DNA from: Antedon mediterranea | Taxonomy: Eukaryota; Echinodermata; Crinoidea; Comatulida; Antedonidae | NCBI RefSeq assembly: GCF_964355755.1 | Contig: NC_092671.1 | Coordinates: forward strand, 10,861,001 to 10,925,000 | Reading direction: 5' to 3' | DNA length: 64,000 nucleotides | Shown here: positions 1-64,000 of the stretch, one piece after another | Layout of the letters: every line of letters starts with the position of its first letter | Position numbering within the stretch: position 1 is the first letter of the stretch | Translations under genes and position numbers: made by a program | Notes under the pieces: model-generated | The model's input: only the letters and a program-made list of their open reading frames with translations | What the model was told of the DNA's origin: nothing | Databases searched by the model: none

Positions 1-2679
1 TTGAATGGATTAAAGAAGGTAAACTGCGTGACATCTGCAATTCCACATCGAATAACTTAGTTAACGTTTTACAAGAATTGGATTTGGTTTCTTTCAAAGA
101 TAGGCCTACAGATAAACTCTGTTTGGTACCTTCATTGCTGCCAACATGTCAAAGTTGTTCGATTAGACGCCAGACGAACGAGGACGCTGTGTTCTATGTT
201 GACTTTCCCATGTTTCATGGAGCAGTCTTTTATCTGATTGTACTTTATATTTTAGAAAAATATAACAACATACAAGTGCATCATGTTTGCAAGACCACTG
301 CAGATCTCCGAATCGCAAATGAACTTGAGCTTTTATTGGGTATGATTCAAGTCACAGAAACGCACAGTGTAATCTGTATTTCAATACGGACATTATCAAA
401 TAGTCACCATTATATGAACATGTTGCATAATATACTAACTCTTGTCAACACAACATGCGAACAGAAGTTTAGAAATTTGAAATATAGTTTTGGTTTGAAG
501 TGTCCTGAGGCTAAGTCACAAGACCCAAGTAAAGCTGGTTTTCATATCTTAACGTTGGCATCACGTGATACAAAGTTACCGGACGATTTGAATGCAACCA
601 TTAGTGTTGATTGTTGTAACAAGACGCACGTATGGTCTGCGAACGACAACAAGGTAAATAAGTTTAATGATACAGAAGTAATTTAATTGTATTATTGTTG
701 GCCTTTATAAGGGGTAAAACGTTCATAATCGCTTCATGCAATAATAATAGTAGGCATACAGCAATTATTATTAACAATCAGATACATGTTGGTAATTCGG
801 ATACGGTATGCCACCGATTAAGTTAAAAATATACATAATTAATATGCACAAACTTTTTTTCAATATAACCCTTTATTGCGGAAATACATTGTACAAACAC
901 AATGAAACAAAAAATGATATAAATATTATCCTAAACTTAATTTTGTATGCACTTGACAAAAAAGGTGCGCGAACGCACGTACCACCTAAACCAGACACAG
1001 TATCATGATACACAAGAACTGACGTGTTCTGAGTAAACTAGTAATAGTATCTCCTGTTGTGGTCTAATTGTTGTTTTACTCGCCCTGTGAATGATACATT
1101 GGATGTTCGAATCCCGGCAGAGATATTTTTTTATCATAACAAATCTCAGTGATAGTCTTTTAATTGTTCATTAACTAGATACAGTACCTCGAATGGCGCA
1201 CACAAATTAATAACGTGTATCATTTCCGTTGATATTGTTGTTGAACTCCTCGATAACAATCAAGTGGTTTTACAAGAATACTAAAATAATTCCCAGGCCA
1301 GTGGATCTTCACTGAGATTATGTAGACCTACATCTTTCCAGGGAAAAGCGAGTGTTCTGTTCTTGCAAGTAACAACAGCGAGGTTGTTACTTGCAATCAA
1401 TTTTGATTGGTTTCACTGTCAATTGGAAATGGCTGAGCGACGCGCACGCTCGAGATACTTGCGTACTGTAGTCGTGCTTATTTGAATACAATTGGTAGAG
1501 TGTTAACACTTAATACAGGTACATATAATATCAATATATAACCATTCATGGTCTCAGCAATGATGTTACATTAATTCAACCAACAAAATCCTATAAAACA
1601 AAACCACTCCATCCGCAGCGCCAGACTGATATAAAAAATGCCTGGACAGAAAATCTGAAATGCATTTACCATCATATAATGATATGATGATATAATATCA
1701 GTATCACTATTAATTCAGAAATCATAACAAAGGTACATTACTAGGCTTTAGAGAGTATAGAAGTCTAGGAAATACCACAATGCGTGCACTAAACCTAGAA
1801 ATGATTTTTAAAAATTAAATCGTCAAAATCCCAAAAAGTCTTCTTTCACCCCTTTTAAAAGAAATATCTCAGGTTAAATTAATACCGATAAGTCCAATTA
1901 GAAGTCATAATCATATATTTAAATATAGCAATCAGCAATATAGCCTAGAGAAAAAAGAAACATGCATTGTAAGCGTGCATCCACAATGAGGTATTTTTCG
2001 TTAGATATTATTAATATTTGAAATGTTTTTATTATGTCAAAGGTCGCAACTGCTTTGAACGCTAGAATACTGGTTTTTAAAGATTGGCCACAAGAAGTGG
2101 TGAACGTGGTGTGTAAAGAATTGGATAAAAGTACTTTCAGGAGCTGGAAAGAATTGGCTGGTATGTTGTTTAAATTAAATCTTTCAAATGGTAGATTCTC
2201 ACTTTTTTTGTCTATTCACATTTTTCACTTGTTTTTATTCAAATTGTTATATTAATTTTCTCTATGAATTATTATTTTAAAATGTTTATTTCTTTAGTTA
2301 GTTCAACTAATTATAAATTAAAGGAAAGTCTTCTAAAAGTTTGTTTTTGCCGATGCTCTGAGAAATTAAAAAAGACAAATATATATTTAATTTTGTTATT
2401 TGCTTTTACTAGTTTTAGTTAGTTGGTACCGTACATTATGAAGAAATACTCGACGTGGTTTCTGTTTTATTTTAAATAGGAGTACTCCACTTTACCGTGG
2501 ATATGGTTGAAACTATTGAACAAAAAGATAACAAAACATCGCAAGTGCTACAAAGTTGGAACATGATGTCGCCGACTCCTCCCACATTAGAAGATCTTAT
2601 TAATGCGTTGAGAAAGGATCCATTGGAAAGAAGAGATATCATTAGAGAAATTGAACAATGTTTAAAGCAAGTCGAATAA
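1..2679 (+). CDS. ROCO-like protein with C-terminal Death domain, 3' part
   Basis: Three exons: 3-653 (open to the window edge), 2043-2160 and 2480-2679, stop at 2677-2679. Phases agree (phase 0 at the first intron, phase 1 at the second), giving 322 residues in the window. Exon 1 resembles the end of a COR region as in ROCO proteins: CLVPSLLP near residue 40, then VFYVDFPMFHGAVFYLIVLYI and an alternating hydrophobic stretch. Exons 2 and 3 encode a Death domain from about residue 230 (DWPQEVVNVVCKELDKSTF, then SWKELA, W near residue 277, and the closing helix LERRDIIREIEQCL). The COR-Death order is known from DAPK1 and from large invertebrate ROCO families acting in apoptosis or innate signalling. 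The N-terminal part (GTPase, repeats) lies outside the window. A polyadenylation signal AATAAA is at 2760. The Death call is strong; the COR call is moderate. Confidence 0.75.
1035..1130 (+). other. tRNA-like pol III box pair (SINE or tRNA relic)
   Basis: Inside intron 1 of the Death-domain gene. An A-box-like TGGTCTAATTG near 1061 and a perfect B-box-like GTTCGAATCC near 1108 are followed by a T run. The D-loop GG and a good acceptor stem are missing, so this is more likely a tRNA-derived SINE head or dead tRNA than a working gene. Confidence 0.25.
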
Positions 2680-5600
2680 AGACAATGAAATTACAAATAC
2701 AGTATTATATAACTTAGTGTAAATGTCAACATTTATACGATAATAATTTGTTGTTCTTCAATAAAAAGAACAAAAACATCGTATGAGAAGAACAGGCGCA
2801 CACATACAAAAACTTGTATATTCGTTTTAAATTAATAAAGGTACTATATAAATGTTATATATCACATTATTTATATTCATGGAAATTAAAGATTAAATTA
2901 AATATGCCGAGTTTTAAGTTTTCAAGCCATCACGCAGTCTCCTGAACACCCTCTTCGTCCATTTCTTCCTCCTGTTCGTACTATGTCTATGGTCCTTCGC
3001 CATAATCGACACTCTTCTCATCTTCCCTTTAAAGGACGTACTACTCGTTTTATCACTCTACTCTACCTCACTCACTGTCACTCGATCAATCTTATCATCT
3101 TAACGTGTCTTCCTCTTCTGTGCTTGACATTAAAACTGCCCTTAATATGTAACCTATAATTTATTACACTTTTATTAATTAACTATAACAATAACAATAA
3201 TTACAATAATTAAAAATAATAACTACTACAGTAGTAATGACTAACATTTATGTGTTTAAATTTTAAATGTAAATATGTATAATTATGTTTGTTTGATGTA
3301 GTATGTTTAAGCGGATATTAGCCCTTGATGGCATTTGCAAGAATAAAGAAATTAAATTGTTTTTTATTTATCATATTCTCTTAAAACTCAACTAATTTAA
3401 TTATATAACTGTTACGCTATTTGTATTTACAGTAGGCCTATGTATTATAGGCCCATACATACAAATCCTTATCGAAAGATTTGCGATATAATATAATCTT
3501 TGCTGATCCAGGTTGTGGCGAATTTGTCTGTGTTAAAGTTTGTTGAATTACATTGAAAGTTCATTAACCATAACAATATTTAAAAAAAAAAAAAAGCAGT
3601 AGAGAGGACATAAGGAAGTGGTTACGAGATTATTAGTTATAAGTTTACTGTTTAAAATAAGTACACTAGAAAAGGTACGGTGTGGCAATAAAAGAACGAA
3701 AGCCAAAAGTTGCTACCATATACCATCCTTATAATGATTCTACGAATCTGATGGCAGACATAAGATAAGATGGTTTACGTAAACGTGTTTATGTTACAAA
3801 TTACTAATGTCGAATTAAACAATTCATCACGGATATACTGTAGCTATAACAGTTTAACGATGGTATTTTTGTGTAGGGCTACACTATTAGTTTGATAATA
3901 ATGAGGGGAAGCAAAAGATTAGCCCACTGATCAACAAGCAAAGTTACCTAAAGTGTATCTATCAACTATAGTCTGACACCTCTATTTATTAAGGAGAAAT
4001 ACTTCTATGAAACGGCCGAGGGACTATATTATATTTTACAACACATTGGCCAATCCCTATTCAGGAACACCCTTTTAAGGGGAAATGTTGTTGTCATCTT
4101 ATTCTGCAGTACATATATGTTCCATAAACATCACTCTTTTCAGTATTTACCTGGCTTGGTAGAATGACATTGAATACTTTCATTAATTCGAATTTCTTAG
4201 ATTTAGAGAGATCTTTCCTTGGAATAAAGTACACTCAAACCTACACATCCAAGGTTTAAGAATAATTCTACAGTTGATCTGTATCATTGTTTGATACCTA
4301 CGGTAGCTTAAACGAAGGCCTTTATCAGGATATGTATTAAAAACGTAATCTCCGTACCTGGTATATTAATAAGACTGGCGCATTTTCATCTTGCATACAA
4401 ATTAGTAATGTTTTAATAATAAACATAAATCTATCCACGACGCAACGAACGAAATAGGAGAATTAGGCCTCTTTAAGTGGCATTAACTGTGTTTTAATGT
4501 TTTAATTAACATTAAAAACATAATAATAAGTTTTGCCTATTTCATAATCATAAAGGACTTAAATGCAGAAATAATCATGAATCTATAAAAGTTGCACAAT
4601 TCATGCCTACAATACAAACACCTTACTATAAACTGCCTTAGACAAACCATGTCAAGCGAGTTCACCAATGACAAGCGACAGTTTGAATAAATCATCGCTT
4701 GTAATTGGTCAACTCCCTTACGTTGCGTTGCGTAGTTGTGTTGCGTCTCTAGCGGGAACCACGCATTGCAAGGCTAATAAAAACGTAAACATGTAAAACG
4801 TAAATTGGAACATTTACACACAGAAAGTGCACATTTTCACTTTCTATATATAGGCTACTCAACAAAATAGACCGTTTAAAAGTTGATATAACAATTGTGT
4901 TTACAAAAATCGGTGGTGTTGATGGTTAACCTTGGGTCGTTTCCTTTATTGGTGTGAATGTATTGAAGTTACTTTTTATCACACGTAAACATCTAAGTTA
5001 TAATATTTTTAGCTTACCTGGGATATTGTCTTTAACCAGCTGATGTTTTTGCTGTCTAATTCTGTTTTGACATTATGAAACTCTTTTACAAAACTCCTAT
5101 TTTTGTAAGGCCTATTGTTTATACAAAAGTGAATAACATTCTTTTCCGACTTCATTGGTTTAATTAAAAAACAAAAAAACATGATATAAGAAGTCATAAT
5201 AGAGATATTGATCAACAATGGCTATTTCTCTTTAACAACATTAATGAGTGCGATATCTTTTGGAATCTGATGGAACGTTTTTTAATACAATTATATAAAA
5301 TAAATGTAAAAACATTATAAAATAATAATTAGCAATATTGGTAATAAAACAACCTCTTGCTGGGAATTACTAAATATTCGAATGCGGTTGTAATAGTTAA
5401 TTTAGGCTACATAAGCATCATTATTTGAAATATTAGGCCAATGTGAATATTAGAAAAGTAAAACATCTTGGCCTCTGGAAGAAATGCTTGCCAAGCCATG
5501 TGTATTCTAAAATAATACAATAAATAAATAAAAAATGTTGGTTGCCCATGAAATGCTGTTTACAAAACTCGGGACGCCTGACATGATGCGATCATAAAAA

Positions 5601-6219
5601 TACCCCGGAAAAAACAATATTTTTTGCAAACTGTTTTATTAGGCATAATGCAATTTGATTATAGGACAGAAATGGTTGATATGTACATAAGCTTTAAAAC
5701 GCCATTAAAAAAATATGGACACTATACGCCAGGCACCTAATAAGACAATAATAAAGCTAACGATGGCTGCAATGTAGCGGAATGACAAAAGCACGAAAGA
5801 AACAAAAGCTTCCCAGGTACGTATAATGACCCCAATCTTAAATCAAAGCATCTTCATGTGGTATTGCAATTTAAATATAATGCCCCCTACTTAAATTATT
5901 AGTGCAGATTTTGTATATTTACCAACATGTATAATCAATCGACAAGATGCAACTTGTAGTCATTTAAGAAAGGAGATCATTGTTTTGAAAGTTTGGTCCA
6001 TGACCGCACTTATATTGCGTGATAAACTCTTACAAGACCTTGCCTATGCAGACGGATACTGTATACATGATCAACAACACGACACACCTTTGACAACGTA
6101 TTTCCTCTAATCTCACTTCTTTAATATAAAATTTACATACGCCAATAAATCCGGCCACACGCAACAAGACAGTCTACCAGTGAATACCAAAACATTGATT
6201 TGGAATAGTAAAGCTAACG
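2680..6219. other. Intergenic: UTR, LINE tail fragment, inverted-repeat relic
   Basis: The first 150 bases are 3' UTR of the Death-domain gene. About 2925-3160 has a different composition (pyrimidine-rich on +). Its frame reading HSSHLPFKGRTTRFITLL resembles the end of a non-LTR reverse transcriptase, followed at 3310-3365 by a tail with AATAAAGAAATTAAA; this is probably a LINE 3' end (weak). 4640-4775 holds part of the short inverted-repeat element seen complete at 11833-12138. I see no convincing gene in the rest. Confidence 0.4.
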
Positions 6220-9200
6220 ATGACGCAATTACAGAGATTTGTGATGTTGGTAGCGATTCTTATTGGAACTTTAATAAATGTTTCTAAAGCAAACAGGCCT
6301 ACGTAAGTATCTCAAATATCTTCAATATTTTGTTTTTATTTTGTTTATTTAATTTACACATAACTCTTTAAATTAAACTAGGAATAATTCACGTAACATA
6401 CCGTCTTGAGTTACAGGGTAATAAGCCCTTCTACTAAAATTATTAAATGTATAATTTATGTTTTTGGTTCGTTTTATCAAGAAAATATCATGAATTTTGT
6501 AAAAAAAAAAATCTTTCATTTTAAATGTTTTTCATAATTCAAATGTATTTGGCGACGAGTGTTTTGTAAAACATTATTGCAAAAATAAAACAAATAACAA
6601 AATAAATTAATATGCGTTTTGTATTCATTACCTTGTTTTCAAGGATCTTGTTTTTCAAAATTATCAAATATATTTACCTTATTTTTTTTTTTAGATTACG
6701 AATTCTATTTCATAGATAAAACGAACTGGCGGATAAATAACTTTTTTTTTCTTTTCTTAATTATTTTGACTTATTTTGATATTTTGATAAATGGCAGCCT
6801 TAATATATTTTTACATTTGTCACTCTAAATGGAATGTTTAGATTTCTTCTTTATCATACACAGTAAAAGTCGATTATGCAACATATTGTGTTGTAGTGAA
6901 GTCTTGGACTTAAACGCTACTTGTGATAAGGTTTGCAACGAATGCAAGAAAAACCATTCAGGTAGTTCTCTTTTTTTCTCTTTTGTGGCGTAAACACCAC
7001 TTTTATTAACATTAATATCATATCATCGTTCATGTCATCGCATCAAATCCTATACTATTTATCCCATTTTTGTTAATTTCTAATGTCATTACAATTTGTT
7101 AAACTTCACCAGTAACATTCTTAAATCTTGTGAATTCAATTTGTATTCCGAATTACCTTTTCAGATAGTTATCTTAATATTTATTTTCCCTTTTTTTAAA
7201 TCGCGTGAGTAACCGACTTTTGTTGAAGGGCAGGTGCAAGAAAAAGTATATTGAACTGAATTTTAAACCCGCTTTGTTTACTAAAAGAGAATTCTGAATG
7301 TTGAAGGGCACAAAAGAATAACAGACTACTACATGTACTAATACCTTTTGTTACAATAATGTGTCTAATATTATTATGATATACACAAACTAGTCTAACT
7401 TCAGAACTCACGAGTGCTACAGTTTGAAAATGTTGACTTTTTCTTTCTCTTTTTGGTGAAAAAAAGTATTGCCATAGAAGAGTCAGATTTCAAACTCTCT
7501 TATTGTGGGATTTTTCCTCTTAAACGTTGGAGACTAATTGTACTACCACATTTTTGAAAAAATGTTGCTTGTTTCTCAGCAGATTGTTTCCGTTAATATT
7601 GTTCTAAATAAAAGAATATTAATTTTAGAATAATTTACTATTCATCTCCTAATAACTTACTGTAACTAAACTTGTATTTGCTTTATCAAAACAAGTATCA
7701 CTTATTCATTTTCAGATATATTGGATATTCCTACTTTCGATGTTGATTAACTATACGTTTCAAATATTGCCTAATACAATGATTGTTTTTATCTTGTAGT
7801 GGGTGGCGTATGTGAGCTGAGAACTTCAAAGAATACACAGCGAGGCTGCAACAAACACTTTACCTGTGATGTCACTTGCAGGAATGAATGTAGCGTGAGA
7901 AGAGAAGGTATATCGGAAACCCTTATTTCTAATCTACTTACCTTATGTGTTTCTGAACCTGAACAGGTTACACCATAGAGGTATATCTATTTTATGCCGC
8001 CATGATTAATTATATTGTATCGCTAAACTGTAATAATTATTCTCCCTCAATCAGTCAATCAATCAATCAATCAACCAGACTTGTTTTGCTTTTTTAAATT
8101 TCTTTTGTAAGTTTATAGTATAGAAAAATATACGATAATTAAAAAAGAGGTTTATATGAAAAGTGAATTTATAAAATTTAAAAATATTATAGGCCTACCA
8201 CTGATGAAATTAATCAAATTGTAATGATAAAAAACATTAGAAAATAACAAGAATTTGATAATAATGAAAATAATATGAATATGTTATTGTGATGATAACT
8301 ATGATGATATTAATGTAAATAAAAGTGGTGTGTACGCAACAAAAGAGAAAAATATATATATATCGCCGGTATAACATAATAGTAATGTTCAGAGTTTTCA
8401 GACGTTTTCTTACCTCATGGTAAAATAACTCCTTGAGCTCAAGTCTTTAATTCAACTTCACACTGATACAGTAACATTTGTTACGTTTGATATTTATTTA
8501 TTATATAATTATTTATTTTTAATAGACGACGAATCTAGAGAAAGTGATTTCGGCAGTGGGGACCACCACACTACGCAGATCACTCCCGCTGTTAACCCAC
8601 GTACTTCCAGTAATCCTCTACACACTGACGAATCGCAGAATCTTGAAAATGATTATTTTGATAATGCAGCCACGTATGATGATGATGATGATGATGATGA
8701 CAGTTCGCCGCCAGTTCATTATGAATCCACTTGGGGCCTTACAGAATTGCATATTATTCTTATTATCGTAGCAGTGTCCCTCTTTCTCATGATTGTGTTT
8801 GTGTTTGTTTTCTTGATGATAAATGAGAGGAGGCCGCCACCAGTAAAGTAAGTAAACTTTTACATAACTATGTATTAATATAAACAGACCATTCAAGATG
8901 AACAAGTTATTACCCATAGAAAACTAATCTGAATCTGAACTTACACACGGCTCCAATGCAACTATTGTCGTATAATGTTTAGTACAATTAGCGCAGCTTT
9001 TGGTTCTTGGAACAATGGAACATGTTGTTTTAAATATAAGAAACCGTATCAAGATATACTAGGAATTCAGTAGTATATCAGTGTTTGGTAAAAGTGTATA
9101 TGAATGGTATGTACGTAGTATAAATAATTATATAATGATATGCAATTTGTTTTTTTTAAATAGCAACAGCAGAGGGCAGTATCCACCGTCAGTATTCTAC

Positions 9201-9682
9201 ACTGGTAAAATGGCCACAATAAGCCAAGGTTGGTTATTTTTAGTTTAAACATTCCTTTAAAAATTCAATTTGAATGTAGAAATTGATAATTATTTAAAAA
9301 TAAATATTTACACTGAATGTATGGTTAAGGTATCACCACCACAACCACTGCACCAGAGAACCATTAGTGACAGAACAGACGTACTCCAAATTGAAAACAT
9401 AGATACGATCATTTTCATTTCATTTATTTCGTCTCACATAACAAACAATAGAGAGAGACAGAATTCCCAAAAGCGAACTAAATCAAACTATCAAGTGGGT
9501 CTGCACGCATGTCTAATGCGAACTTTAAATGTCGGTTACATTGTAATATTTGTATTTTATTCAACCGGGATTACAATTCAAAATGTAAGAGTTCAATTTT
9601 GGAAACTGCATTAATTAATTTATTTTTTCTCATTGCAGGATTCAATCAGCCATCGACGGATTTCTCAAATGCATGGCGTTAG
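6220..9682 (+). CDS. Gene A: small type I membrane protein, two Cys-rich modules, acidic stalk
   Basis: Six exons: 6220-6302, 6864-6961, 7800-7907, 8526-8847, 9164-9228, 9639-9682. They total 720 nt, 239 residues, all junction phases matching. Residues 1-24 are a signal peptide (hydrophobic MLVAILIGTLI, cleavage expected after SKA). Exon 2 encodes a six-cysteine module (C-x3-CC-x9-C-x3-C-x2-C), whose CxxxCxxC end is typical of ShKT domains. Exon 3 encodes a second module (C-x11-C-x5-C-x3-C-x3-C). The stalk is Ser/Thr/Asp-rich and has eight Asp in a row (148-155), encoded by a GAT run. A membrane segment spans about 172-195, followed by ERR. The 44-residue tail has no YxxL/I motif. No enzymatic domain is visible; the role is unknown, probably a cell-surface receptor or ligand. 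First of four co-oriented genes of this type; D is the closest in layout. AATAAA at 10000 and 10270. Confidence 0.8.
8041..8077. repeat. CAAT/TCAA microsatellite
   Basis: A short run of about five TCAA units in an intron of gene A. Confidence 0.7.
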
Positions 9683-10749
9683 TTAGTTCAACGACGGCGG
9701 GTTAAATAGAAAATATCTAAATAATTTGATTCAGCTGACACTATACCAACGATATAGTTACTTATAAAATTCGTTAAGAATTATATAATAGTAATTCAAA
9801 AAGTATCTATTGTAACAATTCGATACGTTACATGGTGTGTGACGATATGATGTGTGACGATGTGTGACAAGGTGTGATAATTTGGTGTGTGAATATATGA
9901 TGTGTGATGGTGACAATAACTAACGGTAGACATTTTATAATGATTGCAATACAACCAGTGTGTTATTTTGTTTTCTCTATTTTTAAACTTTTTACTAAAA
10001 ATAAAAACCTGTATTATATTTTTGGGACTATTAGTGAGACTCGAACGATTTTGTGAATGATTTCACACAATCAAATTGTCTAAATAATTAACTTATTTTA
10101 ATGTAAAAAAACAACATTTTTCTTCATGTAATTGCTAAATTGTAAATATGAAAAACATTCAATGTTATGTGACGTTGTACATAGTTTATACTTAGTGGCG
10201 AGATTGTACATTTTTGATACAGTAAATATAAGACATAGTTCATAAACATTTTTCGAGAGTACTGCCAGTAATAAATTAAGTAAATACGATGTTATGAGGA
10301 CTACTTTCTTTTAATTTGTTATATCTGTTTCTATAACACTTTTTATTCAAATAGAAATAATATTATCGCATAATAATTGAATTTAAAAAAGTTCCTTATG
10401 TTGGTCATTTTCTGACAAAATCCTACAACAGGGGTTTTTTCCTCGGAAAAGGGGCCAAATTTCAAAAACATAACACGGAAATGATAAGTGCATAATATAA
10501 GCTCAAGAAGGAAATAGCAGGTAGACGATATACGGTAATCATGCATCTAGTGAACAAAGACTCTTTGTGAAATCGATAATAATACTTACATTGATTTATT
10601 GAATGAGTTCATTCAGTATACAGTATACCTAGCGTGTAATTACATACTGGGAAGACCAACTAGTTGTTATAGTCCCCATTATTGGGTGGTGCATAGAAAC
10701 GTTATATAGAAATAAATCAGTAAAATGAGATTCTCAATCAACAATATAG

Positions 10750-11545
10750 GCCTACGGTAGAACCCTACTTTGGAACACCTCAGGGGAAACCTCTATTGAG
10801 ATTCTCTCGTGGACGAACGAGGGGAATCGGGTTTTAACTTACGACAAAACCCTATTCACGTGACACCTCTATTAAGGAGATTCTCTCGTGGACGAACGAG
10901 GGGAATCGTGTTTTAACTTACGACAAAACCCTATTCACGTGACACCTCTATTAAGGAGATTCTCTCGTGGACGAACGAGGGGAATCGTGTTTTAACTTAC
11001 GACAAAACCCTATTCACGTGACACCTCTATTAAGGAGATTCTCTCGTGGACGAACGAGGGGAATCGTGTTTTAACTTACGACAAAACCCTATTCACGTGA
11101 CACCTCTATTAAGGAGATTCTCTCGTGGACGAACGAGGGGAATCGTGTTTTAACTTACGACAAAACCCTATTCACGTGACACCTCTATTAAGGAGATTCT
11201 CTCGTGGACGAACGAGGGGAATCGTGTTTTAACTTACGACAAAACCCTATTCACGTGACACCTCTATTAAGGAGATTCTCTCGTGGACGAACGAGGGGAA
11301 TCGTGTTTTAACTTACGACAAAACCCTATTCACGTGACACCTCTATTAAGGAGATTCTCTCGTGGACGAACGAGGGGAATCGTGTTTTAACTTACGACAA
11401 AACCCTATTCACGTGACACCTCTATTAAGGAGATTCTCTCGTGGACGAACGAGGGGAATCGTGTTTTAACTTACGACAAAACCCTATTCACGTGACATCC
11501 CTATTAAGGGACAGCTTCTTAATAGGGGTTCTACTGTAGATCCGT
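10750..11545. repeat. 79-bp satellite, about nine copies, inside terminal inverted repeats
   Basis: The core ATTCTCTCGTGGACGAACGA recurs at 10801, 10880, 10959, 11038, 11117, 11196, 11275, 11354 and 11433, exactly 79 bp apart and nearly identical. Each unit has the short palindrome CTCGT...ACGAG. The array is bounded by GTAGAACCCTA at the left and the inverted TAGGGGTTCTAC at the right (about 11522-11535). This makes it look like an array grown inside a short DNA transposon. Related ends occur near 17575, 21700 and 62150. Confidence 0.8.
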
Positions 11546-11832
11546 TCAAGGAGGGGGTAGTGAATATGTTTAAACTGTACATAATTGGAAAGAAGTGTGC
11601 AATACAAACTTGACAAAACATTAAATCACACCCCGCGAACCGATTGATAATACAGTAGGAATACGAAATTAAATCATTCTGAACTTAATGATATTATTAT
11701 AGTCTATTAAGGGATATGAAAGAGACTGTCACCTGCGCTACTCTACCGCCTTCCAGTTTCTCGAAATGTACGATTGAAATAATGTACATATCTAAAATAC
11801 ATATCTGAAATCATCCAGAATAAGCTTGTAGT

Positions 11833-12138
11833 AAAGCTTGGTTCCCACTAGGACGCAACGCAAGAACGTAAGTGCAACGCAAGCGAGTTGTCCAATCACA
11901 ACGCGATGGATCATCGAACTGTCGTTTGCGATTGGTCATTTCGCTTGCGTTGCGTCTACGTCCTTGCGTTGCGTCATAATGGGAACTAAAGCTTGGTTCC
12001 CATTAGGACGCAACGCAACGACGTAGATGCAACGCAATCGAGTTGACCAATGACAAGCGACAGTTTGAATAATTCATCTCTTGTGATTGGTCAAATTCCT
12101 TGCGTTGCGTTACGTCGTCGCTAGTGGGAACCACGCTT
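11833..12138. mobile_element. Two tandem MITEs (GCTTGGTTCCCA family)
   Basis: Two adjacent elements of about 155 bp, 11833-11990 and 11987-12138. Each begins AAAGCTTGGTTCCCAYTAGG, continues with CGCAACGCAA, and ends in the inverse (TTGCGTTGCGT...GGGAACC). They are too short for a transposase, so non-autonomous. Related copies lie at 4640-4775 and 23895-24115. The family is not identified. Confidence 0.65.
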
Positions 12139-13045
12139 AAGCTTAAAGCATAAACTGGGGTTAAGCTTAGAAAACACATTCTAACAGAAGGTACATTATA
12201 ACAACAACAATACCCAAGTCTTTAGACATCGATTTATGGTGTCTTTAAATGGAATGCATTGAAGTCCTGAAGCTTAAAGGGTGCAAAAGTACTGATCGTT
12301 ACTGTACCATGAAAGTTGAACCCTAAACAACAATACACATTTGATTGCGTCATTGAAAATCAGTTTGTGTTTTCTAAATGGTTGCATTGAAGCATACACA
12401 AGAAAGGGTAAAAGCAAACACGGATATACATGTTCATCGATTCACAAGAATTCGTATTAAAAAATAGATACTGCTAAAACTTTTAAAGTTATTGCTAAAC
12501 ATTTACAGCGACGTACATGGACCGAGTGTGAAACAAAAACGCGACTTCAATCCTTCTCATTGATTTGTATATGTTGTATCTTGTGTGTAGTGGATCACGT
12601 TATTGCCCAGATGACTTGTAGGCAAGTATTTAGTTAGATCTAAATAGTTAAGTCGAATGTACAACTAAAATATATTATGAAGCAAGTAATATATAACTAG
12701 GCACTATAAACACTAATAATATTATTTATAGTATTATGTTGATTATATTACTACAACATACTTATATATGTAGGCAAGTAGTATGTTTTAGGCTAGTAGT
12801 ATAAAGTTCGAATATAATACTACAATATTTATGTATATAGGCAAGTAATATTTTTAGTTAGGCCTAATATTTCTATAAGAAAATAAAAATTACTATTAGA
12901 GTGTATTATAGTTAGGTCTAAAATATAGAATTCCTTACAATTACTACAATGCTCTACCATGAGTCTTTTCAATGATAAGCTTCTGAGTAGGCCTATAACA
13001 GCAAAAACAAAACGAAAATAACAACATTTGTGTGTTGATTTACAG

Positions 13046-15575
13046 CTGTTGCTGTAAGAAGGAAATGCGTAACAGTAAGTCAAATTTGATTTATTTACTA
13101 TTTACGAAGTTCAGATGTTTCAGTGTAGAGTAAAGGTTAATTTAGTATGCATAATTTAGCCAATTCGCCAAATAAAAGAAGTAAAATTGGTCGCCGACCA
13201 ATCAGTAACATTTACTTAGTTTAACGAACAAAGTATCAATGATATCACTGTTTCGTGGTTAAGATGTAAATATATAATCGACGTATAATATATATATATA
13301 TATAAACAACTTGACATTGTACAGAAAATATTCTTGCTTACTGTTGATTATAGACTGTACAAGATGTATTGTAAATAAGCTCGAATGTTCCAACAGCCAG
13401 TGTTGGTCTTCTGAGTTATTTTGTTGTCGGACAAGTAACGTATATTATTATTATTATTATTATTTACCCTATTGTAACGAAACTTATTTTAGTTTATTTA
13501 AATCTTATCGGGAAATTTGATTATTTCCCATATTTCCACATTAAAACAATACACAACACCAATCTATCAATCAATAAACGTATAATGTTTGTATCATCTA
13601 TATACGATAAATTCTGAGAATAATAATAATAATAATAATTATTATTATAATAGGTAAGGTCGGCATTATATATTACCTTCTGTACCACAAACGTTACGTG
13701 ACATGCTGTACATACAGACGTTACATGACAGTACTCGTACACGGGAACTTTTGACTTAAATACATTAGTAAAATTAATTGGAAACCTTTTTTTCAGACGT
13801 AAATTGTAGTTGTTATGGCCTTGATAAATGCAGTAACTGTACAGACGATGGTTCTACTTCTGGTAACGTTATTATTTATATTATTTAAATAAAAACATAA
13901 GAAAGTATTGAGGCATGCAACCAAGATACGTGGTAGTCTCTGTTTGGTTGAAATTAATATTATTCATAATATCATTGACTACAATTAACTGTAAACGTTT
14001 TCTTAATTATTATTTTAAAAATTACCTCCGCAATATAGACCTAGATATAACCATAATTGTTGTCTCATTTGCTGCCGTCGTTGTAATTATTGGTATTCTC
14101 ATAACCATTTGTTATTGGATCAAGCGAAAAGACAGAAATCAAAGGTAAACATTGTTTTACATCACGGCATTAATTATTCAAGATAGGCCTACTATAATCG
14201 TTTCAAATATTGTTGCATGAGCAAAGTATGACAAGATTTCATTGAGTGTCGAAAATAAATGTATGAGTGAAGTATAAACGCGCCTATTATAGAACCATGC
14301 AATAATATAGTGTTATTATATACATTGTTGTTTATGTTTATTTCTAAAGGCCTCCACATTCTCCAAAGGTAAAGTATGCTGCTAATGGAGAAACCATCGA
14401 AGTACAAGGTAATGTTAACTTTTATATTTCACTTGGTGTGTTGTTAAACATACAAAAAAAAAGATGATTGAAATCAAACTTTGAATGCTGTTTTATAGTT
14501 TTAATAAAGTTTTTCATTTTTTCATTGATTTTGCTTATAAGAAAGACAAATAGCTTTTTTAAATGAGATTCTAGTTAACTTTTTATTTATTACGGTTTTA
14601 TCTGGTAAACAATTTGTTTCCGATCCATTTTGGGCCAAATGAATAAAAGCTACCGCACTGACATAGCATGTCATAGCAATCTGACATATAATTATTTAGT
14701 TACCGTAACATGTTACCTTTAGTTAGTTAGTATACATATTAATATAATTATTATATAACAATTTTCATTTATTTGTTGTTCTGTACTACTACTACTTTTT
14801 TTTTTTTTATAAATATAAATATTTGTTTTTATTTAAAGGTGAACCAAGCGTATCAACCCAACCGCTTCCGGCTATTCCAGTTACCAATCATTATACTCTG
14901 GCAGAATTACAAAATAACACATATGAACAAATTAAACCTTGTTATTCAAGTCTCAAAAGAAACAGCAATGGATCAGAAGATTATACAACCCTTAACAAAA
15001 ACGTTGATGTAAACGCATCAAGCGCTGAAGGAATTGAAGACAAAACTAGAACTATGTCTTCCACCAATAGGGACGAAGTTGCAAATACGTATGCACAACT
15101 TACGAAAAAACCTGCGACTAAGTATACCACACCGTATTTAGAAAACGAAATCACTCCAAAACAAGCGACACCTAAACAGAACGACGACTACGAGGATACT
15201 GAAGTGGCATACGATAAGTTAAAACACCATGCATGTACTCGCCCAAATGACGATGACATATCAGATGATTACAACAAACTGGCTTCCGTAACTGCTGATG
15301 GAGATTTGGAAGACGATTATTCTCATCTTGACAGGACATCCAAAAATGTATCAAGTGGTGTCAAAAACCAGTATAGTCAGTTAGAATTGACTGCTGCCAA
15401 TGCTGCTGATGGAACAAATCCGAGAGGAGAAACAAATCAAGGTTATGAAGATACTTGGTTATCAAAGACACCTGAAAATGAAAACCCGGTAATGGTTCAA
15501 ACTGAAAACGACAAAAACTGTGCGAAGGAGCCAAAAGTAAACGGTGGATATGAACAAGCGATTATTAACAATTGA
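13046..15575 (+). CDS. Gene B: small receptor with eight YxxL/I motifs in its tail (5' exon missing)
   Basis: Exons found: 13046-13074 (29-nt microexon), 13354-13434, 13797-13862, 14039-14144, 14350-14408, 14839-15575; all phases match. The first two introduce a Cys-rich ectodomain (CCC, then CxxC, CC and CxCx5CxxC groups). Exon 14039-14144 encodes one membrane segment ending ILITICYWIKRKDR. The last exon gives a 245-residue tail with YEQI, YSSL, YTTL, YAQL, YDKL, YNKL, YSHL and YSQL; VAYDKL fits the ITIM consensus V-x-Y-x-x-L. Such motifs recruit SH2 proteins after tyrosine phosphorylation. The missing first exon must end in phase 2, as in A, C and D. A weak candidate is ATG at 12736 with an AG|GCAAGT donor near 12773, but its hydrophobic stretch is too short for a good signal peptide. 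AATAAA at 16046. Confidence 0.72.
13441..13466. repeat. TTA microsatellite
   Basis: A TTA run directly after the exon 13354-13434 donor; an ATA/AAT run lies in the same intron at 13618-13655. Confidence 0.7.
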
Positions 15576-15611
15576 TAAACTTTCCACAGAGAGATTTAAT
15601 CTCATATCTTG

Positions 15612-15778
15612 TAAAGCTCTGTCTACACTTTCAAACTAGTTTGACAAAAAAAGTGTGATGTGCCAAATATGGTAGTGGTATACCCAAATATGGTAGTGAT
15701 ATGACATCATTATGTCCATATATAGGCACATCACATTTTTTGTCACATAAAGTTGGATAGTGTGTAGACAGAACTTAA
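15612..15778. mobile_element. MITE, CTCTGTCTACACT family, copy 1
   Basis: About 165 bp in the 3' flank of gene B. It begins AAAGCTCTGTCTACACTTTC and ends with the inverse TGTGTAGACAGAACTTAA. The interior holds two ATATGGTAGTG words and GTGTGATGTGCC with its inverse GGCACATCACA. Three further copies lie in the window. Confidence 0.75.
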
Positions 15779-16476
15779 GTCTACTTTTAACTTTGGACAA
15801 AAGACAAATACTTATTAATGGTGTAAAAATATCTTATAGATTATAGTAGCAAAGTATAAGTAACGAGATAGTCTAAATGTTTCAAGAGTAGTATTACTGC
15901 TTTCAGCATAGTCATTATTATTATATACATGTGACTGTTTACTTTGTATGGGTTGTTATGACAATGATTATATGTTTGTGTGAGTCCATTGTGGCAAAAG
16001 TACTTGCTTGCGTAGTTTGAAAAGCTAGTATATTATTTTAATTGAATAAACTTAGCAGGAACTATAGGAGATTTCGACATTAAAAGGATTTCTGAAAATA
16101 CTCATAATATACGTGTATATAAAAAGAGGATTTTGTGTTTGCCGATAGGTGGCTCTCTTCACAATTATCAATTAGGAAAATTGTAATGAACTAGATGGTA
16201 CGCTCGCTTCGCTCGCGTACCATCTAGGTCGTTGCCACAGATGGTTCTCGAATACACAGTAATTTCAGCGTAACAAAACTGGCGATTTCAAATGTACGTA
16301 CCGCAGGACTATAGGCCTATACATTGTCGTTTACAGAAACAAATAAATAGACACGATGAGTTATGTAGTCAACTAAAATTAGCACCCTGGGAATTACTTC
16401 CGAAGGAGAAACTTATCACAAAATGAGTCCAAGTTTTTGATTTGGACTCATTTAAAGAAACCCAATTTGTGTTTTG

Positions 16477-17512
16477 TATGTAACATTAGGGTTGAGGGAT
16501 GGGAAAGCGGATAGGTACAAAGAGGAACAATTTTTAAATATATTCTTTATCCACTCAGTAACGAAATATTTTTTTCATGTTTTATAGGCCTATAAATAAT
16601 ATACCTCTAAATACAGTAAAACATTTGCGATTTAATACTTTTTTTATTTTATTTATTTATTTATTTCTTTTAAATATTCATTGTACACTAATTTTCCCCG
16701 TGTATGGCAAGAGATTCCTAATTATATTAGAGAACATTCTTTATTTAGTGTAGTTAAAACTGTCACTGTCATAATCGATTGAAATATTAAAGTACCATGT
16801 CACGATACACCACTACGACGTTTATATTTGGTAATTATTAATTAATACAAACGTTGAGAAAGAACTGTCAGTATAAAGTTTATTTGTATATAATAATGTG
16901 TTTATATATCTAACAGTAGAGCCTATCCACAATCTCGCAAGTTTATTCTCAAAGGGCCCATATATTTACCTACCGTATGTGTTAAACCAAGGGCTCATAA
17001 ATTTACCTACAGTACTTGTGTTAAACCAAATTCTGGCAGACTGAGAGATTGGGATGTTCCATTCATCGCAAATCAATAGATTTGTATAATCGTATATTAA
17101 ATCTATCAAAATAGTATTTTTTAAAGAAAATCGGCCTGTCTTCAACATTATGATGGTGTACTCTAGCTGTTCAACCGGTTTTCAGCCATTAAAAACAATT
17201 ATCGTAGGAGGAGATAGGAAAATGCGAAGCCTCCTCGCATTTTTGTGGCGGGTATTTTTCAAGACGGACATCCATTAGACAGTGTATACCACGATCGGAA
17301 AACACCCCTATTTGGGGCAAATCTTAGAACCTAAATTCGTTTTAACCGTCAATAACTAATTATCTAACTTAATTTAATTAGTAAACAGGGTTACATCAGG
17401 TGGTTAAAATCAGTACCGAAAGTACGAACCAACTTTATATACCATCGAGTAAAAATTATAGAAGTAAGGCGCGATTTACCGAATTTTGTCCTTACGTAAA
17501 TTTATATATAGA
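16477..17512. repeat. 1-kb repeat, copy 1
   Basis: Starts at TATGTAACATTAGGGTTGAG and ends at CTTACGTAAATTTATATATA. Internal landmarks: AGCGGATAGGTACAAAGAGG, a 37-bp near-direct repeat (GGGCYCATAWATTTACCTAC, 16955 and 16990), and an AGGAGG...CCTCCT hairpin near 17207. It recurs at 18672-19023 (middle part) and 19024-20056 (nearly full). No transposase ORF is visible. Confidence 0.7.
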
Positions 17513-18671
17513 CTAGATGGCACGCTCGCTTCGCTCGCGTACCATCTAGGGGTGCTCACAGATGGTTCTCGAATACAGTAGAATCCACGGACGGGGACTT
17601 TTTTGGGACACTAAACAAAAACGGAAGTGTCCCCCTAATTGGGGTATTCAGAAATAGAGACAACAAAACCAATACTGGATTCCATAAAGGACAATTAATT
17701 TATGTGGATTAAAGAAATTAGGGAGAAATGGAAATGTATGTACGGGAATTGGGCGGCGGCACGTGGTTGTGGTGATGGAACCGCAGTAATAAAGTTGATT
17801 GTATTTATATATTATAAGAACCAAACTAAATAAATAGACCTAGACATTCTGCGAAATGGAAATCGGAAATTCAAGCTCCTATTCAGTGAAAAATTAAACT
17901 GTAGTCTACCTAAATATTTAGGGCAAATCATCGGTTGTGGTGTTGAACTTCCTGTAAACATTTGTGTGAACCAAACTGGGTCGAATTTCTGTCATGAGTA
18001 CTGATTTGTTGGCCTGTGATTTATGACGCCTAAGGGATCTATCTAGACTTATTTTTTAGAATAATGTACGTACCTGTCAGATACAATTGTCTTGTGTCGT
18101 ATAATAAATAAGTACTGTAATAGTTACTGAAGTTACTATTACAATCTCGTCAATGAAAACACGAAAATGTATATGCACTTACTTATGAAAACGTATACAG
18201 TATTATACTCAGTTATTGAAACAGTAGGTTTAAAAAAGTTTCGTTTGTCTGTAAAATGATGTAATCAAGCTGTTTACATGAGTCTTAATTTATAAGCACA
18301 TCAATAATAAAATAGTTTATCTATCCTGTAATTGGCGAGATTATGGTCGCTGTTGAATGAAATAAAGCCAATCGGTATCATATTTGTACAGAAACGTTTT
18401 CGCGGCCGAAGGGTGTAACCTAAATTCGTTGTATTATCGTCAAGAACTAACTGTAACTAAACTTACATAGAAAGTAGGGTATCATAAATTTGGCCTTAGC
18501 ACTCGGGGGAGTGGCTAAGATGAAGTCCGTGGGACTACTAAATATAAATTGTAATGAACCTCGAGGGACATAAAAAGGAATATTTCATGTTTCATTATCA
18601 ATGTATAATAAATGGAAACTGTTTACCGATTAAAATAATAGAAATTGGTTTTTTAACATTTTCCGAACCTA

Positions 18672-20056
18672 TTGCAAGTTTATTCTCAAAGGGCCCATAT
18701 ATTTACCTACCGTATGTGTTAAACCAAGGGCTCATAAATTTACCTACAGTACTTGTGTTAAACCAAACTGGATGTTCCATTCATCGCAAATCAATACATT
18801 TGTATAATCGTATATTAAATCTATCAAAATAGTATTTTTTAAAGAAAATCGGCCTGTCTTCAACATTATGATGGTGTACTCTAGCAATCTATCAAAATAG
18901 TATTTTTAAAAGAAAATCGGCCTGTCTTCAACATTATGATGGTGTACTCTAGCTGTTCAACCGGTTTTCAGCTATTAAAAACAATTATCGTAGGAGGAGA
19001 TAGGAAAATGCGAAGCCTCCTCGCTATGTAACATTAGGGTTGAGGGATGGGAAAGCGGATAGGTACAAAGAGGAACAATTTTTAAATATATTCTTTATCC
19101 ACTGAGTAACGAAATATTTTGTTCATGTTTTATAGGCCTATAAATAATATACCTCTAAATACAGTAGGCCTAAAACATTTGCGATTTAATACTTTGTTAA
19201 AACTGTCACTGTCATAATCGATTGAAATATTAAAGTACATGTCATGATACACCACTACGACGTTTATATTTTTGGTAATTATTAATTAATACAAACGTTG
19301 AGAAGGAACTGTCAGTATAAAGTTTATTTGTATATCTAACAGTAGAGCCTATCCACAGTCTCAGTAATAAAGTTTATTTGTATATATTTTTATATTACAT
19401 CTAACAGTACGAACATTCACAGTAAGAAATGTTCGATTCAAATGAAAAATAGTTAATAGGTATTTACAGTATTGTCAAAGTATTGCAAGTTTATTCTCAA
19501 AGGGCCCATATATTTACCTACCGTATGTGTTAAACCAAGGGCTCATAAATTTACCTACAGTACTTGTGTTAAAACTCTGGCAGACTGAGAGATTGGGATG
19601 TTCCATTCATCGCAAATCAATACATTTGTATAATCGTATATTAAATCTATCAAAATAGTATTTTTTAAAGAAAATCGGCCTGTCTTCAACATTATGATGG
19701 TGTACTCTAGCTGTTCAACCGGTTTTCAGCTATTAAAAACAATTATCGTAGGAGGAGATAGAAAAATGCGAAGCCTCCTCGCATTTTTTTGGCGGGTATT
19801 TTTCAAGATGGACATCCATTAGACAGTGTATACCACGATCGGAAAACACCCCTATTTGGGGCAAATCTTTGAACCTAAATTCGTTTTAATCGTCAATAAC
19901 TAATTATCTAACTCAATTTAATTAGTAAACAGGGTTACATCAGGCGGTTAAAATCAGTACCGAAAGTACGAACCAACTTTACATACCATCGAGTGAAAAT
20001 TCTAGAAGTAAGGCGCGATTTACCGAATTTTGCCCTTACGTAAATTTATATATAGA
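18672..20056. repeat. 1-kb repeat, partial copy 2 followed by copy 3
   Basis: 18672-19023 carries only the middle part and contains a further tandem duplication of about 65 bp (ending GATGGTGTACTCTAG twice, 18885 and 18953). It abuts a nearly full copy at 19024-20056. Copy 3 has an extra stretch at 19355-19484 relative to copy 1. Confidence 0.7.
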
Positions 20057-20894
20057 TACATTATGAAATAAATTAGTTATTATGCAGCCTATAACAAGTT
20101 GTTGATTAACATGTTTATTAAAATCTGGTTGATTGATTGACGATTGACAATGATTATTGCAAAAATTCTACAATATTATGACAAATCGCCCTATTATATT
20201 CGCCATTAGGCCTACTTGCCTACATTACTAGTCCTAGTATTTAGTACAACTTAGACTCGTTAATATATGACTTGTGATGGTCAGTTAGAATATGTTTAGT
20301 CACAGCTGCTGAATCAGGTGCATTACAGCTTAACAACAGATATTCTCGATTTCCTATTTGGAAACACACGGTATACACGGTAAACCTTACTTTAATAGAT
20401 AATTCTACCAACACAAAGCCATTACGATGATATAATATTGGCAATTTTCATGACAATTATTGATGAAAAAACTAGTGTGATATCGTGAAAGCGAAAGATT
20501 GTATCAGTAACATAACAGCAACTTCAATTATATAATTCGCTATTGTACTAGATTATGTAAATTTATTCATAAAACAATAAATGTTGTTATTCGTAATTCA
20601 TTAAAGGTATATATATATTATTATATTTTTAAACAATTAATGATGAATTTTGTTGAAAACTCACAAGAAGCATCAGCAATTATATACAAGGAAAGAAAGT
20701 TTACTTTGTTTTTTATTGTTATGATTTTCTTTTCCGGAACCATTCAAAAGTATCAACACGTGATTATTACGTTCGTATACGCATTGTTATGTCTATTATA
20801 TGGAAACATTTCAGAGAGGGAAATCCCCACTAAAATTGCCGATATCACGATATCACATGAAATGTCGTACATCATTAGAGTCTAAAAAATAAAC

Positions 20895-22832
20895 ATGTCG
20901 ACATCGCCGTTTGCATTATATATTGTTTTTTGTGTTGTTAGTATAAATGTTTTTCAAATCTTTGCTAACCAAAGGTAAGTTTTGTCTGTTTAAACATCAG
21001 TATTATTTTTTAGATTAGATTAGGTTTTATATTTGTGGTTTTGTTTTTCGTATGTAGTAATAGTATCTCTAGATGGACTGTAACCAAAATAGACAAGTTT
21101 AAAATACAAATAAAATGTTTATTCATTTAATTTATCTTTATTTAAGAATTTCGGCATACATTTGACACAACAAGTCGTTTATTCACTGAACTCTACAGCA
21201 AAAAACGCTTACAATTGGGTACTCTAGCACAGTGTCTGAGTCTGATGTTTAGGTTAACATTGAATTTCGTCTTCCAGTGAAACGATAGGCCTAATCAATG
21301 GTTTTATAACATAGGTTGGGTAGAACTCTGAAGTGATACTTTCCATATCTCCTTTCTGGAACTATAAATCCACAGTCTGAGCCTGGTTAGAATTTTGAAT
21401 AAAAGTGTAGAGTAAGAAATATACATTATTCGAAGAAATAATTATAAAGCCGTCATTTTGGGTTTTTTAGGTCGCGTAATACTGGTTGTCAACAAAGGAG
21501 GAACAACTGCAATGGTAATAGAATGAGTTAAGTGAGGATACAATAACTTATTTAAAGTAATATACACATTGTATTAAATATTGTATTTAATATATAGATA
21601 AACACATTAACATATCCAAGAGAGGAGGCAGTCAATACGAGTATTAACTCATTCACATAAAGGTACGAACAACGGCATAAATAAAAAGCATCTCCTAAAT
21701 TGGGAACTGGTCGCATTATTTACGGGAAGTGTCCCCTGAATAGGAATGTTTCAAAGGAGGAGTTGTACTGTGTTTTTTAAATACAACACGGGATTCAACA
21801 CCAGTGGTATTAGTACTACCATGGAGCTAACATACTACTACTACCATGGTACTACTAACAACTGTTAGAAAAATAGATATATTTTCTTCATTGTATATTA
21901 CTATTATGTTTATTAGGAGGTAAGAATAAGACCGAACTGGACGAAGATTCCGAGGACGATGGAATGAGTATAATCACTATTGTATGTCTAGTGGTCGGTG
22001 TTACCATCGTGGCAATAGGCATTCTCGTCACTATTTGTTACTGGATACGGACGAAACATAATACAAATAGGTAAAACATTATTGCAGTGGTTGATCCATG
22101 ACTTTCAATTCGGGCCCGCCTACGCAAATATATTCACGAGAACGTCATAACATTTCCTATTTACTATTAAAACCTATTTTAAGATAATTATAAGCTATCC
22201 AATTGTAGTCAGAGAACAGAGGTCACTTAAAATTCGAGAACAATTGTGGTTAGACTGACATCACTAATAATAGTGATATATAAATTCACAGGCAGTATTG
22301 TTGTCTATGAGCGTGAGAGATAATGACTGACCCGTCGGACATGTTATTTATTTAATTAATTTAATGCATTGTAATGTTCACTTTGAATCTACATCACTTT
22401 TGACGTGTTTATCCTTTATTTTACCTTAGGTCAGCACCACCAGCTACTAGTACTTTTGATAATAAAAAAACCAAACCAGTTGGTAAGTCAATAATAATAA
22501 TGACAATAAACCTAAACTACTTTAATATAATTTTTGAATATTTTCTTTTTCATTTAACTTTGTATTTGTTTTTTTTTTCTCAAGATGATGAAACCGTTTG
22601 CATCCGGCCACTGCCTCAAGAAACTCTTCCTATGTCACCACATACCGTGCACACTTATGAAGAAGTTGGTCCGGCGTACACAAGCCTACAACCGACAGGG
22701 GATGGTGACATAAGCACTCCTAATACGCATGTTGTCAACAGTAACAGTGATGCTGGATTAAGAGTAGACAGTTTGTCAATTGAAACTTCACTTTCAAATG
22801 TAGATGGTTATGACGAATTGAGACTTAAATAA
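20895..22832 (+). CDS. Gene C: small membrane protein with YxxL tail, paralogue of B
   Basis: Five exons: 20895-20974, 21471-21514, 21917-22070, 22430-22482, 22585-22832. They total 579 nt, 192 residues, all phases matching. A signal peptide (1 to about 22) leaves a very short ectodomain with two cysteines and an acidic stretch (DEDSEDDG). The membrane segment (about 58-84) ends IAIGILVTICYWIR-like, almost the same as gene B. The tail has TYEEVGPAYTSL (Y135, Y142) and YDEL near the C-terminus (Y186). B has TYEQIKPCYSSL at the matching place, and intron phases around the membrane exon are the same, so B and C are paralogues. The tiny ectodomain suggests a signalling adaptor rather than a ligand binder (inference). 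I did not find additional ectodomain exons. AATAAA at 23325. Confidence 0.78.
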
Positions 22833-23403
22833 GTTCAAAGAAATATTCAATCGAAACTAAAATTTCGATGACTATAAAGAAACTCACTCGAAATCAAGAG
22901 AGTTTTGAAGATGCAACAGAAGGCCGCTCGCATAGCATCTCTAGAGAACGAAAATAATGGGAGAGACGAAGTGTATCATGATAATAACTTACCATATTAT
23001 CTAACAATATCAGTAGAATTTGTTTAGAATAACAATAATTGTAAGCTCTAAATTCTGTCTTCCATATTTGACAAAAGCAAATGGTAAATAACCTACAAAT
23101 TTGTAAATTTAATAGTATTGCTCAATCTGAACGAACACTGTGGACACTGATGCGTAAACACTCTTTTTTCATCACAAAAGAAAGGGTCACAGCGACGACG
23201 AACTAAGACGGCAGTAGGTCTGTTTCGTATTAGGCCTGTTTCGTATACAGTACTTAGTCCTTAGTATGAGTTAGAATTAAGCATTGCTGTTCCACACTTT
23301 CGCATAACAGTAATACTTTAGTAAAATAAATCGTTGAGAAACTACAACGAATGACAGAAAACTACTGTACTTTTTAAGATTTATTTGATCGTGAAATTAT
23401 ATA
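22833..23403. other. Spacer between genes C and D
   Basis: 3' UTR of C and the promoter region of D. A short duplicated CTGTTTCGTAT lies near 23220. Nothing else stands out. Confidence 0.5.
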
Positions 23404-26114
23404 ATGCTGAAACTTGTTTCGTATATTGTCATTTTGATGACAATTACAAGCTACATAGACGCTCAGACTTGCAGGTAAGCATATGTTGAAGATTTATTTT
23501 ATTAATATGATTGAAATTGCTTTTTATAGAAAACATCCCTTTAGTTATTCGCTTTAGTGATTTCTTTATCAATATTTTTGTTTTCTGTTAGAGTATATAA
23601 ATTATATTTAATATTTTTTTTGGCTAGATTGCATTTCCATCCAGTACAGATTTTTATACTATTGTATTTTGAGAAGCAATGAATTAATTTCGTTTGAAAC
23701 AATATTACATATTTATTTTTATTGGATTTGCATAGAACAATACCGTCCGATGTGTGTAGCAGCGTCTTAGACACGGTATGTTCTGTTAGAATTAAGTTTC
23801 TATGTATGCCTTCTTGTGACAAATGTGGACAAGAGCTTGGCCCGACTTTCATACACGAAGGTTCGTAAATAAATCAAAATAGTGAAACAAATAAATCCTT
23901 AAGCTCGGTTCTCACTAGAATACAACGCAAGGACGTAAGCGAAACACAAGGACGTAAGCGCAACACAAGGGCGTAAGCGCAACACAAGGGCGTAAGCGCA
24001 ACGCAAGGACATAAGCACAACGCAAGGACGTTAGCGTAGCGCAATTGAGTTAACCCAATCACTGGCGATAGTTTGGATGATCCATCACGTCGTAATTGGT
24101 CTTTTTTTGGCGAAATGAAAAATAGGAAGATGATGTGGGGAATATGGTTGGGTATAAAGTGTCATAATTAAAATCTGAACCAATGACGACAATGTTGATT
24201 ATGACGACGATAATGATTTCGTTATAACGATTTCTAATTTCGTGTTATGGTTGTTGCTGTAGACTGGCGATGAATGTACTGGATTTGAAGAACGCTTGGG
24301 AATATATAGGCTTACGTATTATTGATAATTGAATGATGTTTAAAGCTCTGTCTACACTATCAAACTTTATGTGATAAAAAAAAATGTGATGTGCTCATAT
24401 TTGGACATGATGATGTCACATCACTACCATATTTAAGCATATCACTAACATATTTGGGCATATCACACTTTCTTGGTAAAACTAGTTTGATACTGCAGAC
24501 AGAGCTTAAGTGATGAATATCCTATATTCTAAATAACGAGTATTCAAAATAATGAATGAATATTTATAAATTGTTTTTGTTTTATAGTTTGTGATTCTAT
24601 GGAATCAACGAATGATAAGTGCGGGATGTTTACGAATAAGTGTATTGAACAATGTGAAGGGGCAGGTTCGGTGACGACATACCCAGGTAACGATGTATTA
24701 GTGTATTGTTTTGGTAGTTAATGTGTAGGAGAATATAGTAAATGTAAACCTAATGTGTGTATATATATATATATATATATACACTATATATAAAATGTAA
24801 TCATGTTCTCATAAGCACAAAATACAAACAAATAATTTTTAATTTCACCATTAATTTTGTTTGTAGAGATGTTTTCCCCTTACACTAATATTGTGATTGT
24901 GAATTTTAATTTATATTAGAGACATTCCCCAGGGGTGATCGGACCATACCTCGAATACGAAGTCGTATTCCAATTACAGGACTTGTTGTTAGACCTACGC
25001 CAGTGACTGCAATGACAACCATGACAAGTAAAACGAACACTATGGCCTCAAGTGGTGACAACGATACGCATGCAGATGATGGTGATGATGACAACACGGC
25101 TATGATTGTAGCTGTACTAGTAGTCTTAGCTATCATTGTAGTTCTTTGCATTGTAGCTGCTGCTTGGTACTTACTCAAAAAGAAATCAAAAGAAGGGTAG
25201 GTATTCAATAAAAAAAATTGTTCAAATCAGTTTATAAATGTCATACCGGATAGCACCAAATCACCGTATCTAGCCCATTCCAAACCTGTTAAAAGTCTTC
25301 CTGACTGATATGACTCTCCCCCTCCCCCACCACATGATTACTTCATTGTATTCATTATCCTGTTGAAATAAATTAAATTTAAATTAAATTAAAATACCAA
25401 TGTAAATGCACGTAACCGTTATGGTTCCAGGTGTAGACCTATCACCCGTGAAGCAGGGAAGATAAAAAAAAGTCTTTGTAAAATTAGATGGTATGGTAAC
25501 TTGAATCATTTTACTAACTGCCCGTTAATAAGAATTTGATGAAACCAAAACTAAACTTCTTTTATGTCTTTTCTCAATTTGAATAAAAGTATTCCAAATT
25601 ATAACATGGTAATAAAAACTATGTCATTCCCAGGAGCAAGAACGATTCCATCGCCTATACTGCAGATAATCTTACTTACGAGGGTACAGGTAAATTATTG
25701 TCAAATATCTTTTATGGGCTCGTCTCACTTTCATTTCAGTTTGCACTACAACTTATTTAAATATATACAAGTTCACTATAATAAGGCATATAATATGTAT
25801 ATTCTTTTGTATTATTAAAATATTAAAAACAAAGGTCATGTTCTCCATTTTTTAATGTCAAATGCAAGTGACGCGTACATATTTGTGATTATTGTTAAAA
25901 CGTGTTTTTTTTTTATGACATAGTAATTAGTATATTTAAAAATAAATTTACAATTATTAAAAACATTTACTTATGACCTACATACAATATATATTATACA
26001 GACATGCTATATGCCTATATTGTGTACTATGTTTTCTTGTGAAATAATGAAGAATTGTACAATACTATCTGATAACATTCTTTTTCTGCAGGTGAAGTAA
26101 ATAGGAATATATAG
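23404..26114 (+). CDS. Gene D: small type I membrane protein, two Cys-rich modules, Thr-rich stalk
   Basis: Six exons: 23404-23474, 23736-23860, 24588-24686, 24920-25196, 25634-25689, 26092-26114. They total 651 nt, 216 residues, all phases matching. Signal peptide 1 to about 20 (cleavage near YIDA). Exons 1-2 give a six-cysteine ShKT-like module ending LCMPSCDKC. Exon 3 gives a four-cysteine module (C-x9-C-x6-C-x3-C), close to the second module of gene A. Thr/Met/Ser-rich stalk, then an acidic patch (DDGDDD). Membrane segment about 159-184, then LLKKKSK. The short tail has AYTADNLTYEGT but no YxxL/I. If intron 4 is retained, a TAG follows at once (25198-25200) and gives a tailless protein. 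Layout and phases match gene A. Function unknown. AATAAA at 26921. Confidence 0.8.
23895..24115. mobile_element. Relic of the GCTTGGTTCCCA MITE with internal 20-bp expansions
   Basis: In intron 2 of gene D. It begins AAGCTCGGTTCTCACTAG, then about six imperfect copies of CAACGCAAGGACGTAAGCG. It keeps the GAGTTAACCCAATCACTGGC part of the family interior but lacks the 3' inverted repeat. Confidence 0.6.
24341..24509. mobile_element. MITE, CTCTGTCTACACT family, copy 2
   Basis: In intron 2 of gene D. It starts TAAAGCTCTGTCTACACTAT and ends CTGCAGACAGAGCTTAA, with ATGTGATGTGCTCATATTTG inside. Both ends are intact. Confidence 0.75.
24758..24794. repeat. TA microsatellite
   Basis: A (TA) run flanked by GTGTA and TACAC in intron 3 of gene D. 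Confidence 0.8.
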
Positions 26115-26984
26115 GCGGAAACTACTCCCATATGTGGGGGTTATGTGCCCCACAAACAGGGAGAAGGCAGTGACTGGTAGAAGAAACATGAATGTGTATT
26201 CTGATTTCATTTTTACTAATATAGATATTTTTATGTACTATTATTTAATTACTAATGTAACCTTGTGACCTGCTGAACTTTGTATTACTGCACTATTCAC
26301 GAAAGGTCATACAAAGTTAAAACTACTGTATAAAGTGTTGAGGTGGGTTATTGAGATTTGATTAGGCCTAAAACAAGCCACCTACCGGTAATTTTAATAG
26401 AATGGGCATTCTCTAATTTTAAAGCTATGATAATATTTACGTATACTGTATAATACTCGATATAATATGAAATAATTTAAGGTATCCCTTTTTATGGTTT
26501 ATTTCAATTTGTCTGGTACTTGGCAATACATATTTAGATACGCGCCTTTTAGTCGTGAATAATAGTAATAATTAGATTACACTCTCTCTTACCTAAACCT
26601 CCCACACACAACCATCAGCTCCGACGCGTTAAATCGTTCACCCTCCCCAAATTCAGGACACAACGCACAACAAACTTCATTACTTTCCACGGAGTTTTCA
26701 ATGATTGGTGAATGATCAGAAACTGAGTTATGACAAGCAAATTGTGAACCCCTTTTGGTTTGTGTTACTGGATGTACTATGATGGCCATTGAAAGACTGA
26801 TTTGTGGACTATGATATATTTTAGTAACTAATTGTTTGGTCTGTGTTATACTATGTTTTTTTTTTCTTTGATAAAGTTTTTTAAATATTTATGTCAACTT
26901 CATCACTGTTTACTGGATGCAATAAAGGAGAAAGAATGAGAATTAGCATGCGTGTTTCAGTTTTATCTAACTCACCGTAACAAA

Positions 26985-27200
26985 CAGATATCACAGACAG
27001 CTGAGGACGTCCTCTATCGACCTCAAAATAAAGGATAGTCCTCAACGACTGAATTCAACTCCTTGAATTTGATTCGCACACCAAAGTTATCGGCTGTTTG
27101 TGTTTGCTTTTGGAAAACACCAAATTATTTGTTTGTTTTTAAAAATGATTCGATACATACGTATTGTTTTTATTCTACACATAGGTAAGATTATAATTTT
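26985..27200 (+). promoter_or_regulatory. Duplicated promoter and signal-peptide exon, upstream copy
   Basis: Exon 27145-27184 starts with ATG, encodes MIRYIRIVFILHI and ends in phase 1 before GTAAGA. It and about 150 bases upstream match 31700-31990, which carries exon 1 of the lectin receptor (for example CCTCTATCGACYTCAAAATA, GGATAGTCCTCA, ATTCGCACACCA). Splicing it into the kinase exon at 28260 meets a stop within five codons, but splicing to the lectin exon at 34784 keeps the frame. It is either an alternative first exon of the lectin gene with the kinase gene inside the intron, or the relic of a duplicated receptor. Confidence 0.65.
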
Positions 27201-28266
27201 ATACTTTTAACTAGTTTAAATATAGGCCCTATAGTTTAAATAATAGACTAACCGATTTTTTTAACTTTTAGTGAATCCAATTTTTAGACTTTTAGATTTA
27301 GTATTGAAGTTGAAGATCAATCAATCAATTATTGTATTCATTTAAATAAATAAGTAGGCCATGTGGCTCAAATAAAGTTGGTTTTTTAACTGGTTATGTT
27401 AGCTGGACTGTAGCTTGGTAGTGAACATGTTTAATTTGCAGCCAAGATCCTTGGTCTAGCAGAACAGAACTTACAAACTATTAAGCCATTATAGGCATAC
27501 AATTGTGACTAAATTTTTGTGATTAGATAATTGTCTTGTCGCAATAGTTCTGTAATTAAATCATAATTGATAAGACCAATTAAAACAATTTTATTTCATA
27601 TTTACACAGTGTAATTTCCCAGGAGATTGATTGTAAGATTGTTTTATAATATTATTCAAAAGACTCATTTAATTGTCTTTCAAAAAACAATTCCTGAAAC
27701 TGTACAGCATATTTATTAGGAAGGAAGGACAATTGTGTTGTCGCTAGAGAGAGAGATAGAGATGCGTGTTGATGGTGCGTCAATGTGCGTCGCGTTTCGA
27801 ATACGGCGCACGTATCCTGGCTACCGATACTATAACAACACCTATCCAAACAAACCACATCAGTTCTTCGCTGGAAGCTAAACCAGTAACATCGTTTCGA
27901 TAATCGTCTCATAAAGTCGTATTGAATTTTATTAACTTTTCTTCTAAAATATTTCAAAGTAATATTAAATTGGTAAGCTTATTTTTTGTTCTTTAATACT
28001 CTCCCACGCCCGCTTAGATTAGATGAATCAGGGCGACAGAGAGATGTTTTTATTAATAATATTAGGCCTAACAAATAATAATATTAGGCCTAACAAATAA
28101 TAACGTTAGGCCTAGCCTAGCAACGTGTATGAACTATGATGTTATGAACAGATCTATTCAATGATGATAATAACGGCATGAATTTCGGAAGAAAATACCA
28201 AATTCATCTAGGCCTACGTCCAGATATAAATTTCAAAGAAATTTTCTTATCGAATTTCAGCAAATA
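27185..28266. other. Region upstream of the kinase gene
   Basis: AT-rich with an AGAGAGAGATAGAGA run near 27747 and three tandem copies of AATAATATTAGGCCTAAC at 28052-28110. A TTTCAG just before 28260 could end a 5' UTR intron of the kinase gene. No coding exon is recognised. Confidence 0.4.
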
Positions 28267-30307
28267 ATGGATTCTAAGAGCGTTGCACCTTTTTCATCCA
28301 ACAACATCGTTGCCACTATACTTGATGATCTCATCAGAGTAGTAGTAGTAAACAATAGGCCTACCTGTTGTAGAAGAGATATAAAGAGCAGTAGTAATGG
28401 CAACATGATTCTAGAAGCCATCGAACCTATTGCCATTAGTACGAGTGTGCCAAAGTCAATCACCATCGGTACATCTGCCGACACCACTTATCTACTTCAA
28501 AGAAGATTCAATTTGGCAGACTATTTCTCTACTCTCGGAAAGCCAATTGATGTAAAGAAAATGGATGGAATTGACAGCAAAGGAGATGGAAATACAACAG
28601 GTAGTTGAATAACATAATATAAGAAAGACGTTTAACTATGGCAATATGTGAACAATATCATTTTGAAGTACAAATTGCTATCCTTAATTTCTGTCAACAG
28701 GTTTAAAGAAAATCGTCTGCGATAATGAAATAAATCATCTAAAAACTGAAACTAAGACAGAAAAGACTACCGACAACTTTGATGACAATGCTGAACCACA
28801 AACAAGTAATAATTACATTTTGTTTAAAACGATTAATAATTGATTTGCCTTATAGAATTGTATTGTTACGTACTTTAATCAGTATTAAAAACTATAAAAC
28901 TAAATTTTAATAATCTTAATATGTTTTTCATTATAGGGTTTAAATTACTGAAATCAGCCAGACGTAAAATAAGAAAGATTTTCCAAAAAGATCGTCAAGC
29001 TTGTAAATATTTAGACGACTACAAGAAAATCGACGAAGAAAATCTGAAACCAATCTCCAATCCTCAAGATTCTACGCCGAGTTGTCTGGGCTTTGGTTCT
29101 TTTGGCGTAGTAAACCTCATGACACTTACTGAAGGTGATAAGAAAAAGTTAGTGGCAATTAAGTCTTTCCCTTATGAAGACTCATTCTCAAGAAAAAAGA
29201 AAAGGAAAATGAACAAAAAAATAACCAAAGAACTTCAGGTAATTATTGTTATAATATAGATTTCAATACAATTACTATTGCCTGGTGTGCGATCGAGAAA
29301 AATCAGTGACTAAAAGATACAATAAATATAGTGTTCTTCATTAAACAAATATTGACAATCAATGAAAGAAAAACAATTATTCATATTTAAATGTGCTTGT
29401 ATTTTACAGTTTATGGACAGACTTCGTGAAATTCCAGAGTTCCCAGATGTATATGGTGTCTGTAAGAATCAAAATGGCTACCACATCGTTATGGAATTTA
29501 TTGGGAATAAAAAGAACAAGCAATCTCAGACTCTATCTGATGAGTTTGAAGCTCAATACAACGACGGGTTTCCATACACAAGTAGAAAACGGGACATTAT
29601 GTGGATGAATGTACTTCTGGACATCGTAAAGGGCATTCGAAAAATGCACGAAAAGGACATACTCCATTGCGACATTTCACCTAGAAATGTTCTTTTATAC
29701 AAGAAGGAACAAAGGTACTTTTGTTTTTCTTTAAATTATATACCGCGCAAACCAATCATGTTTTAAACTTTAAATCAAAAAGACTGATATAGGTTGATAT
29801 CGTTTAAAGGCGAGATAAACACTTTCTCACAATATACAGATAGTAAGCCTCCTAGTATTAATTGTACAAATCACTGTTTAGTTAATATTACTCCCGGTTT
29901 TAAAACTTCAATTTATATATTTTTTCAGGGTTGCTGCAAAAGTGATTGATGTTGGTCTTGCCTGCAATGCTAATGCACCACGATGGCTTTCTCTTGGTCG
30001 CCTACGACCAAAATCAACCGCTCAGCAAATCCTGAACGATAATAAATGTGTTGCGCCAGAATTTGCCAATGGAAACTGCTGGAGAAGAGGAGGGTATTTT
30101 TCCAAAGCTTCTGATGTTTGGTCAATTGGACAGATATTTAATGGAATATCTCCACTTTTCACTGCATGCTGTGAAGAAAAACTAGAAACTCTTTTCAGAG
30201 AATGTACTACTGAAAACCCTGCTATCAGAGCAACAGCAGAAGAAATTCAATCGAATTTGGAATCAATCATTCTAAGACTCCAGATGGACTACATTAAGTG
30301 CATGTAA
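28267..30307 (+). CDS. Divergent protein kinase, DVG variant
   Basis: Five exons: 28267-28600, 28701-28805, 28937-29238, 29410-29714, 29929-30307. They total 1425 nt, 474 residues, all phases matching. Residues 1 to about 190 have no recognised domain; no signal peptide or membrane segment, so probably cytosolic. Kinase domain about 195-465: Gly loop GFGSFGVV (198-205), catalytic Lys in VAIK (222), catalytic loop HCDISPRN (Asp335, Asn340), DVG (356-358) in place of DFG, VAPEF as the APE motif, and SKASDVWSIGQI for subdomain IX. The key catalytic residues are present, so activity is plausible, but HRD is HCD and the loop Lys is Ser. It is not a typical tyrosine kinase. The substrate is unknown. 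It lies between the two copies of the lectin-receptor promoter. AATAAA at 30421. Confidence 0.85.
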
Positions 30308-31690
30308 TCTGCACGTCTACAGTTACCCGATTATCGTGTTTATCATCCTCCTGATTTCTAATATTTTTTTTAATGGCAATGCCTTCATCATGGAAATTAT
30401 ACTACCACAGAATTATGTACAATAAATGATAATTTGTATTTTTATATCATACAACTTTGTATTTTGTGTTTGTGTTTCGAGAATTAAACAAAACATTCGG
30501 TTTGTACTGCATCACAATAAATTCAGATTTAAACACTTAAATGATTAAAATATAATATCGGAGATTAGTCAAGTCAAGCACCATCGTCCCCTTCATTCCC
30601 CAACTCTCTGTACATGCGCCTGTATATATACTGTAATGTCGTCAGCTTTACATACAATTTATTTACTTCTGAGTGTTTAATCAGGGAAGAGATTTCAATC
30701 TTCCCTGGTTTAATTAATATATTTGTATTCATTTTTATTATATTAAATATTATATTATTATTTATTATAATACACCTGATTTTATTCATGCAATTTGATT
30801 GGTTAATTACCTGTCTTGAAATTTGTCCTATCTAATGGTGATAAATAATTATACAAAATTAACATTAGTCAAGTTAATAGAAGCATCATAATATATTTCT
30901 ACTGCTCTATTTTCAACTCGGCTTGCGCCTCGTTAAAAGTAGAGCAGTCAATTGTTCAACTCGTGAAATATCCTCACCATCCAACTCATAAACATTAATT
31001 ATTTGTATACTTCCTAAAGCCACGATGGGTTTCAAAATGTAGTTTAACATCTTCTCAGTACGATTTGATAACGCATTGTTGCAAGTGATGCTCGTTGCGC
31101 ATGTGTGTCATTTTGATCGCTAATAATATGAATCGAAGATGGAGGTTGATGATGAAACTTCATTTAAGCATTTCCAGTACAATTGCAGTCATTTTGATAC
31201 CTCATGGTATAGATGCATGCAGTAGGAAAATGTTGTATAACAAACTCTACGCCCGTCCCCTACCACCACCCCACATCTGCTCTTCTTGTGGTATCAGTAG
31301 CCTGTTTATTTTCATTTTTTTTAAATATTATATTATCATTTATTATAATACACCTGATTTTATTCATGCAATTTGATTGGTTAATTACGCATCACCTGTC
31401 TTGGAATGTGTCCTATCATATGTTTCGAAATACAAATAATGTGCCGTAATTAGATTTGTTAAAGGATATTTAAACTCGGCTCGCGCCTCGTTATAACCTT
31501 TCATCATTCACCTCATGCCATTATTTCTACCATTATACTCATAAACATTCGAATCATTATTTGTATTATTACATGTTTTATGTGTTCATGTTCAGAAAGT
31601 TTTAGGGCTTCATCGTCCTGTCACAATAACAAACCTTTTTCCTTACTCAAATTATAATAAGTGCGTTGATGGAATATCCAATTCATCGTA
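30308..31690. other. Intergenic after the kinase gene, repeat-rich
   Basis: Two direct copies of about 110 bp (30716-30830 and 31300-31410) share ACACCTGATTTTATTCATGC and AATTTGATTGGTTAATTACC/G. Near each lies CTCGGCTYGCGCCTCGTTA (30915, 31473), with AACCTTTCATCATTCACCTC after the second. These words recur in the palindromic element at 49255-49385. A hairpin GGGAAGA...TCTTCCC is at 30685-30708. Short ORFs here are repeat sequence. Confidence 0.5.
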
Positions 31691-31699
31691 AACAGACAT

Positions 31700-31990
31700 G
31701 ATCAAATTAAATATCACAGACGGAGGATGCCCTCTATCGACTTCAAAATATAGGATAGTCCTCATCGACTGAAGTATAGTACCAACTGTTCTTAAACTTT
31801 ATTCGCACACCATCGAAGTTATCGGCAGCTTAGCAGTATAATCACTAGCGAGGGCCGAGTTTGTGTTCGTATTTGGCAAAAACCTAATTAGTTGTCTGTT
31901 TTCAAATTCAATGTATCTGTAGCATCATTTTAAAGATGATTCGCTACATAGGTATTCTTTTTATTCTACACACAGGTAAGATTGCAATGT
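31700..31990 (+). promoter_or_regulatory. Promoter and exon 1 of the lectin receptor, second copy
   Basis: Homologous to 26985-27200, with an extra stretch of about 50 bases (31823-31870). ATG at 31936; donor ACAG|GTAAGA at 31976, phase 1. The conserved block CCTCTATCGACYTCAAAATA lies about 200 bases before the ATG and is a candidate regulatory element because it survives in both copies. Confidence 0.6.
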
Positions 31991-34900
31991 TGTACTTTTT
32001 TAATAGTTTTGATCATAGAGATATTTTATCTCTATGTTTTGATCGACTCGCTGTACTTTATATGCATCATCATAACATTAATAACATAAGTAGTAGTAGT
32101 AGTACATTGAAGTTAGTGAAATGTTAGGTATAGGCCACAGTTAGGTGGCTCAAATCAAGTGTAAAAAGTGCATAGATCGTTTTCTTACTTAACCGGGATT
32201 GTGACTGTAGCATGGTAGAAAACATGCATTTAACCTTAGAAGTTATAGGAATACTATAGGAGGCTATCTATAAAGAAGCATCATTTTAACAGAAAGTGCG
32301 GGTAGGAATTCTTATGTTGAACAAACTAAATTAAAAATGTCAAAGCCTATATAAGCCGATAAGTCCCCAGTAGTAAAGTAAATTGTTGTACAAATTGTTA
32401 TCACAGCAAAGTGTGCGATAAGCACTAAACCCGATCATGTTATCACAATATATAAACAGAAGCAGGGGCGGTACCGTGCCTGGTAGGGTTAAATCGCGCT
32501 AATGATCACATCTTCATATCTGATTAATAATCATTAATCTTTGCTACTTCTTTCAAATTGTATTTGTTTGTTTCACTAAAATAATATCCAAGATTTATCT
32601 CATGCCGTGAAGTATTGAAGTAAAACAAACCGAATAATACGGTAGACTAAATACTTATATAAGCTTAAATTAATTAGGAAACATATGCATTATTTGGAAT
32701 TATTTCCCTTTAAAATGTTTCTATTCTTTTTTAATGTTCTATTTATTATCATTTCTTTTTTTAAGGCTCGCCGAAAACAAGATGTTTTTCTTCATTCTTC
32801 GGGGCATCTGCCTTCAAACTCTAACCTTATATCATTATATTATTGCATTGTATTTTATTATCTTTTATGCCAGAGTCTGTAAATAAATGTTATGAAACTT
32901 GACCACTTGAAACTTGAATAGGGGTGGTGCCCCTTGAAATTAGATGCCTCACTGAACGAGGGTTTACTGGTAACAATCGAAGTTGTGTTAAAATGAATGG
33001 TTATAAATAAGATAGTATTGAAAGTGGCTTACTAGAAATTAAGAGTAATTGATCCAACAAACTGTGAATAAAAAACTAAAAACAAAGGAAATGGTTTTCC
33101 TCACGGTAGACAGAATTTGTTTAATTTGGAATCTAAAGCTCTGTCGACACTATCAAACTAGTGTAATAATCAAAAATTGTGATTTGTCCAAACATGGTAG
33201 TGATATGCCCAAATATGGTAGTGATATGACATCATCATTTCCATGTATGTATGTATGTATGTATGTATGTATGTATGTATTTTTTGTCACATAAATTTTA
33301 TAGTGTAGAGACAGAGCTTAGAGGGAAAAGAAATAATGTAAGAATCAAAGGTATTCTATCATTTAGTTTCACTTCTTTAGAGTTATGCTTATCTAATTTA
33401 TTTCAAAATGTATTTGCCAAGAAAATGAAATGTGAAACTTTACTTAAAATTACTTATATCCTCTGAATAATGTACCCCGCTATAACAATAACAATAAGAA
33501 CAATTACATATTTTAGTAGTATGAATTAGGGTTTGAATTCGATTAATTTTTTCAAAAAAACTTTAAATAAATACTACTAATTATCTCCTCGAAATGATCA
33601 ATAATAACAAATACAATAGAAATATTATATTAGTCTAGGAAAATCGAAATATTATATTAGTCTAGAAAAATCGAAATAAATATTATATTAGTCTAGGAAA
33701 ATCGAAATATTATATTAGTCTAGGAAAATCGAAATATTATATTAGTCTAGAAAAATCGAAATAAATATTATATTAGTCTAGGAAAATCGAAATATTATAT
33801 TAGTCTAGGAAAATCGAAATATTATATTAGTCTAGAAAAATCGAAATATTATATTAGTCTAGGAAAATCGAAATATTATATTAGTCTAGGAAAATCGAAA
33901 TATATTAGTCTAGGAAAATCGAAATATTATATTAGTCTACGAAAATCGAAATATTATATTAGTCTAGGAAAATCGAAATATTATATTAGTCGAGGAAAAT
34001 CGAAATATTATATTAGTCTAGAAGGCTTTTTAAACATAACCAGAAACTATTGAATCAGTTGTTATCACTACATAATTATTGATTGAACTTTCAACAATCT
34101 GGAATGAATGGTACCGGGTTTAGTTGATACCAACTCACCGCTAGGAAGATAACAGTATAAATGATTAACATAGATCTTTAGGTCACAAGAATTTGAGTGG
34201 ACCAAAGATATTAAAATATATGTATATTTGTTTACGCTGATTATATAAGGTACAGACTGTTACCTTTTAAAACATATGTATGTATAGTTGTGCCGTCTAA
34301 GAAATAAATAAACAATATATAACCAGGGAAGAGTGAATTCTTCCCTGATATAACAATACTCTATAAAATAAACTAAAATTAAAAAACTAAAAATTATGTT
34401 CAAACTGTCTCTGGGGAAGGACTTCGAACAATAATGTAATTAACAACTTTCTATCATACATCTGCAACACGTCGACTGGTTGTCCCTTTGTGGTACTGAA
34501 ACTGGGATAAGGCATTATAACAAAAGATTTGTTAGATATTTTTTTTTTCTTTTTCCCCCTTATATTTATTTTAGGCAAGTCAAGATAGTTTATGAGCACT
34601 GTAATTTTCATTTATATTAGACAATAAATGAATCTGTATCTGTATCTGAACAATGGCATGGTCATTTCGGCTCACTTTCAACGAAGATGTAATAATACAT
34701 AAATGGTTTTTATAATTCCTATCATAGAATTTTAAATGAAAAACATTGACTTTGAAAATATTTCTTGATTTTTTTTTTTTTAGTAAACAGTCAAAGGTGT
34801 CCAAGCGGATGGCTAAGCTATGGGGATTCATGTTATTTTGTAAGGACAGATGCAAAGAATTGGTACGAATCACGATTAGCATGTGAATCCGATCAAGGAG

Positions 34901-37900
34901 ATCTAGCCGTAATTAAGACAGCTGATGTAAATGTAAGTTCACACTGAGATTCTTAGATAATCACGATTAGCATGTGCATTTGAGTAAGGAGATCTAGCCA
35001 TAATTAAGACAGCTGATGTAGGCCTAAATGTTAGTTCACACTGAGATTCTTAGATAATCACGATTAACATGTGAATTCGACAAAGGAGATCTAGCCGTGA
35101 TTAACACAGCTGACGTAAATGTAAGTTCACACTGAGATTCTTTGAAAATAACGATTAGCATGAGAGCAATAAAGGGAACTAACCAATAAGACAGCTATAC
35201 TTCGATTATTGGATTATTAGATAATTCAGATGTGCAAGACCCACACTAAAATATAAAGAGTCACTTCCACAGAACCAACAAAGGCGCGCGAATTACAATT
35301 GTTAGGTAAGATACCATTCGTAATATCCTAAACGAACTAAAAAACAGATTATGGAGGGGCTATTCATGAATGCCCAATATTAATCATTGTAAGGTTTAAA
35401 TAAATAGTCGGTGTTTTTATCATTTTTACTACCTTAAATTGACATAGGCCTAGTCTTTTAACCTTGTTTGTTTTCTTTCTCTATCAAGACATTTTTAAAT
35501 GGTTTGATCAAGGATACTGGTACGTCCCACTGGATAGGGCTACATGATACAAGTACTGAAGGAAACTTTGAATGGGTTGATGGTACAGCTCTAGATCCCA
35601 ATAACGCGTAAGTAAAATAGGCTTACTAACACATCTCGTATTATCACACAACGACAATATAATTGGCATATTGAAATATTAGAGAGTGTTGTTTTGTGTG
35701 TGTAACCGTAATTTTGAAAGATTAGTATAGTAGCATAGCATATTTAAATAAACCCTATTCAAAAATGGTTCCTATTCATATGATAACCAATGCGCATATG
35801 TACGTAACTTTTTACCGCCAAATCAGACAATGGAATTCTGGGGAACCAAATGACTACGGAAGCAATGAAGATTGCTCAGAAATCCGCACTGACGGCAGAT
35901 GGAATGATCTGGCGTGTACAAATAATCGACGAATGATATGTGAAAGAGCCGCGGGTAAGGGCATCTGCTGAAAGACTGGCGAAAACTAAATCAAAACATT
36001 TCTAACCATTTAAACCATCGCTTAACACCGGTTATGATGTTTATTGAATGTTTTCCACCGTGTAATCATTTACTTGTCATCTTGTCGATTGTATTTTTTT
36101 TAATGTCATGTAAGCTTGAAAATATACTGACGTAGCTAACGTCTAAAATCAATTAACTATTAACGCGAAAGACAAATAAATAAATTTATAAATCAATTAT
36201 ATAGCACCGATATCCATAATGGCGATTTTGAAGATGTTGACAATCAAAGATACACAATTGAACATTATAAGGAGAGTTGTTCTACTTACGAAATAATATT
36301 AAATTACAGAATTAATATGAATAAACTAAACACTTTGACTTAGGTTATGGGCACCTGGAAGACCGGATTCCTTAAATGGAAACGAGGATTGCACAGTGAT
36401 GTTCACTAACGGACTATGGAATGACCAATTTTGTACTTACTCCAAGAGGTTTTTATGTGAAAGGCCCAGTGGTAACAACCGTTCCCTCTTCACATAATGC
36501 ACACATAATAACACGTGCACTTAACATGAATTGAAATTGTATAACGACATTCGCTCCTCCTTTGACAAAATTGTCACCACATAATTGTTTATTCATTCAC
36601 AATTTGGTAACTGCACACTAGGAAACCATGGCAACAAAACCAAACAAAGTGGGAACCGCTTGCTTCTGATAAAATAACATTAGGCCTACTACTATACTAT
36701 TATATAAAAAAACATAAATATGTACATGAGAAATCATAATAAATACCAATTTTAAATTTAAAATTAGTATTATTATCAACTGTGTAATTGATAATCGGAA
36801 AACAAACAGGAAGTAAATTGTATTAATCAATCAATCAATAAATCGAGTTTAGGTCCTTCATTCCTCGGTTCATGTATTTACCTCATACATTTTACCATTC
36901 GCCTTTTAGTACATTTTGTATTGTATTTTGCTTGTTATGCCTCCAAGTCAATATTCCATGTTGCTCATTTGCTTACAGTATTTCCAATGTAATATCGGCA
37001 TCATTATAACGTTTGAGTTAAAGTTAACGTTTAACATTCGGTCAAATTCATACCATGTTCGCCTAGTTTAATGTTTATTCTTATATAGATTCAATTAACA
37101 TCAACCGCCTAAGTAAGCAATATAAAATACACATCAAATAAACATGCAGTGAATTAACCATCTAATGAATCGATTCATATTTAGATATTCCTATAAATTG
37201 TGATGAGAGTGAACGATGGTTTGATGGCGCTGGACAATGCTACAAATTCATGGACCGTGATGCATCATGGGACGATTCTGTCAATTACTGTACATCGGTT
37301 GACGCTGAAATATTAAGTATTAAGTCGCAAGATGAGCAAAATATAGCAACATACATTGTGGGAGTAAAAAGTGCTACTGTTTGGATCGGATTGTCTGATA
37401 AAGTAAGTAGCCTACTGCTGGTAAGATATTGAGGTAACTCCTAGGAAACATGAGATGAAGTTATAGGCCAACACAAATCAAACTTGCTGCAGTTTACCAA
37501 ACATTTTGTACTCGAATGCTGGAGTAAATATAGGATATAAGTATGTACTTGATCGATTCTAACTTGACCGGTCCAGATCATTATAGTTCACACTTTGTTT
37601 TGTTAGAATGGTGGGTCATCAGGTATGTACCAATGGAGCAACGGTGATCCATACTCTTTAACAAACGACTACAACAACTGGGCTCCAAGCCAACCAGACA
37701 ACAAGTAAGCTTCTGTTACGTTAAAGTTAAATTCTTGATCGTATTGGTAATATAGTCAGCATATTTTTTTAACTTCAGTATCTGACTTAACGAATTCGAT
37801 AATTCTGACCGAAATCGCCACAAAATAAACGCAATCGGAGTATAATGAAAAATGTATCAATTTATTGTTGCATGACTTTATAATTATAATCATTGTTGTG

Positions 37901-40900
37901 TGTGATGCCTATAGGTTCTACACACAAGGAGGAAATTGTATTGAAATACTAAACAGTGCCAACAACGGACAATGGAATACAGCTCCTTGTACTAATCTTG
38001 CGAAATCTATTTGTCGGAAAGCAGAAGGTAACACATTAGTAAATTAGAATATAAACTATTTTTAATATATGAAACCCTCTATACATACATTAAACACTAA
38101 ATCAGAACTTACAATCTGAAACCCATCCAGCTAGCTAGTTATGTTAGAAGTATGTGTGTTTTTCCTAGGTACCTGCGCACCAGGATGGAGGTTGCATAAA
38201 GGATATTGTTATCAGTTTAATGATAACAACGCACAAACGTGGACTGATGCAAAACACTACTGCGAAGCTCAAGGTGCTTATCTAACATCAATCCTAAGGT
38301 AAATATGACAAATATGATATTTTATGTACTATTTAAAAATAAAATTTAATACACAAAATTAGAGTACAGAATAGGATCCAATCTGTCTGTCAGAGATTAT
38401 GAATATTGACATTTTTGTTTTGTAAAATCATACAATTAGTTATCAACAAATGTAAATTTAACTATTTCAAAAATGTCCAACATTAATCGCACTTTTATGT
38501 GGAACGTAAACCACAATGAATTCTTTGCTGACCTTTAATGTTTTTGTTTTTTTGTTATTTTAGCAACACAGAAAGTGATTTCATCCAAAAACAGTTTGAA
38601 GACTTGGCAACAGTTGGAATAACCGATTACTGGATTGGAATTTCAGGTAAAACCTTGTGCTTTGTTATGGGACGTTGAGATCTGGTATATTAAATTCACA
38701 ATGTGCATTGAAATGGACTGTCCAATAAAAGTCTATTCTTGTTTCAGTTTTTAAACACACGTTGAAACTGTCTTTATAATACTGATTATGTTTCTTTCAG
38801 ATTATGCAAGCGACGGTATCTTTGCATGGACAGAAGGTACATCAACCGCAGGTTACAACAACTGGAATCCAAACATGCCAAAGAATATGCCAAACCAACC
38901 AGACTGTGGAAAAGTTTTTGTCGGTAAGTAATAATGTATACTATATATTTTGGAAATGAACTTTAACGAAAACTGAGAAACTGTTGAAGCTAGCAGTGCA
39001 TATGTGCGCTGAGGCTATTAAATCTCCCACTCAATTAGCTGTGTAGTGACGCTCTAAATGCCAGCTCAGACAGAATCGTACGACGAGGCCCGAAAAAAAA
39101 ACGTCTTAACTCGTCGATACTGTCTGAGTTGAATCCCGACAAGACGAGTCGTCTTGAGATAGTTTTTAGGTCGTCGAGAGAACGCTACCCGAGTTGGCTA
39201 AGGCTATACCACTTCCTAAGCAGAACAAAATTAACATAACATAAAACGGAAGTAGATTAAGATGAACATTGTTTATAATATTATTAAAAGAATCCGCTGT
39301 ATCAAAGTGATATAATAATAAGTTTGTCTTGAGCGAAGAAAGATTTTGAAAATTCTTTGTTTTATTAACTTTAGAGGATTCTACAGGAAAATGGGATTCT
39401 GACAACTGCTTTCTTTTACTTGCTTCTGTTTGCAAAGCAAAAGTCGGTAAGTACTGTATAATTTAACATTTAGTTTCCAAGTTACACTCATATAAACTTA
39501 TACAAGACAACAACTGATTATGTAATTTTTCAATCAAGTTATTAGTAAATTTTCTTTTACAGGAACAAATATCAAAACAGTCTCTCCTATTGTTGGTGAG
39601 TACAATTAATGTATATACTGTATGTTTAGTCTTACTAAGACTAATCTCTATGTTGCTATGTAAACGTACAATATACATCTACCAAGATGATGCTAGGCCT
39701 AACATGATGTGAACATACATTTTGTTTCCAGGCGTCGGTTCCTGTCCTCCTGGCTGGATTCTAAATGGTGACGGTTGTTACAAGGTTACCAGTGACACTG
39801 ACTTAACATTTGACGCTGCATCTCAGGCTTGTCAGTCTATCCAAGGAGAACTTGCAAGCATCCACGATGCAGATACACAATCTTTTCTATCACGTGAGTA
39901 TGTTCGGCCTCTGTACATCTGCTGGAACCGCCCACATTAATGATAAATCTCTATCTCTATAGTAAAGGGCACATCTAAAATGTGACTATATTCACCATTG
40001 ATGACTGTGGAGTATTGTGATGATTCTTCCACTAGAAGGTGAAGCGGATGTACATGACTGTAGGGTGTTCAACAAATCCTTTCGTTTTAGACACGAAATA
40101 TACTTTACAATGAATCCTTTACAACCTTTAGATCCAATCCGTCCTTGTACTACCTGATTAAGTTATTCAAGATTCAATGGAGTTTGCTTCTGTTCCTTCC
40201 TACTATTGCTCTACCTGATACAGTACCATTTTTGTTTCACTTTAGTTCAAACGCAAATTGCAAGGAAATACTTATGGGTTGGTCTACATGACACCACCAA
40301 TGAAGGAAAATTCGAATGGCTTGATGGAACACCTGTAAGTTTAACTTATACATCTTTTGTTTAGGTGTAAAATAATATCCAGTATGCCTAATAGGTCCAA
40401 CCAGGAATTCGTCTACTAGTTAAATAAAAACGTAACTCTAAACAAACCAATGTCTTTTTTGCAGTATGACTTCTTTAACTGGGCACCAGGTGAACCCAAT
40501 GATTATGGTTCTGGAGAAGACTGTGTACATCTTGCTCCTTGGGAGAACTCTATGGGAGAGTGGAACGATCTGGCCTGTACAGGAACAGCAGGATATATAT
40601 GTCAAATTGCCAAAAGTGAGAAGGAATTTATCTATATAATCCTTGGATCATTGCGTAGTTCGCTGCTGACCCCACGTACAGAACTGTACTAGATTATGCC
40701 TAATATTATGGATTTGTTATACTAAAATACATTTATTATTTTCAGCATGTGAGACAATGACAAGTGGGGATACAGATGACCAGTATTACTACCGCTATCA
40801 TGACTCGCCTCTTTACGAATCCCGTGTTGATTTCGATGTCAAAGCATCAAATGACGTACACATAGGGTTGTCGTCTTCGCCCGCAGACGCGAGTGAAATG

Positions 40901-43900
40901 TACGAGGTTGTCATTGGAGGTTGGGGTAACCAGAACTCCGCTATCAGACGTTGTATTCAGTGTTCAAATGAGGTGTATGTATCAACTCCAAATATTCTGA
41001 ATCAAAATGAGTTCCGTGGATTTTGGATCACTTGGGACGATAATGGAAAGATCAGTGTTGGTAAAGCAGGGCAGGCGTCATTCATGGAATGGACTGATCC
41101 TAACCCTCTACGCATTGCTTATGTTGGATACACAACGGGCTGGCAGAGTTCTGGAGAATTCAGGTTTTGTGACTTAAGTAAGTGAACATTTTAACACAAT
41201 AATGATAAACATTGTCCAGTTTTAACAAGCGAATTTGAACTTGAAACATAGTACACTTGGAATATGCAGAAAATACGTAAAGAAGAATATTATTCAAATA
41301 GTGTTCTGTTTGTGAAATACAATGTGTAATAATTTTGACTTTTTATTGATCTTGTGTGATTGTTTTTATGAATTATAGCCGTATCCATCATCATGATTAG
41401 CATCAAATCCGCATTAAAAATCATAACTTATTTGTCAATTAACTTAATCTATATCTCTTTTACAGCTTCTGGGGGAAGTGTACCACCTCCACCAATGCCA
41501 ACTCGTAAGTCCCAAAACTGATTATTAATATTCCCCATTTTAAAAACAATATGTAATATATTAATATGTTATTATAATGTTTACGTATCAAACTATATCT
41601 TAATATGCATGACGTGATTACACACTACACACACCTATATTTTGAAGAGAAGAACAAAATAAAAAATAGTATTAAACACATTTCACGGCGGCTATGATCA
41701 GTTAAATCAAAACTTCAATCCTTTTTTCTATCAATCGTAAATAATAAAGTTATTATTATTATTAACTAATATCGTTTGTTTGTTTTATAGCTGTATTCAG
41801 TCAACGTTGTGGTCAAAATTGGGAGTATGACCCTATTAGCGGAAATTGTTACTTGTTCCGTCCAAAGGATTTCAAGAAATGGACTGACGCTGAAACGACG
41901 TGTAATAATGAAGGAGGATCATTGATAAGTATAACAAGTTTGACGGAGCAAAGCTACATCAATGGTATGCACGTAACATATTCTTGGATCAGGAAAGAGT
42001 TAGTAGTAGGTCTAAAGAGTTATTAGTAGGTCGACCTCAGGATGTGACTTACATGTATAGATAAAAAGTAAAATAACTATAGACATCATGACATCACCAA
42101 TACATTGCTTTAAATCTAATTGGTACTATTATTTAGCTCGAATTGTGTACATAAATGAAGGCGGTTTATGGACTGGGGGTAATGACAAAACCCAGGAAGG
42201 TGGATGGAAGTGGTCAGATGGAAGTCCATTTGCGTACCTGAACTGGAACGCAGGTAGATCAATTTAACTTACAATATTATTATTTTTCATTACCGTATAC
42301 TTTTTGTCAAGCTTATCTTATATTATAAATATCTGCTCGTTCGCATCGCCAGTACCGTACTGTTCAATGGTGATCCGAGATACAAAGACAGTTCATCAGA
42401 TAACTTTAACCCGGTTCGGAGTTGAAGATAGCTAAGAATCCTAAATATCCCTCAATGCAACACAAAACTGAGATAGCCAGGTAATGAATTTATATTCAGT
42501 AATTTGAATAATTTATTAATTAATTAATTACTAATTTGTTTACGATTATTCATATCTTAATTTCAGGTGAACCAAATAACGCAGGAACATTAGGGGAGCA
42601 TTGTTTAGAATTATACACAAACACTGGAGTATGGAATGACCAAGCATGTGGCGATACACTGGGATATATTTGCAAGAAAAATGGTAAATTTATTACAAAT
42701 ATATGTATTCTAAAATGCTGTAAAATATATCTTTCGGCTACGTTAGAAGTTGATATGTATTATGATCATATCACAAAAACAACTGACGAAACAAAAACTT
42801 GTAAATTAAAAGAGACGTCAGAAACCCACTGGGAACTCAAGTTCACACGTCGGCTTGGAGTAGGACAATGTATTAGAAGTACATACAATTTAGTATAAAT
42901 TACATAACCTAGAAGTGGCGTCTATGAGCAATAGATAAAGCGCAGGTATTCTTGAATATTTGCTTGCAGTATAAAAATACGATAAAATCGCTATTCCGGT
43001 GGAAAATAATACAAATACCTTATACATTCTCTGTATATATGAACCTACTGACCTACTGTATAACAAGTATTTAATACAGCCAGACACGTATCTAGTTGAA
43101 TTGCGATAGTCAGTTAGACTCTATGAAGTGACTGCTTAAAGCTGTTTTCTGGCTTATGTTGTTTTATCCAGGTAAGATAAAGACAAGAAATATACTAATA
43201 TTTCTGAAAACTGAGTATGTTCTCAAGAGCTGTTAGATTGTAATATTAATTATGCTTTCATGAAACTATTTTCTAAAAAAAACATCAAACATTATATTTC
43301 AGGTTATATAGTATCGCATTTTAGCAGTTATCCAAACGCAGCCATTGAAGGGTTCGACAACATTCATCTTACCAACGTTTACCCAGAGGATTGTGCCCAA
43401 AGATGTATTGCAGAGACCTCATTTACTTGCAGATCTTTCGATTATTACAAAAACAGCCAAGAATGCGACTTAAGTGATAAAGATAAAGACATGGTTGGCG
43501 GTTTAAAGACAACGTACGATGGGTCTCCATTTGATCATTACGAAAGAGGTAGGCAACGACATGATTTTTCTCATTGATGCATCCTACACCATGCGCCCCA
43601 ATATTTGAGTTGGGTGGGGGCGTTATTTAACGTTATATATAAAGACAAATAACCGCAGTTTATATTATAAATTTATAATCAATCAACAATCAATCAAAAT
43701 ATTCACAGGAGCCTGCCACTTAATTAAGATTTAGTAGTTGTGATTAATCTTTGTAAATTCGTACAATTCGTAAAATCGTTGTTTCAAAGGAGTATACCAT
43801 ATAATTCATTTATTTTTTACCTTACACCTACACATAATATCATATTTATAATATACAAATACACATGGTTGAATTAATAATCAAAACATGTTTTATTTAG

Positions 43901-46900
43901 TTATGGATGCTACCACCGAGATGCCAGCAACAACACCACCCCCTAATTACCGTTGCCGTGATGGTTGGAATTCCTACGCTAGCTATTGTTACTACCTTTC
44001 AAGTACTGATGGAACATGGTCTGAAGCTCGTGATAACTGCCGAGGAATGGGAGGCGATCTTGCATCAATACACAATGACAACGAAAATAACTACATCAAT
44101 TCTCTGCAGACTACATGTAATTATATTTATTACTTTTTTTTGGGTATAATTTAACACAACCAAACAAGATGGAAATATTAAAACTATATTACTTTGGGTC
44201 TACATTTAAATATCATGGCCTAGATTGTGCCTACTACCAAATAATAATATCAAATATCACTCTAATTACGAAAACACTAGAAAAATAAGGGAATGTATAA
44301 ATATATAGGACTGGGACAAACTTAGTCAATGGATGTCAATTAGATGACACAATGCTTATCATGACGAAGATTATAATCATGCTGACATTCCAATATTACA
44401 GCGTCTAGTGGTAATATCTGGATTGGTTTAAACGACTTGACATACCAGATGAGTTTTACCTGGAGTGATGGCTCAGACACTGATTACACAATATGGAACA
44501 CAAATGAACCTAACAATCACCAAGGAAGTTCTGAAGACTGTGTTGAAATGTACACCAATGTATGTCAATAATGTATTACAAAAGTCATACCACTTAACAT
44601 TAGCAAGCAATTGTATCGGGACGATAGATGAAGAACTAAACCAATCCAACCAGTTCCGATAAAGAACAAATTGAGCTAAACATATCTATAAATTACCGTC
44701 TCCTTCCGTCTAAAGGCCAATTTACACAGAGGAGCGGTAACGGTAATACAAAATACACCGTATGCTATTCCTTATGACCATTTACACACAACGCTGAGTG
44801 GTTTCCGCTCAGGATAGATACAGATTATACGCGGGACAAGCTACGCGGTTTTCCGCTTACTGTTACGGCTCGTCTGTGTAAATTGACCTTTACTGTACCG
44901 AAACGATCTTAGTTTATTTACCATATGACAATAATCCCATCCGATGTTACTGAACCCTGTTCATTGTTATTTTAGCATAGGCCTACAGTAAAAACAGAAC
45001 ACACAACTAATATGTTTATTTCTTCATCAGAGAGCATGGAATGACAATGACTGTGCCAGCAGAAGAAAGTTCATTTGCAAAAGAAAAAAGGAGAATCTGC
45101 CTCCAACACAATTTCCTCCCACACCATCTGGATGTGATCAGGTAAGACAATAATGATAATGACGTAGGAGAACATTAACCGTAGTTTAAAAATCATAAAT
45201 TCTGAAAGTACTAACCTATCATATGATGGCAATAAAATCAACGTTTCTCTATGGCGAGTCTAATTATGTATTTTCAGGGTTGGATCGGTTATGACTATTC
45301 GTGTTACTTGTTTGTAAGTACATCGCCAGTAAACGCAGATTCGGCAAAGCAGAGTTGCCAGAGCTTGGGCGGACATCTTGTGTCAATCAATGACAGGTAA
45401 GAATATTTAATTTTATTCAAGCCAATTTTTTGTATAAAACTTATATTTTAATGCATTGTTTTAAAACCATGAGTATAATATGTATATTTGTGTGCTACAA
45501 ATTGCAATACTTAGAATACAATTTCTAAGTATTTAGATTCATTCATTCTTATTAATGGTGTCAACTTTATGTAAGAAGTAATGAAAAACAAAAAGAAAAA
45601 AAAGAGAGGAAATAATAAAGGTGGGTTGTTCCCACGAAAGAAAAAATATTCGCCCTGTAAGATTTAGTGTAGTGTGTGTGACTATAAAACGTGTTATTTA
45701 CTAATCAAATGGCAAGGAATCAACATCATTGATAATAACATTAATGTACAATTTGTTGGTAACCCTTGCAAATGTGATGTCATTAAAATTAGGTTTGAGC
45801 AATCGTTTGTGTCAAGTCAGCTTGGTCTTGCAAGTGGGCAGTATTACTGGTGTGGACTTCAAAAACAAGACGATGGGTCATACACATGGACTGATGGTTC
45901 ATCGGTAGATTATACTAACTGGAACAAAGGGCAACCAGGTATGATAATAATTATTTATGTAACGCTTTATTTAAAATGGCTAGTGTGGATTGTTTAAAAA
46001 AAGAAAGATACCAAAAGTTGGAGACAAAAACAAATTCGAAAGTATATAATGTAATTTTCTCCCTTTGCTTTTTCAACGTTATTTTGTAGATGACAGAGAA
46101 GGCAAATGCGTAGCAGTTTCATCCGGAAAATCTGCGGGGCTATGGGCAGACTCGGCTTGCGATTCACAGTACAACTACATATGTGAAAAACTCCGTTCTG
46201 GTTACACAGACAGACCCATAGTTACCTATGACCCGACCGATCCAAGTAGTTCAGGATGTGCTAATGGATGGATTGGATACGGAGGTAACTGTTTTATGGT
46301 AAGGTTTTATAATTTTAATGGTATTTGATTTTTTCTGTCACACTGAATCATCGACAGGTCTACACCAACTAACGAGGATTTGTATCTAACAAACATTATT
46401 TTATTGCAGATAAACGAAGCGAGAATAACATCACAATTGAAAACATGGTCAGATGCCTCCGCATCCTGTCGTTCACAAGGAGGTTACCTTGCCAGCTTCC
46501 ATTCTAACGACGAAGAATCCTTTTTAAAACAAGTGGCTAAAGTCTCGTAAGCAATGTGGCATTATTATATGACTTTCTTTTTGATTAACTCGCTTAATTA
46601 ATAAAAACAAGAATTTAACTTTGGCCCATTTAACACCTTATTTTACAGAAACTGAAGTTGGCTAACATTGCGAAAAATCAAACGTAATGTTTTGTACTAT
46701 ATCTTACGCTTTGTTTATTCTAAACTTAGATATACTAGACTTAAATACAGTTTAAATCAATGTTTACTAATCAGGTGACTTACCTTAATTCCATGACGTT
46801 CAGTCTTGTTATGTGTACATGATCAATTAATAGTATATTTCCGTATTGTCAGTGTATCGCATTCTCTTCATCAAAATAATTCCAGAACAATATAACAATA

Positions 46901-49900
46901 AAAAACAGTATATATATCCAAATAGTACCTTGAGTGTAGGCCTAGTCCAAATAAATCCTGGTAGTAAGGGTGCATGTTATCCGATCCGGCCTACTGCCCG
47001 CTATCATCGTTGGTGTGACTGGTGGTAGTAAGAAAAGGGAACTCTGGTAGGGCCTAAGATACCGTGTGCCTTAGTTTAACTGCTGAATTAAACAGCATCT
47101 ATACATAGTTACTGTGTATATATTACAGATTTTCCGTAAAATTACTGACACCAGTTAATTAAATAGACGACCAGCAATTGTCTTGATTCGCTATATTTTA
47201 CTCCGAAAATTGTTGACGAAAATGTATATAACTCGTTCATGGTTTACGCATGCGCCGGTGTGATCCTTCCGGGTTAATTGCGCGATTTTTAACCGTCTGT
47301 AACGGGTCGAGACTAAATATTATTTTCTATTTATACTTTCTTTCTCAGAGACACTGCTACAGGTTATTGGATAGGGCTAACTGATCAGACCAAAGAAAAT
47401 GGTAAGAATAAGTATTAATGAGTGCAAAAATGAAAATATTATATATATATATATATATATATTAGGATAAGGATGAACATGATTGTCATATTGGGATTAA
47501 CAATTGATGAGTGATAGATACATATGGTCTTGATAATTGTGATGAGGATGAAAATGATGATGATCATAAGTAAGGCTATTATATTACTGTGATGACAAAG
47601 AAATTGATTGATTGATTGATTAATTGATTTTAAACTCTGTCTACACTATCAAACTTAACTTTATGTGACAAAAAAAAAGTGATATACCAATATATGGACA
47701 CGGTGGTCATATCACTACAAATTTGGGCACACTTTTTCCCCACTCAACCAGGGTACTGTATGTTTTGTTGTTCGGTGTCTTGAAATTATTTACTTCTGTT
47801 ATAAATATTTAGGATTTACTTGGACTGATTCCACGCCAGTTGACTATACAAACTGGGAAAATGGAGAGCCCAACAATGTGAACGAAGAGGACTGTGTGGA
47901 GATGTTCTTTTCAGCACGCAATTGGAACGACATTGGCTGTGACCGAACTAGACATTGGGTTTGCAAACTTCCAAAGGGTGTGTGATTCTCTCTTGATAAT
48001 ATAAAACACTAATATGCAAAAACTAAAAATGGTATATATATTAAAGAAGGCTACTGTAATTTATTTCGGGCTGACAACGTTAAACAAATTGTATAAATAA
48101 TTGAATTTATGAATATCAATCCCTTAACTTGTTTGTTTTTTATTTATATTTATTTTTGTGTTTTGCAGGCGTACGACCAATCACGGTTCTTCCACCGATG
48201 ACCCCAACGCCATGTAAGTACTGTACAGTTGGTATTATTACTAAATATACATTTTTAGGCTTTCTTTGTTCCAGGAATTCTTAATTCCAGACTCTTCTCT
48301 TCATCTTTATTCCATCCATCTCTAGCTACGCATCATAATCCTATTATATGTATCATATAACGGATCGTTATTTGTTTTAAGACCCATTGTGTCCTGGTAA
48401 TGAAGGATGGATCCAGTTTGAGAACAATTGCTATTTCTTCAGCCAAGCCTCTGGTAGCGGACGCTTGTCATGGCAAGCCGCGGACGACTACTGCCATGTA
48501 CAAAACGGAAGACTTGTTTCAATCCATACTGCTCCAGAAATGCAGTTCCTTAATGATAACGTAATTATAGTTAACTTACATTAAATCTACCTTATAATTT
48601 ACTAAATTATCAATATAAAAACCTAAGTAATTTAATAATAATAAATATATATTTGGGTCCAAACAAAGTGTCCAACCGTAGTTGTTATAAAGTGGGGTTA
48701 AACTAAATAGTTATAAAAATAATAATAGTTTTGAAATCTATGATTAAAATTAAGTTAAGTGAAACAAATGGCCATGACTAAAACATATTTTTTTTATTGA
48801 ATGTGTAGACTGACAAAACAATTAGCTCCTACTGGATTGGCCTCAGAGAATATGAAGTGAAAGGCATATACTCGTAAGTTTATGAGTTGTAAACTTCAAT
48901 AATGTAAATTAAATATGTAATGTGCATACTAGTATTATTTCCTGTATCGTTACTCACGTTACACAACATATAAACATCGATGTATAATAAGAAGTGTGTA
49001 CAATAGCGTGGCATAATTAAACATGTTTGTTAATGTATTTTGACGCCATCAACCAAACCTCTCGCCAATAATATGCAGAATGGGAAACCAATACTTTCTA
49101 AACCAAGTCGCAAGGCTGTATTGGCTCGTCAGAGAAAAGTCCTGGAACGGTGACAGGATTTGAACATGGCATTGACATACAAATACCAATCAATTGACAT
49201 CCTAGCCCTCTCCTAAAATGTTTGTTAATTAGTATACAAATAATGAATGTTTATGAGTGCAATGGTACAAATAATGGCACGAGGTGAATGATGAAAGGTT
49301 ATATCAACGAGGCAAAGCCGAGTTGATATAACCTTTCATCATTCACCAAGTGCCATTATTTGTACCATTACACGAATACAAAACATTCATTATTTGTTTT
49401 ATATAACATCTAGACGTTTTTTTTTCGTACACAAAAATGTTTCAAAAAGTACTATTTAACGATCGTTGAATAGTGCGTACTATTGCACGCCATGTGACCC
49501 ACATTCGTCCAATCAAATGACAGGAATTTATATAGGTGTTATATAAAAGGAGATGTGTCATGCCAAGGCGATCTAACAACAAGATTCTGAGCTTCGGAGA
49601 TTAAAGGATTTATCTGTGGCCGTGACACGATCAGTCCAACGTCCCTTAACAGACATCGTGCATCGTGTGAATACATAGTACAGACCTGTTGGCATTTATC
49701 GCAGCCAGACATAACCAAATCACACATTTGTTCTTATACAGCTGGTCCGACTCCACTCCATTTGATTATGTCAACTGGGCAACTGGTGAACCAAACGATT
49801 TCAACGGAGAAGAACAGTGTGCCGAACTCTACACGTCAAGTAAATTATTTTATGTATTATCTCTTATATAATATTACATATTTTCCATAAATATTTATCT

Positions 49901-52900
49901 TGGACCTTGGTTTGCAATATTCAGATTACCAGTATTAAACTTTAAAAATGTAACTTTAAAAAAATTTACGTCACATCCACTTTGGCAATATTACGTGTTG
50001 AATTAATATAACCCCTTTTGTATTTACTTATAGTTGGTTCCTGGAATGATCTCAACTGCGGTGACAAAATCCCATTTATCTGCAAGAAGCCTTATGGCAG
50101 CGTAGTAACTAACCCACCACCGATAACAGCACTGCCTCAAGGCAACTGCCCTTCTGGCTGGATGGAGTTCAATAAACGATGTTACCAGTTCCACGGCTCT
50201 GTTGAATCTGATCGTTTTGGTTGGATGGATGCAAGAGATAAATGTCGCGGATTGGGAGGTGACCTTGTCACCATCCACGACAATCGTGTCAATGGTAAGC
50301 GTGACAAATACGGGAATATTTATACGCTGAATAATTGACGTCACGTTATATTCAACGCTTAGTCTTTTTAGAGATGTAGGAGGATATGATCACCTACGTA
50401 ATTTGTCAATTTTAGACTCTGCCTCCCAAAATGTACTTAAAACAAAATAAATACAAAATCATATCTTCTTTTATTATTAGCCTACCAGGTCTTGACCTGT
50501 ACCTGTCTATATTGTATCTGTATTTATTTGTTATTTTTCCGGGCATCTGCCTTCATTCTCTGACCTAATTATCATTATATATCTGCACTGTATGTTTCTT
50601 TTCTTTTTTTGTCAGAGTTTGTAAATAAATGTTATGAGATGAAAAATTAAAATGAAAAACGACAGTTTTCCACACCTAATGCATAACGATATTATTTAAC
50701 CACCTACAACTATTTTATATTGTAGCATTCCTAACTACTAAGTTGAAAGGACTAGATTACCGTATGTGGGTTGGCCTCAGCGATCTGACCAACAACAAAC
50801 AGTTTCGATGGACGGACGGATCAAGTGTAGATTACACCAACTGGGCTAGCGGAGAACCTAACGAAGCTGGTGGCGGGGTTAGTAGCATTCTATGTAACTT
50901 ATTATACTCTCGTTTGCGAGAACTCGTTTGAAAGAGACGACTGTCGCAATTGCACGAGTTAACGGTACAAAGTATTGGTATTTTATTCACAAAAACAAAA
51001 TAAATTTCAAACACATGAATTGAGTGTATGTAGTAACTAACACTATACTTCGTTATAGTGCGGTGGTAGTCGAAAAGGGAGATTACCTAAACTGAAAACT
51101 AACATTAATACAATATAGTAAACTAATTATATTTAACTGTGTTTAATCATTTAGGAAGATTGTGTTGAACTAATTGGTAGCGAGTACCAGGCAGGTCTAT
51201 GGAATGATAATGCTTGTGATAAAAAGAACGGATACATCTGCCAAGATGGATTCTGTAAGTTATTGTTACTTTTTTCTGGCCCTTTAATCAGCATACGTTC
51301 TTATATGAGTATAGCCTTTTTACAATAACAATAAAATGTCTCTATTTAATATACATTGATATAAAAATGTTTAAATTAACTCTTCTTCTAGCATTATCTG
51401 CCCCAGAGCCTCCCGTTACCAGCTCGTCTTGTCGCACCGGATATCGTCAGTATTACGATAGCTGTTTTAAATTCGTGGACGGTAGTTTCGATTTTAGCAA
51501 AGCTGTTACTGCTTGTACAAATCTGGGAGGTGGAGCGGCTTTAGCAAACATTATTGATGTTTACGAAGAAGCTTTTGTTGAGCAGGTTATTGGAGATAAT
51601 GGTGGAGCAGCAACTTGGATTGGAATGGTCGATAACAAGGTAGAGATAATCACATTTCAATACAATTACAGTAGGCCCTATGCTATTTTAAAGCGTATTT
51701 AAAAACGTCTGTTTTTTTATGTAGAAATGTACTGTACGTTTATCTTACATATATGGAAGTTAACTTGCTTACTTTAAGTGAGTGATACTTGGCCATCTTT
51801 AATTGAAATTAGGAGGCAAATAGTATTACTCGTATATGCTGCCTCCTGTCATGGTTTTTATGTGTGAGTCATGTTCGTTTGGAAGAGTTGGGTTTGAAAC
51901 AAAGTAATAAGCTAATGAATTATATGTGTTTCTTACATCAATATATAGATTGCTGGCGAGTACCAATGGGTGAATGGATGGCCAGTTTGGTACACTAAGT
52001 GGGGCCGGGATGAACCCAGTTTTGGGTCCGGTGAAGGCTGTGTGATGATTGATGAGACTGGTTACTGGGACGATACTGTTTGTACTGACAACCATCCAGC
52101 ACTGTGCAAGTACTCGTTAGGTAAGAGGACACATTTTGAAAATAATAACAAACAGTTTACAATAAAGATGACAAGATTGATTTTGCCCAGTAGGTCTACT
52201 ACTACATAGGTACACGACAAATTACGTGCATACGTAAGCATATAACTGTTTATTGAGGTTACGAATTCCCACGCGTGGCCACAAAGTACCACGCGTGGCC
52301 ACGAAGTACCACGCGTAGCCACGAAGTAGCCACGAAGCTAGAACGTGGGTAACGTTGCAGTAGTTTTTAGCTGTACTGTATGCGTATATGATAATATGAA
52401 TTAAAAAACTGAATTAATGTCTAAACGCTTCGGAAGGAAGAAATACACATTAAGTGATAATGGATAATATATCAATAACTTGTAATAAGACTCTGTTTAT
52501 GTAGATGTCTTGTGAACAGGATTGGCACCTTTAAGAAGGATAGTGTATGAATTCGCTTATGGTTATCCTTGGCAATTTGCCTGAATATAGACAAAACAAT
52601 TATCGTTACTTATAATCAATGTTATTTTTAGCACCCAAGCCAACAAATCCTCCAGACCTTCCTGGAACTTGTCCAGTCGACTGGGAAGCATTTGGAAGTT
52701 ATTGTTACTTCTTCGAAATACAACGTTTGTCTACCATATCATGGCCTGAAGCCCAGTTCAATTGTGCAAAGATTGGCGCACATCTGGCTAGTATTCACAC
52801 TAAGGCAGACAATGACTTCATATCAGCTAAAGCAAACAGTGCTGAATTAGATATATGGACCGGTCTATACAGAACTGACAGTGGTTAGTAATTCATTTGT

Positions 52901-54343
52901 TCAATTATGACAGTGCCTTAGTTTCGTCATGGATTTATAAAATTATATACCTCCATGGTTTTGGTAATGGATAGAGAAGTCTGGTAATGAAGTTAAGATT
53001 CACATCGGTTAAAGTGGTAGGTAGGTAGTAGGCCTAAATAGAACGGTTTTGCATGCATAAATGAAAAAAAAAACTGCATCTTCAATTTTAAAAAACGCTT
53101 ATTTGCGAAGAGATTGCCCTAATTGAGCAGTTCGTTAATAATGAATGTTAAACGATCGTTTAATAGTGCGTACTATTGCACGTCATGTGACCCACAATCG
53201 TTCAATCAAATGGCAGGAATTTATTTAGGTGTTATAATATAAATAACATAGCACTAATAGCACTTTACTTTACATTTTCACACCCCAATCATTGCAGGTG
53301 GATTTGCATGGTCGGATAACAGTCCGGTTGATTACACTAATTGGAATGAAGGAGAGCCTAGTCTTATACATAACGGTGAACATGAAAACTGCGTTGAAGT
53401 TCTACGACCATTAGGCAAATGGAACGACATTGAATGTATGAATAGTCAGGGATATGTCTGCAGAATTGACAAGAGTAAGTGATCACTATGGGCCTACTTA
53501 AGTACTTATCTCTGTTTCAAATGGCCAGAATACACACGTATTATTATGTATTCAAGGCTTAATATAATAAAATATTTTGAACAAATCCTAATATATTATT
53601 TACTGTATGTGCATTCCAACGTAACACAATGCATTATTTATTAGCACCACTAACTGGAATGACAACTAAACCAATCATTCGAAAAACTACAAAAAGTAAT
53701 GGAACACCACCACCTGTTGGACGAACGACGAAAAAGACAACAACACGACCAACTCCACCGAGACAGCAAACAACTCAAAGATCCATACCAAAAACAACAA
53801 AAAATAATGATGGTGGTAATGAAAATCAAACAAAAGGTAATAAAAGGGGTCAGTCATATTTGAGAAATTCGACTAGCTTTTTATGTAAAAAATGCTCAAA
53901 AGATATAAAATGCAGGGCGCCCCCTATATCGTCACACATTTCTGGTTTCCTAATTTACAAGTCGTAACCCAATGTTGCAGAGCGCCCTCTATATCGTCAC
54001 ACAATTTCGGTTTCAAACTACACAAAATAGGTATAACTTAATGACCATTTGTTTTACCGAATAATATTATGATTATGAGCTATATAGTAAATAATTATTA
54101 TAAATATATTACTAATTTTAATTCACAGAACCAATGAATGCTGGCGTCATTGCTGCTCTCTGCGTTGGAGCACTGGCTGCTATTTTACTTGTAATCATCA
54201 TAACCTACTGTGTAGCTGGCCGTTCATCTAAGAAATCATTAGACCCAACCGGAATAGACAGTGTTGGATTTGATAACGCCCTATATGTTGCCGGATCAAA
54301 TAAAGTACAAGTAGAAAAGAAAGAAAATGATTACGACGCTTAA
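31936..54343 (+). CDS. Mannose-receptor-like protein: 12 CTLDs, FA-methyltransferase-type domain, PAN, TM
   Basis: 43 exons used per transcript (44 including an alternative pair) sum to 6303 nt, 2100 residues, with every junction in phase. Exon 1 (31936-31975) is a signal peptide start, [13 protein letters not shown]. Then: CTLD1-4, a Methyltransf_FA-type domain (about 570-713), CTLD5, a PAN/apple domain (about 863-944), CTLD6-12, a Thr/Pro/Lys-rich stalk (1966-2029), a membrane segment (about 2034-2056) and a 44-residue tail. The tail has FDNALY (2076-2081), the FxNxxY internalisation signal of the mannose receptor family. Seven CTLDs carry EPN (mannose-type), three QPD (galactose-type) and two EPS, so several sugars may be bound in a Ca-dependent way. 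Likely an endocytic or pattern-recognition receptor (inference). It differs from vertebrate MRC1, which has a ricin B domain, FNII and eight CTLDs. Exons are listed in the segment entries. AATAAA at 54811. Confidence 0.88.
32760..32925 (+). mobile_element. LINE 3' end fragment
   Basis: Ends CAGAGTCTGTAAATAAATGT TATGAAACTTGA and contains GGGGCATCTGCCTTCA. The same end occurs at 50525-50660, so this is a dispersed retroelement 3' terminus, not a gene. Confidence 0.55.
33133..33321. mobile_element. MITE, CTCTGTCTACACT family, copy 3, with ATGT expansion
   Basis: In intron 1 of the lectin receptor. It starts AAAGCTCTGTCGACACTATC and ends GTAGAGACAGAGCTTA. The middle is replaced by about ten ATGT units (33243-33281), a microsatellite born inside the element. 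Confidence 0.75.
33622..34022. repeat. 27-bp minisatellite, about 15 copies
   Basis: Unit ATTATATTAGTCTAGGAAAA + TCGAAAT, with sporadic 31-bp (extra AAAT) and shortened variants. In intron 1 of the lectin receptor. No ORF runs through it. Confidence 0.85.
34784..35954 (+). other. CTLD1 of the lectin receptor, default form (exons 2, 3, 4A)
   Basis: Exons 34784-34932, 35489-35607 and 35827-35954. Typical long-form start [14 protein letters not shown], then WIGLHD, EPN in [12 protein letters not shown] (mannose-type), WND and a closing MICER. Exon 4A is 128 nt, enters in phase 2 and leaves in phase 1. An alternative last exon follows at 36344. Confidence 0.85.
34871..35150. repeat. Triplicated exon-intron junction of exon 2
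   Basis: The last part of exon 2 with its donor and the first intron bases is repeated three times from CACGATTAGCATGTG (34871, 34962, 35059; spacing 91 and 97). In the second copy the donor is GTTAGT, in the third it is intact GTAAGT. Without acceptors of their own, copies 2 and 3 can act only as alternative donors. Confidence 0.8.
36344..36471 (+). CDS. Exon 4B: alternative last exon of CTLD1
   Basis: Acceptor TTAG before 36344, donor GTAACA at 36472. Length 128 nt, entry phase 2 and exit phase 1, all the same as exon 4A. It encodes [16 protein letters not shown], then LWNDQFC and FLCER, homologous to exon 4A but with RPD in place of EPN. Splicing 4A to 4B shifts the frame to a stop within about ten codons, so a transcript can use only one. 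Read as a mutually exclusive exon of the receptor gene 31936-54343. Confidence 0.75.
37185..38027 (+). other. CTLD2 of the lectin receptor
   Basis: Exons 37185-37402, 37607-37704, 37915-38027. Cys at the start ([18 protein letters not shown]), VWIGLSD, QPD in [11 protein letters not shown] (galactose-type), WNT in place of WND, SICRK at the end. The WNT change would alter one Ca ligand. Confidence 0.8.
38169..39446 (+). other. CTLD3 of the lectin receptor
   Basis: Exons 38169-38298, 38564-38646, 38801-38923, 39375-39446; a four-exon [26 protein letters not shown], then an insert rich in Asn/Met/Pro ([14 protein letters not shown]) with QPD, and WDSDNC in place of WND. Sugar binding is less certain than in CTLD1. 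Confidence 0.75.
39563..40615 (+). other. Linker and CTLD4 of the lectin receptor
   Basis: Linker exon 39563-39595 (11 codons), then 39732-39893, 40246-40334, 40465-40615. [34 protein letters not shown] (EPN), EWNDLAC, YICQ. All canonical Ca-site residues are present. Confidence 0.85.
40746..41177 (+). other. Methyltransf_FA-type domain of the lectin receptor
   Basis: A single 432-nt exon, residues about 570-713. Features seen: [59 protein letters not shown] and [13 protein letters not shown]. This matches the family named after farnesoic acid O-methyltransferase (Pfam Methyltransf_FA), found in many invertebrate extracellular proteins; no methyltransferase activity is implied. Its place between lectin domains suggests a binding role (inference). 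Confidence 0.75.
41466..42683 (+). other. Pro-rich linker and CTLD5 of the lectin receptor
   Basis: Linker exon 41466-41504 ([11 protein letters not shown]), then 41791-41964, 42137-42253, 42567-42683. [21 protein letters not shown] (in place of WIGL), EPN in [25 protein letters not shown]. Confidence 0.8.
43303..43548 (+). other. PAN/apple domain of the lectin receptor
   Basis: One 246-nt exon, residues about 863-944. Typical apple features: [38 protein letters not shown] and PFDHYER, with the expected cysteines. PAN domains bind proteins or sugars. Confidence 0.85.
43901..45093 (+). other. CTLD6 of the lectin receptor
   Basis: Exons 43901-44116 (opens with a Thr/Pro linker [10 protein letters not shown]), 44402-44559 and the first part of 45031-45141. 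[25 protein letters not shown] in [26 protein letters not shown]. Confidence 0.85.
44712..44891. mobile_element. MITE with AAAGGCCAATTTACACAG ends
   Basis: About 180 bp in the intron between exons 24 and 25 of the lectin receptor. It begins AAAGGCCAATTTACACAGAG and ends with the inverse CTGTGTAAATTGACCTTT; richer in GC inside. No ORF; only one copy seen here. Confidence 0.75.
45094..46200 (+). other. CTLD7 of the lectin receptor
   Basis: End of exon 45031-45141, then 45278-45396, 45793-45938 and the first half of 46090-46298. [21 protein letters not shown] (an extra Cys in place of the Ile of WIGL), QPD in KGQPDDREGKC, LWADSAC, YICEK. Confidence 0.8.
47431..47462. repeat. TA microsatellite
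   Basis: An (AT) run in the intron between exons 30 and 31 of the lectin receptor; a GATT run follows at 47608-47630. Confidence 0.8.
47630..47742. mobile_element. MITE, CTCTGTCTACACT family, copy 4, 3' truncated
   Basis: Starts TAAACTCTGTCTACACTATC with CAAATTTGGGCACAC inside; the right inverted end is gone. Confidence 0.65.
48169..50100 (+). other. Linker and CTLD9 of the lectin receptor
   Basis: Linker exon 48169-48213 (VLPPMTPTP), then 48382-48560, 48809-48873, 49742-49839 and the start of 50034-50294. [27 protein letters not shown] in [24 protein letters not shown]. The intron 48874-49741 holds a palindromic element. Confidence 0.8.
49255..49545. mobile_element. Long-hairpin element and flanking repeat
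   Basis: 49268-49372 is a near-perfect palindrome: AATGGTACAAATAATGGCAC, then GAGGTGAATGATGAAAGGTTATA, a centre AACGAGGCAAAGCCGAGTT, and the inverse arm. Its centre and arm words recur near 30915-30970 and 31470-31560. The following stretch GAATAGTGCGTACTATTGCA to GGTGTTATATAA (49465-49548) recurs at 53158-53240. Probably one fold-back transposon family. Confidence 0.6.
50101..51251 (+). other. CTLD10 of the lectin receptor
   Basis: Rest of 50034-50294 (after a Pro/Thr linker), then 50726-50877 and 51155-51254. [25 protein letters not shown] in [13 protein letters not shown] split across an intron, LWNDNAC, YICQ. The donor at 50878 is GTTAGT. Confidence 0.8.
50525..50665 (+). mobile_element. 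LINE 3' end fragment, second copy
   Basis: GGGCATCTGCCTTCATTCTC ... GTCAGAGTTTGTAAATAAAT, matching 32760-32925. In an intron of the lectin receptor. Confidence 0.55.
51392..52120 (+). other. CTLD11 of the lectin receptor
   Basis: Exons 51392-51639 and 51949-52120. [26 protein letters not shown] in place of EPN, YWDDTVC, ALCKY. Loss of the Asn of EPN makes sugar binding doubtful. Confidence 0.8.
52262..52342. repeat. Short GC-rich tandem repeat
   Basis: About four imperfect units of CCACGCGTGGCCACGAAGTA in the intron before CTLD12; GC-rich against the AT-rich surroundings. Confidence 0.7.
52632..53474 (+). other. CTLD12 of the lectin receptor
   Basis: Exons 52632-52883 and 53298-53474. Opens with a [12 protein letters not shown] linker; [35 protein letters not shown] (EPS), KWNDIEC, YVCR. 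The donor at 52884 is GTTAGT. Confidence 0.8.
53645..54343 (+). other. Stalk, membrane segment and tail of the lectin receptor
   Basis: Exon 53645-53836 encodes a Thr/Pro/Lys-rich stalk suited to O-glycosylation. Exon 54129-54343 encodes [20 protein letters not shown] as the membrane segment and a tail starting GRSSKK, with FDNALY (FxNxxY). Between them, 53912-54030 is a tandem pair of about 65 bp containing GCGCCCYCTATATCGTCACA. Confidence 0.85.
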
Positions 54344-54960
54344 AATTATAAAATATAGATGTACTGTATATACAGTGTTTTTAGGGAATATTGGAATTAT
54401 TTTAAAGTAAAGCATTATCACATTGAATTTGTGAATTTTTTGCTTACAGATTAGGACAAACTAGTTTGAAGGCAAAAAAGCAGCTTTAAACGAATTGTGT
54501 ATAAACATATTGTAACTTTCTATAATGAAAATATGCAGCCCAGAATTTAGAAAAAATACAATGCAGAACATATAATAGAACAGTATTTTTTTTTCTTTAC
54601 AAATACTGGTTTTCTAAATTTATGCCAAATTATTTGTAATTTTGAAATTAACGTTACGGATATTCAATTTTAAGATGCTGATCTGCAACAGTAGTCGACC
54701 AGTTGAGAGTTAATATATTTTGATTATAAATGCGTGCCATACTTTGACAAAGTTTTATAATCTGTGTAAATTTTGAATTTTATTTGAATTATTTTTGACT
54801 TAAAAATACCAATAAATATAAAATTGTATTGTGTAACTGATTGTATATGTCTCTTAAAAACGAAAAAAAATCGATTTTGAAATGTTTAGAAAAGGATAGT
54901 TCATTCATAGCAAAAAGCTTGTGACCTACAACTAGAATGTACATGAACATATGGCATAAT
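54344..54960. other. 3' UTR and spacer after the lectin receptor
   Basis: AT-rich; AATAAA at 54811 is the likely polyadenylation signal. Nothing else is seen before the LINE fragment. Confidence 0.5.
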
Positions 54961-54967
54961 GTTTTAA

Positions 54968-55946
54968 GTGGAATCCCACCAGGCAGTGTCCTAGGGCCAA
55001 TCCTCTTTGTTATTTATATCAACGATATGCCAGAATGTGTAAATTCTGAGGTATTCCTTTTTGCAGATGACACAAAAATATAGAGGTCTCAAATTTATAT
55101 GATCATTTATTATTACATAAGGATCTGAGTCTTTAAGGAAATGGTGTGAAACTTGGTTATTTGAGTTTAATATTCAGAAATGTAAGGTTTTGGAATTAAG
55201 AAGAAGGAATGCAACACATATTTAATGAGTATTCATTGGACCCAGATAGTTATACTGAAAATCTCCTACATGTCGACCATGAGAAAGACCTAGGAATTAT
55301 GATAGTAAATTATCATTTGAAATGCATATAACAGAGAAGGTCAACAAGGCAAATAGGCTAATGGGACTGATTAGGCGAGTTTTCACTTATATGAATGCAG
55401 AAATTCTACTTTTGTTGTATAAAGCCATTGTTAGACCCAATTTGGAAATATAGTGTTTCTGTGTGGTGTCCATATTTAGAGAAACATATAGATCTTCTAG
55501 AAAGTATTCAACGTAGAGCTACATGTTTAATCGCTAACCTTAAGTGGCTTTATTATACAGAAAGATTAAGAGCTTTAAAACTGCCTACTTTGGTCTAAAG
55601 AAGATGTTGTAATGACATGATTGAAACTTTCAAAATTCTAAATGGCTATTATGATAAATCAGTATCTGATTTCCTAAAACTAAATGTATCTAATAGAGCA
55701 CGGGGGCACTCTCTTAAGCTAGCTAAGAGAGTTTCCCATTTGGATAAAAGGAAATGTTCCTTTAGTAACTGTATAACCGTTAATTGGAATGCACTACCTG
55801 AACATGTTGTGACAGCAATCTCACTAAACAGTTTTAAAAATAGTCTGGACAAATTCTGGCGGAATCAACCAGTAATATACGATCACAAGTTAAGGATTCA
55901 AAATACCAGGATTGGACCAATTCGATCAGGATATAGAGGACTTTAG
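54968..55946 (+). pseudogene. Decayed non-LTR reverse transcriptase (LINE), 5' truncated
   Basis: Broken across frames. It opens with GIPPGSVLGPILFVIYINDM and the catalytic FADDTK (near 55062), passes stops and frameshifts, then shows a thumb/C-terminal part (ESIQRRAT near 55500 and a RARGHSLKLAK / WNALPEHVV part at 55617-55946). This order is typical of CR1/jockey-like LINEs. It sits between two convergent genes and is inactive. Confidence 0.85.
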
Positions 55947-56381
55947 TCCTGCATCCAGTATATCACCTAAGTAAACCTAAGTAATTATATACAGTTCCAG
56001 TATATTTTGTGTTCTGGTGTGGTTATAGGAAGCCCTATTTTCACCAACGCTCATAAATGAATAATAGAAATCAAAATATATGCCAAATTAAGTTTAATTT
56101 CTTTTTAAACCAAGAAATGAAAATCACAATAATACTGATAAGGCTATACTTAAATTGAACTTTTTTTTTATAATGCTTTACAAGTAAATACTTAGCTACT
56201 ATAAGAACGATGCAAAAACCATACAACATGCAACTAGTAAATACCACTAACTTCAAGAACAAAAAAACAATATAAATTTTCTGATAACTACAAAGACAAA
56301 ACCTTTATATAACATCTGTTTTTTCTAATCCTAATTTTTTTTTTACAAGTATGATATAATTTTTATAAAGTATGGCGTGTT

Positions 56382-59300
56382 CTATAAAGCTGGAAAATCG
56401 TCAGGAAGAAGAATAAATGTTCTGCAGAGTGGACACGTTCTCTCTCGTGTCTGTATCCACTGCTTGATACAGCTGTCATGGAAGAGATGACCACATTCCA
56501 GTTTATTCAACTTTTCAATATCTGCATTTACATCCTCGTGACAAACAGCACAGATATCTTCATCATGCATAGTCGTCTTTCTATAGTGATTATTAAGGTA
56601 TTCACAGCATTGGCTGACAATCTCTGTCAGAGGAACTCCACTAAGAGTTCCTTTGTGAGATTCACGAACAACTCTAACAGACTCGATGTAGTCATTACGG
56701 TGGAAGTCTGGAAGCTTTGTACCCAAGGTGTACACAATCTTATCAAGGCTACTTTGAGGTGGTTTCTTTTCGTTACTTACAGCTTGCCCTCGTTTTTTCT
56801 TTCTCTTTATCTCCTGCCACCTTCTGCTTTCATTATCATTGTAAGAGGTCGATGGCACAATACTGACTGCAGATGGCACTGAAAATTGACATGTTGAATC
56901 TGTTGAAGTTTTTTCTATTTCCAGTGAAATTTGTGGCGGTGGTGGTGATTTTATCTGCTTGACATTACTATGAGCTTTTTTAAATGTTCCAGGTACCTCT
57001 TGCGACCATGACTGCAATGTCTTTACAAGATCCGACACACCAAGACTAACATCACCACCTGCAGGGTTTTCAAACTGGTAACCGACACCTCTACACGGTC
57101 TCAAACTATCAGTGCATGGTGAGGTAGTAGGAACATCTTCATCATCCCAGCACTCTGTTTCATCCATCTCAACGTGATAAGTCATACAACTAACATCCAA
57201 CTGTTCCCCGCTTACTCTTTCCAGAGGACTACTATTTCTGCCAAGTTTTGGGATGCAACCAGTCTGGCTATTCAAATCCCTCTGTCTTTTCATCTGACCA
57301 TGAACAATGTTTTCTCCACATACACCATGAATTAAATCCGTAAGTCCTTGATCAGTAAGGCTTGGGATAAAGCTACTCTGCTGTGCATCACCACTACCAT
57401 TTCCAGGAGATTGAGTGGCACCTCTTCCAAGATTTAAATCCATAAGTTTTGGAATAGCAGGGGGATCATTTATCTGTAGCTTGATTCCACTTAATAATGG
57501 TGGTGTGATCATTTGCTGTGCAAGGACCGGTATACTGGGTACAGGTATAGATGGCACATTGGTTGGACCCTTCTTTCTAAATGGTATTGGTTGTTGAAAT
57601 CGTCTACGTGAAGCAGCAGATATATACCCTTCAGTCTTCATGTTTAAACCGAAGGACGGTGCTAATCTAGGATTAACTGCAGTCGGTTCTTTTTCCATGG
57701 TTTTGAAAGGTGGGCTATTAATAATAGGAACTGGATTTTGAGGCACACTGAATCGAGGTCCAGGAGGACTGGTGGTTGAGCGAGGTCTAAATATTGGTGG
57801 TTTCTGAATGCACTCGGTACGAATATATGGAGAACTTCCACAAAGGCCTGGAGGTCTTGGCATAGCATGCTGTTGTCTTGTGAACATATCACTTGGCATT
57901 TGTTGAGGTTGTCGCAACGAGGGTATAGCTGATGGTTGTTCTGGAGACTTCATCTAATAATTTGAAGAAAAAAAAATATGGTAAACAGCTTCAGATTATT
58001 TTCAATGCTTTAAATGATAATTATATGATACAGTTTTTAAGTGTACAATACTTTAGATAATGAAGCAAGTAAATAAAAGTGGAACAGAATTTGCTTAACT
58101 GCTAAAATATAAAAATAGACAATGTTTATTCTTCACCTTTTCAACTAATGAAGTTCCAATCATTGGTCTTTTTTTGGTCATACTGTAAATAAAACAAAAC
58201 CCATTTTTTTAAATATTAGTTTTTAGTAATATTAGTATAATAACATTATCAAAATACCGCTAACAGTAACAATATTACTTATCAATATAATATTGATATT
58301 ACATTATATGAATATTCATGAATATTAAAGTGTTGATTATAAAATAAATAATCTTCATACCCAGTTTTGTCGGACAGCTTTTCAGACACTTCTAAGGTTT
58401 CCTTTCGCTCCTGTTAACAAAATATGTATTTCATTACAAATTAATTACTTAAAAAGAAGATGGCGTGACGACATAACAACGTACATGGAAACGGCAACAT
58501 GGGAAAGATCGGCAAGAAACAGAACTAAATGGAAACAGCTGGAGGAGGCCTTCACACAGCAGTGGGTGAAATAGGCTATGAGATGAGATGAGAGATTTAT
58601 AGATAGATAGATTATAGAACACAGATTATTAAAGAGTACAACATATAATAACTACTCAAATCAAAAGAAAATAGCGTACTTACCTTTTTCACAAAGAGAC
58701 TAATGTTTTGTTCTAACAAAAGAGGGCAGTCTTTAAGCGGTATGTCCTTTTTAAGTAATTCTAAAATGTTGTCATATTGTTGCTTTAAATCAGCTTTCTG
58801 TATTGTAATAAGTTCAATGTACTCCATCCAAAGTGTTCCGACAGGCACGCTATCAGATGAACTAAAACACAAATATATGTAATACAGTCACATCCCCCAA
58901 ATACCGTACACGCTTCAGAGCTGTCCTATTGTGTCTCCGTTTTCTGGAAATTCTGGTATTCAGAATGTTTTTTTAATGGTGAAAAATGATTTGCGACTTG
59001 TTTACCTCAAGAAAAGTCTGATTGTGAGAGTTTCCAGAATATTAGACTTGGAGGTCTAATATTACGGTGTTTGAATATCGAATATCAAGAAGTTTTCTCT
59101 GATTTTAAATGTCAATTTGGACACTAGATTTTGTACTCTTGCACATTTTCTTGCTTTCAAAATTATTATATCAACGTGACAAAGTGGAATAGATTTTCAT
59201 TCATTACAACTCATAGGGCCATACTCTGCCTTGTAAATCTAAAATAACTAATGATGTTCTGTTGAATAGAAAGTGCTATTCAACCATATCACATATCATG

Positions 59301-62300
59301 CTACTGGGTTGGATAAGGAAAGAGTGACATTTTCACTCTTTCCTGATTGGATTTCAATTTACCTCAGATTTTAAGATTTCATGAAAAACTAAAAACATGT
59401 CTGACGACCTTAGCTACTATTTTTTATCTGGGATCCAATAAATGGCTCCAGCCAAATATGGACCACCAAGTAATAAGGTCAAATTACTATTATTTGTGTA
59501 CACAAGCACCTTTACTTTTTACATGCTATAGTTTGTACATGCAATGTCAATTGGTACAGACCAACAAAAATAATGGTATTAAAGGCAACAATTTAGTGCA
59601 AATCATTTTATACTCTTACCTAAACATTGAGTTGAAGTTAACTTCTTTTTTCCTAACAACTTCCCGAATTCTACCCAAGCATTCTTTATAGATTGCTTCC
59701 AACACCTATACAAATGGAATCCATAATATTACTATTAATAATAATAGATTATAATATATTAAGCACTGTTTTAGTGCTAGGTTAGATTGAAAAAGAAGGC
59801 TGTAACTATATATTATATGTACTACTACTATATATCAACACAAACATAATCTAGATATATATCATGTGAATAATAATAGTTCATTCTTATATAGCACATA
59901 TAAGCAAGCTCTCAATGGGCTGCACACTATTACTGCGGCCATTTTTTGGATCATACACATATGGAAACATACTCCCATAATAATGCAGCTAGTAATCAGT
60001 GCAAAGTTGTGTCTTGATCTAACCGGTACACATTTTATACACCTGGGTGGAGAGAGACAAATTAAGTGACGTGTCTTGCCTAAGGATACCAGAAATGCAG
60101 CTAGAGTTGGATTCAAACCATCATCAGTAATCCAACGTCAAACACACTGTTCCACACACCCTCACAAGAATGCACTATGACCATGCTTTGGGTTGAAAAT
60201 TGACTTCTTAAAAACCTTAATCCCCGGATTACCTTGATTTCTGCTTCTCGTGCTCTTGCTTGAATCCCTTTTAATTTCACCTGAAATTCAACAGACGTTT
60301 TGTCCTTATCTTCTGTCAGCTTTTTCACACTCTCCATTAAATTGATATTTAGATTTTTTAACCTAAAATAAAGTTATGATACACTAAATCACAGTTTATA
60401 AAGCAGTAATATAAAATAAACCTAAATAAATACATGTTTTTTTAATTGAAATATTCCATTTATACTGGGAGACCTCTTCAGTCAAAGACCGGTCTCCCGG
60501 AGGGTCCAGTTACGATCAGTGTCAGTACTACTGTAGTACACAGGGGTAACCCCCTACTCTTCTCAACCACTAGCACCAGAACCATGGAGCGAGTGAGCCT
60601 TGAACACATGCCGGCGATGTTATGGCTACGTAATTACAGTTCGGTCACTCGTTTGCATAAATGAAGTGCGGGGGTTGAGACAAAAATGGAATAATTGTCG
60701 TATTAGAAATTAAAAATAAGCATCTCATCCAACATATCATATGATCATGATCCTATGCTCATGTATAATCTGACCTCCTAATTTGGACATATGGTAAATC
60801 CAAATAATTCTTTAAAATTCCACCCCCAAATTTAAATTCATAACCAGGCCCCTCACGAATATTACTCATCATATACAGTAATAAAATACATTTGTTGATA
60901 TCAAGTTTGCGGTACACGACATATATACTGTTGAGTATCTCAACGTTTTGATCAATATACTTTGATCGTCCTCAGAAATGAGAATAAAATACTTAAAACC
61001 AATTATATTACTTGTTGTTCTTTGTGTTTAGTTCTGTTATCTGCTTCAGAGCTTCAGTTAATTCTGTATTGACTTTTTTCAGGTCCATATCTTTGACTTT
61101 CATTTTCATTTGGGCTTTTCTTTCAATTTGCTGACAAAAAAATATTAAAAAATATTTATAACATACGCGAGTGATTTTTTTCAACCATATGATTGTTTAA
61201 TTTCGTATCACTGTGTACATTTATGTAGTAGACGTTCTGTAGTTTAAATAGTTCTATTACATGGTAACTTTTTGCAAACATCTTGTGCAATAAAAGGTTG
61301 TGCACATTTAAAAACAAACCTGCAGTCAGCATTATTTATTTATTTCAATAAATGACATCATCTGGGCAGAGATTTTCTCTTTCAGTTAACAATGAATAGG
61401 ATACTCACTTCTGTTGTATGCTCCATATTAGTTAATACAATGAATAGGATACTCACTTCTGCAGTGTTGTATGCTCCATAATAGTCAATACAATGAATAG
61501 GATACTCACTTCTGTTGTATGCTCCATATTAGTCAATACAATGAATAGGATACTCACTTCTGTTGTATGCTCCATATTAGTTAATACAATGAATAGGATA
61601 CTCACTTCTGTTGTATGCTCCATATTAGTCAATACAATGAATAGGATACTCACTTCTGTTGTATGCTCCATATTAGTTAATACAATGAATAGGATACTCA
61701 CTTCTGTTGTATGCTCCATATTAGTTAATACAATGAATAGGATACTCACTTCTGTTGTATGCTCCATATTAGTCAATACAATGAATAGGATACTCACTTC
61801 TGTTGTATGCTCCATATTAGTCAATACAATGAATAGGATACTCACTTCTGTTGTATGCTCCATATTAGTCAATACAATGAATAGGATACTCACTTCTGTT
61901 GTATGCTCCATATTAGTCAATACAATGAATAGGATACTCACTTCTGTTGTATGCTCCATATTAGTTAATACAATGAATAGGATACTCACTTCTGTTGTAT
62001 GCTCCATATTAGTCAATTTCATTTGTGTTAGTTCTAATTCTAATTTCTGTTTCATGCTTGCTTCTAATTGACGTTTTATCTAAATAAATTAATATTGATT
62101 AAAGGTTATTATTTGGTCCTAGGCAACACGCCAATCGTACTGTACAAAATACAGTAGAACCCTACTATAGGGACATCTTCGAGAACCAAAGTTTCCTGCA
62201 TATAGGTTGGTCATGTATCACCCACTAACGTAACAATCAACTACTAACATAACAAAAATCAACCACTAATGTTTAATGTTACTATAGTGGTTTATTGTTA

Positions 62301-64000
62301 GTGGGCGATACAGGCCATACTGTTAAAACATATATATTCTATTGTTTGTTTCAGGGAAAACTGACCCTTGTCACAAAGAAGAGGTGGACAAACTAAAGTA
62401 AGCGCATTAACCCTTGTCACAAAGAGGTGGACAAACTAAAGTAAGCGCATTAACCCTTGTCACAAAGAAGAGGTGGACAAACTAAAGTAAGCACATTGAC
62501 CCTTGTCACAAAGAAGAGGTGGACAAACTAAAGTAAGCGCATTGACCCTTGTCACAAAGAAGAGGTGGACAAACTAAAGTAAGCGCATTGACCCTTGTCA
62601 CAAAGAAGAGGTGGACAAACTAAAGTAAGCGCATTGACCCTTGTCACAAAGGAGAGGTGGACAAACTAAAGTAAGCGCATTAACCCTTGTCACAAAGAAG
62701 AGGTGGACAAACTAAAGTAAGCGCATTGACCCTTGTCACAAAGAAGAGGTGGACAAACTAAAGTAAGCGCATTGACCCTTGTCACAAAGGAGAGGTGGAC
62801 AAACTAAAGTAAGCGCATTGACCCTTGTCACAAAGAAGAGGTGGACAAACTAAAGTAAGCGCATTAACCCTTGTCACAAAGAAGAGGTGGACAAACTAAA
62901 GTAAGCGCATTGACCCTTGTCACAAAGAAGAGGTGGACAAACTAAAGTAAGCGCATTGACCCTTGTCACAAAGAAGAGGTGGACAAACTAAAGTAAGCGC
63001 ATTGACCCTTGTCACAAAGAAGAGGTGGACAAACTAAAGTAAGCGCATTGACCCTTGTCACAAAGAAGAGGTGGACAAACTAAAGTAAGCGCATTGACCC
63101 TTGTCACAAAGAAGAGGTGGACAAACTAAAGTAAGCGCATTGACCCTTGTCACAAAGGAGAGGTGGACAAACTAAAGTAAGCGCATTGACCCTTGTCACA
63201 AAGAAGAGGTGGACAAACTAAAGTAAGCGCATTGACCCTTGTCACAAAGAAGAGGTGGACAAACTAAAGTAAGCGTATTGACCCTTGTCACAAAGGAGAG
63301 GTGGACAAACTAAAGTAAGCGCATTGACCCTTGTCACAAAGAAGAGGTGGACAAACTAAAGTAAGCGCATTGCTAATAATAGTGAGCTTTCGCATAAGGA
63401 CGGTAGACGATAGAGATGGTAGATATGAAATGATTGATACAAAAATAAATATCTATGCATTTATGTATGCGTATAAGCCCAGTATACGCTGTTCCGTTCT
63501 CATCGGGATTATAATTGGTCGATTTAACCATGGAGGAAAAATCCTCCATGATTTAACATTCTCTCCAATGAGACGGATCAAAGTTTATGACATCATTTTG
63601 AAAGACCTAGACTCAGAAACTTCTCAAACACACCCACCGCATGTACAGGGTCTGTGGACTATGCAAGGAGGTGGACGAACAATGTAGCTTGTCTCAAAAT
63701 AATCGACACGCTCTGTTAATTACTGTCCCCTTCGTTTATCGTCCTCATGCGAAAGCTCCCTAATAATAAGCGTCAAGAACGTAGATTCCATCTACCTTAT
63801 GTTCCTTATCAGGATCAGAAGGCTTTCTTTCTTTCCAAGAACCAGCAACTGGTGGAGAAGGAGACCTCTCGAATGGTCTGTTGACAGATTTTTTGGTTGC
63901 CTTACTGGCAGCAGCTCCAACATCAATGCCAAGTAGTTTGGCTTTCTCTGTGAACACCTCATGGCAGTCATCTGCAGTTTTATCTTTGCTTGGTTTCTCA
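56382..64000 (-). CDS. Coiled-coil, Pro-rich RING-H2 E3 ubiquitin ligase (RNF214/DZIP3/TTC3-like), 3' part
   Basis: Exons on the minus strand: 64000-63796 (partial, less sure), 62079-61990, 61130-61012, 60362-60233, 59705-59620, 58861-58684, 58410-58361, 58182-58137, 57953-56382; all phases agree. The middle exons are Lys/Glu-rich coiled coil, followed by a helical part (VGTLWMEYIELITIQKADLK). The last exon has 523 residues, Pro/Ser-rich to about 300, with a C3H2C3 RING at 468-510 (CAVC, CGHLFHDSC, CPLC) ending in LLPDDFPAL. RING-H2 domains bind an E2 and transfer ubiquitin. Coiled coil plus a C-terminal RING matches RNF214, DZIP3 and TTC3; which one is not decided, and the N-terminus is outside. 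Exon 62079-61990 ends in a donor amplified 13 times. Confidence 0.8.
58455..58600 (+). mobile_element. RTE-like LINE 3' end fragment
   Basis: On the plus strand inside an intron of the E3 gene. It encodes RRWRDDITTYMETATWERSA, RTKWKQLEEAFTQQW and a stop at 58572-58574, the usual C-terminal end of RTE-type LINEs, followed by a GAGAT repeat tail. Confidence 0.7.
59290..59342. other. Hairpin
   Basis: GGAAAGAGTG ACATTTT CACTCTTTCC, a 10-bp perfect stem in an intron of the E3 gene. Similar GGGAAGA...TCTTCCC hairpins occur at 30685 and 34325. Role unknown. Confidence 0.5.
60455..60665. repeat. GC-richer insert with GGGAGACC hairpin
   Basis: Starts CTGGGAGACCTCTTCAGTC and folds back at ACCGGTCTCCC, then about 150 bases of higher GC than the intron around it. 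Probably a dispersed repeat; only one copy here. Confidence 0.35.
61390..62015. repeat. 48-bp array carrying the splice donor of an E3-ligase exon, about 13 copies
   Basis: Unit TGAATAGGATACTCACTTCT + GTTGTATGCTCCATATTAGT + CAATACAA. On the minus strand each unit holds the exon end encoding LTNMEHTTE followed by GTGAGT. The unit is a multiple of three and open throughout, so use of a more distal donor adds LTNMEHTTEVSILFIV blocks in frame. One unit near 61455 has an extra GCAGT. Confidence 0.85.
62135..62330. mobile_element. Inverted-repeat transposon end (ACAGTAGAACCC family)
   Basis: TACAGTAGAACCCTACTATA at 62150 matches the ends that bound the 79-bp satellite. Short inverted words CCACTAACGT/CACTAATGT and TATAGTGGTTTATTGTTAGTG follow. 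No ORF. Confidence 0.4.
62354..63368 (+). repeat. 46-bp array, about 22 copies, with an acceptor at its head and a donor in each unit
   Basis: Unit ACCCTTGTCACAAAGAAGAG + GTGGACAAACTAAA + GTAAGCGCATTG. On the plus strand TTGTTTGTTTCAG (62341-62353) precedes the first unit and AAA|GTAAGC closes each. The enclosed piece has one open frame, KTDPCHKEEVDKLK. Later units show G/A changes only (AGGAGAGG variants). It lies in an intron of the minus-strand E3 gene, so it is probably a captured exon of another gene. Confidence 0.8.
63369..63768. mobile_element. Non-autonomous DNA transposon with about 35-bp inverted ends
   Basis: Left end CTAATAATAGTGAGCTTTCG + CATAAGGACG; right end is the inverse CGTCCTCATGCGAAAGCTCC + CTAATAATAAG. 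About 400 bp; the ORF 63331-63687 is not a transposase. It abuts the 46-bp array directly. A CATGGAGGAAAAATCCTCCATG hairpin is at about 63529-63550. Confidence 0.75.

Follow-up and report, generated by a model that had tools for sequence, protein, structure and literature searches.

The mannose receptor family, which includes MRC1, MRC2, DEC-205, PLA2R and the yolk-sac IgY receptor, consists of large type I proteins with many tandem CTLDs. The receptor gene described here is predicted to encode a protein of the same kind, as a signal peptide, many CTLDs, a single transmembrane segment and a short tail are all found in the gene model. In addition, the best match of its first domain, CTLD1, among full-length solved chains is to the CTLDs of the mannose receptor family. 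Unlike members of that family, the predicted protein has 12 CTLDs together with Methyltransf_FA and PAN domains, and neither the ricin-type cysteine-rich domain nor the fibronectin II domain of the family was detected in a Pfam scan of the gene model.

Tandem-duplicated mutually exclusive exons are known from Dscam1, the muscle myosin heavy chain and a set of human genes (PMC5740500); they are homologous internal exons that lie side by side and agree in length and phase. Two exons of the receptor gene, designated 4A and 4B, are arranged likewise, and as in the known sets their joint use shifts the reading frame. They differ from those sets in consisting of two copies only, in encoding part of a C-type lectin domain and in the lack of detectable docking/selector pairing, and their exclusivity is a prediction from DNA. 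In Dscam, the swapping of homologous exons by splicing diversifies binding. A search of the open-access literature gave no case in which such splicing acts on the Ca/sugar site of a C-type lectin domain.

The segment encoded by 4B resembles two further systems. RPD occurs at the EPN position of the CTLD, as in 4B, in the clam lectins SPL-1 and SPL-2 (RPD/KPD), for which the text of the source reports functional EPN and WND to be absent, but its table lists WND (PMC12842671). The SPL lectins are small secreted chains, whereas 4B retains WND and the EDC Glu and forms part of a large membrane receptor. The best solved-structure match of 4B is the CTLD of CD23, the low-affinity IgE receptor (WAPGEPTS...EDC..M...WND.FC), a likeness at the sequence level only, and CD23 has Glu where 4B has Arg.

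The receptor gene and exons 4A and 4B

The gene model was obtained for the window, the whole 64-kb stretch of DNA analysed, by exon chaining with dynamic programming, using codon usage and splice matrices. The predicted receptor gene spans 22 kb on the plus strand, from the start codon at 31936 to the end at 54343, and includes ~41 exons encoding ~2,000 residues. Exon 1 (31936..31975) contains the start codon and signal peptide and is phase-compatible with exon 2 (34784..34932), which encodes the N-terminal part of CTLD1 and matches Lectin_C. Exon 3 (35489..35607) encodes the middle of CTLD1 (WIGLHD...) and ends in phase 2 (GC|gtaagt) at an intron position found also in the paralogues, and exon 5 (37185..37402), the common downstream exon, includes the start of CTLD2. 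The remaining predicted extracellular exons (37607..53836) encode CTLD2-12, the Methyltransf_FA and PAN domains and a Thr-rich stalk. The last exon (54129..54343) most likely encodes the transmembrane helix and a short cytoplasmic tail; its acceptor at 54129 was favoured by eye over that chosen by the model at 54216.

Pfam analysis of the gene model identified 12 Lectin_C stretches, a PAN domain (43387-43548) and a Methyltransf_FA (FAMeT, farnesoic acid O-methyltransferase) domain (40746-41177), the latter inserted between CTLD4 and CTLD5. CTLD1 is thus one of 12 such domains, and among the others EPN is present in six, EPS in two and QPD in two.

Several repeats were observed in and around the gene. 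At 34868-35162, a tandem repeat (period ~91 nt, 3.2 copies) comprises the 3' end of exon 2, its donor and the start of intron 2, and places additional copies of the exon 2 end and donor within intron 2. As read-through of exon 2 stops immediately, splicing from the repeated donors would break the frame. Intron 1 includes a long minisatellite with a 27-nt unit (33615-34021), and two more lie at 10798-11509 (79-nt unit) and 62362-63372 (46-nt unit). A 48-nt tandem repeat present in 13 copies at 61389-62079 is open on both strands (~208 aa) and on the minus strand seems to extend a coding exon. The receptor gene is flanked upstream by a protein-kinase-like gene (29356-30307, plus strand) and downstream by a gene for a RING-finger protein (56382-57953, minus strand).

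Exon 4A (35827..35954) encodes the C-terminal part of CTLD1 with a predicted complete mannose-type Ca site 2 (EPN, the Glu of EDC, and WND), and was selected by the exon-chaining model where the two exons compete. Exon 4B (36344..36471), also on the plus strand, would encode an alternative C-terminal part, in which RPD replaces EPN while EDC and WND are kept. Both exons are 128 nt long, enter in phase 2 and leave in phase 1, at the coordinates and exactly as proposed in the initial annotation, and both have AG/GT borders. The motifs that it had placed at the Ca/sugar site, GEPNDYG in 4A and GRPDSLNG in 4B, are likewise present, each followed by NEDC and WND. Its suggestion that the two exons encode homologous ends of one lectin domain is borne out by 43% identity over 42 residues and a tblastn E value of ~1e-10, far beyond chance. 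At the DNA level, 4A and 4B are only 55% identical, and the genome contains no other close match to 4B; hence, an assembly or haplotype duplication was ruled out as the source of the pair. No third copy of exon 4 was found in the introns flanking 4A and 4B.

Conceptual splicing in the order 3-4A-5 or 3-4B-5 gives a single open frame in each case. When both exons are included (3-4A-4B-5), a stop is reached ~11 residues inside 4B, which confirms the early stop expected from joint use, and when both are skipped (3-5) a stop occurs within 7 residues. The pair therefore combines similar length, splice-site type and phase (128/128 nt, GT-AG, 2 to 1) and homology of the encoded parts with non-productive joint inclusion and joint skipping, features that fit published criteria for the prediction of mutually exclusive exons (PMC3228551).

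Origin of the pair and constraint on exon 4B

CTLDs are abundant in the genome (354 Mb in 18 contigs), where the family has 155 reported matches, and ~115 CTLD C-terminal exons were located genome-wide. Among these ~115 hits, a second tandem pair of C-exons without an N or middle exon between them was not found elsewhere; the examined loci and close pairs were checked directly, and the remainder were judged by hit order only. Another exception to the usual C-exon spacing is an array of repeats inside an exon (C11:52.7-53.4 kb; L014:691-1361). In this unusual run of partial lectin ends, tandem units of ~66-130 nt repeat a C-terminal part of the CTLD (WND ... ICE), mostly in one open frame.

Two paralogous genes are present on the same contig at a distance of 5 Mb (C2:5.71-5.74 Mb), and CTLD1 of each has the three-exon layout seen in the receptor gene. 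Each has a single exon 4, whose motif is EPN in one gene and QPD in the second, so that in these tandem paralogues the specificity motif of CTLD1 has changed via gene duplication. In 4A, 4B and both paralogues, the C-exon of CTLD1 follows a phase-2 intron and starts four bases ahead of the Trp codon. In other multi-CTLD genes, the sampled C-exons start two bases ahead of this codon or further upstream. Given the common intron position and the single exon 4 of the paralogues, the simplest origin of the pair would be a tandem exon duplication inside the receptor gene, or an older duplication lost from both paralogues. Derivation of 4B from an exon of another CTLD gene is not supported because its intron position is that of CTLD1. 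In a tree of the 42 residues, 4B is on a long branch with no supported grouping with 4A, and its topology favours none of these origins.

Exons 4A and 4B differ at 79% of synonymous sites, which are saturated, and at 37% of nonsynonymous sites. All six columns that are invariant across 18 CTLD C-exons of the genome (W, P, C, D, C, C) are kept in 4B, and the spliced CTLD1 scores 97.4 bits against Pfam Lectin_C with 4A and 90.9 bits with 4B (cut-off 22.6). In a neutral simulation with the full divergence assigned to 4B, the six invariant residues were kept in none of 20,000 runs; with half of the divergence on 4B, the residues, frame and splice dinucleotides were kept in 0.15% of runs. Exon 4B has therefore been constrained during most of its life, and as judged by the site differences and the drift simulation, its interpretation as a neutral pseudoexon was rejected for most of its history.

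Splicing of exons 4A and 4B

The structure of the locus suggests, with moderate confidence, that 4A and 4B are tandem-duplicated exons spliced one at a time in a 12-CTLD receptor. The exon for the calcium- and sugar-binding C-terminal part of CTLD1 would have been duplicated in tandem within the gene, and the two copies would now be alternatives, with a single choice made per transcript. Transcripts that use or skip both exons would be frameshifted and removed by nonsense-mediated decay. The earlier statement that only one of the exons can be used is well supported by length, phase, homology, frame, shared intron position and the constraint on 4B, but the weak splice sites of 4B count against it.

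The intron between 4A and 4B is 389 nt, and both exons are of the GT-AG type. An intron of this length would not cause a steric block between the exons, and neither a steric block nor U12 incompatibility is applicable as the exclusion mechanism. Docking/selector RNA pairing in the introns did not exceed that in shuffled sequence, and among branch-point proximity, U2/U12 mismatch and competing pairing, no cis feature that would enforce exclusion besides the frame was found. With no cis mechanism found, exclusion would rest on frame and nonsense-mediated decay, together with additional regulators. Mutually exclusive exons that depend on the frame only form an established group, and a cis mechanism is not universal (PMC5740500).

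Splice sites were scored with matrices built from the receptor gene's own introns. The donor of 4B (GTG|gtaaca) is weak, with a score of 4.34 that is higher than only one of 40 gene donors and is equalled by ~10% of decoy GTs, and its acceptor exceeds only six of 40 gene acceptors. Exon 4A has a strong donor, but its acceptor exceeds only three of 40. Weak splice sites are frequent in regulated exons and also in dying exons.

The weakness of both 4B splice sites would suit an exon that was long functional and is now fading, such that 4B would be a remnant or a cryptic exon in rare use, with 4A as the sole working one. The long branch of 4B, the single exon 4 in both paralogues and the absence of a Ca ligand that is common elsewhere point the same way; RPD was found in one of ~57 readable C-exon motifs at the loci examined, where a few exons were counted twice at overlaps. 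Nevertheless, this explanation is unlikely, as the frame, AG/GT borders, three Cys, Trp, Pro and Asp of 4B are all intact, the simulation excludes neutral drift over the observed divergence, and the whole spliced 4B domain retains its high Lectin_C score. The very weak donor could also indicate an alternative terminal exon, from which read-through would produce a short secreted lectin with the signal peptide, CTLD1 with RPD, and a tail GNNRSLFT. Read-through of 4B indeed stops after 8 extra codons (36495-36497), and AATAAA is found at 36738 and 36837 in the intron that follows. However, AATAAA occurs at ~2.3 per kb throughout the introns of the gene, so its occurrence after 4B is expected by chance, and 4A likewise has a stop shortly after its donor. 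Moreover, 4B retains the exact length and phase for joining exon 5, and a role as a terminal exon is considered improbable.

The calcium- and sugar-binding site of CTLD1

A different alternative, which concerns ligands and is a sub-case overlapping the mutually exclusive reading, is that the gene makes two Ca-dependent receptors, mannose-type with 4A and galactose-type with 4B. The 4A half of this proposal agrees with a textbook EPN site. In an alignment with surfactant protein D and mannose-binding protein (MBP), exon 4A corresponds to both residue by residue across EPN, EDC and WND, and is thus predicted to hold all five Ca site-2 ligands, at positions that we take, for both exons, to be those of MBP. 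EPN, the Glu before DC, WND and the conserved Cys of a mannose-type (EPN) domain are all present, and the choice of 4A would give a canonical Ca-dependent mannose-type site. In 4B, Arg replaces Glu, but the tripeptide keeps its Asp, and the EDC Glu and WND are also retained, which leaves four of five site-2 positions intact; PD resembles the last two letters of QPD. Yet 4B has Arg-Pro-Asp instead of the Gln-Pro-Asp of a galactose-type domain at site 2. RPD is not known to be a galactose motif, and Arg is unable to supply the Glu/Gln calcium ligand of this site. Sugar binding by the clam lectin SPL-1, which has RPD, is independent of calcium and of that motif, and RPD/KPD chains bind N-acetyl sugars without calcium and outside it (PMC12842671). 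More generally, motif-to-sugar rules are unreliable and break down for many invertebrate lectins (PMC12842671, PMC5379193). Hence, a mannose-to-galactose change is not what RPD predicts, and such a pair of mannose-type and galactose-type Ca-dependent receptors is very improbable.

The two specificities proposed in the initial annotation are supported in part: the exons differ at the Ca/sugar site and 4A is predicted to be mannose-type, but RPD, in which Arg takes the place of the Ca-ligand Glu, does not point to galactose. Under mutually exclusive splicing, the choice of 4B would keep the fold, disulphides, EDC Glu and WND, with Arg at the Glu position. Because Arg replaces a calcium-coordinating Glu, lost or changed Ca-dependent binding would be at least as likely as a switch of specificity, and the 4B form would most likely have lost or altered Ca-dependent ligand binding in CTLD1. 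The swap would alter the CTLD1 site, which is perhaps calcium-independent or silent in the 4B form.

By such splicing, one gene would therefore probably yield two receptors with different CTLD1 pockets; the splicing of 4A and 4B, its regulation and the change of ligand are inferred here from sequence. A more tentative possibility is that the gene encodes an innate immune lectin receptor whose outermost domain alternates, through mutually exclusive splicing, between a Ca-dependent mannose-type site and an Arg-bearing one, in an on/off or dual-ligand manner. In that case, the second site, with Arg at a Ca-ligand position, would bind something else or nothing. If true, an invertebrate-like lectin receptor could alter its ligand binding through regulation and not through gene duplication, and the EPN and QPD single-exon paralogues together with the 4A/4B pair would show both routes within one family.
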